Of a stretch of 64,000 nucleotides of DNA, positions 1 to 64,000 are shown piece after piece. Every line of letters begins with the position of its first letter. Position 1 is the first letter of the stretch. A program made the translations under genes and the position numbers. Origin of the DNA: Saprospirales bacterium (lineage in GTDB: Bacteria > Bacteroidota > Bacteroidia > Chitinophagales > Saprospiraceae); NCBI GenBank assembly GCA_007695035.1, contig REEO01000026.1:1-64000 (forward strand), in the 5' to 3' direction. The notes below the pieces were generated by a model. The model did not search any database. It saw only the letters and a program-made list of their open reading frames with translations, and was not told the origin of the DNA.

Positions 1-523
1 CATTGATAAAAATGCCGGCTCCAGCTCTACTGGGAGCGCCGTCTCCTCCAACACTCCCATCTGCATTTCCCATCGTAATGGTAAAACCATCCAAAACTGC
101 TGTCTGGTCAACTCCCGAACCATCCACCACCGAATAGCTATTGCCATCGTGATCACCAGATTGGTTGATATCACCACTGAGGATGGTCTCGTTAAGCTCG
201 ATATTTCGCTGGGAGAGTTCGGTTTCAGTTCCGGCAAATCCACCGTAGATGGCAACGCCATTGAGCAGGAAAAAAGAGGCATCTCTATCAGAAGAGTTAA
301 AAGTTGGGTAATAAGTTCCCGCAGCTACCCAAATATCATCCCCCGGGTCAGCTTGATCTATGGCATGGAACAGTGTCCTGTAAGCTTGCGCCCAGGAATC
401 ACCTGTGTTGCCGTCGTCTCCAGCGGTGCTGACGTAAATTATCTGTGAAAAAACATTGCCCGCTGTAAAAAGTAGAGTCAAAACCAGTGTGATTTTAACC
501 AAATGTGGTGTAGTTGGATTCAT
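1..523 (-). CDS. Secreted right-handed beta-helix protein, N-terminal part (runs off window)
   Basis: Read on the minus strand, an ATG at 523 opens a frame that stays open to base 1 (174 residues, C-terminus missing). Residues 1-26 form a signal peptide (hydrophobic run VKITLVLTLLFTAG, cleavage near VFSQ). The mature start IIYVSTAGDDGNTGDSWAQA, followed by a GTYYP step, AIYGGFAGTE and an LDGFTITMGNA segment, is the pattern of secreted parallel beta-helix proteins with polymorphic outer-membrane-like repeats in Bacteroidota. Such proteins often end in a type IX secretion sorting domain, but that end lies outside the window. Function (surface adhesin or glycan-active protein) cannot be fixed from this part. 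Confidence 0.75.
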   Translation of the reverse strand, partial: MNPTTPHLVKITLVLTLLFTAGNVFSQIIYVSTAGDDGNTGDSWAQAYRTLFHAIDQADPGDDIWVAAGTYYPTFNSSDRDASFFLLNGVAIYGGFAGTETELSQRNIELNETILSGDINQSGDHDGNSYSVVDGSGVDQTAVLDGFTITMGNADGSVGGDGAPSRAGAGIFIN

Positions 524-758
524 AATCTTAATGGTGATAGGTTAAAACAACTGGATCTTTTTGATGTAAAGCAAATTAAATTTGGCACTTTTGCCAATTA
601 AATTTACCTTTCGCAAATATACTATTATTTTTGATGTAGATCAATATTGGGAAAAATTTGTTACGGCAGGGTGAATCAGCCCTCAGGGTATTGTAAATCA
701 AAACAGTATGAAAGTGGTATAAATGTTTTAGAGGCACACAGGGAAAATCCTATCTGGA

Positions 759-1472
759 CTATAGATTTTTAAAGTGTTTGATTCGAATGGTTTCCTCCCG
801 ACTGAGGTCTCGAAACCAGCCACGGGGAAGACCTTTTTTTGTAAGGCCGGCAAAATAGACGCGATCCATCCTCCCCGGAGGAAATCCCATTTTTTCCAGT
901 GAAGCAATCAAAAGCGGACTTTGGTAGTGGAGCAGCTCAACAAGAATACGGCCCGTAGATTCAGGAGTGTCCCTGTTGACAGAAATAGGTCGAAAAAATT
1001 GGTCCTGAAGAGAAATACCCTTACGCAAATCCCGAATATCATCATCGGATAGCGATTCAGCAAAGGTGATTTGAAAAACAACGGATATTCCGGCTTTGGG
1101 GTCTTCAAACTTCCCCCGAATATCAGGATCATTTGTTACCAAAACCAGGCCGCAAAACAGGGGATTGTCTGCACCGATGAATTTTGAATCCGCTGATGCG
1201 GAGCCGAGTTCTTTTTTCAGTCGAGCGCTGAAAAATTGCTCTTCGGCCTCTCTTTTTCCCGGCGGTTTATTTAGCAGCAGATAGTGCAGTTCTTTACTAA
1301 CAGTGACAGGCTTTCCGTTCAATTTCACCAAATCTTCATTCCCGACTTCCCTTCCCGGGTTTTTTTCCACCGATCCATTGACCTCAACAAGTCCATTTTT
1401 TACTAGTTTTTCCATCTCGCGGCGGGTGCCAAGACCGGCCTTTGCGAGAAACTTGTTGAGCCTGGTTTTCAT
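759..1472 (-). CDS. S4-domain pseudouridine synthase-like protein (RluB/RluF family, altered catalytic motif)
   Basis: This 237-residue protein has an N-terminal S4 RNA-binding domain (about residues 3-50: RLNKFLAKAGLGTRREME, then LVEVNG) and a C-terminal half resembling the RsuA/RluB/RluF fold (LLLNKPPG at 64-71, LVLVTND at 109-115, and a late segment GFPPGRMDRVYFAG). RsuA-type enzymes normally carry a G-R-L-D-x-x-T-x-G-L motif whose Asp is the nucleophile. Here the aligned stretch is G-A-D-N-P-L-F-C-G-L (100-109), so the Arg-Leu-Asp core is not kept and the aligned position is Asn with an Asp one residue earlier. The family call is fairly safe; retained pseudouridylation activity is doubtful. 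It stands alone downstream of dnaB on the same strand, 109 bp away. Confidence 0.75.
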   Translation of the reverse strand: MKTRLNKFLAKAGLGTRREMEKLVKNGLVEVNGSVEKNPGREVGNEDLVKLNGKPVTVSKELHYLLLNKPPGKREAEEQFFSARLKKELGSASADSKFIGADNPLFCGLVLVTNDPDIRGKFEDPKAGISVVFQITFAESLSDDDIRDLRKGISLQDQFFRPISVNRDTPESTGRILVELLHYQSPLLIASLEKMGFPPGRMDRVYFAGLTKKGLPRGWFRDLSREETIRIKHFKNL

Positions 1473-1581
1473 CTTGAGGGATTTCTTTTAGAGAAAAGGG
1501 TACTTGAAGGAGCCATCATTCCAGGCAGATACTCAATAGAAACAGCAACGAAAAGGTCATTGATAGCCAGCAGCTGATTTT

Positions 1582-3114
1582 TTAAAAGGGTACATTTTCG
1601 TCGTCGTTCATCCGTGAACTTCGGGTGATAAAACCATCCGGGTCGTCTGGGTCGTCCGGGGATGCAAAGTCACTTCCCATGATATCATCGAAAGAGTCTC
1701 CGCCTCCATCAACAAATTTAACATGCTCCTTGATGAACTTGAGTTCAACGGTTCCAAGGGCACCATTTCTATGTTTGGCGAGTATGAGTTCAGTTAGACC
1801 GTCCTCGTGCTCCGACTCCTCCAGTTCGTAATAATCCGGTCTATAGAGAAAAGTCACGATATCGGCATCTTGCTCAATAGCTCCAGACTCTCTGAGGTCT
1901 GACAACTGGGGACGCTTGTTGGTGCCTGATCGGGTTTCCACTGCACGACTCAATTGGGACAGTGCAATTACAGGCACGTTCAACTCCTTGGCCATCCCTT
2001 TGAGGGCGCGGGATATGGAAGATATTTCCTGTTCGCGATTTCCCTTTTTGTTGTCGGGTCCACCACTCATTAACTGCAGGTAATCGATCAGCACCATTTG
2101 AATGTTGTGCTGCATTTTCAACCTTCTGCATTTTGCACGGAGAGCAAAAATATTAATACCGGCGGTGTCGTCAATGTAAATTGGGACGTTCCCCAACTTT
2201 TCAATAGCGGCATGCATTCTGGTCCATTCCAGTTCATCGAGGTTGCCATTTCTCAATTTTTCACCGGAAATTCCGGCCTCCATGGAAAGCAATCGCTGGG
2301 TGAGCTGCAATGCAGACATCTCCAAAGAAAATACAGCTATGGGTTTGTTGTAGTCAGAAGCAGCATTTTTGGCCAGGCAAAGCGCGAAGGCAGTTTTACC
2401 CATACCCGGCCTGGCTGCGAGAATGACCAGGTCAGATGGATGCCAACCAGAAGTGTATCGATCCAAGCCGGTAAAGCCCGAAGGTACACCGGTCAGCCCC
2501 CCCTCTTTATTGGCAATTTCCTCCAATTGATTTCTCGCCTGAACGACCAGGGAAGACAATTGCTCGAAGCCCCTGTTGAGGTTTTGTTCGGTGATTTCAA
2601 ACAGGTTTTTCTCCGCCTCGTCCAATAGCTCGAAGACATCCTTGGTCTCATCAAAAGAGTCGGTGATTATCTGGGAAGAAACGCGTATCAACTCGCGCTG
2701 AATGTACTTCTGCGAAATGATTCTGGCGTGGTACTCCACATTGGCAGCCGAAGCGACCTTATTCGTAAGTTCAACCAAATAAGCAGCACCTCCGGCCTCT
2801 TCCAGCTCCCCACTTTTCTCCAGAGCATCCTTCACAGTGAGTAGGTCAATAGGATGAGATTTTTCAAACAAACCCAACATGGCCTTGTAAATCAGCCGGT
2901 GGGCATTTGTGTAAAAACTATCGGACCTCAAAATGTCGATAACTATGGGAAAGGCATCCTTATCAATCATCAGTGCACCTAACAACACCTCCTCCAATGG
3001 CACTGCCTGAGGCTGAACCTTCCCATACAACATTTTATTAAAGTCGTCATCCCGTCTCAGAGGTGTAATCCTCCGCTCCGCTCCACCAGTGGTTAATCTC
3101 GATTTTTCCGCCAT
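1582..3114 (-). CDS. dnaB: Replicative DNA helicase DnaB
   Basis: A 510-residue hexameric replicative helicase that unwinds DNA at the replication fork and loads primase. The N-terminal DnaB domain (about 35-140: LEEVLLGALMIDKDAF, then IDLLTVKDAL) is followed by a RecA-type ATPase with Walker A ARPGMGKT (234-241) and Walker B VLIDYLQLM (Asp344), plus the DLRESGAIEQDAD and LAKHRNG motifs. Length is normal for the family; the first 30 residues and the acidic C-terminal tail (DDPDDPDGF) are lineage extensions. The ATG at 3114 is the natural start. A Bacteroidota-type -7 element (3166-3173) and three DnaA boxes (3227-3273) lie upstream, which hints at DnaA control or at an origin. Confidence 0.97.
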   Translation of the reverse strand: MAEKSRLTTGGAERRITPLRRDDDFNKMLYGKVQPQAVPLEEVLLGALMIDKDAFPIVIDILRSDSFYTNAHRLIYKAMLGLFEKSHPIDLLTVKDALEKSGELEEAGGAAYLVELTNKVASAANVEYHARIISQKYIQRELIRVSSQIITDSFDETKDVFELLDEAEKNLFEITEQNLNRGFEQLSSLVVQARNQLEEIANKEGGLTGVPSGFTGLDRYTSGWHPSDLVILAARPGMGKTAFALCLAKNAASDYNKPIAVFSLEMSALQLTQRLLSMEAGISGEKLRNGNLDELEWTRMHAAIEKLGNVPIYIDDTAGINIFALRAKCRRLKMQHNIQMVLIDYLQLMSGGPDNKKGNREQEISSISRALKGMAKELNVPVIALSQLSRAVETRSGTNKRPQLSDLRESGAIEQDADIVTFLYRPDYYELEESEHEDGLTELILAKHRNGALGTVELKFIKEHVKFVDGGGDSFDDIMGSDFASPDDPDDPDGFITRSSRMNDDENVPF

Positions 3115-3165
3115 TGTAATCTACATAATTTATCCTGTCCCAAAAATTGAACTCCCTTTCGGATG

Positions 3166-3173
3166 CAAAACTA
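3166..3173 (-). promoter_or_regulatory. Candidate -7 promoter element of dnaB
   Basis: On the minus strand the bases read TAGTTTTG, a match to the Bacteroidota -7 consensus TANNTTTG, 52 bp upstream of the dnaB ATG. No clear TTTG lies at the ideal 19-21 bp spacing, so the call rests on the -7 element alone. Confidence 0.4.
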
Positions 3174-3226
3174 CTAACATTCCAAAAAGTCTTAATACAA
3201 CAGGATTTTCTGTAATGTGAACACAC

Positions 3227-3273
3227 TGTGGATAAATTAAATTTCACTGTGGATAAATAAACTGTTTTCCACA
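3227..3273. promoter_or_regulatory. DnaA-box cluster (candidate oriC or DnaA-controlled promoter region)
   Basis: Two perfect DnaA boxes TGTGGATAA (reverse complement of TTATCCACA) lie at 3227-3235 and 3248-3256, 21 bp apart in the same orientation. A third near-match, TTTTCCACA (one mismatch), lies at 3265-3273 in the opposite orientation. To the right is a strongly AT-rich stretch (about 3300-3560) suitable as an unwinding element. The whole 809-bp gap between dnaB and the next gene holds no convincing coding sequence. A perfect small hairpin, CTCCCG-gtgg-CGGGAG, lies at 3791-3806. Whether this is the origin or only DnaA regulation of dnaB cannot be decided from the window. Confidence 0.55.
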
Positions 3274-3923
3274 TCAACAATCCCCGGTCAAAAGACAACT
3301 GCAAACACATATACGTATGATTATATATTTTTATGTAATAATTTTACAGCCAATCCCATTGTAAAGCAACAGAATAACCAAAATAAGGAAATACATTATT
3401 GGCAAAACTTATATGTAAAAAATAAATACGTCCAAAATATTACCTTAAAGTTAAGCGGTGGAAAAGCCTCTTTCTTCCTATAAGATACCGGTGCAAAGAT
3501 TGTAGTATATTTATTTTTATAATGCATAAATTACTGCAAACAAAACACAAAACCCAACATTTTAAGTTTCAGGCTTTTAGATGACAATTCCCACTACCGG
3601 ATAATTTTGCTGAAGATTATCCAGGTAGAAAACACCTGAAGGTTACCTTTTTATAAAATCTACAGTAACAGCACAATTTTACTCTTCTAGGAAAAACATT
3701 GATTGGTTAGACTGAATTTGGTCATCCGTAAAAAACATCATATCTTGGTCAAAGCATTCAGGATAAACTGTGCATTCAATAAACTTCAAACTCCCGGTGG
3801 CGGGAGCTTCCAACGCCACTCAAAACACAGAACTTTATTACAAGGTAAGTGCCACTCTACGGCAAGTCCTGCCATCTACAAAGTTTCTTTAACAAATAAT
3901 CTTGCTAAAATAATTATTCAACC

Positions 3924-4685
3924 ATGAAGTATTTATTAAACATCATTTTGTACGCAATTGCGATGGGACTTTTCATTGGATTCGCCTCCTGTGGGGAGCC
4001 ACATACTGAGGAAAAGGATGACTGTGGAGACCACCCCAATCCATACGGCCTGGACATCACTCATTGCAAAGAGGATTTTTTGGCAGAGGTGGGGAAAAAC
4101 CCGGAATTGATGTTGGTGGATTTGGAGGATTTTTTGGAGGGGGTACAATTGGACATAAAATACGCCCGGGAGGACAACTTTACCGGGGAGGTAATATACA
4201 CAGCTCCCAAAGCCTATGTGAGAAAGCCGGTGGCCGAAGCCCTCAACCAAGTCAGAGATTCACTCTTTAGCCTGGGACTGGATTTCATTGTTTACGACGC
4301 ATACAGGCCCTATGAGGCGACGGTAAAGTTTTTTGAGGTTTACCCGGATCCTGAATTCCTGGCCGATCCACAATATGGTTCGCGGCACAACAGAGGGTGT
4401 GCAGTGGATCTCACCCTCATTGACAGTGAGACCGGAGAAAAACTTGCCATGCCAACCGGATTCGATGAATTTATCGATCAGGCACACCCAGAGTACACCG
4501 ATCTTCCGGAAGAAGTGATTGAAAACCGGGATTTGTTAATTGGGATTATGGATCACTTTGGGTTTTCTGTATATCCAACAGAATGGTGGCACTTCGACTA
4601 CCATCGCTGGGAAGACTTTCCCCTGATGGACCTCAGTTTTGAGGAGATAGAAAAAATCCTGGAAAAAGAACAACCGGAATCATAA
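3924..4685 (+). CDS. ddpX: D-alanyl-D-alanine dipeptidase (VanX/DdpX, M15D), lipoprotein
   Basis: A 253-residue zinc dipeptidase that hydrolyses D-Ala-D-Ala, either for salvage of wall-derived dipeptide or, in glycopeptide resistance, to deplete it. The zinc site is plain: SRHNRGCAVDLT (Ser153, His155, Asp162) matches SxHxxGxAxD, and EWWHFD (Glu220, His223) matches the catalytic ExxWH. YDAYRPY (124-130) is the family's conserved Arg motif. A hydrophobic N-terminus ending FASC (Cys23) suggests a lipoprotein anchored in the envelope. No vanA/vanH genes are nearby and ddl is 14 kb away, so a salvage role is more likely than resistance. Its stop overlaps the end of the convergent TonB-C gene by 6 bp. 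Confidence 0.9.
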   Translation: MKYLLNIILYAIAMGLFIGFASCGEPHTEEKDDCGDHPNPYGLDITHCKEDFLAEVGKNPELMLVDLEDFLEGVQLDIKYAREDNFTGEVIYTAPKAYVRKPVAEALNQVRDSLFSLGLDFIVYDAYRPYEATVKFFEVYPDPEFLADPQYGSRHNRGCAVDLTLIDSETGEKLAMPTGFDEFIDQAHPEYTDLPEEVIENRDLLIGIMDHFGFSVYPTEWWHFDYHRWEDFPLMDLSFEEIEKILEKEQPES

Positions 4686-5114
4686 ATCAACCGTGTAAGT
4701 ATAAGAAGAGCCTGCGGGCTTTTCAGTGCCCTTCTTTTTTTGGTCGTCCTTTTTGGAGTAGGAAACCTGCATGCTCATTCCTCCTGTTTTTTTCTTCGGT
4801 AGAGAAAATTTAATGTGGATTGTCTTGTGGAAAAGCACTTTCAACTTCCTATTTTTGGGAACTACAAACTTCAGCAACCGGACCACCCTTTCGGCCTCTT
4901 CATCGCATCCGTACCCCAAACCCGTTTTGACCTTTGTTTTGACCACTTTTCCGCTCTTGTTAATGGTGTAACGCACTACCACCACCCCTTCGATTTTATT
5001 TTCAAGGGCATCTTTCGGATACTTCAGGTTTTTCCGGATAAACTTCTGCATGGCGGATTTACCGCCCTCGTAGATAGGTTTTTTCAGGAAGTGCTTTTCT
5101 TTCCGTTCTCTCAT
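4680..5114 (-). CDS. TonB C-terminal domain protein without membrane anchor
   Basis: A 144-residue protein whose centre (about 25-110: KSAMQKFIRKNLKYPKDA, EGVVVVRYTINKSGKV, GLGYGCDEEAERVV) matches the TonB C-terminal fold, which in classic TonB contacts the TonB box of outer-membrane receptors. It lacks the N-terminal transmembrane helix and Pro-rich spacer of real TonB, so it may be a soluble relative or part of a multi-component energiser. The charged start RERKEKHFLKKP shows no signal peptide. The ATG at 5114 is chosen because a strong promoter (5120-5150) lies directly upstream; the longer frame begins at a TTG that is itself the -33 element. The predicted transcript is leaderless. Confidence 0.75.
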   Translation of the reverse strand: MRERKEKHFLKKPIYEGGKSAMQKFIRKNLKYPKDALENKIEGVVVVRYTINKSGKVVKTKVKTGLGYGCDEEAERVVRLLKFVVPKNRKLKVLFHKTIHIKFSLPKKKTGGMSMQVSYSKKDDQKKKGTEKPAGSSYTYTVDL

Positions 5115-5119
5115 ATGGG

Positions 5120-5150
5120 CAAAATTAGTTATTTCCGGCTGGAAAAACAA
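5120..5150 (-). promoter_or_regulatory. Bacteroidota-type promoter of the TonB-C gene
   Basis: The minus strand reads TTG (5150-5148), 20 bp, then TAATTTTG (5127-5120), a full match to the TANNTTTG -7 element. Only five bases separate it from the ATG, so transcription is expected to begin at or next to the start codon. Confidence 0.6.
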
Positions 5151-5153
5151 CCG

Positions 5154-6290
5154 TCAGATAGGTCGCCTGGGTCTTTTTTTCTCAATACCGCTCGTCATTT
5201 TCTGGACAATTTTGAACTCACTGAGGAAGTTTTTCGAAATAACCCTGATAACTGTATAAGATGGAATCGCCAGGATCATACCGATAATTCCACCCAATTT
5301 GGCGGCTACCATAATGATCAAAAATATCTCCAGTGGATGAGCCAAAACTGAGGTGGAAAAAATATAGGGTTGCAAAACCATATTATCCAGTAACTGCATA
5401 CTGGCAAAAACCAGGATAATAGTAATTATCAAGGGTACCATTTCAGTGTAGAATTCAATATCCACATTGGCGGAAATGGTCAGAAAAACACCAAAAGCTG
5501 CACCGATAATGGGCCCAATGTAGGGTATCAAATTGATGACAGCCGCAAAAAAGGCGATTAACAAAGCATTTTGCACTCCGAAAATGGAGAGAAGCACGGT
5601 GAGGTATATCGTAATGATGGAAATTTGCACCAGAATTCCCGCAAAATACCTCCTCAAAAGGTAGGTGGTGTCACTGAGCACGTTTTTCACCTGATCGACA
5701 TATTGGTCCGGGACCAGTGCCAGGATAAAGCTAATAAACATACCTTGATCCTGCAGGAAGAAGAAAGTAATAAAAACGATCGCAAAGGTTGCTATGAATA
5801 TTTCAGACGCCACACTGACTAATGAAGTGAGGTAGTAGCTGATATCAGCCGGTTCGGCGATCTGCATCAGATTCTCTTCGATAATCTCCGAGGGAGATTT
5901 TTCAATCACAGTCAGCCCAAAGCGCTCCATCCGTGCTATAAATTCCTCCAGTGGGGCCTCCAGGGCCAGGGCGACTGCCTGAAAATTGACTTCTCCAATA
6001 GAAATAGCCTGCTGTATCATTACCGGAATTACGGTGTAGAGGAGCAATAGAAAAACCATTATGAAACTCAGTAGAGTCAGAACAGCGCTAATTGGGGCTC
6101 CGTATTTTATCCGTTGCAATCTCAATTTCACAAGAAAGAAACGCATAATGGGCTGTCCGATCAATGACAGCACAAATGAAACGAGTACATAGGTCACCAG
6201 GTCCGCAAAAAAGTAAAAGGCCAAAAAGGTGACCAGTACTGCAGATATCAAAAAGGCGTAACTCCCCTTTAACCAGTTTTCAAGTGCCAT
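5154..6290 (-). CDS. AI-2E family transporter (PerM/TqsA-like permease)
   Basis: A 378-residue polytopic membrane protein of the UPF0118 family, whose members export autoinducer-2 or act as cation/proton antiporters. Visible are an N-terminal pair of helices (SYAFLISAVLVTFLAFYFF and the next), a soluble middle domain (about 120-190), and a C-terminal block of helices including LIAFFAAVINLIPYIGPIIG, the family hallmark (NLIPYIGP), and a late FLIIMVAAKLGGIIGMILAIP helix. The ATG at 6290 (MALENWLKG) is preferred; the longer frame starts at GTG with a non-hydrophobic leader. The true substrate cannot be told from sequence. No clear operon partner; the TonB-C gene follows on the same strand after 39 bp. 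Confidence 0.88.
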   Translation of the reverse strand: MALENWLKGSYAFLISAVLVTFLAFYFFADLVTYVLVSFVLSLIGQPIMRFFLVKLRLQRIKYGAPISAVLTLLSFIMVFLLLLYTVIPVMIQQAISIGEVNFQAVALALEAPLEEFIARMERFGLTVIEKSPSEIIEENLMQIAEPADISYYLTSLVSVASEIFIATFAIVFITFFFLQDQGMFISFILALVPDQYVDQVKNVLSDTTYLLRRYFAGILVQISIITIYLTVLLSIFGVQNALLIAFFAAVINLIPYIGPIIGAAFGVFLTISANVDIEFYTEMVPLIITIILVFASMQLLDNMVLQPYIFSTSVLAHPLEIFLIIMVAAKLGGIIGMILAIPSYTVIRVISKNFLSEFKIVQKMTSGIEKKRPRRPI

Positions 6291-6427
6291 GGGTTTGTTC
6301 CCCGCTTTTGTATTTATTATCACCCGAATTATTTCCTTCCAGAATACCGAAATGAGGTGAAAAATCACCCATTTTAACCATTATGTATTCGCTTATCAAG
6401 CAAGCTACTGCAAAAAAGGAACCAAAT

Positions 6428-7372
6428 TCATTCGCCACTACCTTCCTCCCTGCTTTTTCTCTTCAAAAATTCGATGTTGCGCTTCAATCCACCGTATTTG
6501 GTTCTCTTGACAGCGGATTTTCTAAATAGTTCCCGGTAAGTGGATTCGTCCATTTCTTCCCAATCTCTGGGTGTCATCTCAAGCAATTTTTCAGATGGAT
6601 TGAAGGCCGGCTCGCTATGCTGTTCAGAAAACCGGTTCCATGGACAAACGTCCTGACATATGTCACATCCAAAAACCCAGCCTTCCATTTTTCCGGCAAA
6701 TTCATCGGGGATTTCATCCCTGTGCTCTATGGTGAGATAAGAAATACACTTTCCTGCATCCAGTAGATAACCATCGGGGGAGATAGCGTCTGTTGGACAG
6801 GCGTCAATGCAGGCCGTACATGTTCCACAGTAATCTCTCATCGGCGGATCCGGTTCTAATTCAAGGCCCGTAATGAGTACCGCTATGAAAAAAAAGCTGC
6901 CGCGCCTGGGGTGAATGAGTAAGGTATTCTTACCCTTCCAACCAGCACCTGCCCGCTCCGCCCAGTCCCGCTCCAATACGGGAGCCGAATCCACGAATCC
7001 CCTGCCAACCTCCTCGCCAAAGTGATGTTCGATGCGAGATTGCAGTTCGTTGAGTTTTTTTCGGATCAAATGATGGTAGTCCCTTCCGTAGGCGTATTTG
7101 GCAATTTTTGGAGTCTTCGGGTGTCTTTGATTTTCTTCACTGTAGTAATTGTAGGTAAAAACAATTACGGAGCGGGCGCCGGGTACCAGTTCTCTGGGAT
7201 CCACCCTTTTTTCAAAGTGGTTCTCCATATATTTCATCCCGGCGTGAAATCCACTGTCGAGCCACTCTTTGAGTCTGATGGCTTCTTTGTCCAGTCGCTC
7301 GGCCCTTGCTACATTGACAGAATCAAAGCCGAGTTCGACTGACCACTTATTTATCATTTCACGGGCATCCAT
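6428..7372 (-). CDS. queG: Epoxyqueuosine reductase QueG
   Basis: A cobalamin- and iron-sulfur-dependent enzyme catalysing the last step of queuosine synthesis, reduction of epoxyqueuosine to queuosine in the wobble position of GUN-anticodon tRNAs. The 314 residues contain the B12-binding/catalytic half (GAGWKGKNTLLIHPRRGSFF about 142-161, preceded by VLERDWAER) and two [4Fe-4S] sites: C182/C185/C188-x3-C192P and C236-x2-C239-x3-C243P, with C209 between. This is the full QueG layout at standard length. The short C-terminal helix stretch (AVKRTKYGGLKRNIEFL) is also typical. The ATG lies seven bases after a TAATTTTG -7 element, so the mRNA may be nearly leaderless. Confidence 0.95.
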   Translation of the reverse strand: MDAREMINKWSVELGFDSVNVARAERLDKEAIRLKEWLDSGFHAGMKYMENHFEKRVDPRELVPGARSVIVFTYNYYSEENQRHPKTPKIAKYAYGRDYHHLIRKKLNELQSRIEHHFGEEVGRGFVDSAPVLERDWAERAGAGWKGKNTLLIHPRRGSFFFIAVLITGLELEPDPPMRDYCGTCTACIDACPTDAISPDGYLLDAGKCISYLTIEHRDEIPDEFAGKMEGWVFGCDICQDVCPWNRFSEQHSEPAFNPSEKLLEMTPRDWEEMDESTYRELFRKSAVKRTKYGGLKRNIEFLKRKSREEGSGE

Positions 7373-7379
7373 GGTTGCG

Positions 7380-7387
7380 CAAAATTA
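7380..7387 (-). promoter_or_regulatory. Candidate -7 element of queG
   Basis: TAATTTTG on the minus strand, seven bases before the queG ATG. No clear -33 TTTG at the expected distance. Confidence 0.4.
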
Positions 7388-7460
7388 TACGAAATAGCAC
7401 CATATTAACGACCTAAAAATAACGACCTTGCCAATGGGACTGATTACTTGAAATCCCGCA

Positions 7461-9728
7461 TCAATCCAATATTTGCAATCGGGCGTACTTGAGCATGATT
7501 TTCTTTTTGGGATTGTCCACCTCCTCAAACTGTATGGTGGCAATTCTGTTTTCGGCACCTCCTTCCACAGCGAGTACCTCGCCCTCTCCAAATCGAAGGT
7601 GTCTGACTCGCATCCCGGCAGCAACCCTGGCCGGATCGCTCACCTTAAAATCTGCCGGGGCCGGCCGGGTCGTTCCCGGTTTGGAAGCAGGCTTTCTCTT
7701 TGGGAAAACACCACTCACTTTGGACCTGTCAGAACCTGTAACCGGTTCTTTGACAACCAATTCCGGGTTTTGAAAATGATCCGGCTCAATTTCATCCAAA
7801 AAACGGCTCGGGTCATTGAACCTCATGCTGCCGTATTGATAGCGCGAATTAGAATAAGAAAGAGTCAGGTGTTCCATGGCTCTGGTGATGGCCACGTAAA
7901 ACAACCTTCTCTCTTCATCCATAGATGAGGGCGAGTCCTTAGCCATAAAAGAGGGAAACAGATTTTCCTCCAGACCCACTACGAAAACCGATTTAAATTC
8001 CAGCCCTTTGGAGGCGTGAGCAGACATCAACAGGACGTGATCATCGTCCCCGTCCTCGCTGTCAAAATCGGTTATCAGCGCCACACTTTGCAAGTACTCT
8101 GAAATGCTCCGCTCGTCCATATCTGGATCATTGGTCAGCAACTCATCGCTGTCGATAAATTCTTTGATCCCGTCCAGCAGGGAGGTTATGTTTTCCCTTC
8201 TGCTGAGCCCTTCAATAGAATTGTCTTTAGAAAGGTCGGCATCCATACCCGATTTCTTATAAATATGCAGGGCCAAATCGTAGGCATTCATGGTTTGGGC
8301 CTTTTCGACAAAAGAGGCGATCAAACCCTTGAATTTTTTCAGCAAATTGGTGGTCCTGCTGTTGAATATCTCCCTGTCCATGGCCTCCCATGCGGATAAT
8401 TCCTCGCTGGTGGCTATCGTCATTATTTTGTCCAGGGTCGTTTTTCCTATACCTCGTCTCGGGTAATTGATAATTCGTCTAATTGCCTCATCGTCCGCCG
8501 GATTGATGGATAACCTCAGGTAGGCCATGAGGTCCTTGACTTCCTTTCTCTGATAAAAGGACATACCACCGTAGATTCTATATGGGATATCATGTCTGCG
8601 GAGCTGTTCTTCAAAAGCCCTGGATTGGGCATTGGTTCTGTACAAAATGGCGATGTCCTTATTGGCGTAGTGATGACGGTTTTTTTGCTCCACTATCAGA
8701 CCGGCTACCCGGCGGGCCTCCTCCGCATCGGAAAGCGCCTTGACGAGGGCTATTTTATTGCCGGAGGAATACTCAGTCCAAATTTCCTTTTTGATCTGGG
8801 AGCGATTGTTGGAAATAACACTGTTGGCTGCCGCCACAATATGGGGAGTAGAGCGGTAGTTTTGCTCCAGTTTAAAAACCTTTAACGAAGGATAGTCTTT
8901 TTTAAAATCCAGGATATTGCTGATGGTTGCCCCCCTGAAAGCGTATATACTCTGGGCGTCATCACCTACGATACAAATATTCTGTGAACTGCCCTTGTAG
9001 CGGGTGAGCTGCTTCACAATAGCGTACTGCAAAAAATTGGTATCCTGAAACTCATCTACCAATACATATTTGAACCGCTCCCTGTATTTTGCGACCACAT
9101 TGTCCTTGTTTTCGTAAAAAAGCCGGAAAGTATTGAGCAGAAGGTCGTCAAAATCCATGGCACCAGACTTCTGGCATCTGATTACGTACTTTTGATAGAT
9201 TTTGTACATATCCGGCCTCCCTTCAGACTGGTCCCGTGATACGAGTTCTGCATTTCCTCCATAGGCCTTCCAGGTTATCAGATTGCTCTTGGCATTAGAG
9301 ATGCGGTTGAGAACCAGCCCGGGAGGATATTTTGATTTGTCGAGCCCCATGCGACTAATAATATCTTTGATCAGGGCCTTGCTGTCATCGGTATCGTAAA
9401 TGGAAAAAGTAGCGGGATAACCTATTTTCTCAGCTTCAATCCTGAGAATACGGGAAAAAAGCGAGTGAAATGTGCCTGCCCATACGTAGTTGCCACCCTT
9501 GCCAACCACCCTGGAAATTCGGTCCTTCATCTCTCTGGCGGCCTTGTTGGTAAAAGTGAGTGAGAGAACCTGTCGGGGCTCCACGCCGGAGTTAATTAGG
9601 TGCGCAATTCGAAAAGTCAATACCCGGGTTTTGCCCGATCCTGGCCCCGCAATCACCATTACAGGCCCGTCCACATTGGTCACTGCCTGTCTCTGAACAT
9701 CATTGAGTTGGTCTAAGTAGTCATTCAT
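7461..9728 (-). CDS. pcrA: ATP-dependent DNA helicase PcrA/UvrD
   Basis: A 755-residue superfamily 1A 3'-5' helicase for nucleotide excision repair, mismatch repair and removal of RecA filaments. Motifs in order: Q motif LNDVQRQAV (8-16), Walker A AGPGSGKT (27-34), motif Ia TFTNKAAREM, motif II VDEFQDTN, motif III GDDAQSIYAFRGA, motif IV EQNYRST, motif V LMSAHASKGLEFKSVF, and motif VI EERRLFYVAITRA. The C-terminus (about 690-755) carries the PcrA-type Tudor-like RNA-polymerase-interaction segment VRHLRFGEGEVLAVEG with FEEVDNPKKKIMLKYARL, which favours PcrA over Rep. The start codon sits five bases behind a TAACTTTG -7 element. Confidence 0.96.
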   Translation of the reverse strand: MNDYLDQLNDVQRQAVTNVDGPVMVIAGPGSGKTRVLTFRIAHLINSGVEPRQVLSLTFTNKAAREMKDRISRVVGKGGNYVWAGTFHSLFSRILRIEAEKIGYPATFSIYDTDDSKALIKDIISRMGLDKSKYPPGLVLNRISNAKSNLITWKAYGGNAELVSRDQSEGRPDMYKIYQKYVIRCQKSGAMDFDDLLLNTFRLFYENKDNVVAKYRERFKYVLVDEFQDTNFLQYAIVKQLTRYKGSSQNICIVGDDAQSIYAFRGATISNILDFKKDYPSLKVFKLEQNYRSTPHIVAAANSVISNNRSQIKKEIWTEYSSGNKIALVKALSDAEEARRVAGLIVEQKNRHHYANKDIAILYRTNAQSRAFEEQLRRHDIPYRIYGGMSFYQRKEVKDLMAYLRLSINPADDEAIRRIINYPRRGIGKTTLDKIMTIATSEELSAWEAMDREIFNSRTTNLLKKFKGLIASFVEKAQTMNAYDLALHIYKKSGMDADLSKDNSIEGLSRRENITSLLDGIKEFIDSDELLTNDPDMDERSISEYLQSVALITDFDSEDGDDDHVLLMSAHASKGLEFKSVFVVGLEENLFPSFMAKDSPSSMDEERRLFYVAITRAMEHLTLSYSNSRYQYGSMRFNDPSRFLDEIEPDHFQNPELVVKEPVTGSDRSKVSGVFPKRKPASKPGTTRPAPADFKVSDPARVAAGMRVRHLRFGEGEVLAVEGGAENRIATIQFEEVDNPKKKIMLKYARLQILD

Positions 9729-9733
9729 GGATA

Positions 9734-9741
9734 CAAAGTTA
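9734..9741 (-). promoter_or_regulatory. Candidate -7 element of pcrA
   Basis: TAACTTTG on the minus strand, ending five bases before the ATG of pcrA, giving the same leaderless geometry as at 5120-5150. A matching -33 TTTG is not evident. Confidence 0.4.
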
Positions 9742-10240
9742 CAGAAGCTGTGAAAAGTAGTCGGTATAAACAGAGGTATAATAATGGAAGTTTCCTGGTG
9801 ACAATGGGCTGGACAATTTCGGATTGAGAGGGGGTGATGCTTTTCCAGGCTTAAGGATTCCCACTTTGGCGATTCCTGGAGATAATGCTGTAATTATGGA
9901 ACTAATTTGCCCCCTTCACCCCTTATCACTATGTTTGCTTAGTAGTATTCGACAAGTCAAGTACAAAAAACCCCTCAACCAGAATGGCATTAAGAATTGG
10001 AATTTCAGGGGTGTACCACAAACCTGGTTTGGTCGAAGCTAAATGGAGTTTCTGAATTGCTAAAAGCTGGGTTCACTTGATTGAAAATTGGATTGGGTTT
10101 TCGCGAAATGAAGGCCAGTATTAAGAAGAATTATTGATCCAACCTCCCCTTTCAAAACTACGAGGATAAATTTGTCAATGCAGTTGCCGTAAATGAGCTT
10201 TGAGTTCAAATACCAGGATTATCTCCAATACCTCCCCCCC
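9742..10240. other. Gene-poor intergenic region
   Basis: About 500 bp between the pcrA start and the RNase HI stop, both on the minus strand. I found no coding sequence with recognisable features and no T-tailed hairpin. Short open frames here have no homology-like motifs. Confidence 0.5.
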
Positions 10241-10861
10241 TCATTTTCGGCCAAAATCCGCGGGTATCTCCCCCCACTCCTTAGTGGGCCATTTTATTAT
10301 GGGGTTTTTGTAGTTGTTGGTTTTCAGCCATTTTTCTGCCCGGGCTATCAAATCGAAGAGGACCCGGTTCTTTCGAGTGCGCTTAAGCTTTGTTTTGCAA
10401 TGCTTTTTTTTCACCCAATTCATCGCAATTTTTGAATCAGTGTAAATGGGCAGACTTTCCATATTGGGGTGCTTTTTTAAGAATGCAAGGGCGTGTACCA
10501 GGGCGAGGAACTCACCCACGTTATTGGTGGCGTCATCAAAAGGTCCCATGTGAAAAAGGGGGTCCCCATTCTCAGCCCATACGCCGCGGTACTCCATTTT
10601 GCCTGGATTGCCGGAACAGGCGGCATCCACGGCTATCGAAAGAGGTTCTGGCTCCGGTTTCTTGAGTACCTTTCGGGCCTTTTCCTTTGCGCGGTACATT
10701 TCCGGCCCACTTGACCAGGCGTCCTCCGCCTCTTTGCGGGTTTTAAATGATTTGAACTTCGCACCGGGGTAATTGGCGACCTGCAATTGACATTCCCTCC
10801 ATGAGTCGTATATGCCCGGTTCATGCCCCTCCCACACCACGTAGTACTTTTTGCTGGCCAT
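10241..10861 (-). CDS. rnhA: Ribonuclease HI with N-terminal viroplasmin-type RNA-binding domain
   Basis: A 206-residue nuclease that cleaves the RNA strand of RNA-DNA hybrids (Okazaki primers, R-loops). Residues 4-50 (KKYYVVWEGHEPGIYDSW, then FKSFKTRKEAEDAW) form the caulimovirus-viroplasmin/RNase H N-terminal domain that binds hybrid duplex. The catalytic domain has Asp79 (AVDAACSGNPG), Glu117 (NNVGEFLAL), Asp142 (IYTDSKIAM) and Asp202 (PADFGRK), so all four metal ligands are present. This two-domain form is common in Bacteroidota and Firmicutes. The gene is monocistronic, transcribed divergently from the M20 amidohydrolase. Confidence 0.93.
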   Translation of the reverse strand: MASKKYYVVWEGHEPGIYDSWRECQLQVANYPGAKFKSFKTRKEAEDAWSSGPEMYRAKEKARKVLKKPEPEPLSIAVDAACSGNPGKMEYRGVWAENGDPLFHMGPFDDATNNVGEFLALVHALAFLKKHPNMESLPIYTDSKIAMNWVKKKHCKTKLKRTRKNRVLFDLIARAEKWLKTNNYKNPIIKWPTKEWGEIPADFGRK

Positions 10862-10930
10862 CCAAAAAATAATTTTATATATTATGATAATTAATAATCT
10901 GTAAATATCTTTACGCCAAAATTATAAGCA

Positions 10931-12121
10931 ATGGTCTCAAAAGGTTTTAAAGATGAATTGAAGCAATTGGCCGAAAAAATTCACCCAAAGATGGTGGAAA
11001 TACGGCGACACTTGCACATGAATCCCGAACTTTCTTATGAGGAAAAGGAAACTTCTGCCTTTATCAGCTCTGCCCTCAAATCCGAAAAGGTGACGCACGA
11101 AACCGGAATAGGTGGATATGGAATTGTGGCAAGGGTTGAGGGCAATGGCACCGGGCCCCGTGTCCTTTTAAGGGCCGATATGGATGCCCTCCCCATTCAG
11201 GAAGAGAGTAATGTCTCCTACAAATCGAAGAGGGACGGAGTGATGCATGCCTGCGGTCACGATGTGCATTCCACCTGTCTGCTCGGAGCAATAATGATGT
11301 TGAATCAACTTCGCAAAAGCTGGGCCGGAGAAATAATAGCGGTTTTTCAACCTGCTGAAGAAAAATCGCCGGGTGGGGCCAAAGCCATGTTGGAAGATGG
11401 CATTATCGAAAAATACAAGCCGCAGGTGGCTTTGGGGCAACACGTTCACCCCCCGCTTCAGGCGGGTAAAGTCGCCTTTATCGAGGGTCAATCCATGGCT
11501 TCGGCCGACGAAATATACCTGACTGTGAAAGGAAGAGGAGGCCATGCTGCACTCGCCCATGAGTGTATTGATCCCATTGTTATAGCATCTCAAATTGTGC
11601 AGGCCCTTCAACATCTGGTCTCTCGCAAAGCCAATCCCTTTATCCCAACCGTGGTCTCAATCGGGAGAATAGAATCTTCCGGTGGGGCGACCAATGTGAT
11701 TCCATCAGAAGTCAAACTCGCGGGTACCATTCGTACTTTTGATGAAGAGTGGAGAGCAGAAATCCACCAGAACATAGAGAAAATATGTCAGGGTATCGCC
11801 GTATCCCATGGGGGTGCTTGCGAAGTCCACATTGTTAAAGGCTATCCGGCTGTTTATAATGACCCGGATACCACCAAAAGATCCAGAAAAGCTGCTGAAG
11901 ACCTACTTGGAAAAGAAAATGTGGTCGATATGGACCCCAGAATGACTGCAGAGGATTTCTCCTACTTCGCCAGAGAATTGCCGGCATGTTTCTTCAGACT
12001 GGGAACGGGTAATGTGGAAAAGGGAATTGTGGCTCCTATTCACACAGCCCACTTTGATATTGACGAAGACGCCCTAATCACAGGAAGTCTGCTCATGGCA
12101 TACCTGGGGGTTAATCAATAA
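10931..12121 (+). CDS. M20 family amidohydrolase (N-acyl-amino-acid hydrolase type)
   Basis: A 396-residue zinc hydrolase of the M20D group, which removes acyl groups from amino acids (hippurate/N-acetyl-diaminopimelate/IAA-amino-acid type). Motifs seen: RRHLHMNPELSYEE (about 26-39), RADMDALPIQEES (80-92), HACGHDVH (103-110, metal ligands), VFQPAEE (about 140-146, ligand and general base) and a dimerisation-domain stretch VKGRGGHAA. The C-terminal MTAEDFSYFA is also a family mark. No signal peptide is evident, so it is probably cytosolic. The substrate cannot be assigned. It precedes the sigma-54-type regulator by 74 bp, but that gene has its own promoter. Confidence 0.9.
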   Translation: MVSKGFKDELKQLAEKIHPKMVEIRRHLHMNPELSYEEKETSAFISSALKSEKVTHETGIGGYGIVARVEGNGTGPRVLLRADMDALPIQEESNVSYKSKRDGVMHACGHDVHSTCLLGAIMMLNQLRKSWAGEIIAVFQPAEEKSPGGAKAMLEDGIIEKYKPQVALGQHVHPPLQAGKVAFIEGQSMASADEIYLTVKGRGGHAALAHECIDPIVIASQIVQALQHLVSRKANPFIPTVVSIGRIESSGGATNVIPSEVKLAGTIRTFDEEWRAEIHQNIEKICQGIAVSHGGACEVHIVKGYPAVYNDPDTTKRSRKAAEDLLGKENVVDMDPRMTAEDFSYFARELPACFFRLGTGNVEKGIVAPIHTAHFDIDEDALITGSLLMAYLGVNQ

Positions 12122-12147
12122 ATATTATAAAAATTTTTAATATTTTA

Positions 12148-12177
12148 TTGGTTGAAAAGAAATAGTGTTTATATTTG
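12148..12177 (+). promoter_or_regulatory. Bacteroidota-type promoter of the NtrC-family gene
   Basis: TTG (12148-12150), 19 bp, TATATTTG (12170-12177), followed 18 bp later by the ATG. It lies in an AT-rich imperfect palindrome (about 12121-12150) downstream of the M20 gene. Confidence 0.6.
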
Positions 12178-12195
12178 CATAAAATATAATATGAT

Positions 12196-13470
12196 ATGGC
12201 AACAAGGGTACTTATAGTTGATGATGAAAAGAGCATACGAAAGACACTGCGAGAGATTTTGGAGTATGAAAAATACGAAGTGGAGGAAGCGGGAGACGGA
12301 CTTGAGTGTCTCGCTAAGGTAAAAGGTGGAAAAATAGACCTGATTATCTTAGACATTAAAATGCCTAAAATGGATGGCACGGAGACATTGGAGCGCTTGC
12401 AACTTCTGGCCCCGGACATCCCCGTGGTTATGATTTCCGGCCATGCCACCATAGACACCGCTGTGGAAGCGGTGAAAAAGGGTGCTTTTGACTTCATCTC
12501 AAAGCCACCGGATCTCAACCGCATGTTGATAACCCTTAGAAATGCACTGGACCATTCGCACCTCGTGTCCGAAAAGAAGGTTTTGAAGAAAAAGATTGCA
12601 AAGTGCAATGTACAGGAAATAATTGGGGATTCAGCACCCATCAAACAAATCAAGGAAACCATAGATCGGGTAGCTCCGACAGATGCGCGGGTTTTGGTAA
12701 CCGGTGAAAACGGTACGGGAAAGGAATTAGTAGCAAGGTGGGTACACGAAAAGAGCAGCAGAAAAGAAGCTTCTCTGGTGGAGGTAAACTGCGCTGCAAT
12801 ACCCTCGGAACTCATCGAAAGTGAGCTTTTTGGACACGAAAAAGGCTCATTCACTTCTGCGGTTAAGCAGAGAATCGGGAAATTCGAGCAAGCCAATGGA
12901 GGAACCCTGTTTTTGGATGAAATCGGAGACATGAGTCTTTCGGCACAGGCCAAGGTACTTCGCGCTCTTCAGGAAAACTACATCGTTCGTGTAGGTGGGG
13001 ATAAAGACATCAAGGTAGATGTGCGCGTTATTGCGGCAACCAATAAAGACCTTCGAACTGAGATTGAAGAAGGTCGATTCCGGGAAGATCTCTACCACAG
13101 ACTTGCTGTCATTATTATTCCAGTACCATCCCTCAATGAACGCACGGACGATATACCATTACTGGTAGATTACTTCAATGATGAAATCTGCAAGGAATAC
13201 GGGACTCCAAAGAAGAAATTTACAAAGGACTGCCTCGAAGCGCTAAAATCCTTTAACTGGACCGGTAACATCCGTGAGCTTCGCAATGTAATTGAACGGC
13301 TTATCATTTTAAGTGGAAAGCAGGTTACCAAATCTGATTTTCAGGATTACGTTTATCCGCCTAATAAGAGCAGAAGCCGAATAGCGGAACTCATGAACAG
13401 TTTTGACGATCTGGATTCTCTAAAAAAGTTCATAGATAAAGAATACCGGAAAATGGAGAATGGAAAATAA
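12196..13470 (+). CDS. NtrC-family response regulator lacking a DNA-binding domain, with altered GAFTGA loop
   Basis: A 424-residue bacterial enhancer-binding protein. Receiver domain residues 1-120 with phospho-acceptor Asp53 (IILDIKMPKMD). AAA+ domain with Walker A GENGTGKE (170-177), the sigma-54 contact loop at 217-222 reading GSFTSA instead of GAFTGA, Walker B GGTLFLDEI (235-243), and the late NIRELRNVIERL helix. In NtrC-type proteins a Fis-like helix-turn-helix follows a FEKEYI-like linker. Here the linker FIDKEYRKMENGK is the end of the protein. The regulator thus has no visible DNA-binding helix and may work from solution, through a partner, or not as a classical activator. Similar C-terminal losses are known in FlgR of Helicobacter. 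Confidence 0.9.
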   Translation: MATRVLIVDDEKSIRKTLREILEYEKYEVEEAGDGLECLAKVKGGKIDLIILDIKMPKMDGTETLERLQLLAPDIPVVMISGHATIDTAVEAVKKGAFDFISKPPDLNRMLITLRNALDHSHLVSEKKVLKKKIAKCNVQEIIGDSAPIKQIKETIDRVAPTDARVLVTGENGTGKELVARWVHEKSSRKEASLVEVNCAAIPSELIESELFGHEKGSFTSAVKQRIGKFEQANGGTLFLDEIGDMSLSAQAKVLRALQENYIVRVGGDKDIKVDVRVIAATNKDLRTEIEEGRFREDLYHRLAVIIIPVPSLNERTDDIPLLVDYFNDEICKEYGTPKKKFTKDCLEALKSFNWTGNIRELRNVIERLIILSGKQVTKSDFQDYVYPPNKSRSRIAELMNSFDDLDSLKKFIDKEYRKMENGK

Positions 13471-13875
13471 GGTTTACATTGAGGGCCATCAATTAACTAC
13501 CCTGAATCTTTTTGCTGATCACAAATAGCGTATGCCTGAATTTGACCACTATTTATTCGGCAAAAAGCGCGCTGAAAAGGAATTATTTGGCAGATGTGTC
13601 GTAAAAAGCCATGCTTTTTCGGCGTGGAGATTGAGCAATTTAATAACTTTGGTGTTTATCAATCCGTCCCGGAATGTAATGCGGCAATTTATTATTGCTG
13701 TAATACTAATAAGTTGGTCCCTGTTTTTGCGAGAATCAAACCTTGAAAAAATTAGCAGAGATTTCGGCAGGGGCTTCCAAAAATCATCTAATGAACCCTA
13801 TTAGCCGGAGAAATCACCGTCATAATGTAAAATAGTGCAGGCCGGGGTATTTTCTAACAAAACAAATAAAGATAA
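13471..13875. other. Intergenic region with one doubtful small frame
   Basis: 405 bp between the truncated NtrC-type gene and the LOG gene. A frame at 13532-13804 (90 codons, plus strand) has a hydrophobic centre (QFIIAVILISWSLFL) but no ribosome-binding signal and no recognised family; I give it about 0.2 chance of being a gene. A hairpin AAAAAGC-cat-GCTTTTT lies at 13603-13619. Nothing in the two other frames right after 13470 resembles the missing helix-turn-helix. Confidence 0.4.
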
Positions 13876-14562
13876 ATGCGCAAATGGAGTGAGATTAAGG
13901 GAGAGAACGCCTGGACGATGTTCAAGGTAATGTCGGAATTTGTGGAGGGTTTTGAGCGCCTCAACCAAATAGGCCCATGTATTTCTATTTTTGGTTCGGC
14001 CAGAACCATAGCCAACCATCCCGAGTACACAAAAGCTGTGGAAATTGCCCGCAGGCTTATTCAGGAAGGTTACGGTATTATCACCGGAGGTGGCCCCGGA
14101 ATAATGGAGGCGGGAAATAAGGGAGCTACCATGCAAAATGGAGTGTCCGTGGGCTTAAACATCGATCTGCCCTTTGAACAGGGCAACAATTCCTTTATCG
14201 ACCCGGATAAAAACCTCAACCACCGGTACTTTTTTGTGCGAAAGGTTATGTTTGTCAAATACGCTCAGGGTTTTGTGGTAATGCCGGGAGGTTTTGGCAC
14301 CCTGGATGAACTCTTTGAAGTACTCACACTAATTCAGACCAACAAGATTACGCCGGTGCCCGTCATCCTTTTTGGCAAAAAATACTGGCAGGGACTCTGT
14401 GATTGGATTGTGGACACCTTGATTGATGAGGGAAAAGTATCTGCTTCTGATATGGATTTGTTTTTGATTACAGATGATGTGGAAGAGACAATTCACTATA
14501 TAAATGAATTCTATAGCGGTGAAAAATCCAAAGACCTCAGACCCAATTACGAGTTGGAGTAA
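13876..14562 (+). CDS. LOG family protein (cytokinin riboside 5'-monophosphate phosphoribohydrolase-like)
   Basis: A 228-residue Rossmann-fold protein of the TIGR00730/LOG family, which hydrolyses the N-glycosidic bond of nucleoside 5'-monophosphates (cytokinin activation in plants, nucleotide turnover in bacteria). The two family signatures are clear: GGGPGIMEAGNKGA (about 75-88) and PGGFGTLDELFE (about 137-148), and ISIFGSAR near residue 36 begins the nucleotide-binding fold. Length matches the longer bacterial subgroup. No signal peptide. The physiological substrate is unknown in most bacteria, so the enzymatic label is by family only. Confidence 0.9.
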   Translation: MRKWSEIKGENAWTMFKVMSEFVEGFERLNQIGPCISIFGSARTIANHPEYTKAVEIARRLIQEGYGIITGGGPGIMEAGNKGATMQNGVSVGLNIDLPFEQGNNSFIDPDKNLNHRYFFVRKVMFVKYAQGFVVMPGGFGTLDELFEVLTLIQTNKITPVPVILFGKKYWQGLCDWIVDTLIDEGKVSASDMDLFLITDDVEETIHYINEFYSGEKSKDLRPNYELE

Positions 14563-14692
14563 AAAATCAGGTACCATTCGCTTCCTGGATTTCATAAATC
14601 GACTTCCTGCAGTGGATTTTCGGCTATAGTTTGTCTTTTGCCAGTCATTGTATGAGCAACCAAGTCTTCAACAGTGGGATTAATTATCCCAG

Positions 14693-17458
14693 CTAGCCAA
14701 CACCCTTATATTTGTGTTTGAGGTTGGGTAATTTGACAAGAAATCTGGTTCCATAACCGGGGGTGGATTCTAAATGCACACTTCCTCCGAGTTTTTCAAT
14801 CGATTCCTTCGTAATGTATAGGCCTATTCCCGACCCATCTGATACTGCCGTAGCCCGGTAAAACATATCGAATATTTTCTCATGATGCTCCTCTTTGATT
14901 CCTATGCCGTTGTCTTCAATGGTGATTCTCGCGAGCTGGTCATCAGTTTGGATCTCAACATTCACAACTGATTCATCTTTGTCGGGGTCCAGGTATTTCA
15001 CCGCATTGGAAATCAGGTTGTTGAGAATTACCCGTATGCGTCTTTTGTCAGAGTAGAAATCTCCTGAACATTTAACTGATACATTCACTTTGTGATCTAC
15101 CAGGTTATTGAAGTGTTTCAATCCCTCTTCCTGTTCTTGCACCAATTCTTCAAAGTCAATGAGTTCGCACTCTACATCCTGCCGAATATTTCGGGAATAA
15201 TCGAGTATATCGCCGATAAATCCATCCAGTCGCCTGACAGATTTTTCCATCATTTTGAAAATTTCCCGCAGTTCGCTGTCCTCTTCTCGGACATTGCTCT
15301 CAGCAATCATGATTAATCCGAGTAAAGAGGTAAGGGGGGCCCTGAGATCGTGAGAAGTACTGTAAACAAATCGATCCAGTTCAGTATTTCGTTTCTCGAG
15401 TTCTATGTTCTGATTTTTAATCTCCTGTTCGGCTAACTTGGAAGCAGTGATTTCAGTGTGAGTGCCATAGATCCATTCCGGTTTGCCATCTAGCGTGTAG
15501 GTCATAATTTTACCCTTATCCAGTACCCATACCCAGCGCCCGTCTTTGTGTTTCATTCGGACTTCACATTCGTAGAAGGGTATTTTTCCATCGATGTGCT
15601 GTTGAAGAATATCATCGGACTTTACTTCATCCTCGGGGTGCATTAATTGCCTCCAGGTATTTATGCAATCCAATTCCAACTGTTCGGGAGAATACCCTAC
15701 AATCTCAGCCCATCGCTCATTGTAGATAACCTCATCAGTCTGTAAATTCCACTCCCAGGTGCCCAGGTTATTACTTTTTATAATATTGTCAAGTCTGGCC
15801 CTTTCCTGAATCAGAGATTTCTCTGCTTGTCTCCTTTCGATCAAATTGGAAATAGTAAGTGCAATGGATTTTAGCATTTCGATGTCTTCCCTGTCCCAAT
15901 TCCTGGCTTCTACACAGTCTTCAAAGCCCACAAAACCATAGAATTCCCCGCTTACAAACAAGGGAACCAAAAGAATGGCTTTAATTTCCTGTTCGAGAAG
16001 CATCTCTTTAATTACAGGGTTAGTGACATTTGCTGCATTGTGCTCGCAAACAATCTTACCCTCTGAAAGTGGTTTGGTCCAAACGGAAAAAACTGAAGCA
16101 GGCACTTCTTGCAGGTTTTGGATTTGTGGCTCTATTTCGTCGGCACACCATTCCAGGGTATTGTCGAGAGTGTCGTTGGAGTGATTGTGTTTGAAGATAT
16201 ATGCCCTGCTCACTTCCAACGTACTCCCGAGGTCTTTCAAAATGCTATTAAGTACTTTTGCCACATCTTCGTATCCGACAGCCGCCTCAGAAACGCGTAC
16301 ATGGAGTTTTTCCATTGACAACCGCTTTCTGATATATTCCTCAGATCGCTTTCTCTCTGTGATATCGGAAATAAATCCCTCAATGTACTGTACCTGACCA
16401 TCGTCACTGTAAACTCCTTGTCCGCGCTCCCAAATCCATCGTATCTCGCCAGTTTTAGTTGCAATGGGATACTCCAATCTGAATACGTCTCCTGAATTGA
16501 GTGCATCCTGAGACTGTTTCCAAATATAGTCAATATAATCCCGGTGAATCAGGTCTCCAAGAGGAAAGTGGTTCTCTTCATCTACGTTATCTGGGTCATA
16601 CCCAGTGACTCTTGCAAATCCTTCACTTACAAAAAAAGCATTCCATTTCTCATCATTTTGACATCGATATACATACCCCGGCAAGTTTCTAAGCATCTGA
16701 CGCCAGGTCTCTTCCCGAGCTTGCAATGAGCGTTCAGCAAGGACGCGCGAAGTAATGTCTTCATGGACGGCAACAAGGTGATCATCGAATCCCTTCAACC
16801 TGGATACCTTCATCACAAACCACTTGTTCTCAGACTCTCTATGACAGGGATATTCCCATTCATATAGCTCGCTGGTTTTTGCTTTGACTTCTAACATGCC
16901 TTTCAAGGTCTGTCCGGCTGTATTGTCCCCAGCCTCCTCTGCTTTCTTAAGTACTTTAAAATAATTTGTGCCCACGCTGATTCCTTTTAAATCAGGGAGT
17001 CCGCTTTTTTTCCCAAACTCATTCCAGGCCCGGTTGGTGGAGATTATTTCACCGTCCTCATTGAGCACGGCTATATGGGCAGAAACAGAGTCTAGTACTG
17101 CAGTATTGTAGGAGGCACTTTGGTCCAGGTGTTGGCGCATTTCCTCACTTTGATCTTCCAAATTGCTCTTGTAGATCGCATAAATGGATGTCATTACTAT
17201 GACTGCAATAGAAAGGGAACGGTTGAGATAAACATTGACCGGGGTTTCACTTGTGGCCAATAATATGGGATTAAGGGCAGTAAGAAGAATCGCCAAGACC
17301 GAAAAAAGGAGGATAACCCTTTTGCGCTCCCGACTCACCAGTACTATAACAAACAAATAAAGGACACCTACAGCCGTCCCCAAGGGTACGTACCAGTCAA
17401 TCAGAACTATGGCTATCAATAGAATGAAAGCCAACCAAACCAGCAATCCATTTTTCAT
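14693..17458 (-). CDS. Membrane-bound multi-PAS/GAF sensor histidine kinase
   Basis: A 921-residue sensor kinase. The N-terminus has about five hydrophobic segments (for example GLLVWLAFILLIAIVLIDW and AVGVLYLFVIVLV). Then come a PAS domain (about 110-220), a second PAS with PAC (about 240-360, ending FISDITERKRSEE), a GAF domain (about 370-530), a third PAS with PAC (about 545-670, GTHTEITASKLAE), HisKA (phospho-acceptor His in YSTSHDLRAPLTS) and HATPase (N box NLISNAVKYL, G1 DNGIGI, G2 GSGIGLYI). There is no receiver domain, so it needs a separate partner; the single-domain regulator upstream on the same strand is the likely one. The ATG at 17458 is chosen because the longer frame begins at GTG. 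Confidence 0.92.
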   Translation of the reverse strand: MKNGLLVWLAFILLIAIVLIDWYVPLGTAVGVLYLFVIVLVSRERKRVILLFSVLAILLTALNPILLATSETPVNVYLNRSLSIAVIVMTSIYAIYKSNLEDQSEEMRQHLDQSASYNTAVLDSVSAHIAVLNEDGEIISTNRAWNEFGKKSGLPDLKGISVGTNYFKVLKKAEEAGDNTAGQTLKGMLEVKAKTSELYEWEYPCHRESENKWFVMKVSRLKGFDDHLVAVHEDITSRVLAERSLQAREETWRQMLRNLPGYVYRCQNDEKWNAFFVSEGFARVTGYDPDNVDEENHFPLGDLIHRDYIDYIWKQSQDALNSGDVFRLEYPIATKTGEIRWIWERGQGVYSDDGQVQYIEGFISDITERKRSEEYIRKRLSMEKLHVRVSEAAVGYEDVAKVLNSILKDLGSTLEVSRAYIFKHNHSNDTLDNTLEWCADEIEPQIQNLQEVPASVFSVWTKPLSEGKIVCEHNAANVTNPVIKEMLLEQEIKAILLVPLFVSGEFYGFVGFEDCVEARNWDREDIEMLKSIALTISNLIERRQAEKSLIQERARLDNIIKSNNLGTWEWNLQTDEVIYNERWAEIVGYSPEQLELDCINTWRQLMHPEDEVKSDDILQQHIDGKIPFYECEVRMKHKDGRWVWVLDKGKIMTYTLDGKPEWIYGTHTEITASKLAEQEIKNQNIELEKRNTELDRFVYSTSHDLRAPLTSLLGLIMIAESNVREEDSELREIFKMMEKSVRRLDGFIGDILDYSRNIRQDVECELIDFEELVQEQEEGLKHFNNLVDHKVNVSVKCSGDFYSDKRRIRVILNNLISNAVKYLDPDKDESVVNVEIQTDDQLARITIEDNGIGIKEEHHEKIFDMFYRATAVSDGSGIGLYITKESIEKLGGSVHLESTPGYGTRFLVKLPNLKHKYKGVG

Positions 17459-17728
17459 TGAAACAACATTCGAATTTTCACCGGCAGAACCAAAAAGGTT
17501 TTTGTTCCAGCCCACCTGGTTTCAATTACTCAAACTCAGGTGAAGATTTCCATTATTCAGACATACCAAGTCAAATCTTTACATTCTCAAATCTAGGTCT
17601 TTCAAAAGACGAGACCCAAAATCCACCGTCAATATAGACCACAAAGTTAAGGTCGTAATTTCAGCAATCGATTACACATTTTGAGAAATCTCCACTTCAT
17701 TGGACAACAATACATTTATGAAGCCAAT

Positions 17729-18127
17729 TCACTTTCCATTGGTTTTTGGGCACAAAATATTTTTTATGGTCCTGGGGTCAAGTGGTTTATTTATATAGCC
17801 GCAAACATGAGGGTTTTCACTGGCTTTTTGCATATCCACCAGGTCATTAGAAGAGGACAACATATATACACGGCATCCTGCCCTCTTGGAATCCGGAATT
17901 TCAGCAAACCGGTCGAGAAACTCAAATCCACTCATTTCAGGCATTTTAATGTCCAGCAGAATGAGGTCGGGAAATTCATCTTCGATAGTTAACAGGTAAT
18001 CTAATGCTTCCTTAGCAGAGACAAAGCCTTTGGTATTAGCTACAATCCCACTTTTTTTTAAAAGGGTGGAATTTACAAACTGGTCCAGGTCATTGTCATC
18101 TATTAGCATTACCTTGGAGTACATCAT
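17729..18127 (-). CDS. Single-domain response regulator (Rcp1-like)
   Basis: A 132-residue CheY-fold protein made only of a receiver domain. The acidic pocket is IDDND (about 9-13), the phospho-acceptor Asp lies in LILLDIKMPEMSG (about residue 58), and the conserved Lys is in GYINKPLD (near 113). No output domain follows. Proteins of this size and sequence type pair with PAS/GAF kinases lacking receivers; the kinase gene at 14693-17458 follows on the same strand after 270 bp. The output may be protein-protein interaction. Confidence 0.9.
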   Translation of the reverse strand: MMYSKVMLIDDNDLDQFVNSTLLKKSGIVANTKGFVSAKEALDYLLTIEDEFPDLILLDIKMPEMSGFEFLDRFAEIPDSKRAGCRVYMLSSSNDLVDMQKASENPHVCGYINKPLDPRTIKNILCPKTNGK

Positions 18128-18538
18128 AATTACAGCAATATTGGATTTACCGCATTTGCCTCCACATAATTAACCGACCGAAGACAAAATTAGTCCCAAA
18201 TGTATTGAACTTTTACAAACTTTACCAAATAGTATTGCTATAAAGCTCTCCCGGAGGCAACTTGAACAAGAACACTTTAGTGATATTCACAGCAACTATA
18301 CATAATTTTTTTCAAAATGTAGCTTTAAACCAATAAAATTATGGCTAATTAATCCATATTAAGAATATTAATCTGTGATATAATCGAGTCAATGGACAGG
18401 ACAAAACTCCTTTGTTAGGCAACCAGGCTTAGGCAAACTCCTTCGAAAACCTTCTCCCTCCATGAAATAATGCTAAAAACCCTTCTGTCTGAAGTTAAGT
18501 TGTTTACTTTGTGGGGTAAAATTACCGCACAGTGCAAC
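18128..18538. other. Intergenic region between divergent regulator and ddl
   Basis: Roughly 410 bp, AT-rich in the first 270. A TTTACTTTG sequence (18503-18511) 27 bp before the ddl ATG resembles the Bacteroidota -7 element with one base missing and may be the ddl promoter. No coding sequence or clear hairpin seen. Confidence 0.4.
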
Positions 18539-19522
18539 ATGAGAAAAAAACAGATAGCGATTGTCAGTGGTGGGTTCAGTGAGGAACGCGTGATCTCAAT
18601 GAAAAGTTGTGACTTCATAGAAACCTGGCTGGATTCCACCAAATACGAAACCCGGGTGGTCTTGATTGACCGCAACCGCTGGTACGATCGTGATACAGGA
18701 ATCGATGTGGACAAATCAGATTTTTCCATTCCGATTGAGGGTACAAAACTTATATTTGACGGGGTTTGCCTCATTATCCATGGTCCTCCTGTAGAGGACG
18801 GCCAAATCCAGGGATACTTCAATCTGCTCAGCATTCCGCACACAACCTGCGACACTTTCACCAGTTCTCTTTGTTTCAACAAACAAGCGACGAAAACCTA
18901 TCTGAAGCCCTTCAACATCCCTATGGGCAACTCCATTTTTCTCACCCGGGGAGCGCTACCCACCACAACCGAAATGAAAAAACTGGGATTTCCCGTTTTT
19001 GTCAAACCCAACTGCCACGGTTCCAGTTTCGGCATCTCAAAGGCCAGCAATGAGAGCGAATTACGTGATTCCTGTGAAAAAGCCTATCAATACGACCGAG
19101 AAATACTGGTGGAGGAATTTCTCGAGGGGCGGGAATTTTCCTGCGGGGTGGTGCAACATCGAGGTAATACCATTCCCCTGCCGGTCACGGAAATCATTCC
19201 CAAAACTGAGTTTTTTGACTTCGCAGCCAAGTATGAAAAAATGAGTGAGGAAATCACCCCTGCTGAACTGCCAAAGGAAATATCAGATGAATGCAGGGAA
19301 ATTTCGGGGAGAATATACGACCTGCTAAATTGCCGGGGAATGGTGCGAGTGGATTTCATACTGCACAGAGGAAAGCTTAAAGTCCTGGAAGTCAATACGG
19401 TTCCCGGGCTCTCTCCCGAGAGTATCATCCCGGCACAGGCCAAAGCGCATGGCTGGAGTTTTTCAGAATTTTTGGACGTGGTCGTCGAGGAGACGATTTT
19501 GAACAGGGAGGAAAATGCTTAG
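18539..19522 (+). CDS. ddl: D-alanine--D-alanine ligase
   Basis: A 327-residue ATP-grasp ligase that joins two D-alanines for peptidoglycan precursor synthesis in the cytoplasm. Features: N-terminal IAIVSGGFSEERVISMKS (7-24, Glu of the substrate site), a HGPPVEDGQIQGYF segment in place of the usual HGxxGEDG, the ATP-grasp stretch FPVFVKPNCHGSSFGI, VEEFLEGREFSCGV, and the metal/D-Ala site VLEVNTVPGLSPESIIPAQA. The ATG at 18539 is preferred over an upstream in-frame ATG at 18470 because the protein then begins exactly at the conserved core. Convergent with the small gene at 19661; the minus-strand terminator lies between. Confidence 0.93.
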   Translation: MRKKQIAIVSGGFSEERVISMKSCDFIETWLDSTKYETRVVLIDRNRWYDRDTGIDVDKSDFSIPIEGTKLIFDGVCLIIHGPPVEDGQIQGYFNLLSIPHTTCDTFTSSLCFNKQATKTYLKPFNIPMGNSIFLTRGALPTTTEMKKLGFPVFVKPNCHGSSFGISKASNESELRDSCEKAYQYDREILVEEFLEGREFSCGVVQHRGNTIPLPVTEIIPKTEFFDFAAKYEKMSEEITPAELPKEISDECREISGRIYDLLNCRGMVRVDFILHRGKLKVLEVNTVPGLSPESIIPAQAKAHGWSFSEFLDVVVEETILNREENA

Positions 19523-19577
19523 TCCCCGAAGGACCTCATATATAGTTTGATGAATCTGGGCATTATGTTGAAGGCAT

Positions 19578-19617
19578 AAAAAACGTCAGTGCTCTGATAT
19601 GGATCAAAACACTGACG
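19578..19617 (-). terminator. Rho-independent terminator of the 72-residue gene
   Basis: Perfect 8-bp stem CGTCAGTG (19584-19591) / CACTGACG (19610-19617) with a nested TGAT-atgg-ATCA stem. On the minus strand it is followed by six T residues (19583-19578). Confidence 0.8.
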
Positions 19618-19660
19618 CCGACCTTTATTAAGAAGCAAAAAATTTAGCAGTCTATACTGT

Positions 19661-19879
19661 TTATTTCTCTTTGCTGAGACTGATGAGGTTGGTTAGAGTC
19701 GAAGGGGCGGGATGGAAGGTCACCTTAGGTATCTCCCGCTTCGCATTCTTTAATATTTTGTACTCCTCAAACACGTCCCAGTTGCTTTCAATGCTTTCAT
19801 TGATGGCGTGCGATTTCTGAAAATCTACTTCTCTGTAAAGGTAACTGACAAGATCATTTTGTGTAAAGTTTTGTACCAT
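19661..19879 (-). CDS. Small conserved Bacteroidota protein (anti-sigma-like NDLVSYLY family)
   Basis: A 72-residue acidic-basic protein with the pattern TQNDLVSYLYREVD, a central SIESNWDVFEEYKILKNAK helix and a tail APSTLTNLISLSKEK. I recognise this layout (NDLxxYLY, then W/F-x-E-E-Y, ending in PS-x-x-x-x-x-I-L-x-x-S) as a frequent small protein type in Bacteroidota that resembles the N-terminal helical part of anti-sigma factors but lacks a zinc motif and membrane segment. Function is unknown. Its own terminator directly downstream supports real expression. Confidence 0.65.
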   Translation of the reverse strand: MVQNFTQNDLVSYLYREVDFQKSHAINESIESNWDVFEEYKILKNAKREIPKVTFHPAPSTLTNLISLSKEK

Positions 19880-20023
19880 ATAGCATTTTTAAAGATTAAG
19901 AACTTTGTTATTAAGCGCTCATTAAACGTCTGGATTTGACGCCCTTATTGTATTTTTCCTGACAATTAAGGTATTGCGGGCAAACTTTAACATATTTCTT
20001 TTTTTATGTATGCGTCTTCCTGG

Positions 20024-20470
20024 CTATTTTTTTCTATACCAAGTTACCGTCCTTCCAAGAAATGGTCGACCCATATAGCCTCTGACATCAATGGTCTCAT
20101 CGTCGAAAGAATTTATCCTGCAACTGTATATTTCGCCTTCATCCACATCTATAATGGATCCTCCAGACCATCTGCTGCCATCCCAATCCAGGTCCCATAT
20201 CAGGTCCATTCCCAGCAGCTTTTTGTCTTCCAGCTCATGGGGACATTCTGAGCATACTGCATCTTCAGCACCTTCCCTCAAAACGGTAATCCGGGCATGA
20301 AGTTTATCTCCATTCATATAAAATTCCACTACAGAACGCATTTCGCCACTGTCGTCATCGAGAATCTTCCAGTAACCCGATGGAATTTCAGGATCGGAAT
20401 AACTTTCTGAGATAGGACCTAATGCCAAAAGCAGCGCACTTAATAAAAATATCAATACAGGCATAATCAT
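20024..20470 (-). CDS. DUF2147 family secreted protein
   Basis: A 148-residue protein with an N-terminal hydrophobic signal (PVLIFLLSALLLALG) and the DUF2147 core: GYWKILDDDSGEMRSVVEFY, HARITVL, a C-x-x-C pair (AVCSECPHE), LLGMDLIWDLDW, WSGGSIIDVDEGEIYSC and the terminal RGYMGRPFLGRTVTWYR. Members form a small secreted beta-barrel of unknown function. The ATG at 20470 (or 20464) is favoured, since the longer frame begins with TTG. Monocistronic; the next gene is divergent. Confidence 0.88.
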   Translation of the reverse strand: MIMPVLIFLLSALLLALGPISESYSDPEIPSGYWKILDDDSGEMRSVVEFYMNGDKLHARITVLREGAEDAVCSECPHELEDKKLLGMDLIWDLDWDGSRWSGGSIIDVDEGEIYSCRINSFDDETIDVRGYMGRPFLGRTVTWYRKK

Positions 20471-20577
20471 AGGCTTTAAACAGCTTTTGAAACGCAATAC
20501 CTCCTGCGAAATTCCTATACCCAATTGATTTTTTTAATGGACAATGCAGGTAGATTCGAAGCAGACGCTCAAAGTGC

Positions 20578-20585
20578 TATCTTTG
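20578..20585 (+). promoter_or_regulatory. -7 promoter element of the acyltransferase gene
   Basis: TATCTTTG, a full match to TANNTTTG, 33 bp before the ATG at 20619. A TTCG at 20555-20558 gives a weak -33 at 19-bp spacing. Its place inside the longer open frame argues for the later start codon. Confidence 0.5.
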
Positions 20586-20618
20586 CAACAAATAAATCCG
20601 GCAAAAACCTTCTCCCCG

Positions 20619-21494
20619 ATGGATTTCACAAAAGCATTGGTGACAGTAGTTCTCAAACCCCTTTCACGCCTCCCTTTTGGGGTGCTGTACTTCATATCTG
20701 ACTTGCTTTACCTTCCGATTCGTTATCTCATCGGCTACAGGAAAAAAGTGGTTTGGTCAAATTTGAAGACCTGCTTCCCGGATCGAGAACACTCCTCTTT
20801 GAAAAAAACAATGAACGGCTTTTACCGGCACTTTTGCGATCTCATTGTGGAAACGGTCAAATTGGGCAGCATTCGAAAAGAAGATGCCCTCAAAAGGTGC
20901 AAGGTGCTAAATCCTGAATTAATGAACGATCTATATGAGGAGGGAAAAAGCATTATTGTCATTGCAGGTCATTACAACAATTGGGAACTGGCGGCCATGG
21001 TCCAACCCCTTTTCTTCAAATACAAAGGTCTCGGCATATATTCCCCGCTTCGAAATCCCACTTTGGATAGTTACATCAGGGAAACCCGCAGCCGATTTGG
21101 AATGGAGCTCGTACCAAAAAAGCGCACCTTGAAAACGATGCTTACAGAAGTAGAAAAAGGGCCTGTGGCCACCTGTTTTCTCTCCGACCAGTCTCCCAAA
21201 AGGAGTCAAAATGCATACTGGACCCAATTTTTAAACCGTGAAACAGGTATCCCTTTCGGTGCCGGAGCTTATGCAGTGCGATATGATATGCCGGTGGTGT
21301 ACGGAGGCATGGAAAAAGTCAAGCGGGGTCATTACGAAATAACCTTTAAACTCATCACAAAAAATCCCCGGGAAATGGGAGCTGAGGGCATACTGGAGAG
21401 CTACAACAAATTGCTGGAATCCGAAATCCTGAAAAAACCGGAATACTGGCTCTGGTCCCACAAAAGGTGGAAACACAAAAGATCCGTGAAGTAA
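20619..21494 (+). CDS. Lipid A biosynthesis acyltransferase (LpxL/HtrB family)
   Basis: A 291-residue inner-membrane acyltransferase adding a secondary acyl chain to lipid A or a related lipid. It shows the family pattern: an N-terminal hydrophobic segment (FGVLYFISDLLYLPIRYLIGY), VVWSNLKTCFPD, the catalytic HxxxxxE-like GHYNNWELAAM (about 110-120), YSPLRNPTLDSYI, SDQSPKRSQ and a late WLWSHKRWKHKR. The ATG at 20619 is supported by the promoter just upstream. The TonB receptor gene follows on the same strand 185 bp downstream. Confidence 0.9.
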   Translation: MDFTKALVTVVLKPLSRLPFGVLYFISDLLYLPIRYLIGYRKKVVWSNLKTCFPDREHSSLKKTMNGFYRHFCDLIVETVKLGSIRKEDALKRCKVLNPELMNDLYEEGKSIIVIAGHYNNWELAAMVQPLFFKYKGLGIYSPLRNPTLDSYIRETRSRFGMELVPKKRTLKTMLTEVEKGPVATCFLSDQSPKRSQNAYWTQFLNRETGIPFGAGAYAVRYDMPVVYGGMEKVKRGHYEITFKLITKNPREMGAEGILESYNKLLESEILKKPEYWLWSHKRWKHKRSVK

Positions 21495-21679
21495 AAGCCC
21501 GGTCTCCAAAATCCACTTCCCAAATCGCTTTGCTTTGTCCTTTAAAAATAACCTGGAATGGGGATTTGACACCTGCTACATACGCCTTACAAGCGATTTC
21601 CCTGGTTGGCCCCAACCCTCTGCAATTGTATGTATGCCAAAAATATCTAACTTTAATCCCTGAAATAAAACACCGACCA

Positions 21680-24043
21680 ATGTATTTCAGATTGACTCTG
21701 TTGATTGCCGGATTTACCCTGTTGGCGCTGAAAGCGACCATCGGACAGGTGCCTACAGGGGATATTAGCGGTGTGGTAATTGATCGAGACAGCAGGCAAC
21801 CCCTCCCCGGGGCCACTGTGGTGGTATTGGAGAAAGAGGAATTTACCGGGACGACTACTGACCAAAATGGCAATTTCTCTTTCCGTAATCTACCTGTAGG
21901 AAGGAGAACACTGGAGATATCCTTCATAGGATACGAGACACGGCGCCTTTCCAATCTGAATCTAACCAGCGGACGGGAATTGGAGGTGGAAATAGAACTC
22001 AGCCCCGCAGCTATTGAAGCTGCTGAAGTCACAGTTAGACCCGAGCGAGTTGACAGCGACCCGGTAAATCCCTTTTCATCCGTTTCTTCCCGTTCTTTCA
22101 CTGTTGAGGAGACGCAGCGATACGCAGCCTCAGTAAATGACCCGGGCAGATTGGCGGTAGGATTTCCCGGAGTACAACCACAGCGCGATACACGCACCGA
22201 CATTTTTGTGCGAGGAAATTCTGCAGCCGGGGTGAGTTGGCGGCTGATGGGCGTGGACATACCCAATCCCAATCACTTTGCACGAATTGGCTCTTCCGGG
22301 GGTGGCATCTCCATTTTCTCTGCATCCCTGCTGTCCACTTCGGACTTTTCAAGTGGGGCTTTCCCGGCAGAATACGGCAATGCCACCGCAGGGGTTTTTG
22401 ACATGAAATTCCGAAGGGGAAACCGGAACAGTCGGCAACACACCATTAGAGCGGGGATTCTGGGACTTGATTTTGCAACAGAGGGTCCCATAAAAAAGGG
22501 AGAGAGCTCCTATCTGGTCAACTACCGGTATTCCACCCTGGGACTTCTCAATGAAATGGGTATCCACCTGGTCGGAGAGCGGATTTCCAATACCTTCCAG
22601 GACCTCTCTTTTGTCACCCAATGGTCTGACAATTCCAACAACCACCGTTTTACTCTATGGGGTATAGGAGGTATCAGCCGCGAAAGTGAAGAAGTGGTCG
22701 AGGACCGCAGCGAATGGAGAACATACACGGACTATCTGTCCTACGACTTTGACACCGACATGGGCGCGGTGGGTATCAATCACAACTGGTTATTAGACGA
22801 GCGGTCTTATCTGGTAAACTCCATAGCCGTAATGGGTCAAAAAATCGGATTCCAATACGACACCACCAATCTTGAAAACGAATCTTTTGCCGTAGATAAC
22901 CAGGTCCACCGCGACAATAGAATCACCCTAAACAGCACCTTCAACCACCGCATTTCCCCGGAACTTAGATTAAAAACCGGCGTTCAGGCAAGTATAATTC
23001 GGTATTCTTTTTTCAGGGAGCGATACAATTTTGAAAGAAAACAGCAGGAGCAGATTGTTGATGGAAGCGGCACTACAGGGCTTTACGAGGCATTTATTCA
23101 GACTGCCTGGGAACCCCATCCGCGATGGCTGCTAAATTTGGGCCTGAGGGGAATGCACTTTGGCCTCAACTCAACCAGTTCCCTGGAACCCAGGGTCAGT
23201 GCAGCTTATAATATATCGGAAACCATGCGATTACAACTGGCCTATGGCCTCCACGGCATGACCCTTCCGCTGGGTTCTTATTTCACCAGAGTACCCTCAA
23301 ATCCCGTTGCATTGCCCAATAAATCACTGGATTTACTGAAAAGTCATCACTTTGTACTGGCACACACCTGGGATTGGGCCCCCGGCTGGAGGTTGAACAC
23401 CGAATTTTATTATCAAATAATAACCAACGCCCCGGTCGTTGACGACCCTGACAGAACCTATTGGCTGCTCAATGAAATCCAACAATTTGCAGAGGAGCCC
23501 CTGGTGAGTAGAGGATACGGATACAATAGAGGAGTGGATATAACACTGGAGCGATTCTTTGACAGTGGGGTATTTATGATTTTATCGGGTTCCATTTTCC
23601 GTTCTCAATTCGAACCACTGGATGGTAAAAAGTACCCCACACAGTTTGATTCCCGCTATGCAGGAACTTTGATGGGTGGTTATGAATGGAATATTGGCAA
23701 CGGCCAGCGATTGGAATTGGGGGCGAAGGTTATATACACCGCCGGGCTTCCTATTATGCCGCTTCTGGAAGATGGGCCGGTCAGGGACGACCGGGAACCT
23801 GTTTACGATGAAAGCGATCCATTTTCTATTCAGGTGAAAGATTATTTTCGCCCCGATTTGAGAATTGCATGGAGACGCAACAATCCAAACAACTCCTGGA
23901 TTCTGTCACTGGATTTACAAAATGCCACTTCCCGACGAAATGTGGACATAGTCAGAAGGCAATTTGACCCGGACACCAACGAATGGGTTTACAACAGAAT
24001 GGCCGGACTGACGCCCATTCTGAGTTTTCAGATTGATTTCTGA
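21680..24043 (+). CDS. TonB-dependent receptor with carboxypeptidase-regulatory-like domain
   Basis: A 788-residue outer-membrane receptor. Signal peptide (LTLLIAGFTLLALKATIGQ), then a CarboxypepD_reg-like beta-sandwich (about 25-100: GDISGVVIDRDSRQPLPGAT, GNFSFRNLPVGRRTLEISFIGYE), a plug domain (about 130-240: LAVGFPGVQPQRDTRTDIFV, GAFPAEYGNATAGVFDM) and a beta-barrel ending in a terminal aromatic strand LSFQIDF. No SusD partner is adjacent, so it is not a typical SusCD glycan system; the shape fits the TonB receptors that stand alone in Bacteroidota. The substrate is unknown. ATG at 21680 gives the only plausible signal peptide. Confidence 0.9.
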   Translation: MYFRLTLLIAGFTLLALKATIGQVPTGDISGVVIDRDSRQPLPGATVVVLEKEEFTGTTTDQNGNFSFRNLPVGRRTLEISFIGYETRRLSNLNLTSGRELEVEIELSPAAIEAAEVTVRPERVDSDPVNPFSSVSSRSFTVEETQRYAASVNDPGRLAVGFPGVQPQRDTRTDIFVRGNSAAGVSWRLMGVDIPNPNHFARIGSSGGGISIFSASLLSTSDFSSGAFPAEYGNATAGVFDMKFRRGNRNSRQHTIRAGILGLDFATEGPIKKGESSYLVNYRYSTLGLLNEMGIHLVGERISNTFQDLSFVTQWSDNSNNHRFTLWGIGGISRESEEVVEDRSEWRTYTDYLSYDFDTDMGAVGINHNWLLDERSYLVNSIAVMGQKIGFQYDTTNLENESFAVDNQVHRDNRITLNSTFNHRISPELRLKTGVQASIIRYSFFRERYNFERKQQEQIVDGSGTTGLYEAFIQTAWEPHPRWLLNLGLRGMHFGLNSTSSLEPRVSAAYNISETMRLQLAYGLHGMTLPLGSYFTRVPSNPVALPNKSLDLLKSHHFVLAHTWDWAPGWRLNTEFYYQIITNAPVVDDPDRTYWLLNEIQQFAEEPLVSRGYGYNRGVDITLERFFDSGVFMILSGSIFRSQFEPLDGKKYPTQFDSRYAGTLMGGYEWNIGNGQRLELGAKVIYTAGLPIMPLLEDGPVRDDREPVYDESDPFSIQVKDYFRPDLRIAWRRNNPNNSWILSLDLQNATSRRNVDIVRRQFDPDTNEWVYNRMAGLTPILSFQIDF

Positions 24044-24225
24044 TACCTCCTGAGTGATATGCACATGAATCGTTCCCATTTAACCCAATGCAAAAAGAGT
24101 GTGGAAAGTTGGTTGTGTGTTCAAAAGAAGAGGACTTTAATTCGTGGTGTCTTGAAAGCGACAGGAACCTTACGAAATCAGCCTTCGTTTACTACTACAG
24201 CGTGATTACAAACAAAGAAAAAGCC

Positions 24226-24468
24226 ATGGAATCATTAGAATCAATATCCAGTATTATAAAACGTGGGACGAAAAATGCCTACGAAGAGATTTTGATAGAG
24301 GGATATGAAAAGGCACAGAGGGAAAACATAGAGGAGCAAAAAGCTACTATTCGAAAATCAGTGGTGAATTATTACAAACCTGGTACGTCTGTACATCAGA
24401 TTAGTATAGCGCTTGAAATTCCGGAAAGCGAAATAGGGGAAATACTCCACAACGAGGGTCTGATTTAG
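24226..24468 (+). CDS. Small helical protein, resembling the C-terminal tail of Rpn/PD-(D/E)XK transposase-like nucleases
   Basis: An 80-residue protein (ATG at 24226, MESLESISSII) rich in charged helices: EEILIEGYEKAQRENIEEQK followed by GTSVHQISIALEIPESEIGE. The last part resembles the helix-turn-helix-like tail (S-x-x-Q-I-x-x-x-x-x-I-x-x-x-E-I) of recombination-promoting nucleases, but no nuclease domain is present. The frame extends upstream to 24088 and could encode 126 residues. A decayed second copy of its start lies at 24491-24620. Function unknown; it may itself be a fragment. Confidence 0.5.
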   Translation: MESLESISSIIKRGTKNAYEEILIEGYEKAQRENIEEQKATIRKSVVNYYKPGTSVHQISIALEIPESEIGEILHNEGLI

Positions 24469-24490
24469 CAGCGTCGGGCAGCCAAAAGAC

Positions 24491-24620
24491 AAAGCGATGG
24501 AATCACTAGAACCAAATATCTAGCACATTTGAAGATGAGGCGAGAGATGCCTTAATGAGATTTTTTAGAGGGGGAAAAAGTAATGAGAAAAACCGGGGAG
24601 AGGGACAATATCTCACCATT
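24491..24620 (+). pseudogene. Decayed tandem copy of the preceding small gene
   Basis: The stretch beginning AAAGCGATGGAATCACTAGA closely matches AAAGCCATGGAATCATTAGA at 24220-24239. Similarity continues with changes through the part matching GAGATTTTGATAGAGGG (here GAGATTTTTTAGAGGG). An early stop (ATC TAG) and frame changes break the frame, so it is a dead duplicate. Confidence 0.6.
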
Positions 24621-24729
24621 CTAAAAAGGTAGTGGTTTTCTAAAACCGTGGAATTTTCGTTAAAAACAAATCAAGCCGCTTGAAAACCCTGCAAATAACC
24701 TGGACATCAACCCATACCCCTTCCAACCA

Positions 24730-25719
24730 TCAACCCAAAAGCCATTCTTTTTTCAAACGGGCAGCAGTTTTTTCAATCACCGATGCCGGGGCAAAGGCAT
24801 TGTCTATTGCGCAACAATTAAAGTGAAAAAAGTCAGCTTTGTCAAATGCCAGGGCGTGGTGTAGTTTATTCCATTCATCCGTCAGCGTCACATCGCTTAT
24901 CGCCCTGCCATCTGTATTCACACTCAGAGAAACTCCCTTGTCACGGAGCAATCGAATGCCATGGGATTCCATCCTGTCGTAGATGCCCGTGAGCAGGTTG
25001 CTGGTCGGGCAAACTTCGAGGTGGATCTGCTCTTTAAGAAGTCTTTTGACAGTTTTTTCACTCTCGAGAGACCGGACCCCGTGGCCGATGCGGTGGGGTT
25101 TAAATTGATCCAATACCTCTTCGACGCTTTCCGGTCCTCTGGCCTCACCCGCGTGACAGGTTCTGCGGATATCGTTCTCCAGGGCAAAGTCGAATGCAGA
25201 TTGGTGCGGCCCGGCATCCAGCAATTCATCACCCGCCAGATCGATTCCCACAACCCGGCTTCCCTTAAACTCCTCTGCAAGATGCGCCACTTTTAAACTG
25301 TCTTTAGGCTTATAAGGTCTGAGGCTGCAAAGGATCAAAAAAGCTTCTGTTTGGAATTCCCTGGATGCTTTTTCCACCGCTCTTTCTACGACCCGGACTA
25401 CATCTAATTCACTAAGGCTGCCATTACAGTGTTCCAGTGGAGCAAAACGCATTTCCCCGTAAATCACATTGTCCTCCGCAAATTGCCGGACGAGATCCCT
25501 GGAAGCTATCTCCAGGCCCTTCTTGCTCTGCATCAAATCAATTGCCGGCTTCGCATGAGCTATATAGGCCTTGAGGTCGGAACAGGACGGTGGGGCCACA
25601 AACAACTTCCTGTAGCTGTCCTCGCTAATGCCGGAATTCAACTGCCTGACAGCCCGATAACTCAGCGAGCAATCCAGATGGACGTGGAGCTCTATTTTAG
25701 GAAGTTTTTCGTATTTCAT
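24730..25719 (-). CDS. add: Adenosine deaminase
   Basis: A 329-residue zinc enzyme deaminating adenosine (or a related nucleoside) in purine salvage. Metal and catalytic motifs: HVHLD (11-15 of the chosen start, two His ligands), DLAGDE, CHAGE (third His and catalytic-Glu region), HRIGHGVRS and NTDGRAISD. Mammalian and E. coli enzymes have NTDDP at the last motif; here the second Asp is Gly, in the pattern NTD(N/G)R also seen in actinobacterial members, so the zinc Asp is retained. ATG at 25719 (MKYEKLPKIELHVHLD) places the metal motif at the normal distance; the longer frame adds 44 unrelated residues. Confidence 0.9.
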   Translation of the reverse strand: MKYEKLPKIELHVHLDCSLSYRAVRQLNSGISEDSYRKLFVAPPSCSDLKAYIAHAKPAIDLMQSKKGLEIASRDLVRQFAEDNVIYGEMRFAPLEHCNGSLSELDVVRVVERAVEKASREFQTEAFLILCSLRPYKPKDSLKVAHLAEEFKGSRVVGIDLAGDELLDAGPHQSAFDFALENDIRRTCHAGEARGPESVEEVLDQFKPHRIGHGVRSLESEKTVKRLLKEQIHLEVCPTSNLLTGIYDRMESHGIRLLRDKGVSLSVNTDGRAISDVTLTDEWNKLHHALAFDKADFFHFNCCAIDNAFAPASVIEKTAARLKKEWLLG

Positions 25720-25997
25720 AATTGCGCAGTGATATCCATATTCATTTACACCTTCCCCTTCAAGTGTAATTGGCCTGCTTAATGCTTGTATTTTCCCGGA
25801 AAAAACTAACCTGGGTAATCCCAATTTTGTCCGGGGAAGAAACAGAACCACAGCTTGCCCCTGCTCCTACAGGCTCGCAAACCTACTAACTTTCACGCAA
25901 TTCACGGGAAACATTCGAAATCAAACCCCCTGAAAGCCTTTATTTTTCAATCAGTCAGAGAGTTTTTGAAATGAATTTTTCTAAAATACTACCCTTC

Positions 25998-27503
25998 CTA
26001 AGTCCCACAAAATGTCTGATACCGATCATCCCAACCAACAGGCACCCGATTAAAATCTTTTTCTACCTGCTGATCGGAATAGGGGTCTTTCAGAACTTCC
26101 ATCAGGTGATTAAACTTGGTGAAGTTGGCTTTTAGTCCGGCATCCTCCAGTGCTTCTTCGACAAGATGGTTTCGCGGAATGTAATTTGGATTGGTTTTTT
26201 GCATGGACCGGAGGGCTGCATCTTTGCCCCTGGCTTCATTTTGGAGGCGGGTTTCCCATTGCTTTTTCCAGTTTTGGAATTTCTCGCCACTCCAGGGGGA
26301 CTCGTCAGCTACCTCACGGCCGCTGAGGTATCTGAAGGTATTGGTGTAATCTGCCTGTTCCTTTTCCATCCAATCCATCAATTCGGAGATCAGTTTTCCA
26401 TCTTCTTTGTCAGGATTGCTCAGACCCAGTTTTTGGCCCATCATTTTTAGCCATTTTTTGCGAAAGAGGGCCGGGAATCCGCTGAGCATATCGCGGGCAG
26501 ATTCCAGTGCGGTTTCTTGGTTTTCGCCCATGATCGGGAGCAGTGCACCGGCCAGGCAGCCCACATTCCACTGTGCGATTCCGGCTTGATTGGCAAATGA
26601 ATACCGTCCTTGTGTATCAATCGAGCTAAACACCGTTTTGGGGTGGTAGGCATTTATAAATGCGCAGGGTCCGTAATCAATGGTTTCGCCGGAAAGGGTT
26701 GTGTTGTCAGTATTCATTACGCCGTGTATAAAACCGACTCGCATCCAGTTGACCACCAAATCGGTCTGTTTTTCCATCACCTTTCTCACAAATTCGAGAA
26801 CCGTTTCGGGGTCAACTTCCAGTTTGTCGCCACGACTTGAGATCCCAGCTTCAAATTCTGGATAATGTCGTTGAACGGTGTATTGGAAGAAATTTTTCAG
26901 ATGATCCTCGTCCACAAACTGCCTGATGTATTCAAAAGTACCCACCCTGATGTGGCTGGACGAAATTCTTGTGAGAACAGCTCCGGGATGCATGCGCTCG
27001 CGCGGCACTTGTTCACCCGTCAGCGCAACTGCCAAACTACGCGAGCTGGGGATCTCGAGATGGTGCAGTGCTTCGCTGATGAGGTATTCTCGCAACATGG
27101 AGTAAAGCGTAGCCCGACCATCACCCATTCTGGAATAGGGCGTTCTGCCAGATCCTTTGAGTTGTACATCCACCCGCTTACCGGATGGGCATATTTGCTC
27201 CCCTAGCAAATGAGCCCTGCCATCGCCCAACATCGTAAAGTGTCCAAATTGGTGTCCTGCATATGCCTGTGCAATAGGTTTTGCCCCGGGTGGAATTGCA
27301 TTTCCTGAAAACACTTCAGCACCTTCCAATCCCTCTTTTTCGGACTTTCTCAAACCCATTTCCCTTGCCAGTTCTTCGTTGAAAAGAACCAATTCAGGGG
27401 CCTTCACTTCCTGAGGTTTTATTCGGGTAAAAAGTTTATCGTTCAGTCGGTTGTAGCTGTTGTCAAAATTCCAGCCGCTCACCTTTATATTTAACTTCTT
27501 CAT
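25998..27503 (-). CDS. selO: Protein adenylyltransferase SelO (YdiU family)
   Basis: A 501-residue pseudokinase-fold enzyme that transfers AMP from ATP to Ser/Thr/Tyr of target proteins, linked to redox stress. Seen: the start NFDNSYNRLNDKLFTRIKP, YAGHQFGHFTMLGDGRAHLLGE (shown here as AGHQFGHF and GDGRAHLLGE), QLKGSGRTPYSRMGDGRAT-type nucleotide loop, NWMRVGFIHGVMNTDN catalytic region and DYGPCAFINAY (metal-binding DYGP). The C-terminus ends YQTFCGT; the Cys takes the place where some members carry selenocysteine. ATG at 27503 is chosen because it begins at the conserved core; other in-frame ATGs lie upstream. Monocistronic. Confidence 0.93.
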   Translation of the reverse strand: MKKLNIKVSGWNFDNSYNRLNDKLFTRIKPQEVKAPELVLFNEELAREMGLRKSEKEGLEGAEVFSGNAIPPGAKPIAQAYAGHQFGHFTMLGDGRAHLLGEQICPSGKRVDVQLKGSGRTPYSRMGDGRATLYSMLREYLISEALHHLEIPSSRSLAVALTGEQVPRERMHPGAVLTRISSSHIRVGTFEYIRQFVDEDHLKNFFQYTVQRHYPEFEAGISSRGDKLEVDPETVLEFVRKVMEKQTDLVVNWMRVGFIHGVMNTDNTTLSGETIDYGPCAFINAYHPKTVFSSIDTQGRYSFANQAGIAQWNVGCLAGALLPIMGENQETALESARDMLSGFPALFRKKWLKMMGQKLGLSNPDKEDGKLISELMDWMEKEQADYTNTFRYLSGREVADESPWSGEKFQNWKKQWETRLQNEARGKDAALRSMQKTNPNYIPRNHLVEEALEDAGLKANFTKFNHLMEVLKDPYSDQQVEKDFNRVPVGWDDRYQTFCGT

Positions 27504-27822
27504 GATCTGCATTTTTTGATAGTTACTCAGGTTGGTAACCGCAGCGCCGGGCTTTCGTTCATGGGAAGGAAGGGAACCGGGTTTAAGTTTCGGCATTTGA
27601 CTTTGTCTCATGACGGAGGGATTAAACGGTGAGCACCCTATTTTTTTCTTACTGACAAATACATAAATGCATGCCCCTCATTACGATTAATTGATTTCGT
27701 TGGCAATCCCGCAAACAAATACCCAAGCTAAGGAAAATCAGTCTCCAAACACCCAATTCACTAATTGCCTCTCAAGACCCAAAACCCGACACTTCACCCG
27801 GCATTCGGATTTTGGGGACGAA

Positions 27823-27951
27823 ACGCAATGCATTGAGACTGCGGTTCGGGATTGTTGGTTGATTTGGGGTTAAATACGCACGGCAGTGCGTATCTACAGA
27901 TATTGAACATAAACCGGATTCGGCTGGAAAATACGCAATGCATTGAGACTG
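27823..27951. repeat. Cluster of three REP-like palindromic elements
   Basis: A 19-bp sequence ACGCAATGCATTGAGACTG occurs exactly twice, at 27823-27841 and 27933-27951, each holding the perfect palindrome CAATGCATTG. Between them ATACGCAC-ggca-GTGCGTAT (27874-27893) is a perfect 8-bp inverted repeat followed by CTACA. The shapes recall the (G)ACGCAATGCATTGCGTC and ACGCACGGC-GTGCGT palindromes that I remember as dispersed in Bacteroidota genomes. The surrounding 27504-28039 region has no convincing gene. Confidence 0.6.
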
Positions 27952-28039
27952 TTCTAAACTGTATTCTCCGTTCAATTCCGCATATTAAAATTCCCGATTT
28001 CAAAGGATTTCCCCATCTTTGCGTTTCAAAACAATCACA

Positions 28040-29596
28040 ATGAGCAATTCATTTAAAAATATAGTTGCACACAGCAAGGAATACGGCTACATCTTTCAAT
28101 CCAGCGAGATTTACGATGGGCTTTCAGCCACTTACGATTACGGTCCTTTGGGTGTGCTTTTGAAGAACAACATACGCGACTTTTGGTGGAAATCCATGGT
28201 GCAGTTGCACGACAATATATCCGGAATTGATGCCGCCATTTTTATGCATCCCAAAACATGGCAGGCAAGTGGTCACGTAGATGCTTTCAACGATCCGCTC
28301 ATCGATAACAAGGATTCAAAAAAGCGATACAGAGCGGACGTGCTGGTTGAGGACCACATTGAAAAAATTAAGGGGAAAATCGCCAAGGAGATAAAAAAGG
28401 CTACCAAACGCTTTGGTGACGATTTTGAGGAGGCAAAATTCCTCGCGGAACATCCCAGAGCCCAGCGATACCAAAAGGAAATAGAGCAGATTTCTGCTGA
28501 ACTGGCCCGCTGCATGACCGACAATGACCTGGAGGGATTGGGCAAACTCATCGAAGACCTCGGTATTCCTGATCCGGTTAGCGGATCGAGGAATTGGACA
28601 GAAGTCCGGCAGTTTAATCTCATGTTCTCGACTCAGTTGGGAACGGTGGCAGGCAAAGAAGCCAAACTCTACCTCAGACCCGAAACGGCTCAGGGGATTT
28701 TTGTCAACTTCCTCAACGTGGCCAACACGACCCGGGCCCGCATTCCATTTGGCATTGCACAAACCGGAAAAGCCTTTCGAAACGAAATCATTGCCCGACA
28801 GTTTATTTTCAGAATGCGGGAATTTGAGCAGATGGAAATGCAGTACTTTGTTCGGCCGGGGGATGAAATAAAGTGGTACGAGTATTGGAGGGAATTCAGA
28901 ATGAAGTGGCACCGCGCTCTGGGCACACCGGCGGAAAACCTTCGCTTTCACGAGCACGAGAGCCTGGCTCATTACGCCAATGCCGCGGTTGACATCGAAT
29001 TTGAGTTTCCCTTCGGATTCAAAGAACTGGAGGGTATCCACTCTCGCACAGATTACGATTTGGGCCGCCACCAGGAATTCTCCGGAAAAAAATTGCAGTA
29101 CTTCGACCATGAACTCAATGAGAGTTACGTGCCCTATGTGGTAGAAACTTCCATTGGACTGGACCGGATGTTTCTCGCCCTGCTTACTCAGGCTTACCAG
29201 GAGGACGAAGTGCCAGATGCCGGTGGCAAAGCGAGCATAAGGCTGGTCCTGAAATTGCACCCGGCCCTGGCACCCATAAAATGCGCAGTGCTACCCCTGG
29301 TCAAAAACAAGAAAGAGCTCACTGAAAAAGCCACCGAAATATTCAATGATCTCCGGTTTTCCTTTGACTGCCAGTACGATGAAAAAGACACTATCGGGAG
29401 AAGGTATCGCCGTCAGGATGCAATCGGCACACCCTATTGCGTCACGGTTGATTTTGAAACCCTTGAGGACAATCAGGTGACCATTAGAGAAAGAGACAGT
29501 CTGGAACAGCACAGAATTCCCATTTCAGAAGTGGAATCCGTGGTGCGTAAGCGTACATCAATGACCAATTTACTGCGTTCACTCAATGCAAAATAG
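28040..29596 (+). CDS. glyS: Glycine--tRNA ligase (single-chain, alpha2 type)
   Basis: A 518-residue class II aminoacyl-tRNA synthetase charging tRNA-Gly. Seen: N-terminal YIFQSSEIYDGLSATYDYGP (residues about 15-34, substrate pocket), motif 2 region FGIAQTGKAFRNE, FIFRMREFEQMEMQYF, ELEGIHSRTDYDLGRH, and motif 3 VETSIGLDRMFLALL; the C-terminal anticodon-binding domain follows (KCAVLPLVKNK to GTPYCVTVDF). This is the eukaryote/archaea-like single-polypeptide type also used by Bacteroidota, not the GlyQ/GlyS pair. ATG at 28040 gives the canonical start MSNSFKNIV. The metallophosphoesterase begins 17 bp later, probably in the same operon. Confidence 0.96.
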   Translation: MSNSFKNIVAHSKEYGYIFQSSEIYDGLSATYDYGPLGVLLKNNIRDFWWKSMVQLHDNISGIDAAIFMHPKTWQASGHVDAFNDPLIDNKDSKKRYRADVLVEDHIEKIKGKIAKEIKKATKRFGDDFEEAKFLAEHPRAQRYQKEIEQISAELARCMTDNDLEGLGKLIEDLGIPDPVSGSRNWTEVRQFNLMFSTQLGTVAGKEAKLYLRPETAQGIFVNFLNVANTTRARIPFGIAQTGKAFRNEIIARQFIFRMREFEQMEMQYFVRPGDEIKWYEYWREFRMKWHRALGTPAENLRFHEHESLAHYANAAVDIEFEFPFGFKELEGIHSRTDYDLGRHQEFSGKKLQYFDHELNESYVPYVVETSIGLDRMFLALLTQAYQEDEVPDAGGKASIRLVLKLHPALAPIKCAVLPLVKNKKELTEKATEIFNDLRFSFDCQYDEKDTIGRRYRRQDAIGTPYCVTVDFETLEDNQVTIRERDSLEQHRIPISEVESVVRKRTSMTNLLRSLNAK

Positions 29597-29613
29597 TTGT
29601 AAAATACCCGGAC

Positions 29614-30348
29614 ATGCTCATTACTTTGATTTCTGACCCCCACATTGCGCCTCCGGGCGAACATCCCTTTGGCGTGGATACGAGAGGACTTTTTGCCGGT
29701 GCACTTGAATTCCAAAGCCGTGAAAAGAGCGATCTGCTCATTATCACAGGTGATCTGAGTTACCGCGACGGGGATGAGTCGAGCTATAAGTGGATAAAAA
29801 AGCAACTGGATGACAACCAAACTCCCTACCGGATAATTGGTGGAAATCACGATGACAGTTCGGTCCTGGCCCGCACTTTTGCACTTGAGGATCACCTGCA
29901 CAACTCCATCGAACTTTACTACGAGGAAAAAATCCCCGGCCATCATCTCATTTGCCTGGACAGCTCTGTGGGCTCGCTCAGCAAATTGCAGTGGTCCTGG
30001 TTGGAGGAGAAGCTCACCAGCGAGAGGGAGTTGAAAAAACTGATTTTCATGCACCATCCTCCCACTGAGGCCGCGGCGCCTTATATGGATAAAAATCACG
30101 CCTTTAGGGAAATCGATAAATTCCGGAAGCTGGTCAAAAAATCCAACTGCAGACCGGCCGTCTTTTGTGGTCATTACCATCTTGAAAAATCACTCATCCT
30201 TCCAGAAATGGATGTTTTTATCTGCCCCTCCACCTTCTTTAATCTCGACGACAAATACAGGGATTTTAAAGTCCTGAACAACAAAGCCTGCTACCGGGGG
30301 GTGGAATTATCGGAGGAGATGTTGAGGACTTCCGTCTATTACCAATAG
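29614..30348 (+). CDS. Calcineurin-like metallophosphoesterase
   Basis: A 244-residue cytosolic dimetal phosphoesterase, related to cyclic-nucleotide phosphodiesterase CpdA/Icc. All metal motifs are in order: SDPH (7-10), TGDLSYRDGD (near 45), GGNHDD (75-80), MHHPP (near 145) and GHYHLE (near 182). The substrate is not deducible. It lies 17 bp behind glyS. Its last 37 codons recur in diverged form at 32680-32805, beyond the DUF1538 operon, with both stop codons aligned, which shows that this gene end was duplicated. Confidence 0.88.
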   Translation: MLITLISDPHIAPPGEHPFGVDTRGLFAGALEFQSREKSDLLIITGDLSYRDGDESSYKWIKKQLDDNQTPYRIIGGNHDDSSVLARTFALEDHLHNSIELYYEEKIPGHHLICLDSSVGSLSKLQWSWLEEKLTSERELKKLIFMHHPPTEAAAPYMDKNHAFREIDKFRKLVKKSNCRPAVFCGHYHLEKSLILPEMDVFICPSTFFNLDDKYRDFKVLNNKACYRGVELSEEMLRTSVYYQ

Positions 30349-30385
30349 ATCAGTCTAAAGGCTTTCTCCAACTACCGGACCTTTT

Positions 30386-30580
30386 TTAATCCATGCCACT
30401 CCCCAGGCGCTTCTTACGCATATTCTTGTATTTTTCCCACTGAAAAGCCCGGAGAAAATTCACTGGCCTTTTTGGTCCGTAACCCAATCTGCGTTTATCC
30501 AGTGCGTTAGACTGCGGCATTCCTGATGGAGAATCAAAAATTCATAATCGTTAGGCTGCCGGGGATGTATTCGGAGGTGA
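30386..30580 (-). pseudogene. Decayed copy of the patatin gene 3' end
   Basis: Minus-strand codons upstream of the stop at 30388-30386 read GPKRPVNFLRAFQWEKYKNM followed by RKKRLGSGMD. This matches the patatin C-terminal segment beginning GAKRAVEFLRDFDWQDYKNM at about 21 of 30 positions. Bases from about 30219 to 30480 align without gaps to 32676-32937 (constant offset 2457). Further right, after a deletion of about 90 bp, ATCAAAAATTCATAATCGTTA still matches the patatin gene. A premature stop and the deletion make it a remnant. Confidence 0.75.
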
Positions 30581-30784
30581 AGGACTTGAAGAACAGGGGA
30601 ATGTAATTTTTTCTTCAGTTTCCCCTCTGCAATTCACCCTAAACGCTATCTTTACTCAGAACTTTAACCAATGGAATGACTATCCATTAGGTCACACTCA
30701 GATTTTAATCGACTATTTGCTAACCTTACAAAACCAGTATCTATCGGACATAAGCTCGAAAAATCGGTAACCATCAAAGAATTG

Positions 30785-31534
30785 ATGTCAAGGGTCATTG
30801 CATTGCTATACCTGGCGATAAAGAAACTACGGGTGGCTTTGGTGGATGTGTTGCCAATTATCATTGTAATCGGATTTTTTCAGGTGGCAGTTATACAGCA
30901 ACCCATACCTGAATTTGGAAGTATCATTGTAGGCAGCATCTTTGTTGTAGTCGGCTTGATGCTTTTTGTTGAAGGGCTGAATATAGGACTATTCCCCATT
31001 GGGGAGACCATGGCCAATTCCCTGACAAGAAGAGGTAGTTTATTCTGGTTGTTGACATTTGCCTTTGCCCTGGGGTTTTCTACCACTGTGGCTGAACCGG
31101 CATTAATTGCAGTGGCTGCTGAGGCAGGTCGCATCGCAGCGGAAGGTGGGTTAATTCAAGGGGATTCTTCATCAATTGATCGCTACGCTTTGGGCATGAG
31201 GTTGACGGTTGCTTTTTCAGTTGGTTTTGCCATCCTGATAGGTGTTCTGAGGATATTATTGGGTTGGCCGATATACTATCTTATTATTGGTGGTTATATC
31301 TGCGTTATCGCGGTTACCTTCTTTGCTCCTGATGAAATTATTGGGATCGCTTACGATGTGGGCGGGGTAACAACATCCACCATAACGGTTCCCCTCGTGA
31401 CAGCCCTGGGGGTTGGTTTGGCCAAAACAATCAAAGGCAGAAAACCACTGACCGAAGGTTTCGGACTCATCGCTTTTGCCTCTTTGACACCGATGATATT
31501 TGTGATGATTTACGGATTAATCTATTTTAGCTGA
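30785..31534 (+). CDS. DUF1538 membrane protein, first copy
   Basis: A 249-residue integral membrane protein with about six hydrophobic segments (for example VDVLPIIIVIGFFQVAVI, IIVGSIFVVVGLMLFVEGL, FAILIGVLRILLG). Conserved points shared with the second copy are TTVAEPALIAVA (100-111), GGVTTSTITVP (193-203) and GFGLIAFASL (225-234). Polar, Gly/Thr-rich motifs inside membrane segments suggest a transport path. DUF1538 has no established function. The ATG at 30785 follows a TTG; a weak TATCTTTA promoter-like site lies at 30647-30654. Its stop TGA shares one base with the next ATG, so translation is coupled. Confidence 0.85.
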   Translation: MSRVIALLYLAIKKLRVALVDVLPIIIVIGFFQVAVIQQPIPEFGSIIVGSIFVVVGLMLFVEGLNIGLFPIGETMANSLTRRGSLFWLLTFAFALGFSTTVAEPALIAVAAEAGRIAAEGGLIQGDSSSIDRYALGMRLTVAFSVGFAILIGVLRILLGWPIYYLIIGGYICVIAVTFFAPDEIIGIAYDVGGVTTSTITVPLVTALGVGLAKTIKGRKPLTEGFGLIAFASLTPMIFVMIYGLIYFS

Positions 31535-32307
31535 TGACACCACTCCCTAATCAGTTGGGCGATGTATTGGTATCCACCATCTGGGATGTGACTCCTATTT
31601 TGGTGCTCATTGTGTTTTATCAGATTGTGGTATTAAAAAAGCCAATCCCAAACCTCAAAAGGGTAATCATCGGCAGTATTTATGTGGTCATAGGTTTGGC
31701 TTTTTTTCTACTCGGACTGGAAAAAGCACTGTTTCCGGTAGGTCAAATGATGGGAGCGCAGTTGAGCAGTCCTGAATTTCTGAGTATAGATGCTGATGCA
31801 GCAATTGACTGGAGGAATTACTACTGGATTTATATTTTCGCGGCAGCTATTGGCTTTGCCACCACCATTGCAGAACCATCTCTGATAGCTGTAGCCATAA
31901 AAGCCAATCAAGTCTCAGGTGGCTCAATCACCAATTGGGGTCTTAGAATAACTGTTGCACTCGGGGTTGCCTTTGCCCTGGCCCTGGGTACTTACAGAAT
32001 TGTCAGCGGCACTCCGCTACATCTTTATATAACTGCGGGCTACGCGCTCGTAATTTTACAAACCATTTTTGCCCCAAAGGATTTGGTCGCTTTGGCTTAT
32101 GATTCCGGTGGGGTGACCACCTCCACTGTTACCGTGCCTATAGTTGCTGCCCTCGGACTTGGACTCGCTGATGTATTACCGGGGAGAAATCCGGCTATTG
32201 ATGGATTTGGCTTAATTGCCTTTGCCAGCCTTTTCCCCATCGTAGCTGTGCTTGCTTATGCGCAAATCAAGTATTTTATTTCCAAATCTAAAAAGAGAAA
32301 AATATGA
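31534..32307 (+). CDS. DUF1538 membrane protein, second copy
   Basis: A 257-residue paralogue of the preceding protein with the same motifs: TTIAEPSLIAVA (110-121), GGVTTSTVTVP (192-202), GFGLIAFASL (224-233), and a basic C-terminal tail SKSKKRKI that probably faces the cytoplasm. The two copies are likely halves of one complex, since they overlap by a single base and are of equal length. No signal peptide is needed; insertion would be through the first helix PILVLIVFYQIVVL. The PII-like gene overlaps its end by 4 bp (ATGA), which ties the signalling protein to these membrane partners. The substrate is unknown. Confidence 0.85.
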   Translation: MTPLPNQLGDVLVSTIWDVTPILVLIVFYQIVVLKKPIPNLKRVIIGSIYVVIGLAFFLLGLEKALFPVGQMMGAQLSSPEFLSIDADAAIDWRNYYWIYIFAAAIGFATTIAEPSLIAVAIKANQVSGGSITNWGLRITVALGVAFALALGTYRIVSGTPLHLYITAGYALVILQTIFAPKDLVALAYDSGGVTTSTVTVPIVAALGLGLADVLPGRNPAIDGFGLIAFASLFPIVAVLAYAQIKYFISKSKKRKI

Positions 32308-32645
32308 AATTTCAACTGCTTTTGGCCGCCGTCAATCCCCAATTAACTTATGAAATTATTGATAAAGCCAAAGAGCTGGGAGCTACCGGTGCCACAATTA
32401 TTCCCGGTCGCGGCATTGGAGGAGAGGATAAAAAAACCTTTTTTGGTCTTACTATCGAGGGCGAGACTGATGTCATTCTCTTTGTGGTAGAAGAGCGTAT
32501 TGCTTCCTCAATAATTAAAGCGCTTGATGAGTATCCTAAATTTCAAGCCTCAGAAGCCGGCATTGCTTTTTCGGTTCCCATTGATCAAATTGCAGGTATT
32601 CAAAGTCAGTTTAAAAAGTTTAAGGAGGCGGTTAAAAAGAAATAG
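32304..32645 (+). CDS. PII-like signalling protein with shortened T-loop
   Basis: A 113-residue ferredoxin-like-fold protein of the PII/GlnB superfamily. The beta-alpha-beta pattern LLLAAVNPQLTYEIIDKAKE - GATGATIIPGRGIG - DVILFVVEERIASSIIKAL is typical. The T-loop is short (GGEDKKTFFGLTIEGE) and has no equivalent of the uridylylated Tyr51, and the C-terminal segment ASEAGIAFSVPIDQI replaces the TGxxGDGK nucleotide-binding loop of GlnB. It should therefore not sense ATP/2-oxoglutarate in the usual way. Translational coupling to two DUF1538 genes suggests it gates or monitors that transporter, as GlnK does for AmtB; this is inference. Confidence 0.8.
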   Translation: MKFQLLLAAVNPQLTYEIIDKAKELGATGATIIPGRGIGGEDKKTFFGLTIEGETDVILFVVEERIASSIIKALDEYPKFQASEAGIAFSVPIDQIAGIQSQFKKFKEAVKKK

Positions 32646-32679
32646 CCTGAATACCGCAGTGGCACAACATAAACCTTCT

Positions 32680-32805
32680 GTCTTTTACTACTTTCTCAAT
32701 CTCGATGAACATTCCAGGGATTTTAAGGTGCTGAACAACAGATTCTGTTGCCGACGGATAGAACTATCAAAGGGGATGTTGAGGACTTCCATTTACTGTC
32801 TGTAG
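32680..32805 (+). pseudogene. Decayed copy of the metallophosphoesterase 3' end
   Basis: The frame reads FLNLDEHSRDFKVLNN, then C, ELSKGMLRTSIYCL and a stop, matching the intact gene's FFNLDDKYRDFKVLNN ... ELSEEMLRTSVYYQ at about 23 of 37 residues with both stops aligned. The DNA aligns without gaps to 30223-30348 at a constant offset of 2457. No start codon or catalytic part is present. Confidence 0.75.
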
Positions 32806-32806
32806 G

Positions 32807-34111
32807 TCATGCGAGAGGCTCATTCCTCCTGTCGGATGTTTCCTCATCAATACCACTGTCCAGACGTTTTTTGCGCATATTCTTGTAATCTTGCCAATCA
32901 AAATCGCGGAGAAACTCCACTGCCCTTTTTGCCCCCAGTACAAAGAGCTTGATTTTCTCCTCTTCTCCCATATTGAAATCCAACCAGTGGAATTTTTTCT
33001 CCCCATTTTCGTCGGTAACCGCATCGGCATTAATTCGGCCCACGAGACTCTCATATTCTGGATTGCGGATCAAAAAGTCGTAATCGTTAAACTGTCGCAT
33101 CGTACTGATGAGGGAACCGGCCAAACTGCCGAGGTTTTTATTATTGGAGTAATTTTCACGGAAAGTACTCAATCGCACTCCAAAGGTGGGTCGACCGGGT
33201 ACGCGGTCTCTCAGATGAAAAACATCGATGGGGAAATTGGACAACATGCCACCATCGGCGAATTTCACCGACTTCGGTATCGATCCTTTATAGCCCGCAT
33301 ATTGCTCCCATTTTTCCTCCAGTCCAAGCCTGTCACCATCCAGGCTGTCAGGGATGTTTTCGAGGGTGAATGGTTTGAAAAAGAGGGGAATGGACATAGA
33401 GGCCCGCACAAATTCAGCGGGATCTACGGACTCCGGTTCCTTCCAGTAAAGCGACGCCATCTGGGGGAACATAACCTTGGTAGCTGTGGTAATGTCAGAA
33501 GCTATGATACAGAATTCCGGTTTGTCGCGGAAGGGAATTTTTTCTTCACCCTCTCCAAGCCGGTAAATGCCATTGGGTATTTCAGCGCGTGCCTGCATGA
33601 GATCAGAAAGGGTTTCGATCCCATTTTCCCTGAGGTAATGTGCAAACCAATTCTGAAAAGTGTCTCCTTTGTGCAGACCTAAATTCCTGCTCAGATAGGC
33701 AAGCGACCTTGAAAGGGGAACTGCAAGCCAAAATCTTGACCTGCCCGCCATTATGCGGTTGACCAAACGCTTGCTGTAAGCCGGACCATCCATAAATGAC
33801 TTCATATCCACCTCAGTGACCATTTGCAGTATCTTGTCTGCCCTGGTCTCGTCAATTCTCCCGGCCGCCGCCATCGCCACGGTATTAATGGCACCGGCAG
33901 AGGTGCCCGCCAGGTTCAAAAAGCGAATGTTGCACTGCTCCAAAACCCAGGTGTATCCAACCAGGGCAACCCCGAGTACACCACCGCCCTCCTGCACAAA
34001 ATCTACATACTCGCGTCCTTCCCCATCCCGAATATCCGAATAATTTTTCTGTCGCAAAACTTCAATTTCTTGAATAACTATTTCCGGTATTGCATTTAAA
34101 TAAGCATCCAT
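32807..34111 (-). CDS. Patatin-like phospholipase
   Basis: A 434-residue serine acyl hydrolase of the patatin family (lipase/phospholipase A). The oxyanion hole is EGGGVLGVAL (GGG at 42-44), the nucleophile Ser71 is in GTSAGAIN (69-76) and the catalytic Asp is in ADGGMLSNFP (DGG near 290). This Ser-Asp dyad is complete. There is no signal peptide, so a cytosolic role in lipid remodelling is possible. Its C-terminal coding end is duplicated as a remnant at 30386-30580. The M19-type gene lies upstream on the same strand. Confidence 0.9.
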   Translation of the reverse strand: MDAYLNAIPEIVIQEIEVLRQKNYSDIRDGEGREYVDFVQEGGGVLGVALVGYTWVLEQCNIRFLNLAGTSAGAINTVAMAAAGRIDETRADKILQMVTEVDMKSFMDGPAYSKRLVNRIMAGRSRFWLAVPLSRSLAYLSRNLGLHKGDTFQNWFAHYLRENGIETLSDLMQARAEIPNGIYRLGEGEEKIPFRDKPEFCIIASDITTATKVMFPQMASLYWKEPESVDPAEFVRASMSIPLFFKPFTLENIPDSLDGDRLGLEEKWEQYAGYKGSIPKSVKFADGGMLSNFPIDVFHLRDRVPGRPTFGVRLSTFRENYSNNKNLGSLAGSLISTMRQFNDYDFLIRNPEYESLVGRINADAVTDENGEKKFHWLDFNMGEEEKIKLFVLGAKRAVEFLRDFDWQDYKNMRKKRLDSGIDEETSDRRNEPLA

Positions 34112-34180
34112 AAATCAGGTTTTATAGTTTGAAAATCGGCTTTTTAGTATAAAAGATGTCAAATACCACTTAGAATCACT

Positions 34181-35737
34181 TTAGGCCCTCTCCAACAAGA
34201 ATTCATCACTGAAAAACCGTCGCAAAAATTGCAACACATTGCCGTTGCAAAGTTTTTCAGTGAGTTCTTCCGGGTCTTTACCAAACATGAATTTTCGCAC
34301 ATCACTTGCGGGCATTTCTATTCCCTTCAGGTCAAAAGGCCTGTAAAAAAACTGTTTGATGTGAATGGGAAAATCCACCAGTTTACGGTAATTCTCGTAG
34401 GGGAAAAGCGGCTCGATCACTCCGTCCATATCCGTACCCAGGGCCAGACAATCCCAGGCCTCCGGTCGATCCGCTGCCCTGACGAATTGAAATACATTGC
34501 TCATTATCAGCTCCACAGCAGCATCTCTTTGTTCATCCTGATTTCTTGCTCTTTTCAGCTGCCTTTTGGCCCTGCCACCCGGCAATCTACCCCCGTGAAA
34601 AACAATTCCGGCCAGCCCCCCGGATTGAACGATAATTCGCGCCTCCTCATCGCTGGAATTTATGACTTGTCGGCTGAGATAATGCCGTCTGAATGCCCTT
34701 CTGCTGTCGGGTTTAAGTGACTCCCCCAAAGTTTTGTACCCATTGAGGGCTGCATGGCTTGCGATGACCGGCATCTCAAATCCCCTATCCCAGTACCTCT
34801 CTTTCAGCAGGGAAAAATACTCTATCCTCGTCTTTACACTCATGTGTTTGATGTCAATGAGCACCCGCCTGCCGTTGGTTCCCGACAAAAGCAAGTCCAG
34901 CACATCCCTGCCCAACTTGCTGATACCCTCATTCAGGCCGTTGCGCTGGTCGAGGAGAGCAGCCATACCGGGGCCGATTCCACCTTCCGGAAAGCTGCGA
35001 GAATGGCCCGCCAGCAAATTGCTGAAATGATGGCAAAAAGTGATGAAAAAAGGCGTGTGCCTACCCTGACCCCACTTTTTCATATGAGCTATATTCCTAT
35101 CAAAGTGTGGCAGTAGCCTCAAGTGTATTTCCTCCCGGTCCGCATCTTTTACCGGTCGCCAAAAATCCTCCACCTCCTCGTAATTCCCTAGAGAATGGGC
35201 GCCCTCCACAGTAAGTATATTAGCGATGGTGTTCCCGGCTTCAAAAGCGTGCTCAAACTCCTCATGGTCACCTGCAATCACCACGCGCTCATCAGAGGCC
35301 TCTTCCATCAAAAACTGGTATTCGGGCAGCAGCTCTTCAGTGTAGTAATCGATACCCAGCCTTTCGCGAACCCGCTTGAATATTTTATCTACCTTTTCCA
35401 GGTCAAATCCCGTAATACAGGATGCAAAGCGCTCCAGATGGCGATCCAGAAGCATCATTTTCAGAAGAAAGTGGCGGGGTTTGGGGTCGAAAAAGTTGCG
35501 CTCTACCGGCCCCAATGCCAAAAATATACCGCGAACATCAGCCTCAGTGGCCTGGTCAAAATTTGCCTGAGATGTCTTTTTGATATCGCTAACTGCTGAT
35601 CTGAGAAGGAAATTGAGGTCATCGCAAGCAGGCCTGCCGGTGTACTCCTCCCAAAGCCCTTTTCTCTGTTGCCTGGGACTCACTGCATTAAGAGGTTTCA
35701 ACTGGGGGTGCGCATGCAGATCAACAATCGGAAACAT
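34181..35737 (-). CDS. Membrane dipeptidase family (M19) metallohydrolase
   Basis: A 518-residue amidohydrolase-superfamily protein resembling renal dipeptidase. Metal-site motifs: DLHAHPQ (6-12, HxH), LTVEGAHSLG (Glu ligand), LIDIKHMSV (His), ASHAALNG (His) and LGTDMDGVIEP (Asp). The protein is longer than classical members (about 350-400) owing to insertions between the motifs, for example KDADREEIHLRLLPHFDRN. It has no signal peptide. The dipeptide, or other, substrate is not known. It is divergently transcribed from the KamA-family gene and is followed by patatin after 69 bp. Confidence 0.8.
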   Translation of the reverse strand: MFPIVDLHAHPQLKPLNAVSPRQQRKGLWEEYTGRPACDDLNFLLRSAVSDIKKTSQANFDQATEADVRGIFLALGPVERNFFDPKPRHFLLKMMLLDRHLERFASCITGFDLEKVDKIFKRVRERLGIDYYTEELLPEYQFLMEEASDERVVIAGDHEEFEHAFEAGNTIANILTVEGAHSLGNYEEVEDFWRPVKDADREEIHLRLLPHFDRNIAHMKKWGQGRHTPFFITFCHHFSNLLAGHSRSFPEGGIGPGMAALLDQRNGLNEGISKLGRDVLDLLLSGTNGRRVLIDIKHMSVKTRIEYFSLLKERYWDRGFEMPVIASHAALNGYKTLGESLKPDSRRAFRRHYLSRQVINSSDEEARIIVQSGGLAGIVFHGGRLPGGRAKRQLKRARNQDEQRDAAVELIMSNVFQFVRAADRPEAWDCLALGTDMDGVIEPLFPYENYRKLVDFPIHIKQFFYRPFDLKGIEMPASDVRKFMFGKDPEELTEKLCNGNVLQFLRRFFSDEFLLERA

Positions 35738-36060
35738 GGTTAATTTGGTTTAGATTGGCTATTATCAAACACAAAATATTGTTAGACAGCCAAATTTACT
35801 TTATTTGTTCTGAAAAACCAAATATTTTACAATATTTTCACAAAAAGATTATATGCCTGGCGGTCAGATATAAGCTGAGGGAAAAAATTTACACAAGTTT
35901 TATACTGCAACTAACAAGATCTTGAAGGTAATATGTACCAAACTGACAACCATGGCCTTGGACTCAAATTCAACACTGAAAATTAATTTCAGCAGTGTAG
36001 AAATCAGCTGATTCGGGGTATTGAAGTTTTTTCCTTGCCATATTTTTCCCTAACTTAGCG
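35738..36060. other. AT-rich divergent intergenic region
   Basis: Lies between the divergent M19 gene and the structured leader of the KamA-family gene. It holds an imperfect inverted repeat ACACTGAAA ... TTTCAGCAGTGT at 35973-35999 that could be an operator. No coding sequence seen. Confidence 0.4.
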
Positions 36061-36183
36061 ACCCCGGAATTTTCAGCTCCCGGGATCAGAGGGGAGGCAT
36101 GGAGCAGGAAAGCGGCCCTGCAGGCGCAAGTACTACTCACTTTCACAAGATGGTTCAGTGACTTATGACAAGAGTCCACACTG
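36061..36183 (+). ncRNA. Candidate structured 5' leader of the KamA-family gene
   Basis: A GC-rich block in an AT-rich gap directly before the gene. Possible stems: CCGG/CCGG around 36063-36082, CTCCC with GGGGAG (36077-36096), GCAGG-aaagcggc-CCTGC (about 36105-36122) and AGAGG-tattg-CCTCT (about 36194-36208). A TAACTTAG that may serve as a -7 element lies just 5' (about 36051-36058). I do not match it to a known riboswitch consensus. Confidence 0.35.
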
Positions 36184-36249
36184 TTGAAGGGCAGAGGTAT
36201 TGCCTCTCGGGAACTAAAAAGATTACAAATTACTCAAAAAGAGAAAACT

Positions 36250-37596
36250 ATGGATACAATGCGTTACAAGGTTTATACTCAGACTAATTTCAGAAAGATG
36301 CCGCAAATGGCTATGCTCACCGAAGAGCAGAAGTTTGACATCGAAGTGGTGGCATCTGTTTTACCATTCAAAAGCAATAACTACGTTACGGATAACCTCA
36401 TTGATTGGGGCAATGTACCGGATGACCCCATGTTCAGGCTCACCTTCCCTCAGCGCGAAATGTTAAAGGACGAACACTACAATGAAATAGCCAATGCGCT
36501 CCGCTGTGGGAAGAACAAAATGGAGATAAAGGAAATAGCCAATCGCATACGGATGTCTCTAAACCCACATCCGGCCGGGCAAAAGTGCAACATACCGGAA
36601 CTCGACGGTGAGGAGTTGAAGGGAATTCAGCACAAGTACAGGGAAACGGCGCTGTTTTTTCCGAGCAATGGACAAACCTGTCACGCATATTGTACTTTTT
36701 GCTTCAGGTGGCCTCAATTCGTTGGAATAAACGAGTGGAAGTTTGCCATGAAAGAGACCAATTTGCTCGTGAGTTATCTTCGAAACAACCCACAGATAAC
36801 GGATGTGCTCTTTACCGGTGGAGACCCCATGATCATGAAAGCCTCTGCGCTTGAAGTCTATATAAATGGTCTGTTGGAGGCCAATCTCCCCAATCTCAAG
36901 ACCATACGAATTGGCTCGAAAGCCCTCGGTTTTTGGCCTTATAAATTCTTGACCGATAAGGATGCCGACGAGACCCTTCGCCTGTTCGAAAAAGTGGTGA
37001 AAAGCGGCGTCAATCTATCTTTCATGGCCCATTTCAGCCATCCGGTTGAACTCTCAACTCCCGCTGTTCAGGAAGCCATTGTGAAAATTCGCAATACGGG
37101 GGCTCAAATAAGGACCCAATCCCCTCTGCTTCGCCATATCAACGACGACGCCGACACCTGGGCAGAAATGTGGCGCGCACAATTGGACAACAACTGCATA
37201 CCCTATTATATGTTTGTGGAAAGAGATACCGGAGCACAGGAGTACTTTTCAGTCCCACTCGTGGATGCCTGGAAAATTTTCCAAAATGCTTATCAACAGG
37301 TAAGCGGTATTTGCAGAACAGTCAGAGGGCCGAGTATGTCGAGCACCCCGGGGAAAGTCCATATTTTGGGCGTACAGGACATTCCGCTCAACGGCAAGTC
37401 CGAAAAGGTTTTTGTGCTTCAGTTTATTCAGGGTAGAAATCCGGACTGGGTCTGCAAGCCCTTTTTCGCCAAATACGACGAAAATGCTACCTGGTTGAAC
37501 GACCTCAAGCCGGCTTTTGGCCAAAAGGAGTTCTTCTATGAAAGAGAACTCAATGAAATTCTCGACACAGAACCCGAATTGGTAAGGGCTGAATAA
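36250..37596 (+). CDS. KamA-family radical SAM enzyme (lysine 2,3-aminomutase-like)
   Basis: A 448-residue radical S-adenosylmethionine enzyme. The [4Fe-4S]-binding CxxxCxxC is CHAYCTFC, preceded by FPSNGQT and followed by FTGGDPM, the GGE-like SAM motif of aminomutases. A PLP-Lys is likely in the late segment STPGKVHILGVQ, which aligns with the GGGK region of lysine 2,3-aminomutase. The C-terminus (about 380-448) differs from clostridial KamA, so the substrate may be another amino acid. The ATG at 36250 (MDTMRYKVYTQ) is chosen; an upstream in-frame ATG at 36184 would lie inside the structured leader. DUF1643 follows after 32 bp. Confidence 0.85.
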   Translation: MDTMRYKVYTQTNFRKMPQMAMLTEEQKFDIEVVASVLPFKSNNYVTDNLIDWGNVPDDPMFRLTFPQREMLKDEHYNEIANALRCGKNKMEIKEIANRIRMSLNPHPAGQKCNIPELDGEELKGIQHKYRETALFFPSNGQTCHAYCTFCFRWPQFVGINEWKFAMKETNLLVSYLRNNPQITDVLFTGGDPMIMKASALEVYINGLLEANLPNLKTIRIGSKALGFWPYKFLTDKDADETLRLFEKVVKSGVNLSFMAHFSHPVELSTPAVQEAIVKIRNTGAQIRTQSPLLRHINDDADTWAEMWRAQLDNNCIPYYMFVERDTGAQEYFSVPLVDAWKIFQNAYQQVSGICRTVRGPSMSSTPGKVHILGVQDIPLNGKSEKVFVLQFIQGRNPDWVCKPFFAKYDENATWLNDLKPAFGQKEFFYERELNEILDTEPELVRAE

Positions 37597-37628
37597 ATAA
37601 CTGCCGGCCGGGACCTTAGCAAACATCT

Positions 37629-38168
37629 ATGAAAATCCAAAAATCAAACTGGCTGTGCCAAACAGACCTGAAGAACAGGGTGAGGTTTTTTCTCGGTGAA
37701 AACGGTCCTGAACCACTGATATGCATTGGTGTGAATCCGAGTACTGCGGGCCTTGATGAGCTGGATCCCACTATGCGCGCTGTTAAAAGGCACTCCCTCC
37801 AGAAGAATTACAGTGGATGGATCATGTTAAACCTCTACCCTCAGCGCGCCACAGACCCCAACCGCATTCACAAACGCATAAATCGCGAATTGCACCGGCA
37901 AAATCTCCTGCAAATAGGCCACATTTTGGAACAATATCCTCATGCACCTGTATGGGCAGCTTGGGGAAATCTCATTGAAAAACGATCCTTTCTTATTCCC
38001 TGCCTAAGGGATATTCTCCACCAAACCGATATTTTATCCAATGAATGGATTTGCATGGGCGACCTCACCAAAGCCGGTCACCCCAGACACCCACTTTACC
38101 TGCCAAAATCGGCTTCTGTAAACAGCTTTTATCCCACTCAGTACATTCGTGGGCAACTTCCAAGCTGA
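37629..38168 (+). CDS. DUF1643 family protein
   Basis: A 179-residue protein with the DUF1643 signature ICIGVNPSTAG (32-42), LDPTMRAVKR, GWIMLNLYPQRATDP and the late MGDLTKAGHPRHPLYLPK. The family is found in phages and bacteria and has no defined activity; its NPSTA and conserved His-Pro motifs suggest a nucleotide- or base-related function. Only 32 bp from the KamA-family gene, so possibly cotranscribed. Confidence 0.85.
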   Translation: MKIQKSNWLCQTDLKNRVRFFLGENGPEPLICIGVNPSTAGLDELDPTMRAVKRHSLQKNYSGWIMLNLYPQRATDPNRIHKRINRELHRQNLLQIGHILEQYPHAPVWAAWGNLIEKRSFLIPCLRDILHQTDILSNEWICMGDLTKAGHPRHPLYLPKSASVNSFYPTQYIRGQLPS

Positions 38169-38538
38169 AAATTAGGCAGAGAATGAGTTGAAAGTATGGG
38201 AAGTACAAAGTTTGGAAATTATAAAATTGATAATGCCCGCCCCCACCATCCCTCAATGCTTTGGGGGGTGGATCAAGACAAAAAGTAAGTGAGATCGAAT
38301 TGGAAACTGTTACAATTATACCGGGCAAGAATTATGATTAGATTAAGAAGAACATTTTATGGGTCATTACAGGGTTTAGTAGCTATAAATGTATCAATCT
38401 ATGCACTAATTTTTAGTATTTAGTCATATACTAACTGCGGAACATAAGTTACATTTGTGAAAACCCGGTCAGTGATTCAAAAACAGGCCTTGCACGGGAA
38501 GACATTTATAACGAGTAAGCCAGAAAAAACCATGATTT
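38169..38538. other. Intergenic region without recognised features
   Basis: About 370 bp. A GC-rich imperfect hairpin (CCACC ... GGTGG, about 38246-38274) without a T run is the only notable structure. No coding sequence supported. Confidence 0.4.
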
Positions 38539-39078
38539 ATGATCGACAAAAACAAATTGCACGAGCAAATTACGTTCACTCAGGGTGATATAACAAAACA
38601 GGCGGATATTGAGGCGATTGTCAATGCTGCGAATTCTCAATTGCGAACCGGTGGAGGAGTGGCCGGAGCTATCCACAAGGCTGCCGGACCACAGTTGGAG
38701 CGAGAATGCTTGCCACTGGCACCCATTGAGCCCGGAGAGGCGGTTATCACGGGAGCTTACAATTTGCCCAACCAAAATGTAATCCACTCCCTGGGGCCTG
38801 TGTACGGCAAGGATAAACCCGAAGCGGAAATACTGACGGATTGCTACCGGAATGCTCTGATACTGGCAGATGAGAATGGGCTGAAGTCCATTGCATTTCC
38901 GGCAATTTCCACCGGAATATTCGGATATCCCATTGAGGAAGCTACGCCAATAGCACTAAAAACCACAGCAGAGCTCCTAACCTCATTGAAAAATATCGAG
39001 GAAGTGCGGTTTGTCCTTTTCAGCAAAAGCGACCTCAATATCTACCGGGAAATCTGGTCTGAAATGACGATCAAATAA
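38539..39078 (+). CDS. Macro-domain ADP-ribose hydrolase (O-acetyl-ADP-ribose deacetylase, YmdB/MacroD type)
   Basis: A 179-residue stand-alone macro domain. Motifs: GDITKQADIEAIVNAANSQL (16-35, the Asn of NAAN is catalytic in MacroD), GGGVAGAIHKAAG (38-50, ADP-ribose loop) and FPAISTGIFGYPIEEA (substrate loop GIFGYP). Such enzymes remove ADP-ribose from acidic residues or deacetylate O-acetyl-ADP-ribose. It follows a 370-bp gap and is convergent with gldD (6-bp gap). Confidence 0.93.
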   Translation: MIDKNKLHEQITFTQGDITKQADIEAIVNAANSQLRTGGGVAGAIHKAAGPQLERECLPLAPIEPGEAVITGAYNLPNQNVIHSLGPVYGKDKPEAEILTDCYRNALILADENGLKSIAFPAISTGIFGYPIEEATPIALKTTAELLTSLKNIEEVRFVLFSKSDLNIYREIWSEMTIK

Positions 39079-39084
39079 AAGGTT

Positions 39085-39690
39085 CTACTCCTCCCACTCA
39101 AAAGATCCAATCGCATGTGCCACATCCACTTTTAAAAACTCAATGACGGGAGCAAGGGAGTCGGGGCGGACACTGGTATTGAAGTAGAGGGCTCCCCGTA
39201 AAAAGTGATTGGTGGTATCTGTGAGGTAAAAATGCATAGGCGAAGCCGCGTGGCCTTCAAATTCCATGATTATACCACCCACGTTACCGCGTGACACTAC
39301 GAATTCATCCATGAAGTCAGACCGCTTGTTGATCTGGTTGGCGATTTTGTAGGCATCGGTGATGAATTTATCGTAATCTGTGCGCGAGGTAATAGGATAG
39401 TAACTCATGTACAAGCGCGCATCAAAATCCTTAAAGACGATGTCAAACCAGCATGGGTGGCCGGGTTCTTCACCGAAAAACCGCTCCACCTCTTCGATTT
39501 CTGCATAAACGGGATATTCAAAAGAAAATGGACAGACATCCATTTGAAACTCCTGATAGGCTTTATCGGGATAATCCACCCTGGGAAAAATCCGCGGTTT
39601 GGGATTGTCCACATCATCATCTCCACAGGCGGGCAGGAAAAAAAGCAGTGGCACGATAAGCACCAACAGAAATACGGGAAATCGTTTCAT
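39085..39690 (-). CDS. gldD: Gliding motility lipoprotein GldD
   Basis: A 201-residue lipoprotein with signal LVLIVPLLFFLPAC (lipobox LPAC), then a GldD core: FPRVDYPDKAYQEF, CPFSFEYPVYAEI, CWFDIVFKDFDARLYMSYYP, VGGIIMEFEGHAASPMHFYLTD and NTSVRPDSLAPVIEFLK. GldD is required for gliding motility and type IX secretion in Flavobacterium. The order mutY-ssb-gldE-gldD seen here is the conserved Bacteroidota arrangement. It lies 22 bp downstream of gldE, so it is the last gene of that operon. Confidence 0.95.
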   Translation of the reverse strand: MKRFPVFLLVLIVPLLFFLPACGDDDVDNPKPRIFPRVDYPDKAYQEFQMDVCPFSFEYPVYAEIEEVERFFGEEPGHPCWFDIVFKDFDARLYMSYYPITSRTDYDKFITDAYKIANQINKRSDFMDEFVVSRGNVGGIIMEFEGHAASPMHFYLTDTTNHFLRGALYFNTSVRPDSLAPVIEFLKVDVAHAIGSFEWEE

Positions 39691-39712
39691 AGTTTCAAAA
39701 TCTGAACCAAAA

Positions 39713-41167
39713 TCAATACAAGATGGTAACTTTAACCTTTTCTATGCGCCTTTTATTGACCAAAAGCACCTTAATTTTAAACGCACCCAGCACCACTTCC
39801 TGCTCCGCACGTGGAAGCCGGCCAAGGGTTTCCAGAAGCAATCCTGCAATAGTGTCAGATTCTCCGCTGAGATTGTCAAAGGTATTGGTATCGATATCCA
39901 TGATGCGACACACGTCCTTTAACTGGGTTTGACCTTCAAAAATAAAATTTCGCTTGTCCAATCTCACAAAACTGAGTTCCTCATCGGGGTCAAACTCATC
40001 GCGGATCTCCCCGATCACCTCCTCCATAATATCCTCCAAAGTAACCACACCTGAACAACCTCCGTATTCATCCACTACTACACCCATATGCATTCTCCTG
40101 AGTTGAAACTCCCTGAGAAGATCGTTGATTTTTTTGTTCTCCGGAACGTAGAGCACCTCGGTCCTAATTAATTCCTGCCAATCAAAATCCTCCTCCTTTT
40201 TATCCAGTAATTGGATTAGGTCTTTGACGTAGAGAATTCCCACTATGTTATCGAGATCTCCTTGATAAACCGGCAGGCGTGAAAAACCGGATTCTCGAAT
40301 TGTTTTAAAAACCTCATTGAGTTTTTCTTCAAAATCCACGGCCACCAGATTGACTCTGGGCGTCATAATTTGCCGGACAGCCACATCGCTGAACTTAACA
40401 ATGCTCTTCAGTATATTGACTTCTTTTTCGGAATCCAGATCCAGGCTCACAGTCAGTTCAATGGCACGATCCAGCTCTTCCTTGCGAGCGGACTGATCCT
40501 GGATCATTTTTCTGGAAGCAACCTTATTTTCAATGGCAGATGACCATCCGACCAGCAATCGGGAAACCGGCCAAAATATATCCCTTAGCACGAGCAGTGG
40601 TAAGGACATCCAGCGGGCAAATTTAAGGTTGTTGATTCTGGCGTATAATTTGGGTGTAACCTCTCCGGCAACAACCAACAGAAAGGTAACCCCGGCCACA
40701 GTGACCAGGAAATTCAACAACCGTGTAATTACATCTACACTGTCTGAAAGGGCAGGCATCGCAAGTACGACCCACTCGGACCAGGATTGAAAGGTGGTTT
40801 CCGGCAAAGTACGCCAAAGTATAAAATCAGAGAGGACCACGATGGCGATGTTGATAAGGTTGTTGGTGATCAAAATGGTGGCCAAAAGGGTTCTGGGACG
40901 TTCTTTTAAACGCAGTATTCGCCGATCTGAAGTGTCATTTCTCTCCTCCATTTCAGAGACCTGTCCGGGACTGAATGAGAAAAAGGCCACTTCAGAGCCG
41001 GAGACCAAACCTGAGGATAATAACAAAAGAATCAGCGCAATCAGTGCCGTGGCGACATCACCGCCAGGCACCGTCAATAGAAAAACATAGAATATACTTA
41101 GCAATCCCGGATCGGGAGGTTCTGGTTCCAATTTGGTAGAATTTGGTGAAGCAATCCCACTTTTCAT
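39713..41167 (-). CDS. gldE: Gliding motility-associated protein GldE (CNNM/HlyC-CorC family)
   Basis: A 484-residue membrane protein: an N-terminal DUF21/CNNM domain with four helices (VATALIALILLLLSSGLVSGSE, ending in the typical GSEVAFFSFSP), then a CBS pair (about 240-360: QIMTPRVNLVAV, GFSRLPVYQGDLDNIVGILYV) and a CorC/HlyC transporter-associated domain (ECGGCSGVVTLEDIMEEVIGE-type stretch, DEYGGCSGVVTLEDIMEEV). Although it resembles magnesium/cobalt exporters, the context identifies GldE, which works with GldD. Start codon ATG directly follows the ssb stop (TGA ATG), so it is translationally coupled. Confidence 0.94.
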   Translation of the reverse strand: MKSGIASPNSTKLEPEPPDPGLLSIFYVFLLTVPGGDVATALIALILLLLSSGLVSGSEVAFFSFSPGQVSEMEERNDTSDRRILRLKERPRTLLATILITNNLINIAIVVLSDFILWRTLPETTFQSWSEWVVLAMPALSDSVDVITRLLNFLVTVAGVTFLLVVAGEVTPKLYARINNLKFARWMSLPLLVLRDIFWPVSRLLVGWSSAIENKVASRKMIQDQSARKEELDRAIELTVSLDLDSEKEVNILKSIVKFSDVAVRQIMTPRVNLVAVDFEEKLNEVFKTIRESGFSRLPVYQGDLDNIVGILYVKDLIQLLDKKEEDFDWQELIRTEVLYVPENKKINDLLREFQLRRMHMGVVVDEYGGCSGVVTLEDIMEEVIGEIRDEFDPDEELSFVRLDKRNFIFEGQTQLKDVCRIMDIDTNTFDNLSGESDTIAGLLLETLGRLPRAEQEVVLGAFKIKVLLVNKRRIEKVKVTILY

Positions 41168-41638
41168 TCAAAATGGAAGATCATCGTCGCTCTCATTGCC
41201 CGAATCATCGTCATCGGTTTTACCGGAATCATCTGCACTTTTTTCTTCAGATGAAGGCGGCTCGGCAGTTTCGAAGGGCCCGGCGGATTGAGAAGAACCG
41301 GACTTGTATTCATCGGGTCGTTCCAATTTCCGTATTACGAAAGCATTGATATCTGTCTGATAGCGCTCAATTCCCTCTTTATCAGTGTATTTCCTGTGAG
41401 TTATTTTGCCCTCAATAAAGACCAGAAGCCCTTTTCTAAGGTCGCGCTCCACGCGTTCTGCAAGGCCTCTCCATGCCACAATATTGTGCCATTCAGTTAT
41501 GGTCTGCCAATCGCCAGATTTATCCCGGTAGTTTTCATTGGTAGCAATTCTGAATTTAGCCACCTTTGCCCCGCTTTCAAGTGTTCTAATCTCCGGATCA
41601 GCTCCGAGGTTGCCGATCAAAATTACTTTGTTGTACAT
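41168..41638 (-). CDS. ssb: Single-stranded DNA-binding protein
   Basis: A 156-residue SSB protecting single-stranded DNA in replication and repair. The OB fold is clear (MYNKVILIGNLGADPEIR, VAKFRIATNE, WHNIVAWRGLAERVERDLRK, GLLVFIEGKITHRKYTDKEG). A flexible acidic linker follows, ending in the tip DDDLPF, the site for partner proteins. Located between mutY (18 bp) and gldE (0 bp), the usual Bacteroidota context. Confidence 0.97.
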   Translation of the reverse strand: MYNKVILIGNLGADPEIRTLESGAKVAKFRIATNENYRDKSGDWQTITEWHNIVAWRGLAERVERDLRKGLLVFIEGKITHRKYTDKEGIERYQTDINAFVIRKLERPDEYKSGSSQSAGPFETAEPPSSEEKSADDSGKTDDDDSGNESDDDLPF

Positions 41639-41655
41639 GGTTTTATATTATTTGA

Positions 41656-42711
41656 TCAATCGCTTGTAAAGATAGCAAAATATTTCTTCATAAGAGAATG
41701 AAGCGCAAATTTCGGCAGCATTTTACTACTTACTAACACACAACTCTCTTTTTTTACCTCTTTCAACTTTTTTACTCTAACGGAAAACACCTCCGCCTCA
41801 ATCTGCCTGTGGGTCAATTCATGCCTTATGCGTACCGGGTCAGCGGTTCCGGGCAACTTCAGATCAAAAATATCCCGCATCCATTTCGCCATTTCCCTCT
41901 TCCCTGAAAATGCAGGCAACTCATAAAGTCCTCCCCACACTCCTTCAGAGGGACGCCTGACCAGTAGCAGATTATGATGATCATGTAGGTGGCAGTAGGT
42001 GATTTTCCATTTCTTTTTATTCGGCAGGCGCGACCTAAGGGGCAGTTCTGCAATTAGATTTCCAAGGCGGGCCAAGCATTGATCGGATAGCGGACAACTG
42101 CTGCACAGTGGATTAGCCGGCTTACATACAGTAGCACCAAAGTCCATTATGGCCTGATTGTAGAGCGCGGGTTTTTTTTGACAGATGAGTCGATTTGCGA
42201 GTTTGGAGAAAACTATTTTTCCCTGTGAAGTATCAATGGGAACATCCAGGCCAAAAAAACGAGCTAGAACCCTGAATACATTGCCGTCCAGCACAGCATT
42301 GGGTTGACCGTAGGCAAAAGAGGTAATAGCTGCTGCAGTGTAGGGACCCACCCCGGGCAACTCCATCCACTCTTTCATGCTCTGTGGTGCATCTCCTTCA
42401 GCTCTCTCTGCAATTAGGCCGGCGGCCTTGTGCAGGTTGCGGGCCCTCCTGTAGTACCCCAAACCCTCCCAGTACTTGAGCACTTCATCTTCAACGGCCT
42501 CCGCCAATGAGTGGACATCGGGAAATCTTTTTACAAAGCGCTCGAAATAGGGCAACATTTGGTCCACCCTGGTTTGTTGCAACATTATTTCCGAAAGCCA
42601 AATGTGGTAGATGTTTTTGCTCTCCTTCCAGGGCATGGGGCGGTCTCCGGGTTCATACCATTCTATGAGCCTTTCGCGGAAGTAATTCTTCACATCAGTT
42701 TCCTTATTCAA
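41656..42711 (-). CDS. mutY: Adenine DNA glycosylase MutY
   Basis: A 351-residue base-excision repair enzyme removing adenine mispaired with 8-oxoguanine. Seen: SEIMLQQTRVDQMLPYF (HhH-GPD start), LPGVGPYTAAAI (helix-hairpin-helix), catalytic Asp in VLDGNVFRVLARFFG, and the [4Fe-4S] Cys set CKPANPLCSSCPLSDQC. A NUDIX-like C-terminal domain (about 215-345) recognises 8-oxoG. The gene start overlaps the SDR stop by 4 bp (ATGA). Confidence 0.96.
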   Translation of the reverse strand: MNKETDVKNYFRERLIEWYEPGDRPMPWKESKNIYHIWLSEIMLQQTRVDQMLPYFERFVKRFPDVHSLAEAVEDEVLKYWEGLGYYRRARNLHKAAGLIAERAEGDAPQSMKEWMELPGVGPYTAAAITSFAYGQPNAVLDGNVFRVLARFFGLDVPIDTSQGKIVFSKLANRLICQKKPALYNQAIMDFGATVCKPANPLCSSCPLSDQCLARLGNLIAELPLRSRLPNKKKWKITYCHLHDHHNLLLVRRPSEGVWGGLYELPAFSGKREMAKWMRDIFDLKLPGTADPVRIRHELTHRQIEAEVFSVRVKKLKEVKKESCVLVSSKMLPKFALHSLMKKYFAIFTSD

Positions 42712-43550
42712 AACCCGGTTTTATAACCCTTTTCTTCCAGAATTTTTTCACTGTAGTCCCAAAGCTTTTCTGCGGCCTCTCTGTCCTGTGCGACCTTTGA
42801 GGTCTTGGCAGGTTTCGACTTTTTAAAGTACCCGCCGCTGTGGTCTTCCAGACCTTCTTCTGTCGCTAGATAGACGGAAGTTTGCGCACCACTGGCCGGC
42901 GATATCATGAAAAATCCGAACAATTTGATGAGGAATCCCAGGAATCCTTTAATCGGATTGAAAAAATTGGTTCTAACCACTCCGGGATGCAAAGAATAGG
43001 AGGTAATTCCTTTTTCAACGTAGCGTCTCACCAGTTCTTTTGTGAAATAGATATTGCACAATTTACCATCTCCGTAGGCCTTCCAGGAGCCGTATTTTTC
43101 GGGTTTGGTCAATTGATCGAAATCCAAATTTCCCGATTTGTGCGCTTCGGAACTGACGTTGATTATTCTTGCGCCACAGGCTATTAATTTATCCATGATG
43201 GAGAGGGTCAGGGCAAAATGGCCGAGGTGGTTGACCGCAAAAGTCATCTCAATACCGTCTGCTGTCTCATCTTGTTTGGTAAAAATTCCACCGGCATTGT
43301 TGATGAGCACATCGATCTGGTCAAATTTTTCCCTGACATCCTCAGCGCATTTCCTAACGCTTTTCAGGTCGGCCAGATCGCACTCAATGAAATCCATTCC
43401 TTCGGGCAATTCCCCTTCTTTCTGCAGTTGCCTGCCTTTATCTGTATCTCGGACCAGACCGGTGACCTCGTGACCGGCTTTAGCCAGCATTGCGGCCGTG
43501 TGAATTCCGATTCCCGAAGTTGCCCCGGTGATAAGTGTTTTCGTTGACAT
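42708..43550 (-). CDS. Short-chain dehydrogenase/reductase (retinol-dehydrogenase-like)
   Basis: A 280-residue NAD(P)-dependent oxidoreductase: TGATSGIG (8-15) nucleotide loop, CDLADLKSV, NNAGGIF (87-93), VNVSSEAHKSGN and the active-site YGDGK (Tyr and Lys). The lysine-rich tail (YFKKSKPAKTSKVAQDRE) fits the eukaryote-like retinol dehydrogenase/WW-oxidoreductase group. It is the first gene of the SDR-mutY-ssb-gldE-gldD operon, overlapping mutY by 4 bp, though its biochemical link to these genes is unclear. Substrate unknown. Confidence 0.88.
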   Translation of the reverse strand: MSTKTLITGATSGIGIHTAAMLAKAGHEVTGLVRDTDKGRQLQKEGELPEGMDFIECDLADLKSVRKCAEDVREKFDQIDVLINNAGGIFTKQDETADGIEMTFAVNHLGHFALTLSIMDKLIACGARIINVSSEAHKSGNLDFDQLTKPEKYGSWKAYGDGKLCNIYFTKELVRRYVEKGITSYSLHPGVVRTNFFNPIKGFLGFLIKLFGFFMISPASGAQTSVYLATEEGLEDHSGGYFKKSKPAKTSKVAQDREAAEKLWDYSEKILEEKGYKTGF

Positions 43551-43825
43551 CTGCTGTGTTATTATTATTAAATCATGTCATTTAATCGACCCTGTCCTTT
43601 AGTGGTAGGCTCACTTATCAACACAAACGACATGCCCGGAAAATAGTTGACGAATCCTACGATCTGCTTTCAAAGACCAAACAACTCAATTATAATTTAA
43701 GGGCTGACATTAATTACGGGAGCTTTTTTTGAAAGATTGCACTAACATGGAATGACCAACACCATGCCTATGGCAGTGAAATGCATGAGCCGAAAAATCA
43801 TTGTGGATGCCAGACAGGGAGACAT

Positions 43826-43858
43826 AAAAAAAGCCCGGGCGAGCATTCACCTGGGCTT
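43826..43858 (-). terminator. Rho-independent terminator downstream of tRNA-Gln
   Basis: On the minus strand AAGCCCAGG ... CCCGGGCTT forms a stem followed by seven T residues (43832-43826). It starts six bases after the tRNA 3' end. Confidence 0.8.
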
Positions 43859-43863
43859 CGAGG

Positions 43864-43934
43864 CAGACCCACAAGGATTCGAACCTTGACTAGCGGCACC
43901 AAAAACCGATGTGCTACCGTTACACCATGGGTCT
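43864..43934 (-). tRNA. tRNA-Gln (anticodon UUG)
   Basis: 71 nt folding as a cloverleaf: acceptor AGACCCA/TGGGTCT, D arm GTGT/GCAC with AACGGTA loop, anticodon stem around loop TTTTGGT (anticodon TTG), T arm with GGTTCGAATCC, and discriminator G. CCA is not encoded. One anticodon-stem pair (position 27:43) is a T-C mismatch. hpt lies upstream on the same strand. Confidence 0.93.
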
Positions 43935-44103
43935 AAAACCGACGCAAAGATAAAACAAATTCCGTTAAGACAAATAACCGGGTAATTTTTTTCGGCCCAA
44001 TTAAAATCTCTTAAACTCAAGCGTTTTTTTGGTAAACGCATGGGATTGAACAAAATTATTGGAAGCAGGCGGCAGTTAACATCTGTAAATATGCCGGAGT
44101 GTT

Positions 44104-44646
44104 TCAAGAAATTTTAAGCTGGTAAATAGCTGGGAGATTGCGACCCAATCCATCGTAATCCAGGCCGAATCCCACTACAAATTCGTTACCGATTTCAAAT
44201 CCCTTCCACGCAATTGGGTATTCGTATCTAAAGGCGTGCGGTTTGAAGAGCAGGCTGGCAATTTTAATATCCGCAGCCCCGGCCTCCCTCAATTTATCAA
44301 TCAGAAAATTCATACTGGTTCCGCTGTCAATAATGTCCTCGAGGATCAAAACTTCCCGGTTTTCCAGTGACTTTTCCCATTTTTGGGTCATCAACACCTC
44401 ACCGGTGCTCTCCATGCCGCTGTAGGATTTTAGTCGTACAAAATCCATTTCCAGCGGATTGTCGATTGCTCGCACCAGATCAGACGCGAAAATCACCGCT
44501 CCGTGCATCACAGACAGCAATACAGGTTTTCTCATCTGGTAGTAAGCCGATATTTCACGGCCCATTGAATCAATACGGGCTGCAATTTCTTCCCTGCTTA
44601 GCAGTATTTCAAATTCCCTGTCGTGTACTTTAACCAGCTCGTTCAT
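44104..44646 (-). CDS. hpt: Hypoxanthine phosphoribosyltransferase
   Basis: A 180-residue purine-salvage enzyme joining hypoxanthine/guanine to PRPP. The PRPP-binding motif is VLILEDIIDSGTSMNFLI (about 100-117); also present are SVMHGAVIFASDLVRAI, MDFVRLKSYSGMES and KGFEIGNEFVVGFGLDYDG at the end. ATG at 44646 fits the family start. It precedes the tRNA on the same strand with 169 bp between. Confidence 0.95.
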   Translation of the reverse strand: MNELVKVHDREFEILLSREEIAARIDSMGREISAYYQMRKPVLLSVMHGAVIFASDLVRAIDNPLEMDFVRLKSYSGMESTGEVLMTQKWEKSLENREVLILEDIIDSGTSMNFLIDKLREAGAADIKIASLLFKPHAFRYEYPIAWKGFEIGNEFVVGFGLDYDGLGRNLPAIYQLKIS

Positions 44647-44910
44647 CGGTAGTTTTTTATTCCCCTTTCAGTTACTTCCAGCCGTATCAGCCCCGGATTT
44701 GATCAAAGTTTATGAGGCTGATAATTTTATCCAACCGCTCTGTTTTTGGCACGGTTTTTATGATGGTATTTATGAGCGCAAATGTATGAAAATGAGAACA
44801 AAACAGGTCGTTTTATTGTTGGAAATTAACAAGGAAGATAAATAATTTGGCGCATCAAAATTTGTGCGTCCTCTTGATAAAAATATTTTTTAACCAAAAA
44901 AAACAAAGAC

Positions 44911-45225
44911 ATGAACAATCCAGAAAAAGGAATTCTAGCATTTTTGGCAGGCCTTGCGACAGGCGCTATTTTAGGAATATTATTTGCACCCCGTTCGGGC
45001 GATGAGACCAGAAAAATGATAGGTGAAAAGGTAGATGAGTACTCCGATGACGCTAAAAAGAAGATGGATGAAATGGTGAAATCGGGCAAGGACGAACTGC
45101 TCAAGGCAAAGAAAAAGGCTATGAGCGCAGTCGAAAAAGCCACGGAAAATCTCAGGGAAACTGAGGAAAAACTCACTGACGAAGTGAAGGGCAAAGTGAA
45201 AGACACTGCCGAAAAAGTCAAATGA
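44911..45225 (+). CDS. YtxH-domain protein, first copy
   Basis: A 104-residue protein: one N-terminal transmembrane helix ending in the YtxH signature (GILAFLAGLATGAILGILFAP, then RSGDETRKMIGEKVDEY), followed by a long charged coiled coil (KKKMDEMVKSGKDELLKAKK). YtxH proteins are general-stress or envelope-linked; the molecular role is unknown. First gene of a plus-strand cluster with a holin-like protein, an unknown and a second YtxH gene. Confidence 0.88.
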   Translation: MNNPEKGILAFLAGLATGAILGILFAPRSGDETRKMIGEKVDEYSDDAKKKMDEMVKSGKDELLKAKKKAMSAVEKATENLRETEEKLTDEVKGKVKDTAEKVK

Positions 45226-45352
45226 TTCCAGCTTCCGCAAATTTAATCCCGGATCCTTTTCCATATCCGATGTATAGCATCAGGTTTTATGAAAATTTGC
45301 TGTACTGTCAGCGCGTAGAAAGTTATTCCGCTTGATTAATTAATAATGCAAA

Positions 45353-45715
45353 ATGGCTAAAGAAGACAATTCAAGGGTAGGGGATCTGGCGGAAAACCTC
45401 AAGCGCTATATCTCTGCAAGACTTGAAATTTTTAAGCTGAATGCGATTGCGTTCGGCACGAATACCATTTCGGGTTTTTTAAAATTCCTGGTAGTGGGAA
45501 CTCTTACTGTAGTAGGGTTTTTGTTTCTAGGATTAGCCCTTGCATTTTGGTTGGGAGAGCTGCTTGATCACACTTTTGCAGGCTTTTTGATAGTTGGAGG
45601 ATTCTTTCTGCTAATTACCATCGTGGTGGCCAAAATATGGAAATCCACCGTCAAGTCCAGAATTATGAAGTCGCTTTTAGAACTGATACCGGATGAGCAA
45701 GAAGAAGATCAATAA
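45353..45715 (+). CDS. Phage-holin-family/YqjE-like membrane protein
   Basis: A 120-residue protein with two hydrophobic hairpins (LKFLVVGTLTVVGFLFLGLALAFW and FAGFLIVGGFFLLITIVVAKIW), preceded by an amphipathic segment RVGDLAENLKRYISARLEIF. This is the pattern of the DUF1469/YqjE (phage holin superfamily III-like) proteins. In E. coli yqjE lies with yqjD/yqjK in an envelope/ribosome-anchoring cluster. Overlaps the next gene by 23 bp. Confidence 0.8.
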   Translation: MAKEDNSRVGDLAENLKRYISARLEIFKLNAIAFGTNTISGFLKFLVVGTLTVVGFLFLGLALAFWLGELLDHTFAGFLIVGGFFLLITIVVAKIWKSTVKSRIMKSLLELIPDEQEEDQ

Positions 45716-46124
45716 TTGGGATGAGTTGCAGAAAGCCAGGGCAGAAGCACGTCTGGATGCGGAGGTTTCTCTTGGCTATATCCGCAAGTCCGGTGGCAAA
45801 CTGAAGGAAAATGTAAATGACTTTGCAGGAATAGCTAAATTAATCCGATCTCTCGGCTCCTTTTCCCGCTCCCGGAAATCTTCAGAAAGAGGATCATCAG
45901 CTAGTGAATCCGGGACGGGAGGACAACATTTAGTTTTTATGGTTCTTCATCAATTGAGCAGAAAAGAACCCAATTGGCGACCTGTTATCTTTACCATCCT
46001 CATCTGGCTTTTGCAGTCGGGATACCTGGCCCAGGTCGCAAGCATGAAAAAATCTGATGTTTACCGCCTTCTGCTCAAGGTAGTGCGAAGTCTCAGAAAA
46101 AAACTGAACCCGGAAAAACACTAG
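45693..46124 (+). CDS. Unknown protein of the YtxH cluster (YqjK-like position)
   Basis: A 143-residue protein starting 23 bp before the end of the YqjE-like gene. N-terminal region is charged and helical (NNWDELQKARAEARLDAEVS), a Ser/Gly-rich linker follows (SSERGSSASESGTGG), and a hydrophobic segment near 99-116 (VIFTILIWLLQSGYLAQV) precedes a basic tail. I do not recognise a family; position and shape recall YqjK-type proteins. The gene order suggests a role with its neighbours at the envelope. Confidence 0.7.
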   Translation: MSKKKINNWDELQKARAEARLDAEVSLGYIRKSGGKLKENVNDFAGIAKLIRSLGSFSRSRKSSERGSSASESGTGGQHLVFMVLHQLSRKEPNWRPVIFTILIWLLQSGYLAQVASMKKSDVYRLLLKVVRSLRKKLNPEKH

Positions 46125-46165
46125 CAGAAATTTTAAGAAATACAGAATTATAAAAGATCATAATT

Positions 46166-46390
46166 ATGTCGGATAAAAACTCCAATACATGGATTTGGGC
46201 ACTGACCGGCCTCGGAGTGGGACTGGCAGCAGCCCTATTAATAACCCCGGAAAAAGGAGAGGTGATGCGCGAGCGACTCAAGAAAAAAGCCGGGGAAAAA
46301 TTAGATGGCCTCCTGGAATCAGTTGAAGAATCTCTCGAAGAGGCGCTAGATAATGCCCTGAAAAGTGAGAAGCATGAAGCTACAAATTAG
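46166..46390 (+). CDS. YtxH-domain protein, second copy
   Basis: A 74-residue protein with a membrane helix and YtxH-like start (WIWALTGLGVGLAAALLITP, EKGEVMRERLKKKAGEKLDG) and an acidic helical tail (ESVEESLEEALDNALKSEKH). Same design as the gene at 44911, though shorter. Ends the cluster; a 434-bp gap follows. Confidence 0.82.
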   Translation: MSDKNSNTWIWALTGLGVGLAAALLITPEKGEVMRERLKKKAGEKLDGLLESVEESLEEALDNALKSEKHEATN

Positions 46391-46777
46391 TAAGGGATGA
46401 TGACTCGAAAGAGTTTTGAGTTGTTTGGCGTAGATCCTTCATTTACAGGTTGATATCAATTATTTTTGAGTTGCATGTTTGGAGGGATTTATTTTTGACA
46501 CAAACAGTCTTGAAGTGCCCCTTTGTGTCTCTGCTTGCTCCCAATCCTTCTTTGTCTGAATCACGGATTATTACAGATTAAAGGGATTTCACGGATTTTT
46601 TGGAGGAAGCAGCCTCGAAGTTAACACCTCTGCACCTTACATTGCGGCTTTGCCCCCCCCACATAAGACTTGGGGTCTGGTAACGCTATGGGAGAGATAC
46701 CAATTCCAAAACATAGAACCATGCCAAAATTCCAATTCCCTATCGAAATGCGGATATTCTCGCCTCCAAACCCCCAT
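46391..46777. other. Intergenic region with a dispersed-repeat-like segment
   Basis: The segment 46555-46598 reads as near-repeats of CACGGATT (exact at 46562-46569 and 46590-46597, with TACAGATT between), a motif I recall from intergenic repeats in Bacteroidota. Also present is a run of eight C (near 46653-46660). No coding sequence supported. Confidence 0.35.
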
Positions 46778-46804
46778 AATTCATAATTCGTAATTCGTAA
46801 TTGA
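46778..46804. repeat. Short tandem repeat overlapping a promoter
   Basis: Units of the type (A)TAATTC(G) occur about four times (ATAATTC, ATAATTCG, TAATTCG, TAATTG), just before the -7 element at 46809-46816. The -33 region of the S9 peptidase promoter falls within it. Confidence 0.5.
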
Positions 46805-46808
46805 ATAC

Positions 46809-46816
46809 TATATTTG
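46809..46816 (+). promoter_or_regulatory. -7 promoter element of the S9 peptidase gene
   Basis: TATATTTG, a full match to TANNTTTG. The first ATG is only eight bases downstream; a second in-frame ATG lies 38 bases downstream. Confidence 0.5.
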
Positions 46817-46824
46817 TATAAAAA

Positions 46825-48807
46825 ATGGCGCACACCTATTGGATTGGAGTTTCGATGGCAGGATCCGGGGACACACAGCCCCCATTGATCCACCGGGATG
46901 ACTTTTTTGAAGACCCGGACATCTCTGGAGCACAGCTTTCTCCCGATGGCATGTACATCTCCTTTTTGCGGCCCTACAATGGAACCCGCAACATCTACCT
47001 GAAAAAAATCGATCAGCCATTTTCCGAAGCCTGGCCTGTGACCATTCAGGACAAGCGACCTATTGGGGGATATTTTTGGAGCAGAGATGGGAAATATATC
47101 CTCTATGTGATTGACAAGGACGGCGACGAAAATTTCAACATCTACGCACTGAAACCCGGTCAAAGCGATAAAGGGCAGGTTCCGGAATCCAAAAACCTGA
47201 CAGAACTGGAGGGAATCAGGGTGCTAATTTACTACCTGTGTCGCGAAGATGAAGACCTAATGTACCTGGGCATTAATGACCGGGACCCTGCATGGCACGA
47301 CCTGTACTCATTAAAAATATCCACCGGCAAATTAACTCTCCTCAAAGAAAATCAAGAGCGATATGTCAACTGGATATTCGACTGGAAAGACCATTTGAGA
47401 ATGGCAGTGAAAAACCGGGAGGACGGCACAAGTGAGCTTTGGAAAGTCGAAGGAGACCACCAGAAAAAACTATTGGAATGGTCTGTACTCGAATCGGTCA
47501 ATCCCCTGTTTTTTGACTCTGAAAATCGCAAACTCTACCTCGTATCCAATCGTGGGGATGAGATCGATATTTCAGGTTTGTACCTGTTGGACCCGAACTC
47601 CGGGGAAATAGAATTCGTGGAAAAAGACCCTGGGAATAGGGTTGATTTTGGGGGATTAAAGGTATCGGAAAAAAAGAAGGCAATCCTATGTACTGCCTAC
47701 ACCTATGACCGCACCCGCCGGCATTTTAAAGACCGGGATTTTGAGGCTCTATACAAAAAAGTAAAGTCAGAAGCTGGAGACAAAGAAGTGAGTTTCTTTA
47801 GCCCCACAAAGGAGGAAGACCTGTGGTTGGTGCAGCTGAGTTCAGACCGGCAGCCCGGCGAGGTATTTCTCTGCGATGCCGGCAGTGGAGAACTTATTTT
47901 TCAATACAGCCTGCGGCCCAAATTAAAAGAGGAACAGCTGTCCGGAGTACAACACATCACCTATCCCTCCTCCGATGGATTGGAAATACCTGCCTATCTG
48001 ACTCTCCCGCAGGGTTTTGGAAAAGAAAACCTGCCACTGGTAGTCATGCCCCACGGAGGCCCCTGGGTGAGGGACTTTTGGGGATATGACGGCTACACGC
48101 AATTTTTGGCCAACAGAGGCTATGCTGTATTGCGACCGAATTTCAGAATAAGCACTGGTTTTGGAAAAAAATTCCTCAATGCGGGCAACCGCGAGTGGGG
48201 CGACAAAATGCAGGACGACCTCACATGGGGCGTAAAATACCTGGTGGATAAAGGAATTGCAGACCCTTCACGAATCGGTATTTTCGGTGGTTCATACGGG
48301 GGATACGCAGCATTGGCAGGTCTCGCCTTTACCCCCGACCTTTACGCCTGCGGAGTGTCCTTTGTCGGTCCCTCCAATCTCATCACCCTGCTCAATTCCA
48401 TTCCACCCTATTGGGAAGCGGGAAGAAAGATGTTTCACCTGAGAATGGGTGACCCTACCACAGAGGAAGGTAAGGCCCAATTGGAAAGACAATCTCCACT
48501 ACATTCGGCCCATAAAATTAAAGCCCCACTTATGGTGGTTCAGGGACAAAACGATCCCCGGGTAAAAAAAGCCGAGTCGGACCAAATTGTAATTGCCTTG
48601 CGCGACAGGGGATTTCCTGTAACTTATCTAAACGCGGAGGACGAGGGCCACGGCTTTGCGCGACCTGAAAATCGCATGGCTTTTATCGCTGTGCTGGAAG
48701 AATTTTTAGCAAAATACCTGAAAGCCAGATACCAGGAAGAACGCTCCGGTCCTCTTGATGAGAAAATCAAGCAAATGACCGTGGATATCAAAAAACTGGA
48801 GCTGTAG
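46825..48807 (+). CDS. S9 family peptidase (prolyl oligopeptidase/acylaminoacyl peptidase type)
   Basis: A 660-residue serine peptidase. The N-terminal half is a beta-propeller (repeats such as DGMYISFLRPY and RDGKYILYVIDKDGDEN). The C-terminal alpha/beta hydrolase domain has the nucleophile Ser in FGGSYGGYAA, Asp in QGQNDPRV and His in DEGHGF. Most Bacteroidota relatives carry a signal peptide; this one has none, so it may act in the cytosol. The start could be the ATG at 46825 or the one at 46855 (MAGSGDTQPP); promoter spacing allows either. Confidence 0.9.
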   Translation: MAHTYWIGVSMAGSGDTQPPLIHRDDFFEDPDISGAQLSPDGMYISFLRPYNGTRNIYLKKIDQPFSEAWPVTIQDKRPIGGYFWSRDGKYILYVIDKDGDENFNIYALKPGQSDKGQVPESKNLTELEGIRVLIYYLCREDEDLMYLGINDRDPAWHDLYSLKISTGKLTLLKENQERYVNWIFDWKDHLRMAVKNREDGTSELWKVEGDHQKKLLEWSVLESVNPLFFDSENRKLYLVSNRGDEIDISGLYLLDPNSGEIEFVEKDPGNRVDFGGLKVSEKKKAILCTAYTYDRTRRHFKDRDFEALYKKVKSEAGDKEVSFFSPTKEEDLWLVQLSSDRQPGEVFLCDAGSGELIFQYSLRPKLKEEQLSGVQHITYPSSDGLEIPAYLTLPQGFGKENLPLVVMPHGGPWVRDFWGYDGYTQFLANRGYAVLRPNFRISTGFGKKFLNAGNREWGDKMQDDLTWGVKYLVDKGIADPSRIGIFGGSYGGYAALAGLAFTPDLYACGVSFVGPSNLITLLNSIPPYWEAGRKMFHLRMGDPTTEEGKAQLERQSPLHSAHKIKAPLMVVQGQNDPRVKKAESDQIVIALRDRGFPVTYLNAEDEGHGFARPENRMAFIAVLEEFLAKYLKARYQEERSGPLDEKIKQMTVDIKKLEL

Positions 48808-48830
48808 TTAATTGCCCGTACGCAATTTCT

Positions 48831-49550
48831 TTAATCCATTTCCGAGGCAAGTTGGAAACCTATATAAATTCCAAACAAGCCCCCTACAAGGGAGAAAAAT
48901 AAGAAGTACAGCAGGTAGTATAACAATCCTAAACCAATCGCTTTCCAGCGGGATAACTGATAGAATTGACCGGAGGCAAATATCCAATAAAAAACAGTTA
49001 TTATCATGGTCAGGAATTGGATAACATCCGGTGAAATTCCTACATTCCAAAGAAAAGCCAACAGAGTAGAAATTAGAATAATATGTCCAAAGGAGTACAG
49101 CCCAAACCAAATATGGCTCTTAAAACCAGCTTTCCGACCTCTGTAAATTAACCATATCAAGGCGAGAGAAAAGGGAAGGATCACCAGTTTCTGCCCTATT
49201 TCTGACATTATAAAAGTGAGAAAACCTCCAAATTGCTCCACTATTCTGCTCACCTGGTCTTCTTCCAGGCTTTCGTCTCCACCAAAAGCCTCTGAAATCC
49301 GAGCCATCTGGACCTCAAAAACCCGGTCTAAAAAACCGGTTAGGGAGAGTACAAAAAATTGAATTGTGAGCAGAGCGAAAAAGTAGATTACTGGTGATAA
49401 AAACCGGTTTTCTCCTTTGAGGTGATTCGATATAACAATACCCGGTCGAAAAGTCAAGCCCTTCAAAGTGTTGAGCACCTTGTTGCCTTCCAGACCCGTA
49501 AACTCTTCGGCCAATTCCCGAAACTCCCCCGATGACTTTTTCTCTTCCAT
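48831..49550 (-). CDS. DUF3667-like membrane protein
   Basis: A 239-residue integral membrane protein. After a hydrophilic start, a short stretch VLNTLKGLTFRPGIVISNHLKGE resembles the TF-x-x-L-x-x-PG-x-x-I region of DUF3667 proteins; at 10-15 residue blocks this reads TLKGLTFRPG and ISNHLKGENRF. About five hydrophobic helices follow (YFFALLTIQFFVLSLTGFL, ILPFSLALIWLIY, IILISTLLAFLW, LTMIITVFYWIF, LLYYLLYFLFFSLVGGLF). It lacks the N-terminal Cys zinc ribbon of many members. Function unknown. A predicted GldE-unrelated gene, convergent with S9 peptidase (23-bp gap). Confidence 0.65.
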   Translation of the reverse strand: MEEKKSSGEFRELAEEFTGLEGNKVLNTLKGLTFRPGIVISNHLKGENRFLSPVIYFFALLTIQFFVLSLTGFLDRVFEVQMARISEAFGGDESLEEDQVSRIVEQFGGFLTFIMSEIGQKLVILPFSLALIWLIYRGRKAGFKSHIWFGLYSFGHIILISTLLAFLWNVGISPDVIQFLTMIITVFYWIFASGQFYQLSRWKAIGLGLLYYLLYFLFFSLVGGLFGIYIGFQLASEMD

Positions 49551-49663
49551 TGAACTCCTGATTCCTTTAAAAACAAATATAGCATTTATATGGAACTGAG
49601 AATAAGAGTTCGCTGCAAGAGGTTTGCTTGATTGGGTAAAAGGGTATCACCCTACTAAAATTA

Positions 49664-49851
49664 TCAATGAGTCCACTCCGAAAACCCTTTTGTGCATGAA
49701 AATGAGCAAAAAATTCAAGATCGAGGAAGAAGTGAAAACATTCCGGAGGCGTAGCCATAGCTACGTTGAGGAAAGATTTTTTAAGCTGACGAAGATATTG
49801 GATTTTGCAGCCATTTGTAATAAAAAGAGGTTTTCGGAGTGGACTCATCAA
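49664..49851. mobile_element. MITE-like element with 19-bp terminal inverted repeats and TCAA target duplication
   Basis: Perfect 19-bp inverted repeats TGAGTCCACTCCGAAAACC (49668-49686) and its complement (49829-49847) bound a 180-bp element. The bases TCAA directly outside on both sides (49664-49667, 49848-49851) look like a 4-bp target-site duplication. Inside, CGTAGC-cata-GCTACG with further flanking pairs (TTCC/GGAA) makes a strong hairpin. No transposase is encoded, so it would depend on an enzyme elsewhere in the genome. An open frame across it is probably fortuitous. Confidence 0.75.
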
Positions 49852-49933
49852 TATTATTTTGCCGGTCACAATAGTCAAATCCTTAATTCCTAAATTCACA
49901 TCATACAGTCGAAGATTAGGTTGTAGGTCAGTG

Positions 49934-49964
49934 AAAAAGACGGGCTGCCACATATGACAGCCCG
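49934..49964 (-). terminator. Rho-independent terminator of the copper-receptor gene
   Basis: Stem CGGGCTG (49941-49947) / CAGCCCG (49958-49964), followed on the minus strand by TCTTTTT (49940-49934). It lies 64 bp after the stop codon of the TonB receptor. Confidence 0.75.
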
Positions 49965-50027
49965 AATTAATGCTGATTTAAAATATCCCCGGGGTCAACC
50001 AGAGACTTAGATTAAAACTAAAGCGCT

Positions 50028-52277
50028 TCAAAAGCGAACTGAGGTGTAAATATTATAGCTTCTTCCAGGCGCATAAACAGGGCGATTATCAGCAGCCCTG
50101 ATTGGCCGGCTCAAATGTTCGTAATAGGATTCATCCAATAGGTTGCTCACACCCAAACCAATAAAAAACGCCGGACTCAATTGATAGTTAAGATTAAAGT
50201 CGAGTACAGTGAAAGAGGGTGTCTCTAATTCACCAAATTCCTTTGATATGCGATCCTGTTTGAAAGTGTGACGCACGGAAACAGCGGGCCTTAACTTATT
50301 ATCAAGCAACCTGCCTTGGAGTCTGTATTGGAGATCAAGCGGAGGAATCTCTGCCAGAGGCTCATTCAAATCAAGATCCCTGGCCCGGGTATAGGATAGA
50401 CCAAAAATTTGAGAAAGATGATTGCTCAATTGGTGCTCCCATTGGAGTTCGAAACCGATTTTGAATGCCCTGTCCACATTTATGAATTGACGTACACCGG
50501 GTGCCATTGGTAATTGAGGATCAATATCATCCCGGACTCTGGCTGATATAACATCCTGCATATAAGCCGCAAAAAGATCGAGCTGTAAATCGTGACCTGG
50601 ACGGCCATAATTTAAATTGAGGTCGAGCTGATTGATTTTTTCAGGCTTCAAATTGGGGTTGCCAAAGAGTTCAAAGGGATCGTTACCAACGGGCAGGAAG
50701 TGAATGTATCGCTCCGTAAGACTTCCACTTCGCTGAGCGCGGCCCAGCCAAATACCAGTTGAAAATTGGGAAGTCCAGTATTTTCTCACACCTGTGCTAA
50801 ACGAAGGATTGAAATGTCTTTGATCAGTTTCTTCGTAAAACTGAGAAAACTCCTCATTCTGCTCATCCATCCCGGCATCATTCAGCTCCAATCTGGTAGA
50901 TAAGATAAATCTTAGTTCTCCGAAGGACCGTTGATACTCACCAAATAAAGCATATTTGGTAATATTTGCATCCTGCCATGCCGGGTCCGTAAAAACTTTG
51001 CCTTCATTTGGTCCCATCAAAAATTCCCGCTCACGGCTTCCCGAAGCTGCTTCCCTTCTGATATCAACCCCTGTCCACAAAGAGCCTTCTTTAAATCGCC
51101 ATTCTGCTTCTGAGCGACCACCAAGAACAACAGTCTCTGCAGGGGTAGAGGCATTTACCATTCGAGGTTCCAGTGGTTTTTCCAGATTGTCCATGAGGTG
51201 ATCTACATAACTTACAAAAACCGAGGTATTTAATGACCGCAAGTAACCTTCAATGAAGTTCATTCGATGAGTCGTATTAACAAGCCAGGTGTCATCTCTG
51301 CGGAGATCCATACCCAAAGCGGGAAAATCTACATCCCTCGCGGCATTTCTAGTTGCCGACAAACTTAAATACTGGCGGTCATCCAGCCTGTAATGTACAA
51401 TTGCACCCAGGCTCACTCTTTCAAAGTTACCGGCTACTGCGACTCCATCACCATCCTTGTAGTCATTTCCACGAGAAAGTGCACCAAATAAACTTATATC
51501 GAAGTTCTCTGAACTCAAACCGATGCGGGATTCCGTTCTGAAGACGTCACCATTGGAATCGTAACCGGCTGCTGCCCTACCTCCAATACGAAAGCTTTCA
51601 GAAAAATCTGGAGCAGGGGTGGTGAAATTAATAGTTGCACCGAATGAAGACCCATACCGAAGAGCATGTGGCCCTTTTAAAATTTCCATGCGCTCCATCA
51701 TGTTGGGGGAAATTTGACTGGTGGGAGGATCCATGCGATTTGGGCATGCTGCGAGACAGGATTGCACTCCGTCAATCACAATATTCAATTGATCATTTTT
51801 GAATCCCCTGAAAACCGGATCCAATCCAAATGCCCCACTTTTCCTAATCGAGCTAAAACCTACTGAACGGTCCAGTATATCCCCTCCGTCGTGATTGAGT
51901 TTGTCCACCACATTCATCTCATGTGAAGTTTGAGAATAAATTGGTGAATGGATCGATACAACCGTTACCGGAAGTAGCTCATAAGGGCGGCTGCGAAGTT
52001 CCCATTTTCCGGCATTCAAGGCGGATAAAACTTGCTCGTTGTTCAAGTGGATTTGACCGTAGCGAAGATGGGAGAGCAAAAGTGTCTCACCATCGGATAA
52101 GGTGATCTCAACCAATCCATCCGATCCGCTTATACCCGATTCATCTCCATAAGTAAAATAAACACCTGGAACAGGATCCCCACTACTATCGTCAGTGAGT
52201 ACAAATGATTGTGAAAACATGGAAGAGCTGTTGAAAACCGCAGCAAAAACAAGCAAAATTATTATTGAGTTTTTCAT
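50028..52277 (-). CDS. OprC/NosA-like TonB-dependent copper receptor
   Basis: A 749-residue outer-membrane receptor. Signal peptide (IIILLVFAAVFNSSSMFSQ), a short carboxypeptidase-like stretch (SGDPVPGVYFTYGDESG), plug (LDRSVGFSSIRKSGAFGLDP, FRGFKNDQLNIVIDGV) and a 22-strand barrel ending YNIYTSVRF. In the plug, CPNRMDPPT carries Cys178-x3-Met182, equal to the C-x3-M copper site of Pseudomonas OprC. Barrel segments give His360-Leu-Met362 (YVDHLMDN) and His337-Arg-Met339; OprC uses an HxM as second ligand. Copper uptake is thus the best guess. ATG at 52277 replaces a GTG start seven codons (18 bp) upstream. Confidence 0.87.
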   Translation of the reverse strand: MKNSIIILLVFAAVFNSSSMFSQSFVLTDDSSGDPVPGVYFTYGDESGISGSDGLVEITLSDGETLLLSHLRYGQIHLNNEQVLSALNAGKWELRSRPYELLPVTVVSIHSPIYSQTSHEMNVVDKLNHDGGDILDRSVGFSSIRKSGAFGLDPVFRGFKNDQLNIVIDGVQSCLAACPNRMDPPTSQISPNMMERMEILKGPHALRYGSSFGATINFTTPAPDFSESFRIGGRAAAGYDSNGDVFRTESRIGLSSENFDISLFGALSRGNDYKDGDGVAVAGNFERVSLGAIVHYRLDDRQYLSLSATRNAARDVDFPALGMDLRRDDTWLVNTTHRMNFIEGYLRSLNTSVFVSYVDHLMDNLEKPLEPRMVNASTPAETVVLGGRSEAEWRFKEGSLWTGVDIRREAASGSREREFLMGPNEGKVFTDPAWQDANITKYALFGEYQRSFGELRFILSTRLELNDAGMDEQNEEFSQFYEETDQRHFNPSFSTGVRKYWTSQFSTGIWLGRAQRSGSLTERYIHFLPVGNDPFELFGNPNLKPEKINQLDLNLNYGRPGHDLQLDLFAAYMQDVISARVRDDIDPQLPMAPGVRQFINVDRAFKIGFELQWEHQLSNHLSQIFGLSYTRARDLDLNEPLAEIPPLDLQYRLQGRLLDNKLRPAVSVRHTFKQDRISKEFGELETPSFTVLDFNLNYQLSPAFFIGLGVSNLLDESYYEHLSRPIRAADNRPVYAPGRSYNIYTSVRF

Positions 52278-52798
52278 ATTATAATTTTTGTCCACTCTGG
52301 TCTGCGAGTGGTATGTATTGTAAATTTAAGTCAGAACAAATGAAGTCCGAATTACTTTTCGTTGATTCATCGATAATGTGCCATCTAAAGGGCCTTATCT
52401 GCATCTAGGCATACTGGTCGAACATTGAAGTTTCAACAGTCAATTCCGACCTCAAATGGCCACCTTTGGTGTCATGTCGATTCGACAGCTTCAATTGTAC
52501 CGAATAATTATTTTTCAACCTGGAAAAACGCAGTTTAGCCGAAGCTAAGTGGTCCTTTCCGACATTTAAAATGATGAAAAAATATGACAGAATTAGCATC
52601 TGTAATTCTAAAGATATTGGCGATTTAATAGGCAGTCAAGCTCGAGTTTGTAATTCGTTTCAATCAGTTTACACCGGTTGATTTAAGTAAAATAGGCCGT
52701 AATACCCCCGGCCGTATAAAAGTACCGAAGCGGAGACCTTACCACAACTGTATGATCCCAAACTCGTATATGCCTGCTAAAATCCACGCCAACGTAGA
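52278..52798. other. Intergenic region upstream of the copper receptor
   Basis: About 520 bp between two minus-strand genes that may be functionally linked. A weak open frame (52405-52599, minus) has no convincing features. A GGCCG ... CGGCC inverted repeat lies around 52695-52717. No clear Bacteroidota promoter seen for the receptor; TAAATTTA on the minus strand near 52320-52327 is a weak candidate. Confidence 0.35.
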
Positions 52799-53170
52799 TC
52801 ACCCCCGGGGAGGAATGAATATTTCATCGACCCACTCATCCGTTTGAATTCTTTTATAAACAGCATTGAGGGTTGTATTCAAAGCCGGGGGTTCAATTGT
52901 CGGGAAGCTTAAAAATTCTAGGAATAAATTGACTACTCTTTCTTTAACAGTAAAAGGAGCTTTCTCATCTCCGGCTGTATCTTTTGCATCCTGCAATTGC
53001 TGATTGATAAAGCATCGCCCCTTACACATGTTTTCCGACATGTCCCTCTGAGTGCACAACTCATTGGCATAGTAATCCTGCATCAAGTTGTAGGATAGAG
53101 GAATCAGCACCATACACAACGGTTGAAACAGAATGCAAAGAATAAAGAAAGTGACCGTGAATCGAGCCAT
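52799..53170 (-). CDS. Small membrane protein with Cys/Met cluster, probably metal-linked
   Basis: A 123-residue protein: an N-terminal helix (FTVTFFILCILFQPLCMVLIPLS, written here as FTVTFFILCILFQPLCMV) then a periplasmic-type segment ELCTQRDMSENMCKGRCF with Cys39, Met44, Met48, Cys49 and Cys53. I recognise the C-x(8-9)-M-C-x-G-K/R-C pattern as typical of small Bacteroidota proteins found upstream of metal-related TonB receptors. The metal is not known, but the OprC-like gene 520 bp downstream suggests copper. The ATG at 53170 is chosen since a TTG nine codons upstream is part of the promoter. Confidence 0.65.
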   Translation of the reverse strand: MARFTVTFFILCILFQPLCMVLIPLSYNLMQDYYANELCTQRDMSENMCKGRCFINQQLQDAKDTAGDEKAPFTVKERVVNLFLEFLSFPTIEPPALNTTLNAVYKRIQTDEWVDEIFIPPRG

Positions 53171-53194
53171 ATTCCCGAACTTTATTAATAGACG

Positions 53195-53226
53195 CAAATA
53201 TAGGACGTTTTTATCTTTTATTCAAA
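53195..53226 (-). promoter_or_regulatory. Bacteroidota-type promoter of the Cys/Met protein gene
   Basis: Minus strand TTTG (53226-53223), 20 bp, TATATTTG (53202-53195). The ATG lies 24 bp downstream of the -7 element. Confidence 0.65.
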
Positions 53227-53694
53227 AACATCAACGAATAAAACTACTTTTTGACCCAGACATGATTCCTATGGTACTTGAAAGGTATGTTTCCAAAGAC
53301 TGAACATGCAGCTTCGAAGCTTTGGACAATAAATTGGTCAGGTGTAGGAGATATCAAGACAGTTTAAATGATTTTGGGGTAATGGTGTTCTGACCAGGGA
53401 TTTTCTCCTTTTCGACCAAAATACCATTGTTGTAAACCAATGATTTGACAACAGCGATTGTCTTTCAAGCATTGCTATTAACAAAATCATCCCGGATTAT
53501 TGCAATTTTTCATTGAAAATTTCATAACTTTACACTCCGTGCGCTCAGAAAGGAGTAGATGAAATGTGATTTTGGAAAATATCAATTGAATAAATATAGG
53601 AGAATTAACATAAAAAATAATTCGGAGAAATAAGCCAGCTTATATTTTTAATATTATTGAATATCAATCATTTACAAACCAAAATTATACAGTT
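53227..53694. other. Intergenic region without recognised genes
   Basis: About 470 bp between divergent genes. A TAACTTTA (about 53526-53533) near a TTTCAT stretch may be a promoter for the plus-strand secreted protein, with a long leader. No coding sequence or repeat recognised. Confidence 0.35.
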
Positions 53695-54183
53695 ATGAAA
53701 CCAATTTCAGTACTCAAAAGCAGCATTTTTTGCACCTTTTTTGCCTTTTTTTTGGCAGGAAACACAACCGGGCTGATTGCCCAGGAGTGGTCATCCGATG
53801 ATGTAGCGGACTTTGTTATTTATGTAGAAAGGACCGAAACGCAAATAGTCATGGAATGTGCCCGCGGTTGTTTGTGGAGCCGGGTTTCATTTCCAGCCTA
53901 TAAATACAAGCCAATAGCTATCAACCAGTGGGGCATGAAAGAATGGGATGACGATGCAGAAGAGCAGGGGTTTACTGTTGAAAAGCCCGAAGGCAAGATT
54001 GAAGCGGACAAGATCCTGATAGAAAAAATTGAGGAAGTGGAGGAATTCTTGTTCAAACTCACACCTAAACCGATGGGTATTTCACTGGAAGGAGAGAAAG
54101 GTACCCAATGGACAGGGACGGAATTCAGCCTGGGTTTACACGACCGCTGGAAAATAGACAACAGAGGTGTAGGTTTGCAATAA
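53695..54183 (+). CDS. Secreted protein of unknown function
   Basis: A 162-residue protein with signal peptide (IFCTFFAFFLAGNTTGLIAQ) and an acidic mature part. One Cys pair, ECARGCLW, could form a disulfide or bind metal. A helical segment EADKILIEKIEEVEEFLFKL precedes the C-terminal strand-like end WTGTEFSLGLHDRWKID. No family recognised. It lies alone on the plus strand between the divergent copper-linked genes and the FkbM methyltransferase. Confidence 0.65.
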   Translation: MKPISVLKSSIFCTFFAFFLAGNTTGLIAQEWSSDDVADFVIYVERTETQIVMECARGCLWSRVSFPAYKYKPIAINQWGMKEWDDDAEEQGFTVEKPEGKIEADKILIEKIEEVEEFLFKLTPKPMGISLEGEKGTQWTGTEFSLGLHDRWKIDNRGVGLQ

Positions 54184-54361
54184 ACTGCGCCACTTTGTCA
54201 ATCAATTTTCGGAACCAAAGTCCACCAAGCGCGCTATCGGCTGGAGGGTCTGAGTTTATTATTGAATCCCGGCCAGGTATTTCTCCTGAAATGGTGCGCA
54301 CAAACCATCTGCTGTGCGTTTAGTTTTCCAGTGCCATAGAATTTTCGCAACAAAATAAATA

Positions 54362-55282
54362 ATGACAGAAGATCGCAGAGCATTGTCGGCCGGCCTTGAC
54401 CAGGTTGAAAAATACGGTGCAAGTAGCAAAATCGGCAGGTTTATAAAAAAACCAATGCACTATTCGTTGGTCATTTTACATAGGAAGATTCAGTACAAAT
54501 TTTTAGGAAGAGAGAAACAGGTGAAGTGCAAAACCTTCTTCAATGAAGAAATGCACCTCTCTCTCCCTTCCTCCACAGATATTTTCCTGAGTGGAGGTAA
54601 AACCCATGATTCAGAGGTGAGACTGGCACGATATTTCATCTCTGAGGTCAAAGCAGGAGAGGTGTTTTTTGACATTGGAGCACACTGTGGGTACTTTTCC
54701 CTGCTTGCCTCCCGGTTAGTTGGTGAAGAGGGCAGTATTGTGGCATTTGAAGCCTCTCCAAAAACCCATCAAATGCTCTGCCAAAACCTCAGTCAAAGAA
54801 GCAATGCAGAAATTCATCACCGCGCTGTTTCGGATACCAATGGTACTGTAAAATTCTACGAGTTTCCCAATCTCTACTCGGAATACAACGCAATTGATGC
54901 CGAACAATATAAAGACCAGAACTGGTTCAAAAAACACCGGCCGGTTGAAGCCAATGTGCAGGCCGTAACCCTGGATTTCTTTGTCCGGTCACATTCTATT
55001 ATTCCAACAACCATCAAAATAGATGTGGAAGGCGCAGAGTACAAAGTCCTTTCGGGAAGCAAAAATGTGCTGGCCAAACACAGTCCAACCATCGCCATGG
55101 AATACCTCAGCCCCAGGCGAAACAACCAAAACCATGTGCTGGCCAATAATTTACTATTAGACCTGGGGTACAGCGCCCACATCATCGATAGCAAAGGCCT
55201 TTTACAAAAGACCCGTGATTTGGATGAACACATGCGAACTTCAGGCCTTGAATCAGACAACGCCGTCTTTAAACCCGCATAA
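54362..55282 (+). CDS. FkbM family methyltransferase
   Basis: A 306-residue SAM-dependent methyltransferase. The SAM-binding motif is VFFDIGAHCGYFSLLASRLV (near 101-120), with motif II GSIVAFEASPKTHQMLCQNL and the conserved late IKIDVEGAEYKVLSG. FkbM-type enzymes O-methylate polyketides, glycans or other small molecules; the acceptor here is unknown. No glycosyltransferase or biosynthetic cluster is near, so the role cannot be narrowed. Confidence 0.88.
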   Translation: MTEDRRALSAGLDQVEKYGASSKIGRFIKKPMHYSLVILHRKIQYKFLGREKQVKCKTFFNEEMHLSLPSSTDIFLSGGKTHDSEVRLARYFISEVKAGEVFFDIGAHCGYFSLLASRLVGEEGSIVAFEASPKTHQMLCQNLSQRSNAEIHHRAVSDTNGTVKFYEFPNLYSEYNAIDAEQYKDQNWFKKHRPVEANVQAVTLDFFVRSHSIIPTTIKIDVEGAEYKVLSGSKNVLAKHSPTIAMEYLSPRRNNQNHVLANNLLLDLGYSAHIIDSKGLLQKTRDLDEHMRTSGLESDNAVFKPA

Positions 55283-55343
55283 ATCCTCAGTTAATAGCTA
55301 CTCGCAGATCATATAAGTGGCTCAATGGCATCCGGAATATCTA

Positions 55344-55775
55344 CTAAACCAGCTTTGCGGAAGCCAGGGTGATGTTGGTGGCTTTCAAGGCTTGAGAAAC
55401 CGGGCAATTTTCCTTGGCCCCGGTGGCAAACTCCAGGAATTTATCGGCTTCCAGTTTGGGAACCTGACCACGGGTGGCAAGTGCGATTTCCGTAATTCCG
55501 AAACCCCCTTCCACCTTGTCCAGTGTAACAGTCGCTTCTGTTTGAATCGATTCGGGATTGAAACCGGCCTGATGCAGTTCGTGAGCCAGTGCCATAGAAA
55601 AACAACTTGCGCAGGCAGCCCCAATGAGTTCCTCAGGGCTGGATTGGCTTTTGTCATTCTCAAATCTACTTGGAAAACCATATTGTCCGGTTAAACCATT
55701 GGTCTTTAATTCATACTTCCCCTTTCCCTGAGCCAGATTGCCATTCCAAACGGCATTTGCATAATGTTTACTCAT
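55344..55775 (-). CDS. osmC: OsmC/Ohr family peroxiredoxin
   Basis: A 143-residue thiol-dependent peroxidase of the OsmC type, reducing organic hydroperoxides. Two conserved Cys are present: the first in SPEELIGAACASCFSMALAH (near 50-60, peroxidatic Cys followed by helix) and the second in GAKENCPVSQAL (near 125, resolving Cys). The start MSKHYANAVWNGNLAQGKGK at 55775 matches the OsmC N-terminus; the longer frame adds seven residues. Monocistronic. Ohr and OsmC differ in details not separable here. Confidence 0.9.
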   Translation of the reverse strand: MSKHYANAVWNGNLAQGKGKYELKTNGLTGQYGFPSRFENDKSQSSPEELIGAACASCFSMALAHELHQAGFNPESIQTEATVTLDKVEGGFGITEIALATRGQVPKLEADKFLEFATGAKENCPVSQALKATNITLASAKLV

Positions 55776-55937
55776 GATTACCTTATTTTTTGTCAATTGA
55801 TGATTGAAAACAGTATGTATTCATAATGAAATTCAGGCTGCATTGTTTGGTGATTGACAAGCTTGAAAGGGATTAACCTGCCAGCTCAGTGGCACTTCTT
55901 CACCTGACAATTCTCCCCTTACATACAATAAAGCCCA

Positions 55938-56315
55938 TCAATTAAACAAAGGGAAATACTTATGCCTGTTCTCATAAATAATCCACAGTAGAATCACCCA
56001 AATAACCACAGCTATGTGGAGCCCTTCCGGGGCCGAAAATATATGGGTCAGCAAAACTCCCACCATTACAGGAAAAACCACCAGAGCACCCAAAGCTCTG
56101 GTCCTGGGAAATAGCAACAGTATGCCGCCTGCAATTTCAGCCAGGCCGACCAGCGGGAAAAGCCATGTAACCTGACTCAGTGATTCAAAATCCTCTATGA
56201 GTTGAGGATTCAAATCCTCCGGAGTTGGCATGTACTGAAAAAACTTATCCAATCCGCCATTTATAAGAAGCAAACCAAATATTACAGACAATACATTCAA
56301 TATAATTCTCTTCAA
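55938..56315 (-). CDS. DoxX family membrane protein
   Basis: A 125-residue four-helix membrane protein (NVLSVIFGLLLINGGLDKFF, VGLAEIAGGILLLFP, LGALVVFPVMVGVLLTHIF, IAVVIWVILLWIIYENRH). The NGGLDKFF motif at the first helix is typical of DoxX. Members are linked to redox stress in some bacteria; molecular function is not defined. It is the third gene of the ArsR-SRPBCC-DoxX set, 12 bp behind the second, so regulated by the ArsR-type protein. Confidence 0.85.
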   Translation of the reverse strand: MKRIILNVLSVIFGLLLINGGLDKFFQYMPTPEDLNPQLIEDFESLSQVTWLFPLVGLAEIAGGILLLFPRTRALGALVVFPVMVGVLLTHIFSAPEGLHIAVVIWVILLWIIYENRHKYFPLFN

Positions 56316-56327
56316 AGTTATATATTT

Positions 56328-56828
56328 TTACAGCGATTCTAATAATTGTTCCAGCTGGTTCAGGCCCTGTGTAAATCCCTCTTGAAAACCCATTTGGATC
56401 AATTTTTCCAAATCCTCCAGCTTCTTCAGTCGGCAGTTAACTTCAACAGTGGTCCTACCATCTGCCTCACTAAATTCCTTTGTCCAATCCGTCTGAGGCA
56501 AAGCGTGATTGATGGTGCCCTTCTCGTCACTAAAGGAATCCAGGGCCGAAAAACGCCTCTCTCGCACAATGTCCAAATAGTCAATCCTACTCCAATGCTT
56601 TTCACCCTCAGGACTGACCATCGCATAGAGCCACATCCCAGCTTCCCGGAAATCCATTACTTTGGTCTCAGCCCGCCAGGGACTCGGTGCCCACCATTGG
56701 TCGAGCAGTTCAGCGGTGGTCCAGGCTTTCCATACAAGGCCCAAATCTGCATTGAATTCACGGGTGACGTGAATGGTTTTCCGGGCTTTATCCACGGAAA
56801 AGTCAAAAAATAGATTTTTCTTCATCAT
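56328..56828 (-). CDS. SRPBCC/AHSA1-domain protein
   Basis: A 166-residue START-like hydrophobic-ligand-binding protein of the Aha1-C group: TIHVTREFNADLGLVWKAWT (about 17-36), LLDQWWAPSPWRAE, the signature EAGMWLYAMVSPEGEKHW, and the tail LEKLIQMGFQEGFTQGLNQL. Proteins of this type commonly follow an ArsR regulator. Its start ATG overlaps the regulator stop (TAATG), so the two are translationally coupled. The ligand is unknown. Confidence 0.9.
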   Translation of the reverse strand: MMKKNLFFDFSVDKARKTIHVTREFNADLGLVWKAWTTAELLDQWWAPSPWRAETKVMDFREAGMWLYAMVSPEGEKHWSRIDYLDIVRERRFSALDSFSDEKGTINHALPQTDWTKEFSEADGRTTVEVNCRLKKLEDLEKLIQMGFQEGFTQGLNQLEQLLESL

Positions 56829-57142
56829 TACTTATTTTTAAGATTATCCAATACATTGTCCAATTGATCAAAGCGAGTCTCCCAAACCTGCCTTACCTGC
56901 GCCACCCATTCGTCAATTTCATTCACCTTCTCAATTTCAAGCCCGTAATAAATTTCCCTGCCTTTTGGCTCCGCTTTGACTACATCGCACTCCTGCAATA
57001 CCCGCAAGTGCTTTGAAATGGCCTGTCGCGAAGTATCAAAATGCGAGGCCAGTCCATTGGGTGTCATGGCCTGTACAGCTATCAGCATAATTATCGCCCT
57101 ACGGGTGGGATCTGCTATCGCTTGAAAAATATCTCTTCTCAT
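56828..57142 (-). CDS. ArsR family transcriptional regulator
   Basis: A 104-residue winged-helix repressor: DIFQAIADPTRRAIIMLIA (start helix), HFDTSRQAISKHLRVLQECD (recognition helix) and VKAEPKGREIYYGL (wing). No Cys metal site of the ArsR/SmtB metal sensors is present, so this belongs to the non-metal subgroup that accompanies SRPBCC proteins. It probably represses its own operon, through the inverted repeats at 57161-57192 that overlap the promoter. Confidence 0.9.
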   Translation of the reverse strand: MRRDIFQAIADPTRRAIIMLIAVQAMTPNGLASHFDTSRQAISKHLRVLQECDVVKAEPKGREIYYGLEIEKVNEIDEWVAQVRQVWETRFDQLDNVLDNLKNK

Positions 57143-57160
57143 GTGGCATATTTTATTTTA

Positions 57161-57192
57161 GCAACTATTTGGTTGCAAATATATGCGCAACC
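57161..57192. promoter_or_regulatory. Candidate ArsR-family operator
   Basis: Three half-sites with alternating orientation: GCAAC (57161-57165), GGTTGC (57171-57176), GCAACC (57187-57192). They form two overlapping inverted repeats (GCAAC-N5-GGTTGC and GGTTGC-N10-GCAACC). The -7 element of the regulator's own promoter lies within, which fits autorepression. Confidence 0.55.
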
Positions 57193-57207
57193 TTTTGGTT
57201 TCACAAA
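57176..57207 (-). promoter_or_regulatory. Bacteroidota-type promoter of the ArsR-SRPBCC-DoxX operon
   Basis: Minus strand TTTG (57207-57204), 20 bp, TATATTTG (57183-57176), 33 bp upstream of the regulator ATG. Confidence 0.7.
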
Positions 57208-57341
57208 ATTTCTAGAAAAAATTTTGGCCATTCCTTCGTACTCTTAGAAATAGGCCGCAAAATGGGGCTTTCAGGTTTGAAAAACTGAATAAAGTCTGGA
57301 AGGCTGAACACACTTACACAATGATATTCCGGGAATTTTAC

Positions 57342-57349
57342 TATTTTTG
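57342..57349 (+). promoter_or_regulatory. -7 promoter element of the TPR kinase gene
   Basis: TATTTTTG, a match to TANNTTTG, 70 bp upstream of the ATG at 57420. A -33 at correct spacing is unclear. Confidence 0.4.
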
Positions 57350-57419
57350 GAACCGTAAGAGAGGATATTCCAAATCCCCATTGGGATAGCGAAACCGTCA
57401 AGTAATAAAATTTTGGCCA

Positions 57420-59351
57420 ATGGCAAATCGCCTGATCTCTTTGTGTATTCTGACCTTTCTACTGGCGGCAATTCCGGCCAACTTCTCTCATGCCACTCCT
57501 AAAATCATCGATAGCCTGAACGCCACTCTGCCCTACCTGGCGAGTGACACTCACAAGGTTTGGGTTCTTCGGGATATTGCTTATTACTATCAGTCGGAAA
57601 ACCCGGATTCGGCCCTCCATTTTGCCCGACGCGGAAACACCCTGGCAAGAAATCTCAACTTTTATCCTGGCAGGATATGGAATCTTTACCAGGAGGGTCT
57701 CGCTTACGAACTACTCAACCAGGTAGATACAGCCGTGAAGATTTATCACAGGGCTTTGGAATTGACCAGAGAGAGCCATGATGACCAAAGCAGGGCAAAA
57801 TTGTACAATGTTCTGGGGGTTGCCCACTACTTCGACGGCGACTATACGGAAGCCATTCATTACTACAGTATGGGGTTTTTGCTGGCCGACTCAATTTCTT
57901 ACGAGGAGGGCAAAGCACATGCACTGAACAACCTCGGGGTGATTTACAGGAAACAAAGGCGGTTTGACAAAGCACTGGAAACCTACAAGAGGTCGCTGGA
58001 TCTCAAAATGTCCGAACGGGACACAGCCGGTATGATTATCAGTTATTACAATATCGGACTCTCGCATTCCTACCTAAACGACTATGAAAAAAGCCTGGAA
58101 TACTTCAAGATTGCCAATGAAATGGCGAGGGCAAACATTGACCTCGGTTGGGACAGATCCCATATTAAAATAGGGCTTGGAGTGGCCTATTTCAATCTTG
58201 GAGATTTTGAGGCCGCAAAAATTCAGCTTCGGGATGGCATCCGTGAGAGTTCTGTTAAAACAAGCTCTGAATACATTTCTGCAAGGGCCTATCTGGGAGC
58301 AATCTTGACAGCAGAGGGGGACTTTAAGGAAGGAATGCAACTGGTGGAAAATGCCTGGCAAATGGCTGCGCAATCGGGTCATCGGGTCTTATTGAGAGAC
58401 GTTTTGAAGCAGCGAGCACTTTCTGCAGAAAGAGCTGGAAAGCCGGAAGTTGCCACCGAGAGTTGGAAATTGTTTACCGAATTAAACGAAGAAATCAATT
58501 CGGAAGCCCAAAATTGGGCAATGGAAGAGATGAAAGCTAAATTTGAGCTCCGCGACAAGGAAATTACCATCGCCCTCCAAAACCTGAAATTGGAACGCGA
58601 AAAAGCGAGAATAAACAGATATATGATTTCGGGCCTCTCCCTGCTTTTGCTCTTTGCCCTCAGTGTGGTTTTTCTCTATTCGTTTTGGAGAAAAAGGGAG
58701 CAATTAAAATTGGCAGTACATCAAAAGGAAGAGGCGTTATCAAGAAACGAGTTGTTGCTGCGCGAAATGCACCACCGCACCAAAAACAACCTCCAACTTT
58801 TGGACAGCCTCTTGAGTTTACAGGCGCGAAAAACGGGAAATAAAAGTGTCAAAGAAGCCATTCAGGCGAGTAAAGAAAGTGTAGGGGCAATTGGTTTATT
58901 GCATCACCGACTTTACGAAACCGACAATTATAGCACAGTGGCAATGAAACCCTATCTCTCAGATTTGGCAAAGTACTTCTCAGAGGCTTTTGGATTAAAG
59001 GACCGCAATATTGTCCTCAGATGGGAGTGCGATGACCTGCAACTGGAGACAGACCGATCCATTCCACTGGGACTCATCATTAATGAATTGGTCACAAACT
59101 CCATAAAACACGCATTTGTTGCATCGGAGGAGGGTGCGGTGGAAATATCGCTCAAAAAAACTTCTGCACCGAGCTTGCTTTTGAGGGTAAGGGACAACGG
59201 AACCGGGAGAAAGGTGCAAAGCAATGAATCATCGGGAACGGGAACCGAGCTATTGAAAATTTTCAGTCACCGCTTTAACGCCCGAATAAAAATACAGGAA
59301 GTCAAACCCGGAATCCGCATTGAGTTTGAGATGCCATTAAACCAGGAATGA
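57420..59351 (+). CDS. TPR-containing membrane histidine kinase (HisKA_2 type)
   Basis: A 643-residue sensor kinase. Signal peptide (SLCILTFLLAAIPANFSHA), a periplasmic array of tetratricopeptide repeats (about 60-360: SALHFARRGNTLARNL, AVKIYHRALELTRES, ALNNLGVIYRKQRRFDKALE and others), a transmembrane helix (MISGLSLLLLFALSVVFLYS), then a short coiled coil and the HisKA_2 phospho-acceptor MHHRTKNNLQLLDSL. The HATPase has NELVTNSIKHAF and DNGTG. The response regulator begins inside its last codons (4-bp ATGA overlap), a typical two-component pair. The TPR part may detect a protein partner. Confidence 0.92.
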   Translation: MANRLISLCILTFLLAAIPANFSHATPKIIDSLNATLPYLASDTHKVWVLRDIAYYYQSENPDSALHFARRGNTLARNLNFYPGRIWNLYQEGLAYELLNQVDTAVKIYHRALELTRESHDDQSRAKLYNVLGVAHYFDGDYTEAIHYYSMGFLLADSISYEEGKAHALNNLGVIYRKQRRFDKALETYKRSLDLKMSERDTAGMIISYYNIGLSHSYLNDYEKSLEYFKIANEMARANIDLGWDRSHIKIGLGVAYFNLGDFEAAKIQLRDGIRESSVKTSSEYISARAYLGAILTAEGDFKEGMQLVENAWQMAAQSGHRVLLRDVLKQRALSAERAGKPEVATESWKLFTELNEEINSEAQNWAMEEMKAKFELRDKEITIALQNLKLEREKARINRYMISGLSLLLLFALSVVFLYSFWRKREQLKLAVHQKEEALSRNELLLREMHHRTKNNLQLLDSLLSLQARKTGNKSVKEAIQASKESVGAIGLLHHRLYETDNYSTVAMKPYLSDLAKYFSEAFGLKDRNIVLRWECDDLQLETDRSIPLGLIINELVTNSIKHAFVASEEGAVEISLKKTSAPSLLLRVRDNGTGRKVQSNESSGTGTELLKIFSHRFNARIKIQEVKPGIRIEFEMPLNQE

Positions 59352-59968
59352 CCATGAAAAGCCTTCGAATACTGGTAGTGGAAGACAATGCAGTAGTGGC
59401 AGCGGACATTGCAGCATGCTTGCAAGAGCTGGGGCACTGCCCCGTTGGCCCTGCCTACCAACTTCATCAGGCCAAAGAACTCATCAAGAGCAATGAGCTG
59501 CATATGGCCTTGCTCGACATTCACCTGCAGCAACCCATGGATGGCATTGAACTTGCAGAATGGATGTTCAACCACAAACCCGTGCCAGTGATTTTTCTCT
59601 CTGCATATTCGGATGACATCACGCTCACCAGGGCAAGAGCAGTGCATCCCGCCCAATTTTTAATCAAGCCCTTCGACAAGAAACAGCTTAAAATCGCTAT
59701 TGAAATAGCGAAAACCAATTATTACTTTCCCGATTCCATGCAGCGCATTTCCAGACAACTGTACAAATTCACCCGACAACTAAATCAACCACTGAGCAAG
59801 AGTGAACTAAGTGTACTAAAACTACTAACTGAGGGCTACAGTAACCGCGAAATAGCAGAGAAACTCTATCTAAGCGAACACACCGTAAAGAGCCATTTGA
59901 AAAAAATATACTTGAAAACGGAGGTGAAAAGCCGCACCGATCTCCTCAGTACAATCAGTCAATTGTAA
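59348..59968 (+). CDS. LuxR/NarL-type response regulator
   Basis: A 206-residue regulator: receiver domain (about 5-120) with phospho-acceptor Asp in ALLDIHLQQPMDGIE and Lys in FLIKPFDKK, then a GerE-type helix-turn-helix (about 150-205: LSKSELSVLKLLTEGYSNRE, LYLSEHTVKSHLKKIYLK). It is translated from an ATGA overlap with the TPR kinase, so the two form a system. Targets are unknown, but the cytochrome c and lipoprotein genes follow directly on the same strand after 79 bp and may be in its regulon or operon. Confidence 0.93.
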   Translation: MTMKSLRILVVEDNAVVAADIAACLQELGHCPVGPAYQLHQAKELIKSNELHMALLDIHLQQPMDGIELAEWMFNHKPVPVIFLSAYSDDITLTRARAVHPAQFLIKPFDKKQLKIAIEIAKTNYYFPDSMQRISRQLYKFTRQLNQPLSKSELSVLKLLTEGYSNREIAEKLYLSEHTVKSHLKKIYLKTEVKSRTDLLSTISQL

Positions 59969-60047
59969 AAAATCACTCGAAAGAGGGATAAATCCACCGG
60001 GTCCCTGGCGGAATTTTGCAGCAGATAATTGATAAAAGCATGGACCT

Positions 60048-61022
60048 ATGAAAAAGCTGCTGAAAATACTGTTGATCATTGTGGCGGGCTTAATCCTAAC
60101 AGCGGGGCTTGGAGCCACCTATATCAGACTGGCTTTGCCAAATGTCGGGCCTCCCCCGGAAATAGAGGTTGACATAACTCCCGAGCGGGTCGAAAGAGGT
60201 AAATACCTCGCGTGGAATGTAATGCTTTGTGCAGAATGTCATGGCAAAAGGGACTTTTCCATCCTGACAGCCCCCACCTATCCGGGATCTGAATTTGCGG
60301 GAGGTGAAGTATTTGACCATTCGGTTGGCTTGCCAGGAGTCTTTGTCGCACCAAATATTACACCCTATGGAATTGGCGATTGGACGGATGGGGAACTATT
60401 TCGGCTTATTACCACAGGAGTAAAGCCAGATGGCAATCCGGTTTTCCCTATCATGCCCTACCACAATTACAGGAAACTGGACCCGGAGGACATAAAATCA
60501 GTCATTGCTTATCTGAGAACGCTAGAGCCCATAGAATTGGACCACCCTGCGAGTAAAGCGGATTTTCCGGTCAATTTTATTATGCGGACCTTGCCAAAAC
60601 CTCCGGAATTAAAACCCGCACCGGACAGGAGCGATTTGATCGCATATGGAAAATACCTGTTTGATGCTGCAGTATGTGGAGATTGTCACACCAAATTGGA
60701 GGGAGGGCAATTTATAGACCCCATAGCCGGAGGTGGTCGCGAATTCACCCTTCCCGACGGGAGTCTGGTAAGAAGTCCGAATTTGACCCCACATCTCACA
60801 GGCCTTGGAAAGTTCTCCAGAGAGAGCTTCATCGCGAGATTTAAAATGTACGCAGACAGTTCCCTGGTATTGCCAATGGTAGAACCCGGTGATTTCCAAA
60901 CCATCATGCCCTGGAAATTCTATGCAGGAATGACTGAGGAGGATCTCGGTGCAATCTATGAATACCTGAATTCATTGGAACCCTATGACCATGCGGTGGA
61001 AACTTTCGTTGCTTTCCAATAA
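60048..61022 (+). CDS. Membrane-anchored diheme c-type cytochrome
   Basis: A 324-residue periplasmic electron carrier anchored by an N-terminal helix (KILLIIVAGLILTAGLGATY). Two heme c sites: C61-A-E-C-H65 and C210-G-D-C-H214. Possible axial Met ligands lie in VFPIMPYHNY (Met136) and QTIMPWKFY (Met287), each about 70-75 residues after its heme site. The two halves look like a duplicated mono-heme domain (APNITPYGIGDWTDGEL against SPNLTPHLTGLGKFSRESF). No partner oxidase or dehydrogenase is adjacent. Confidence 0.88.
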   Translation: MKKLLKILLIIVAGLILTAGLGATYIRLALPNVGPPPEIEVDITPERVERGKYLAWNVMLCAECHGKRDFSILTAPTYPGSEFAGGEVFDHSVGLPGVFVAPNITPYGIGDWTDGELFRLITTGVKPDGNPVFPIMPYHNYRKLDPEDIKSVIAYLRTLEPIELDHPASKADFPVNFIMRTLPKPPELKPAPDRSDLIAYGKYLFDAAVCGDCHTKLEGGQFIDPIAGGGREFTLPDGSLVRSPNLTPHLTGLGKFSRESFIARFKMYADSSLVLPMVEPGDFQTIMPWKFYAGMTEEDLGAIYEYLNSLEPYDHAVETFVAFQ

Positions 61023-61067
61023 AAAATAGCTTTTCAAATCAAATTACATTACAAAAATTACTTTAAC

Positions 61068-61589
61068 ATGGATTTTCAAAAGAATTTAATTCTAATCACC
61101 CTGCTCCTTTCAGGTGGAATGATATTGTTTTCCTCCTGCAGCGATGATGACGACGGGGGCATGTCTGAAGAGATGCAAATCAAACAAATGTTGGACGAAG
61201 TAAGAGCGCTCACAACCAACCTCAAGACACTGGAAGCAGCTGCAGAGGCAGGATGGGATACTGATTTATCGGGTTGTGTAGAACATCCGGAAGAAGGAGG
61301 GATGGGCCATCACTTTGCCAGAATGGAATACATTGACGGCAGGGTCAATCACCTGGAACCTCAGATTCTACTGTTTGAACCACACCAGGATGGAACCTTC
61401 GAGCTGGTAGGAGTTGAATACATCGTCCCTTTTGCTATTCATTCTGCCGAAAGCGATCCTCCAGAGTTGTTTTTTCATCCATTTCACCACAATCACCAGC
61501 AGGAAATTTGGGCACTGCATGTGTGGACTGAAAAAGAAAATCCCAGCGGCACTTTTTACGACTGGAATCCCGATGTGAGTTGCAATTGA
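61068..61589 (+). CDS. His-rich lipoprotein of unknown function
   Basis: A 173-residue protein with signal peptide and lipobox FSSC, followed by DDDDGG. The mature part contains GMGHHFARMEYIDGRVNHLE, LVGVEYIVPFAIHS, FFHPFHHNHQQEIWALHVW, and ends FYDWNPDVSC. I recall this general layout (GMGYHF..., LVGVEY..., LHVW..NP.G.F.) from Bacteroidota lipoproteins of unknown function next to cytochromes. The many His and the two Cys (SGC, VSC) suggest heme or metal binding, which is inference. It follows the cytochrome gene after 45 bp, probably in one operon. Confidence 0.7.
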   Translation: MDFQKNLILITLLLSGGMILFSSCSDDDDGGMSEEMQIKQMLDEVRALTTNLKTLEAAAEAGWDTDLSGCVEHPEEGGMGHHFARMEYIDGRVNHLEPQILLFEPHQDGTFELVGVEYIVPFAIHSAESDPPELFFHPFHHNHQQEIWALHVWTEKENPSGTFYDWNPDVSCN

Positions 61590-61633
61590 CTTAGAAAATG
61601 GCATGGGGAAAAAAGTATTTTCAGGCCCCAATT

Positions 61634-61666
61634 ACCGGCGTCCCATTCGGGATAGCCGGTTTTTTT
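61634..61666 (+). terminator. Rho-independent terminator after the His-rich lipoprotein
   Basis: Stem ACCGGC (61634-61639) / GCCGGT (61655-61660) with inner TCCC/GGGA, followed by a run of seven T (61660-61666). Ends the cytochrome-lipoprotein unit. Confidence 0.85.
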
Positions 61667-61848
61667 ATGTCCACTCTTCCGATTTGCCCTCGAATGCAAT
61701 CACTCTCGTATGCAACTTAAACAACTGATACCGATACACCTATGATAAGACAGGGGGTCTAACCTCCTCAATCCGTGAAAAATCTCTACTCTTTTTTTAC
61801 AATTCAGACCACTTCATTCCAGTTTGTAGAAGAGAAAAAAACAGAAAA

Positions 61849-62259
61849 ATGAAGCATTCATTTATTATCTGGTTGCTTACAATTGCCCTTACAATCATGA
61901 TCACATCCTGCAGCTCTGACGATGACAGCGGTCCCGCAGGTGACGGGCCTTCGATTGAAATTGCAGCTCCGGCAGACAACAGTGACTTTCACCATGGAGA
62001 TACAGTTTTCATAGAGGTTCACCTCGAGCACACAGAAGAAATTGGCAACTTCCACATTGAGATGATCGACCAAAATACTGAACAAAAGGTGATTGATCAA
62101 ATGGATGCAACGCAGGAATCTGCGCTCACTATAGCGGGCGATTGGGTAAATGAAGTGCCGACCCACACGGACTTTATTTTGCGTGTGACGGCCACGGACC
62201 CTATGGGACGGGAATCCATGGAGTCGGTTTCATTCCACTGCCACCCCGAGGGCGAGTAA
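61849..62259 (+). CDS. DUF4625-like lipoprotein
   Basis: A 136-residue lipoprotein (lipobox ITSC, then SSDDDSG) with one Ig-like domain: PSIEIAAPADNSDFHHGDTV, FIEVHLEHTEEIGNFHIEMI, and a His-rich end SVSFHCHPEGE. The GD-x-V-x-I-x-x-x-x and final HxHP-like pattern resembles DUF4625 proteins. The His cluster (FHH, FHI, FHCH) could bind metal. Role unknown. It has its own promoter region since a terminator lies upstream. Confidence 0.7.
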   Translation: MKHSFIIWLLTIALTIMITSCSSDDDSGPAGDGPSIEIAAPADNSDFHHGDTVFIEVHLEHTEEIGNFHIEMIDQNTEQKVIDQMDATQESALTIAGDWVNEVPTHTDFILRVTATDPMGRESMESVSFHCHPEGE

Positions 62260-62475
62260 TACATTGAAGGTCCTGCCCCTGAGGACAGCGACCTGACATT
62301 CTCTCCATATTATGAAGTCTGTCGGTCTTTTCTGCTTTCCCGGGCTTTTGATGCACCTTTGTTATTGGTTGAAAAACAGAGGGTAACAACCGTATGTATA
62401 TTGGTGGCTTTTCATCAAAAAATAATCAAGAATAGCCTTGAATGGGTAATTGTTGTTTAGGCTGAATAACCACCT

Positions 62476-63279
62476 TCAATTTTTTCCCTTGAAACCATCC
62501 ATAGAGCGATAAACTCTTAAAAACCTGCCCACTACCACATCAAACCATCGTATGGGTAGCAGGCCTTTAAATATGGGCAATAAATAGACCGAAGCCGGCA
62601 TTCTGACCACTATCTTATTTCGCTCAATTCCGCGAATCACTTTTTTCGCTGCCTGTTCGGGTTTAACAACCGGACTGATGGCGTGGGTTTTCACCCCTTT
62701 AAACATCTCCGTATCAATATAGGAGGGTGTCACGGTGGTGATTCTAAGTGGTGAGCCTGCTTTCTCCAATTCCAGCCTAACCGAATCCGACCAACCGATA
62801 ACTGCCCATTTGCTCGCAGCGTAAACAGACATACGCGGATTACCGATCAGTCCGGCAGCAGAGGCGATATTTACAATGTGGCCTTCCCCCCGTTTTTGCA
62901 TGGCGGGCATTACCAACAAAGTCAGGTGCATCAGAGCATTGGTATTGATTGCCATAGTGCGGTCAATATCCTGGTGCGTGTGCTCGCAAAATTCTCTGCC
63001 GGTGACAACCCCCGCATTATTTATCAAAATATCCACGTTTTCTGCACCAATGGCACCAATCCCCTCAACCAACTGTTCCTTTTTACTCACATCGACTCTG
63101 CGGGTCACAATTTTTTCTGAATGAGGCGAGGCGGACCTGAATTCGTCCATTTCTTTATCCAGGATATCCCAAAGATAGACCCGTTCAGCACCCCGATTGA
63201 GGACTTCCTTTACCATCAGCCTGCCGATTCCTCCGGCGCCTCCTGTGATTAAGATTTTCTTTCCAGCGATTTTTGTCAT
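62476..63279 (-). CDS. Short-chain dehydrogenase/reductase
   Basis: A 267-residue NAD(P)-dependent oxidoreductase: TGGAGGIG (13-20), NNAGVV, IASAAGLIGNPRMSVYAASK (catalytic Ser, Tyr and Lys of YxxxK), and a late hydrophobic tail (VYLLPIFKGLLPIRWFDVVV) that may sit on a membrane. The family (DHRS-like) acts on ketones or aldehydes of lipids. It overlaps the VanY-type gene by 4 bp (ATGA), so the two are cotranscribed, but a common pathway is not evident. Confidence 0.9.
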   Translation of the reverse strand: MTKIAGKKILITGGAGGIGRLMVKEVLNRGAERVYLWDILDKEMDEFRSASPHSEKIVTRRVDVSKKEQLVEGIGAIGAENVDILINNAGVVTGREFCEHTHQDIDRTMAINTNALMHLTLLVMPAMQKRGEGHIVNIASAAGLIGNPRMSVYAASKWAVIGWSDSVRLELEKAGSPLRITTVTPSYIDTEMFKGVKTHAISPVVKPEQAAKKVIRGIERNKIVVRMPASVYLLPIFKGLLPIRWFDVVVGRFLRVYRSMDGFKGKN

Positions 63280-64000
63280 AGCTCATCTAACTTTAGTTCA
63301 TCCAAACACCCCGGATTGATACCCAATACGTAGTTTTCAATAATCGCGATTTCCCGGGCAGTCTCTGCACCTTTGAAGCCTGAAATTTTCTCGTCAGTCA
63401 TCAAAATTCCGGCATCTTTTGTCATCTTTTTCGAAAGGGGTACAAAGGACCAGTGCCATTTTTCTTCGCTGTAGCCCGTTGGTCTTTCAGGGCCTTTTTC
63501 GGTATATGGTTGACAAAAGCCGAACCGGCCCGCATTTTCCAGCAACCAGTTGTAGAGCTCGAGTCCCTCTCCCGTTTCAAACCAACTGTTGTCAAAGGAA
63601 TTCAGGTCAACTTCTGTGCCCCAGTGATGTCGCGATGTACCGGGCATGGCACTGAACAATAGAATGTTTTTTGCACGGTCCACCGGATCGGGATAGGTTT
63701 TTTTAGCATTGACCCCGGCAGACAACCGGCTTCCTTCCCACTTTTCTTCCCATATTCGCTTTTGATCCTGAAAGTTTCGGGTAGCCGAACGAATGATCAA
63801 CTCAATTCCAACTTCTTCAGCTTCCTTACGCATGCGGGAGTATGCCTTCAAAGCCTCCTGGTGCAAAACCATTCCTTCCCTGGAAGCCCACTCTGGTTTA
63901 ATTTCTTCAAAATCAGGATGGGTGGACGGATCAAATTTGCCGGTGAGAAATTCCAGATTCCATTTCACATTCCCAACATCATCTACCACCGTATCTATTT
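63276..64000 (-). CDS. D-alanyl-D-alanine carboxypeptidase (VanY/M15B), C-terminal part (runs off window)
   Basis: The frame is open to the last base of the window, so the N-terminus is missing; the GTG at 63989 is not the true start because ATA GAT ACG continues upstream. It trims the terminal D-Ala from peptidoglycan stems. Zinc and catalytic motifs are complete: GTSRHHWGTEVDLN (SxHxxGxxxD) and EKWHWSFVP (ExxWH-like ExWHW). Also RSATRNFQDQKRIW, where the Arg binds the C-terminal carboxylate. It resembles the LAS peptidases (VanX relative at 3924). Overlaps the SDR start by 4 bp. Confidence 0.85.
   Translation of the reverse strand, partial: IDTVVDDVGNVKWNLEFLTGKFDPSTHPDFEEIKPEWASREGMVLHQEALKAYSRMRKEAEEVGIELIIRSATRNFQDQKRIWEEKWEGSRLSAGVNAKKTYPDPVDRAKNILLFSAMPGTSRHHWGTEVDLNSFDNSWFETGEGLELYNWLLENAGRFGFCQPYTEKGPERPTGYSEEKWHWSFVPLSKKMTKDAGILMTDEKISGFKGAETAREIAIIENYVLGINPGCLDELKLDEL

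What the first reader, a model, noticed from the sequence alone, without database searches (positions are those of the whole stretch)
30219..33110. DUF1538-PII operon inserted between diverged direct repeats of its own flanking gene ends
The last part of the metallophosphoesterase gene and the adjoining 3' end of the patatin gene occur twice. Left arm about 30219-30580 (intact phosphoesterase end, decayed patatin end); right arm about 32676-33110 (decayed phosphoesterase end, intact patatin end). About 260 bp align without gaps at a constant offset of 2457. The three-gene DUF1538-DUF1538-PII operon fills the space between. This is the footprint expected of single-crossover integration of a circular DNA carrying a homologous segment, or of a tandem duplication with later loss. 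The substantial divergence of the arms means the event is old or the donor was a relative.
Basis: partly seen in the sequence, partly recalled or inferred. Interest (0 to 1): 0.75.

Follow-up and report, generated by a model that had tools for sequence, protein, structure and literature searches.

The report
Fossil duplication beside antiporter-PII operon
A stretch of chromosome was probably duplicated long ago in a Saprospiraceae bacterium and each copy lost complementary parts, so a putative sodium/proton-antiporter operon now sits between two gene stumps: unusually legible, but ordinary genome decay.

Summary
The repeat is real: 30234-30474 matches 32691-32931 at offset 2457 (241 nt, 73%, no gap). 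The left patatin stump continues in three more collinear blocks to 30617, separated by three deletions. Codon-position patterns in two species indicate that the left phosphoesterase and right patatin are functional and the other two ends are pseudogenes. A congener (G003) has the whole arrangement with the same deletions; a second (G002) has its left half, to its contig end. The event therefore predates the G000-G003 split. I found no empty site, no single phosphoesterase-patatin junction (1.5-kb flanks, as a rule) and no mobile gene between the arms. In a more distant congener (G004) the start of a homologous operon lies head-to-head with the homologue of the dipeptidase that flanks patatin here. 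I therefore favour a local tandem duplication with complementary loss over integration of a foreign circle. That step is inferred: the predicted dipeptidase and second-operon remnants were not found, and the operon is less diverged between the two species than its flanks. The operon is a UmpAB-like (DUF1538) cation/proton antiporter pair plus a PII-like protein. A PII-like reading frame directly follows DUF1538 in 21 of 21 loci examined.

The parts
29614..30348 (+). intact calcineurin-like metallophosphoesterase (MPE), 244 aa; its 3' end is the left copy of the repeat
   Evidence: Pfam PF00149; left-left differences between G000 and G003 in the last 111 nt fall 4,1,11 on codon positions 1,2,3
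30221..30617 (.). left arm of the repeat: MPE 3' end plus decayed patatin 3' part
30349..30617 (-). patatin pseudogene remnant, pieces of patatin from about residue 240 (188 if the weak last block counts) to 434, with three internal deletions; aligned without gaps to G003's remnant; G002 lacks a further stretch of about 195 bp
30618..30781 (.). spacer before the operon, no detectable homologue (predicted place of a dipeptidase remnant, not found)
30782..31534 (+). DUF1538 gene 1, UmpA-like antiporter subunit
   Evidence: PF07556 E 8.9e-68; NCBIfam UmpA E 7.1e-102, below the curated cut-off
31534..32307 (+). DUF1538 gene 2, UmpB-like antiporter subunit
   Evidence: PF07556 E 4.2e-69; NCBIfam UmpB E 2.2e-92, below the curated cut-off
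32304..32645 (+). PII-like signal protein, 113 aa
   Evidence: PF00543 E 6.9e-7; AlphaFold2 model pLDDT 80, best PDB match PII-like TTHA0516 2cz4
32677..32931 (.). right arm of the repeat over its nearly ungapped part: MPE remnant plus intact patatin 3' end (the patatin side corresponds to the left remnant up to about 33548)
32691..32805 (+). MPE pseudogene remnant (last ~38 codons)
   Evidence: 64% aa identity to MPE residues 207-242; right-right differences G000-G003 spread 7,8,10 over codon positions
32807..34111 (-). intact patatin-like phospholipase, 434 aa
   Evidence: PF01734; last 126 nt right-right differences 8,2,16
34181..35737 (-). peptidase M19-type dipeptidase; its homologue in G004 lies head-to-head with a DUF1538 gene
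   Evidence: PF01244; G004:C112

Best explanation
This is the fossil of an old local tandem duplication followed by complementary loss. Proposed ancestral order: MPE> <patatin <dipeptidase DUF1538a> DUF1538b> PII>. A segment from the 3' end of MPE to just past PII was duplicated in tandem. The first copy then lost most of patatin and its dipeptidase; the second kept patatin and dipeptidase and lost its operon, and had only an MPE tail from the start. What remains is MPE>, patatin stump, operon, MPE stump, <patatin, <dipeptidase. One event explains both the direct repeats and the changed gene order. Shown: the repeat, the complementary decay, the deletions, and the same structure in G003. Inferred: the ancestral order, that the operon was inside the duplicated unit, and where the duplication ended. 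The operon most likely encodes a UmpAB-type Na+(Li+,K+)/H+ antiporter controlled by its PII-like protein; this is inferred from homology and gene neighbourhood.
For: Repeat far above chance. Functional copies: differences at positions 1+2 vs 3 are 15 vs 27; stumps: 23 vs 12; Fisher p 0.012. G003 has the whole arrangement on two contigs that overlap by 121 identical bases around the end of PII; the left remnants of G000 and G003 align without gaps and match patatin in the same first three blocks. G002 has MPE, a shorter remnant and the operon up to its contig end. In G004 the start of a DUF1538a homologue lies head-to-head with the dipeptidase homologue; all 15 tblastx matches (E 1e-5) between the 64-kb window and those 12 kb lie in these two genes or the paralogous DUF1538b. 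G004's DUF1538a fragment is 66-68% identical to the G000/G002/G003 proteins, which are 48-55% identical to four other close homologues. The three genes between the arms match no phage family.
Against: No dipeptidase remnant in 30618-30781 and no operon remnant in 35738-36183, by blastn, tblastn and nhmmer. No unduplicated MPE-patatin junction seen. Patatin was not found in G004, and G004's MPE is followed by another gene, so the ancestral order is not observed as a whole anywhere. G004's DUF1538a fragment (100 aa, contig end) is also 66% identical to G545, and its branch to the window's clade has support 0.76 only. Operon genes are less diverged between G000 and G003 (fourfold sites 46 of 309) than seven flanking genes (303 of 1103, p 3e-6), so the middle may have a partly separate later history. 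Operon GC3 is lower (45, 42, 35% vs mean 50.7, sd 4.3 of 36 long window ORFs), compatible with foreign origin at some time. The codon-position counts are small and not independent.
Confidence: 0.55

Rival explanations
1. Tandem duplication of MPE-patatin alone, with the operon arriving between the copies by a separate later event.
For: Operon has lower GC3 and lower fourfold divergence between G000 and G003 than each of seven flanking genes. DUF1538 is patchy: 9 of 395 class genomes, 5 of 100 relatives, own genome included in both. No operon or dipeptidase remnants where the favoured model predicts them.
Against: Needs two events at one place. Does not explain why the dipeptidase is the operon's neighbour in G004 and close to it here.
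Confidence: 0.25
2. Single-crossover integration of a circular DNA that carried a homologous MPE-patatin segment plus the operon.
For: Topologically gives the same two arms; if the circle were an excised chromosomal segment it would be indistinguishable from the favoured model. Distant DUF1538 genes occur on 7 plasmid records; both records opened have a PII gene beside them, one of them near IS66 transposase genes.
Against: No PHROG match for the three genes between the arms, no similar DNA in the plasmid collection, no empty site found. In the MPE tree the stumps are not far outside the functional copies (internal branch 0.07, support 64 only), so a distant donor is not indicated.
Confidence: 0.12
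3. The arms are kept by selection, for example as a bidirectional terminator between convergent genes or as a regulatory leader for the operon, not neutral debris.
For: The left patatin remnant differs at only 20 of 269 sites between G000 and G003, against 303 of 1103 fourfold sites of flanking genes and 17 of 65 in the patatin-dipeptidase spacer.
Against: The two longest ordinary spacers show similar divergence (34 of 446 and 43 of 405); G002 lacks about 195 bp of the remnant; the right stump differs at 25 of 111; terminator-like sites are not above chance; no Rfam match in 25000-40000 at E 0.1.
Confidence: 0.05

Closest known systems
Tandem duplication-random loss (TDRL) rearrangement
   Same: Direct repeats of gene ends, complementary decay, changed gene order
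   Different: The eight papers listed by one phrase search (with 'bacteri' as second term) are mitochondrial work, judged from titles and abstract starts. [quoted passage not shown] Here the full ancestral order is not observed, so membership is inferred
Campbell-type single-crossover integration
   Same: Direct repeats flanking an insert
   Different: No mobile genes seen, no empty site or donor found
UmpAB Na+(Li+,K+)/H+ antiporter of Halomonas zhaodongensis (PMC5484666; abstract and passages seen)
   Same: Adjacent paralogous DUF1538 genes, UmpA-like then UmpB-like
   Different: Both NCBIfam scores are below the curated cut-offs; here a PII-like gene follows; the terms PII, P-II and nitrogen regulatory have 0 occurrences in that paper's main text
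PII-like transporter regulators such as SbtB (with SbtA)
   Same: PII fold, gene beside a membrane transporter; Foldseek lists SbtB, CPII and an SbtA-SbtB complex chain
   Different: Partner is a DUF1538 pair; ligand unknown; closest fold match is TTHA0516 (2cz4). That SbtB regulates SbtA is recalled

Membership tests
Tandem duplication-random loss | Direct repeat of a contiguous segment | tested here: met
Tandem duplication-random loss | Complementary functional/pseudogene copies | tested here: met
   p 0.012 on small, not independent counts; truncation of the stumps is direct
Tandem duplication-random loss | Ancestral single-copy order seen in an outgroup | tested here: inconclusive
   dipeptidase-operon linkage seen in G004; single MPE-patatin junction not found in 28 patatin loci (22 genes) and 27 MPE loci
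Tandem duplication-random loss | Remnants of every lost gene (would be strong support; old remnants may vanish) | tested here: not met
   no dipeptidase or second-operon remnant; I therefore say it works like TDRL and do not file it as a proven case
Campbell-type integration | Empty site in a relative | tested here: not met
   different next genes after MPE in G001, G004, G005, G006
Campbell-type integration | Mobile-element genes in the insert | tested here: not met
UmpAB antiporter (DUF1538) | Two adjacent DUF1538 proteins, one nearest UmpA and one nearest UmpB | tested here: met
UmpAB antiporter (DUF1538) | Scores above NCBIfam UmpA/UmpB cut-offs | tested here: not met
   339.8 vs 490 and 309 vs 500 bits; so UmpAB-like, not filed as UmpAB
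UmpAB antiporter (DUF1538) | Cation/proton antiport activity | not testable with these tools
   needs assay
PII superfamily | PII fold | tested here: met
   Pfam; model and Foldseek (one loop, residues 38-43, below pLDDT 50)
PII superfamily | Ligand binding and trimer | not testable with these tools
   needs biochemistry

The most novel reading that the evidence does not exclude
The antiporter-PII segment is younger than the genes around it: after G000 and G003 separated, the patatin-stump-plus-operon block was exchanged between these close species by homologous recombination through the flanking MPE and patatin copies, so that a decayed duplication served as a portable homology frame for a putative salt/alkali-tolerance operon.
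Probability: 0.2. Interest if true: 0.5.

Novelty: new member of a known kind. Interest (0 to 1): 0.33.

Why it matters
It is a readable example of how bacterial gene order can change through duplication and complementary loss, with both stumps preserved in two species, and it warns against reading every repeat-flanked operon as an imported element. The side result may matter more: DUF1538 antiporter genes were followed by a PII-like reading frame in each of the 21 loci examined, which suggests that this antiporter family is regulated by PII-like proteins and can be tested directly.

Tried and rejected
Rejected as chance: shuffles and random-piece controls. Looked for a dipeptidase remnant before the operon and an operon remnant between dipeptidase and the KamA-like gene by blastn, tblastn and nhmmer: nothing; the weak tblastn rows (E about 0.05-10) were treated as noise, except the G002 patatin remnant (E 3e-5). 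Looked for RNA families, promoters/terminators, tRNAs, plasmid DNA relatives and phage families (only the phosphoesterase matched, two phosphoesterase families): nothing relevant. Searched G000-G007 for PII: only G000 and G003. Searched six congeners for the KamA-like gene: only G002, at a contig end. Trees of the short repeat parts: support 43-64 for MPE, 99 for the four patatin ends. Wider stretches around four patatin genes of other genera (G022 twice, G013, G021) hold no MPE. The PDB sequence search with the UmpB-like protein found only chance designed-protein hits. Paper searches. The patatin's weak NCBIfam hit to a secretion effector (27.9 vs cut-off 1000) was not followed.
Full report
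OBSERVATION. The last part of the metallophosphoesterase gene (MPE, 29614-30348) and the 3' end of the patatin gene (32807-34111, minus strand) do occur twice around a three-gene operon. The ungapped core is 30234-30474 against 32691-32931, 241 nt, 73%, spacing 2457; blastn gives 30241-30474 against 32698-32931, E 2.3e-37. The local alignment score is 652 against mean 131, sd 17.6, max 187 in 100 shuffles, and at most 241 against 300 random pieces of the same window. The left patatin remnant goes on to 30617 in three more collinear pieces that correspond to 33003-33097, 33342-33392 and 33529-33548 (the last piece, E 0.013, is weak by itself). Neighbouring pieces overlap by 8, 9 and 6 nt on the left, as deletions between short direct repeats would leave, though the repeats are imperfect today.

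WHICH COPY LIVES. In the last 111 nt of MPE the left copies of G000 (this genome) and G003 differ at codon positions 1,2,3 by 4,1,11, the right copies by 7,8,10. In the last 126 nt of patatin the right copies differ by 8,2,16, the left by 4,4,2. Pooled, the functional copies have 15 vs 27 and the remnants 23 vs 12 differences at positions 1+2 vs 3, p 0.012. So the decay is complementary: left MPE and right patatin look alive, left patatin and right MPE look like debris. Numbers are small and sites are not independent, so this is moderate evidence; that the stumps are truncated is direct. G003's MPE stump is about as close to G000's MPE (84.7%) as G003's own MPE end is (85.6%), so the two copies cannot have been far apart when the species separated.

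RELATIVES. Eight genomes of the genus were returned (G000-G007); the family, Saprospiraceae, is taken from the title of a record identical to G003's contig C32 over the 9,526 bases held (SKLY01000109.1). That the isolate name points to a soda-lake sediment is recalled, not from a call. G003 has MPE, patatin remnant, both DUF1538 genes and PII on contig C151, and PII end, MPE remnant, patatin and dipeptidase on C32; the contigs share 121 identical bases at the junction. G002 has MPE, a shorter remnant, the first DUF1538 gene with one in-frame stop, and the start of the second, then the contig ends. G001, G004, G005 and G006 have glycyl-tRNA synthetase then MPE; their next genes encode 245, 411, 602 and 411 aa and show no similarity to each other, and neither patatin nor DUF1538 lies in the stretch held. 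G007 showed no MPE; a patatin end lies at one of its contig ends. Patatin matched at E 1e-20 in 21 of 298 family genomes, only G000 and G003 above 50% identity. None of 28 patatin loci (22 distinct genes, six loci being second pieces) contains MPE, and none of 27 MPE loci contains patatin. These loci carry 1.5 kb or less on each side as a rule; the own, G002 and G003 loci were left out, and four further MPE matches had no locus and were not examined. So no empty site was found. The event predates the split of G000 and G003, whose genes here outside the operon are 87.6-93.1% identical in DNA.

WHERE THE OPERON CAME FROM. In G004 the first 100 codons of a DUF1538a homologue stand at the end of contig C112, head-to-head with the homologue of the dipeptidase that flanks patatin in the window. 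All 15 tblastx matches at E 1e-5 between the window and the 12 kb fetched there lie in these genes or in the paralogous DUF1538b. The G004 fragment is 66-68% identical to the G000/G002/G003 proteins, which are 48-55% identical to four other close homologues over the same columns; but it is also 66% identical to G545, and the branch joining it to the window's clade has support 0.76. The operon and the dipeptidase were thus probably neighbours before the duplication. A tandem duplication of MPE tail-patatin-dipeptidase-operon, with loss of most of patatin and the dipeptidase from the first copy and of the operon from the second, gives the present order and both stumps in one event. The predicted remnants of the first dipeptidase (30618-30781) and of the second operon (35738-36183) were sought and not found, and patatin was not found in G004. 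The model is therefore favoured, not proved.

A COMPLICATION. At fourfold sites G000 and G003 differ at 46 of 309 in the operon and 303 of 1103 in seven flanking genes (p 3e-6). By the patatin remnant differs at 20 of 269, the spacer before the operon at 17 of 164, the MPE remnant at 25 of 111 and the PII-MPE-stump spacer at 10 of 49. The other spacers differ at 34 of 446 (dipeptidase-KamA), 43 of 405 (SelO-glycyl-tRNA synthetase), 17 of 65 (patatin-dipeptidase), 5 of 32 and 3 of 17. Either the middle block was exchanged between the two species after they split, or it is more constrained. Operon GC3 is lower than the window mean. I cannot decide between these.

THE OPERON. The two DUF1538 proteins are nearest NCBIfam UmpA (E 7.1e-102) and UmpB (E 2.2e-92), both below the curated cut-offs. 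UmpAB of Halomonas zhaodongensis is a two-component Na+(Li+,K+)/H+ antiporter (PMC5484666, abstract and passages seen); UmpAB homologues were also noted in some cable bacteria from salt water (PMC10030654, passages seen). The third protein is PII-like by Pfam (E 6.9e-7) and by fold: AlphaFold2 model from eight sequences, pLDDT 80, pTM 0.68, best PDB match TTHA0516 (E 7.6e-7, TM 0.61 on the query), with GlnK, CPII and SbtB further down. A PII profile found PII-like reading frames directly 3' of the DUF1538 genes in 21 of 21 loci examined (19 genomes including G000 and G003, and 2 plasmid records). Nine of these supplied the profile's rows and match by construction; 12 are independent. Left out: G002 and G004 (cut by contig ends), G967 and G897 (below the Pfam cut-off), and 5 of 7 plasmid records not opened. 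My paper searches (DUF1538, UmpAB and PII terms) showed no paper describing this association, but nearly all papers were seen only as listings, and subscription journals are mostly not held.

VERDICT. It is best read as an old local duplication with complementary decay, not as a demonstrated insertion. It is of a known kind and of modest interest; the antiporter-PII linkage deserves separate follow-up.

Noticed in passing
30782-32645 and loci L106-L125, L128-L136, L142, L143: A PII-like reading frame directly follows the DUF1538 (UmpAB-like) genes in 21 of 21 loci examined: one, two or three PII domains.
   Followed up: partly
L109:2294-3415 and corresponding frames in L110, L111, L112, L113, L136: Six loci have three PII-like domains in one frame of 372-395 codons beside DUF1538; in L109 both DUF1538 domains are in one 631-aa protein. 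Since PII proteins are usually trimers (recalled), this looks like a single-chain pseudo-trimer; in G412 (L112) the outer domains are weak (E 0.08 and 0.05).
   Followed up: partly
L003:2070-2819 (G002): The first DUF1538 gene of congener G002 has one in-frame stop at codon 184; draft-assembly error or pseudogene.
   Followed up: no
30782-32645: Each of the three operon genes is less diverged at fourfold sites between G000 and G003 (0.11, 0.20, 0.13) than each of seven flanking genes (0.25-0.30).
   Followed up: partly
downstream of MPE in G001, G004, G005, G006 (L059, L056, L058, L060): The gene after glycyl-tRNA synthetase-MPE differs in each of these four congeners, so this boundary looks rearrangement-prone.
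   Followed up: partly
36184-37596: KamA-like radical SAM protein without a Pfam hit and below the NCBIfam cut-offs it matches; present in G003, and among six other congeners searched found only in G002.
   Followed up: no
L142 (Methylocystis rosea plasmid): A DUF1538 pair plus P-II gene lies on a mobilizable plasmid near IS66 transposase genes, so such operons can travel.
   Followed up: no
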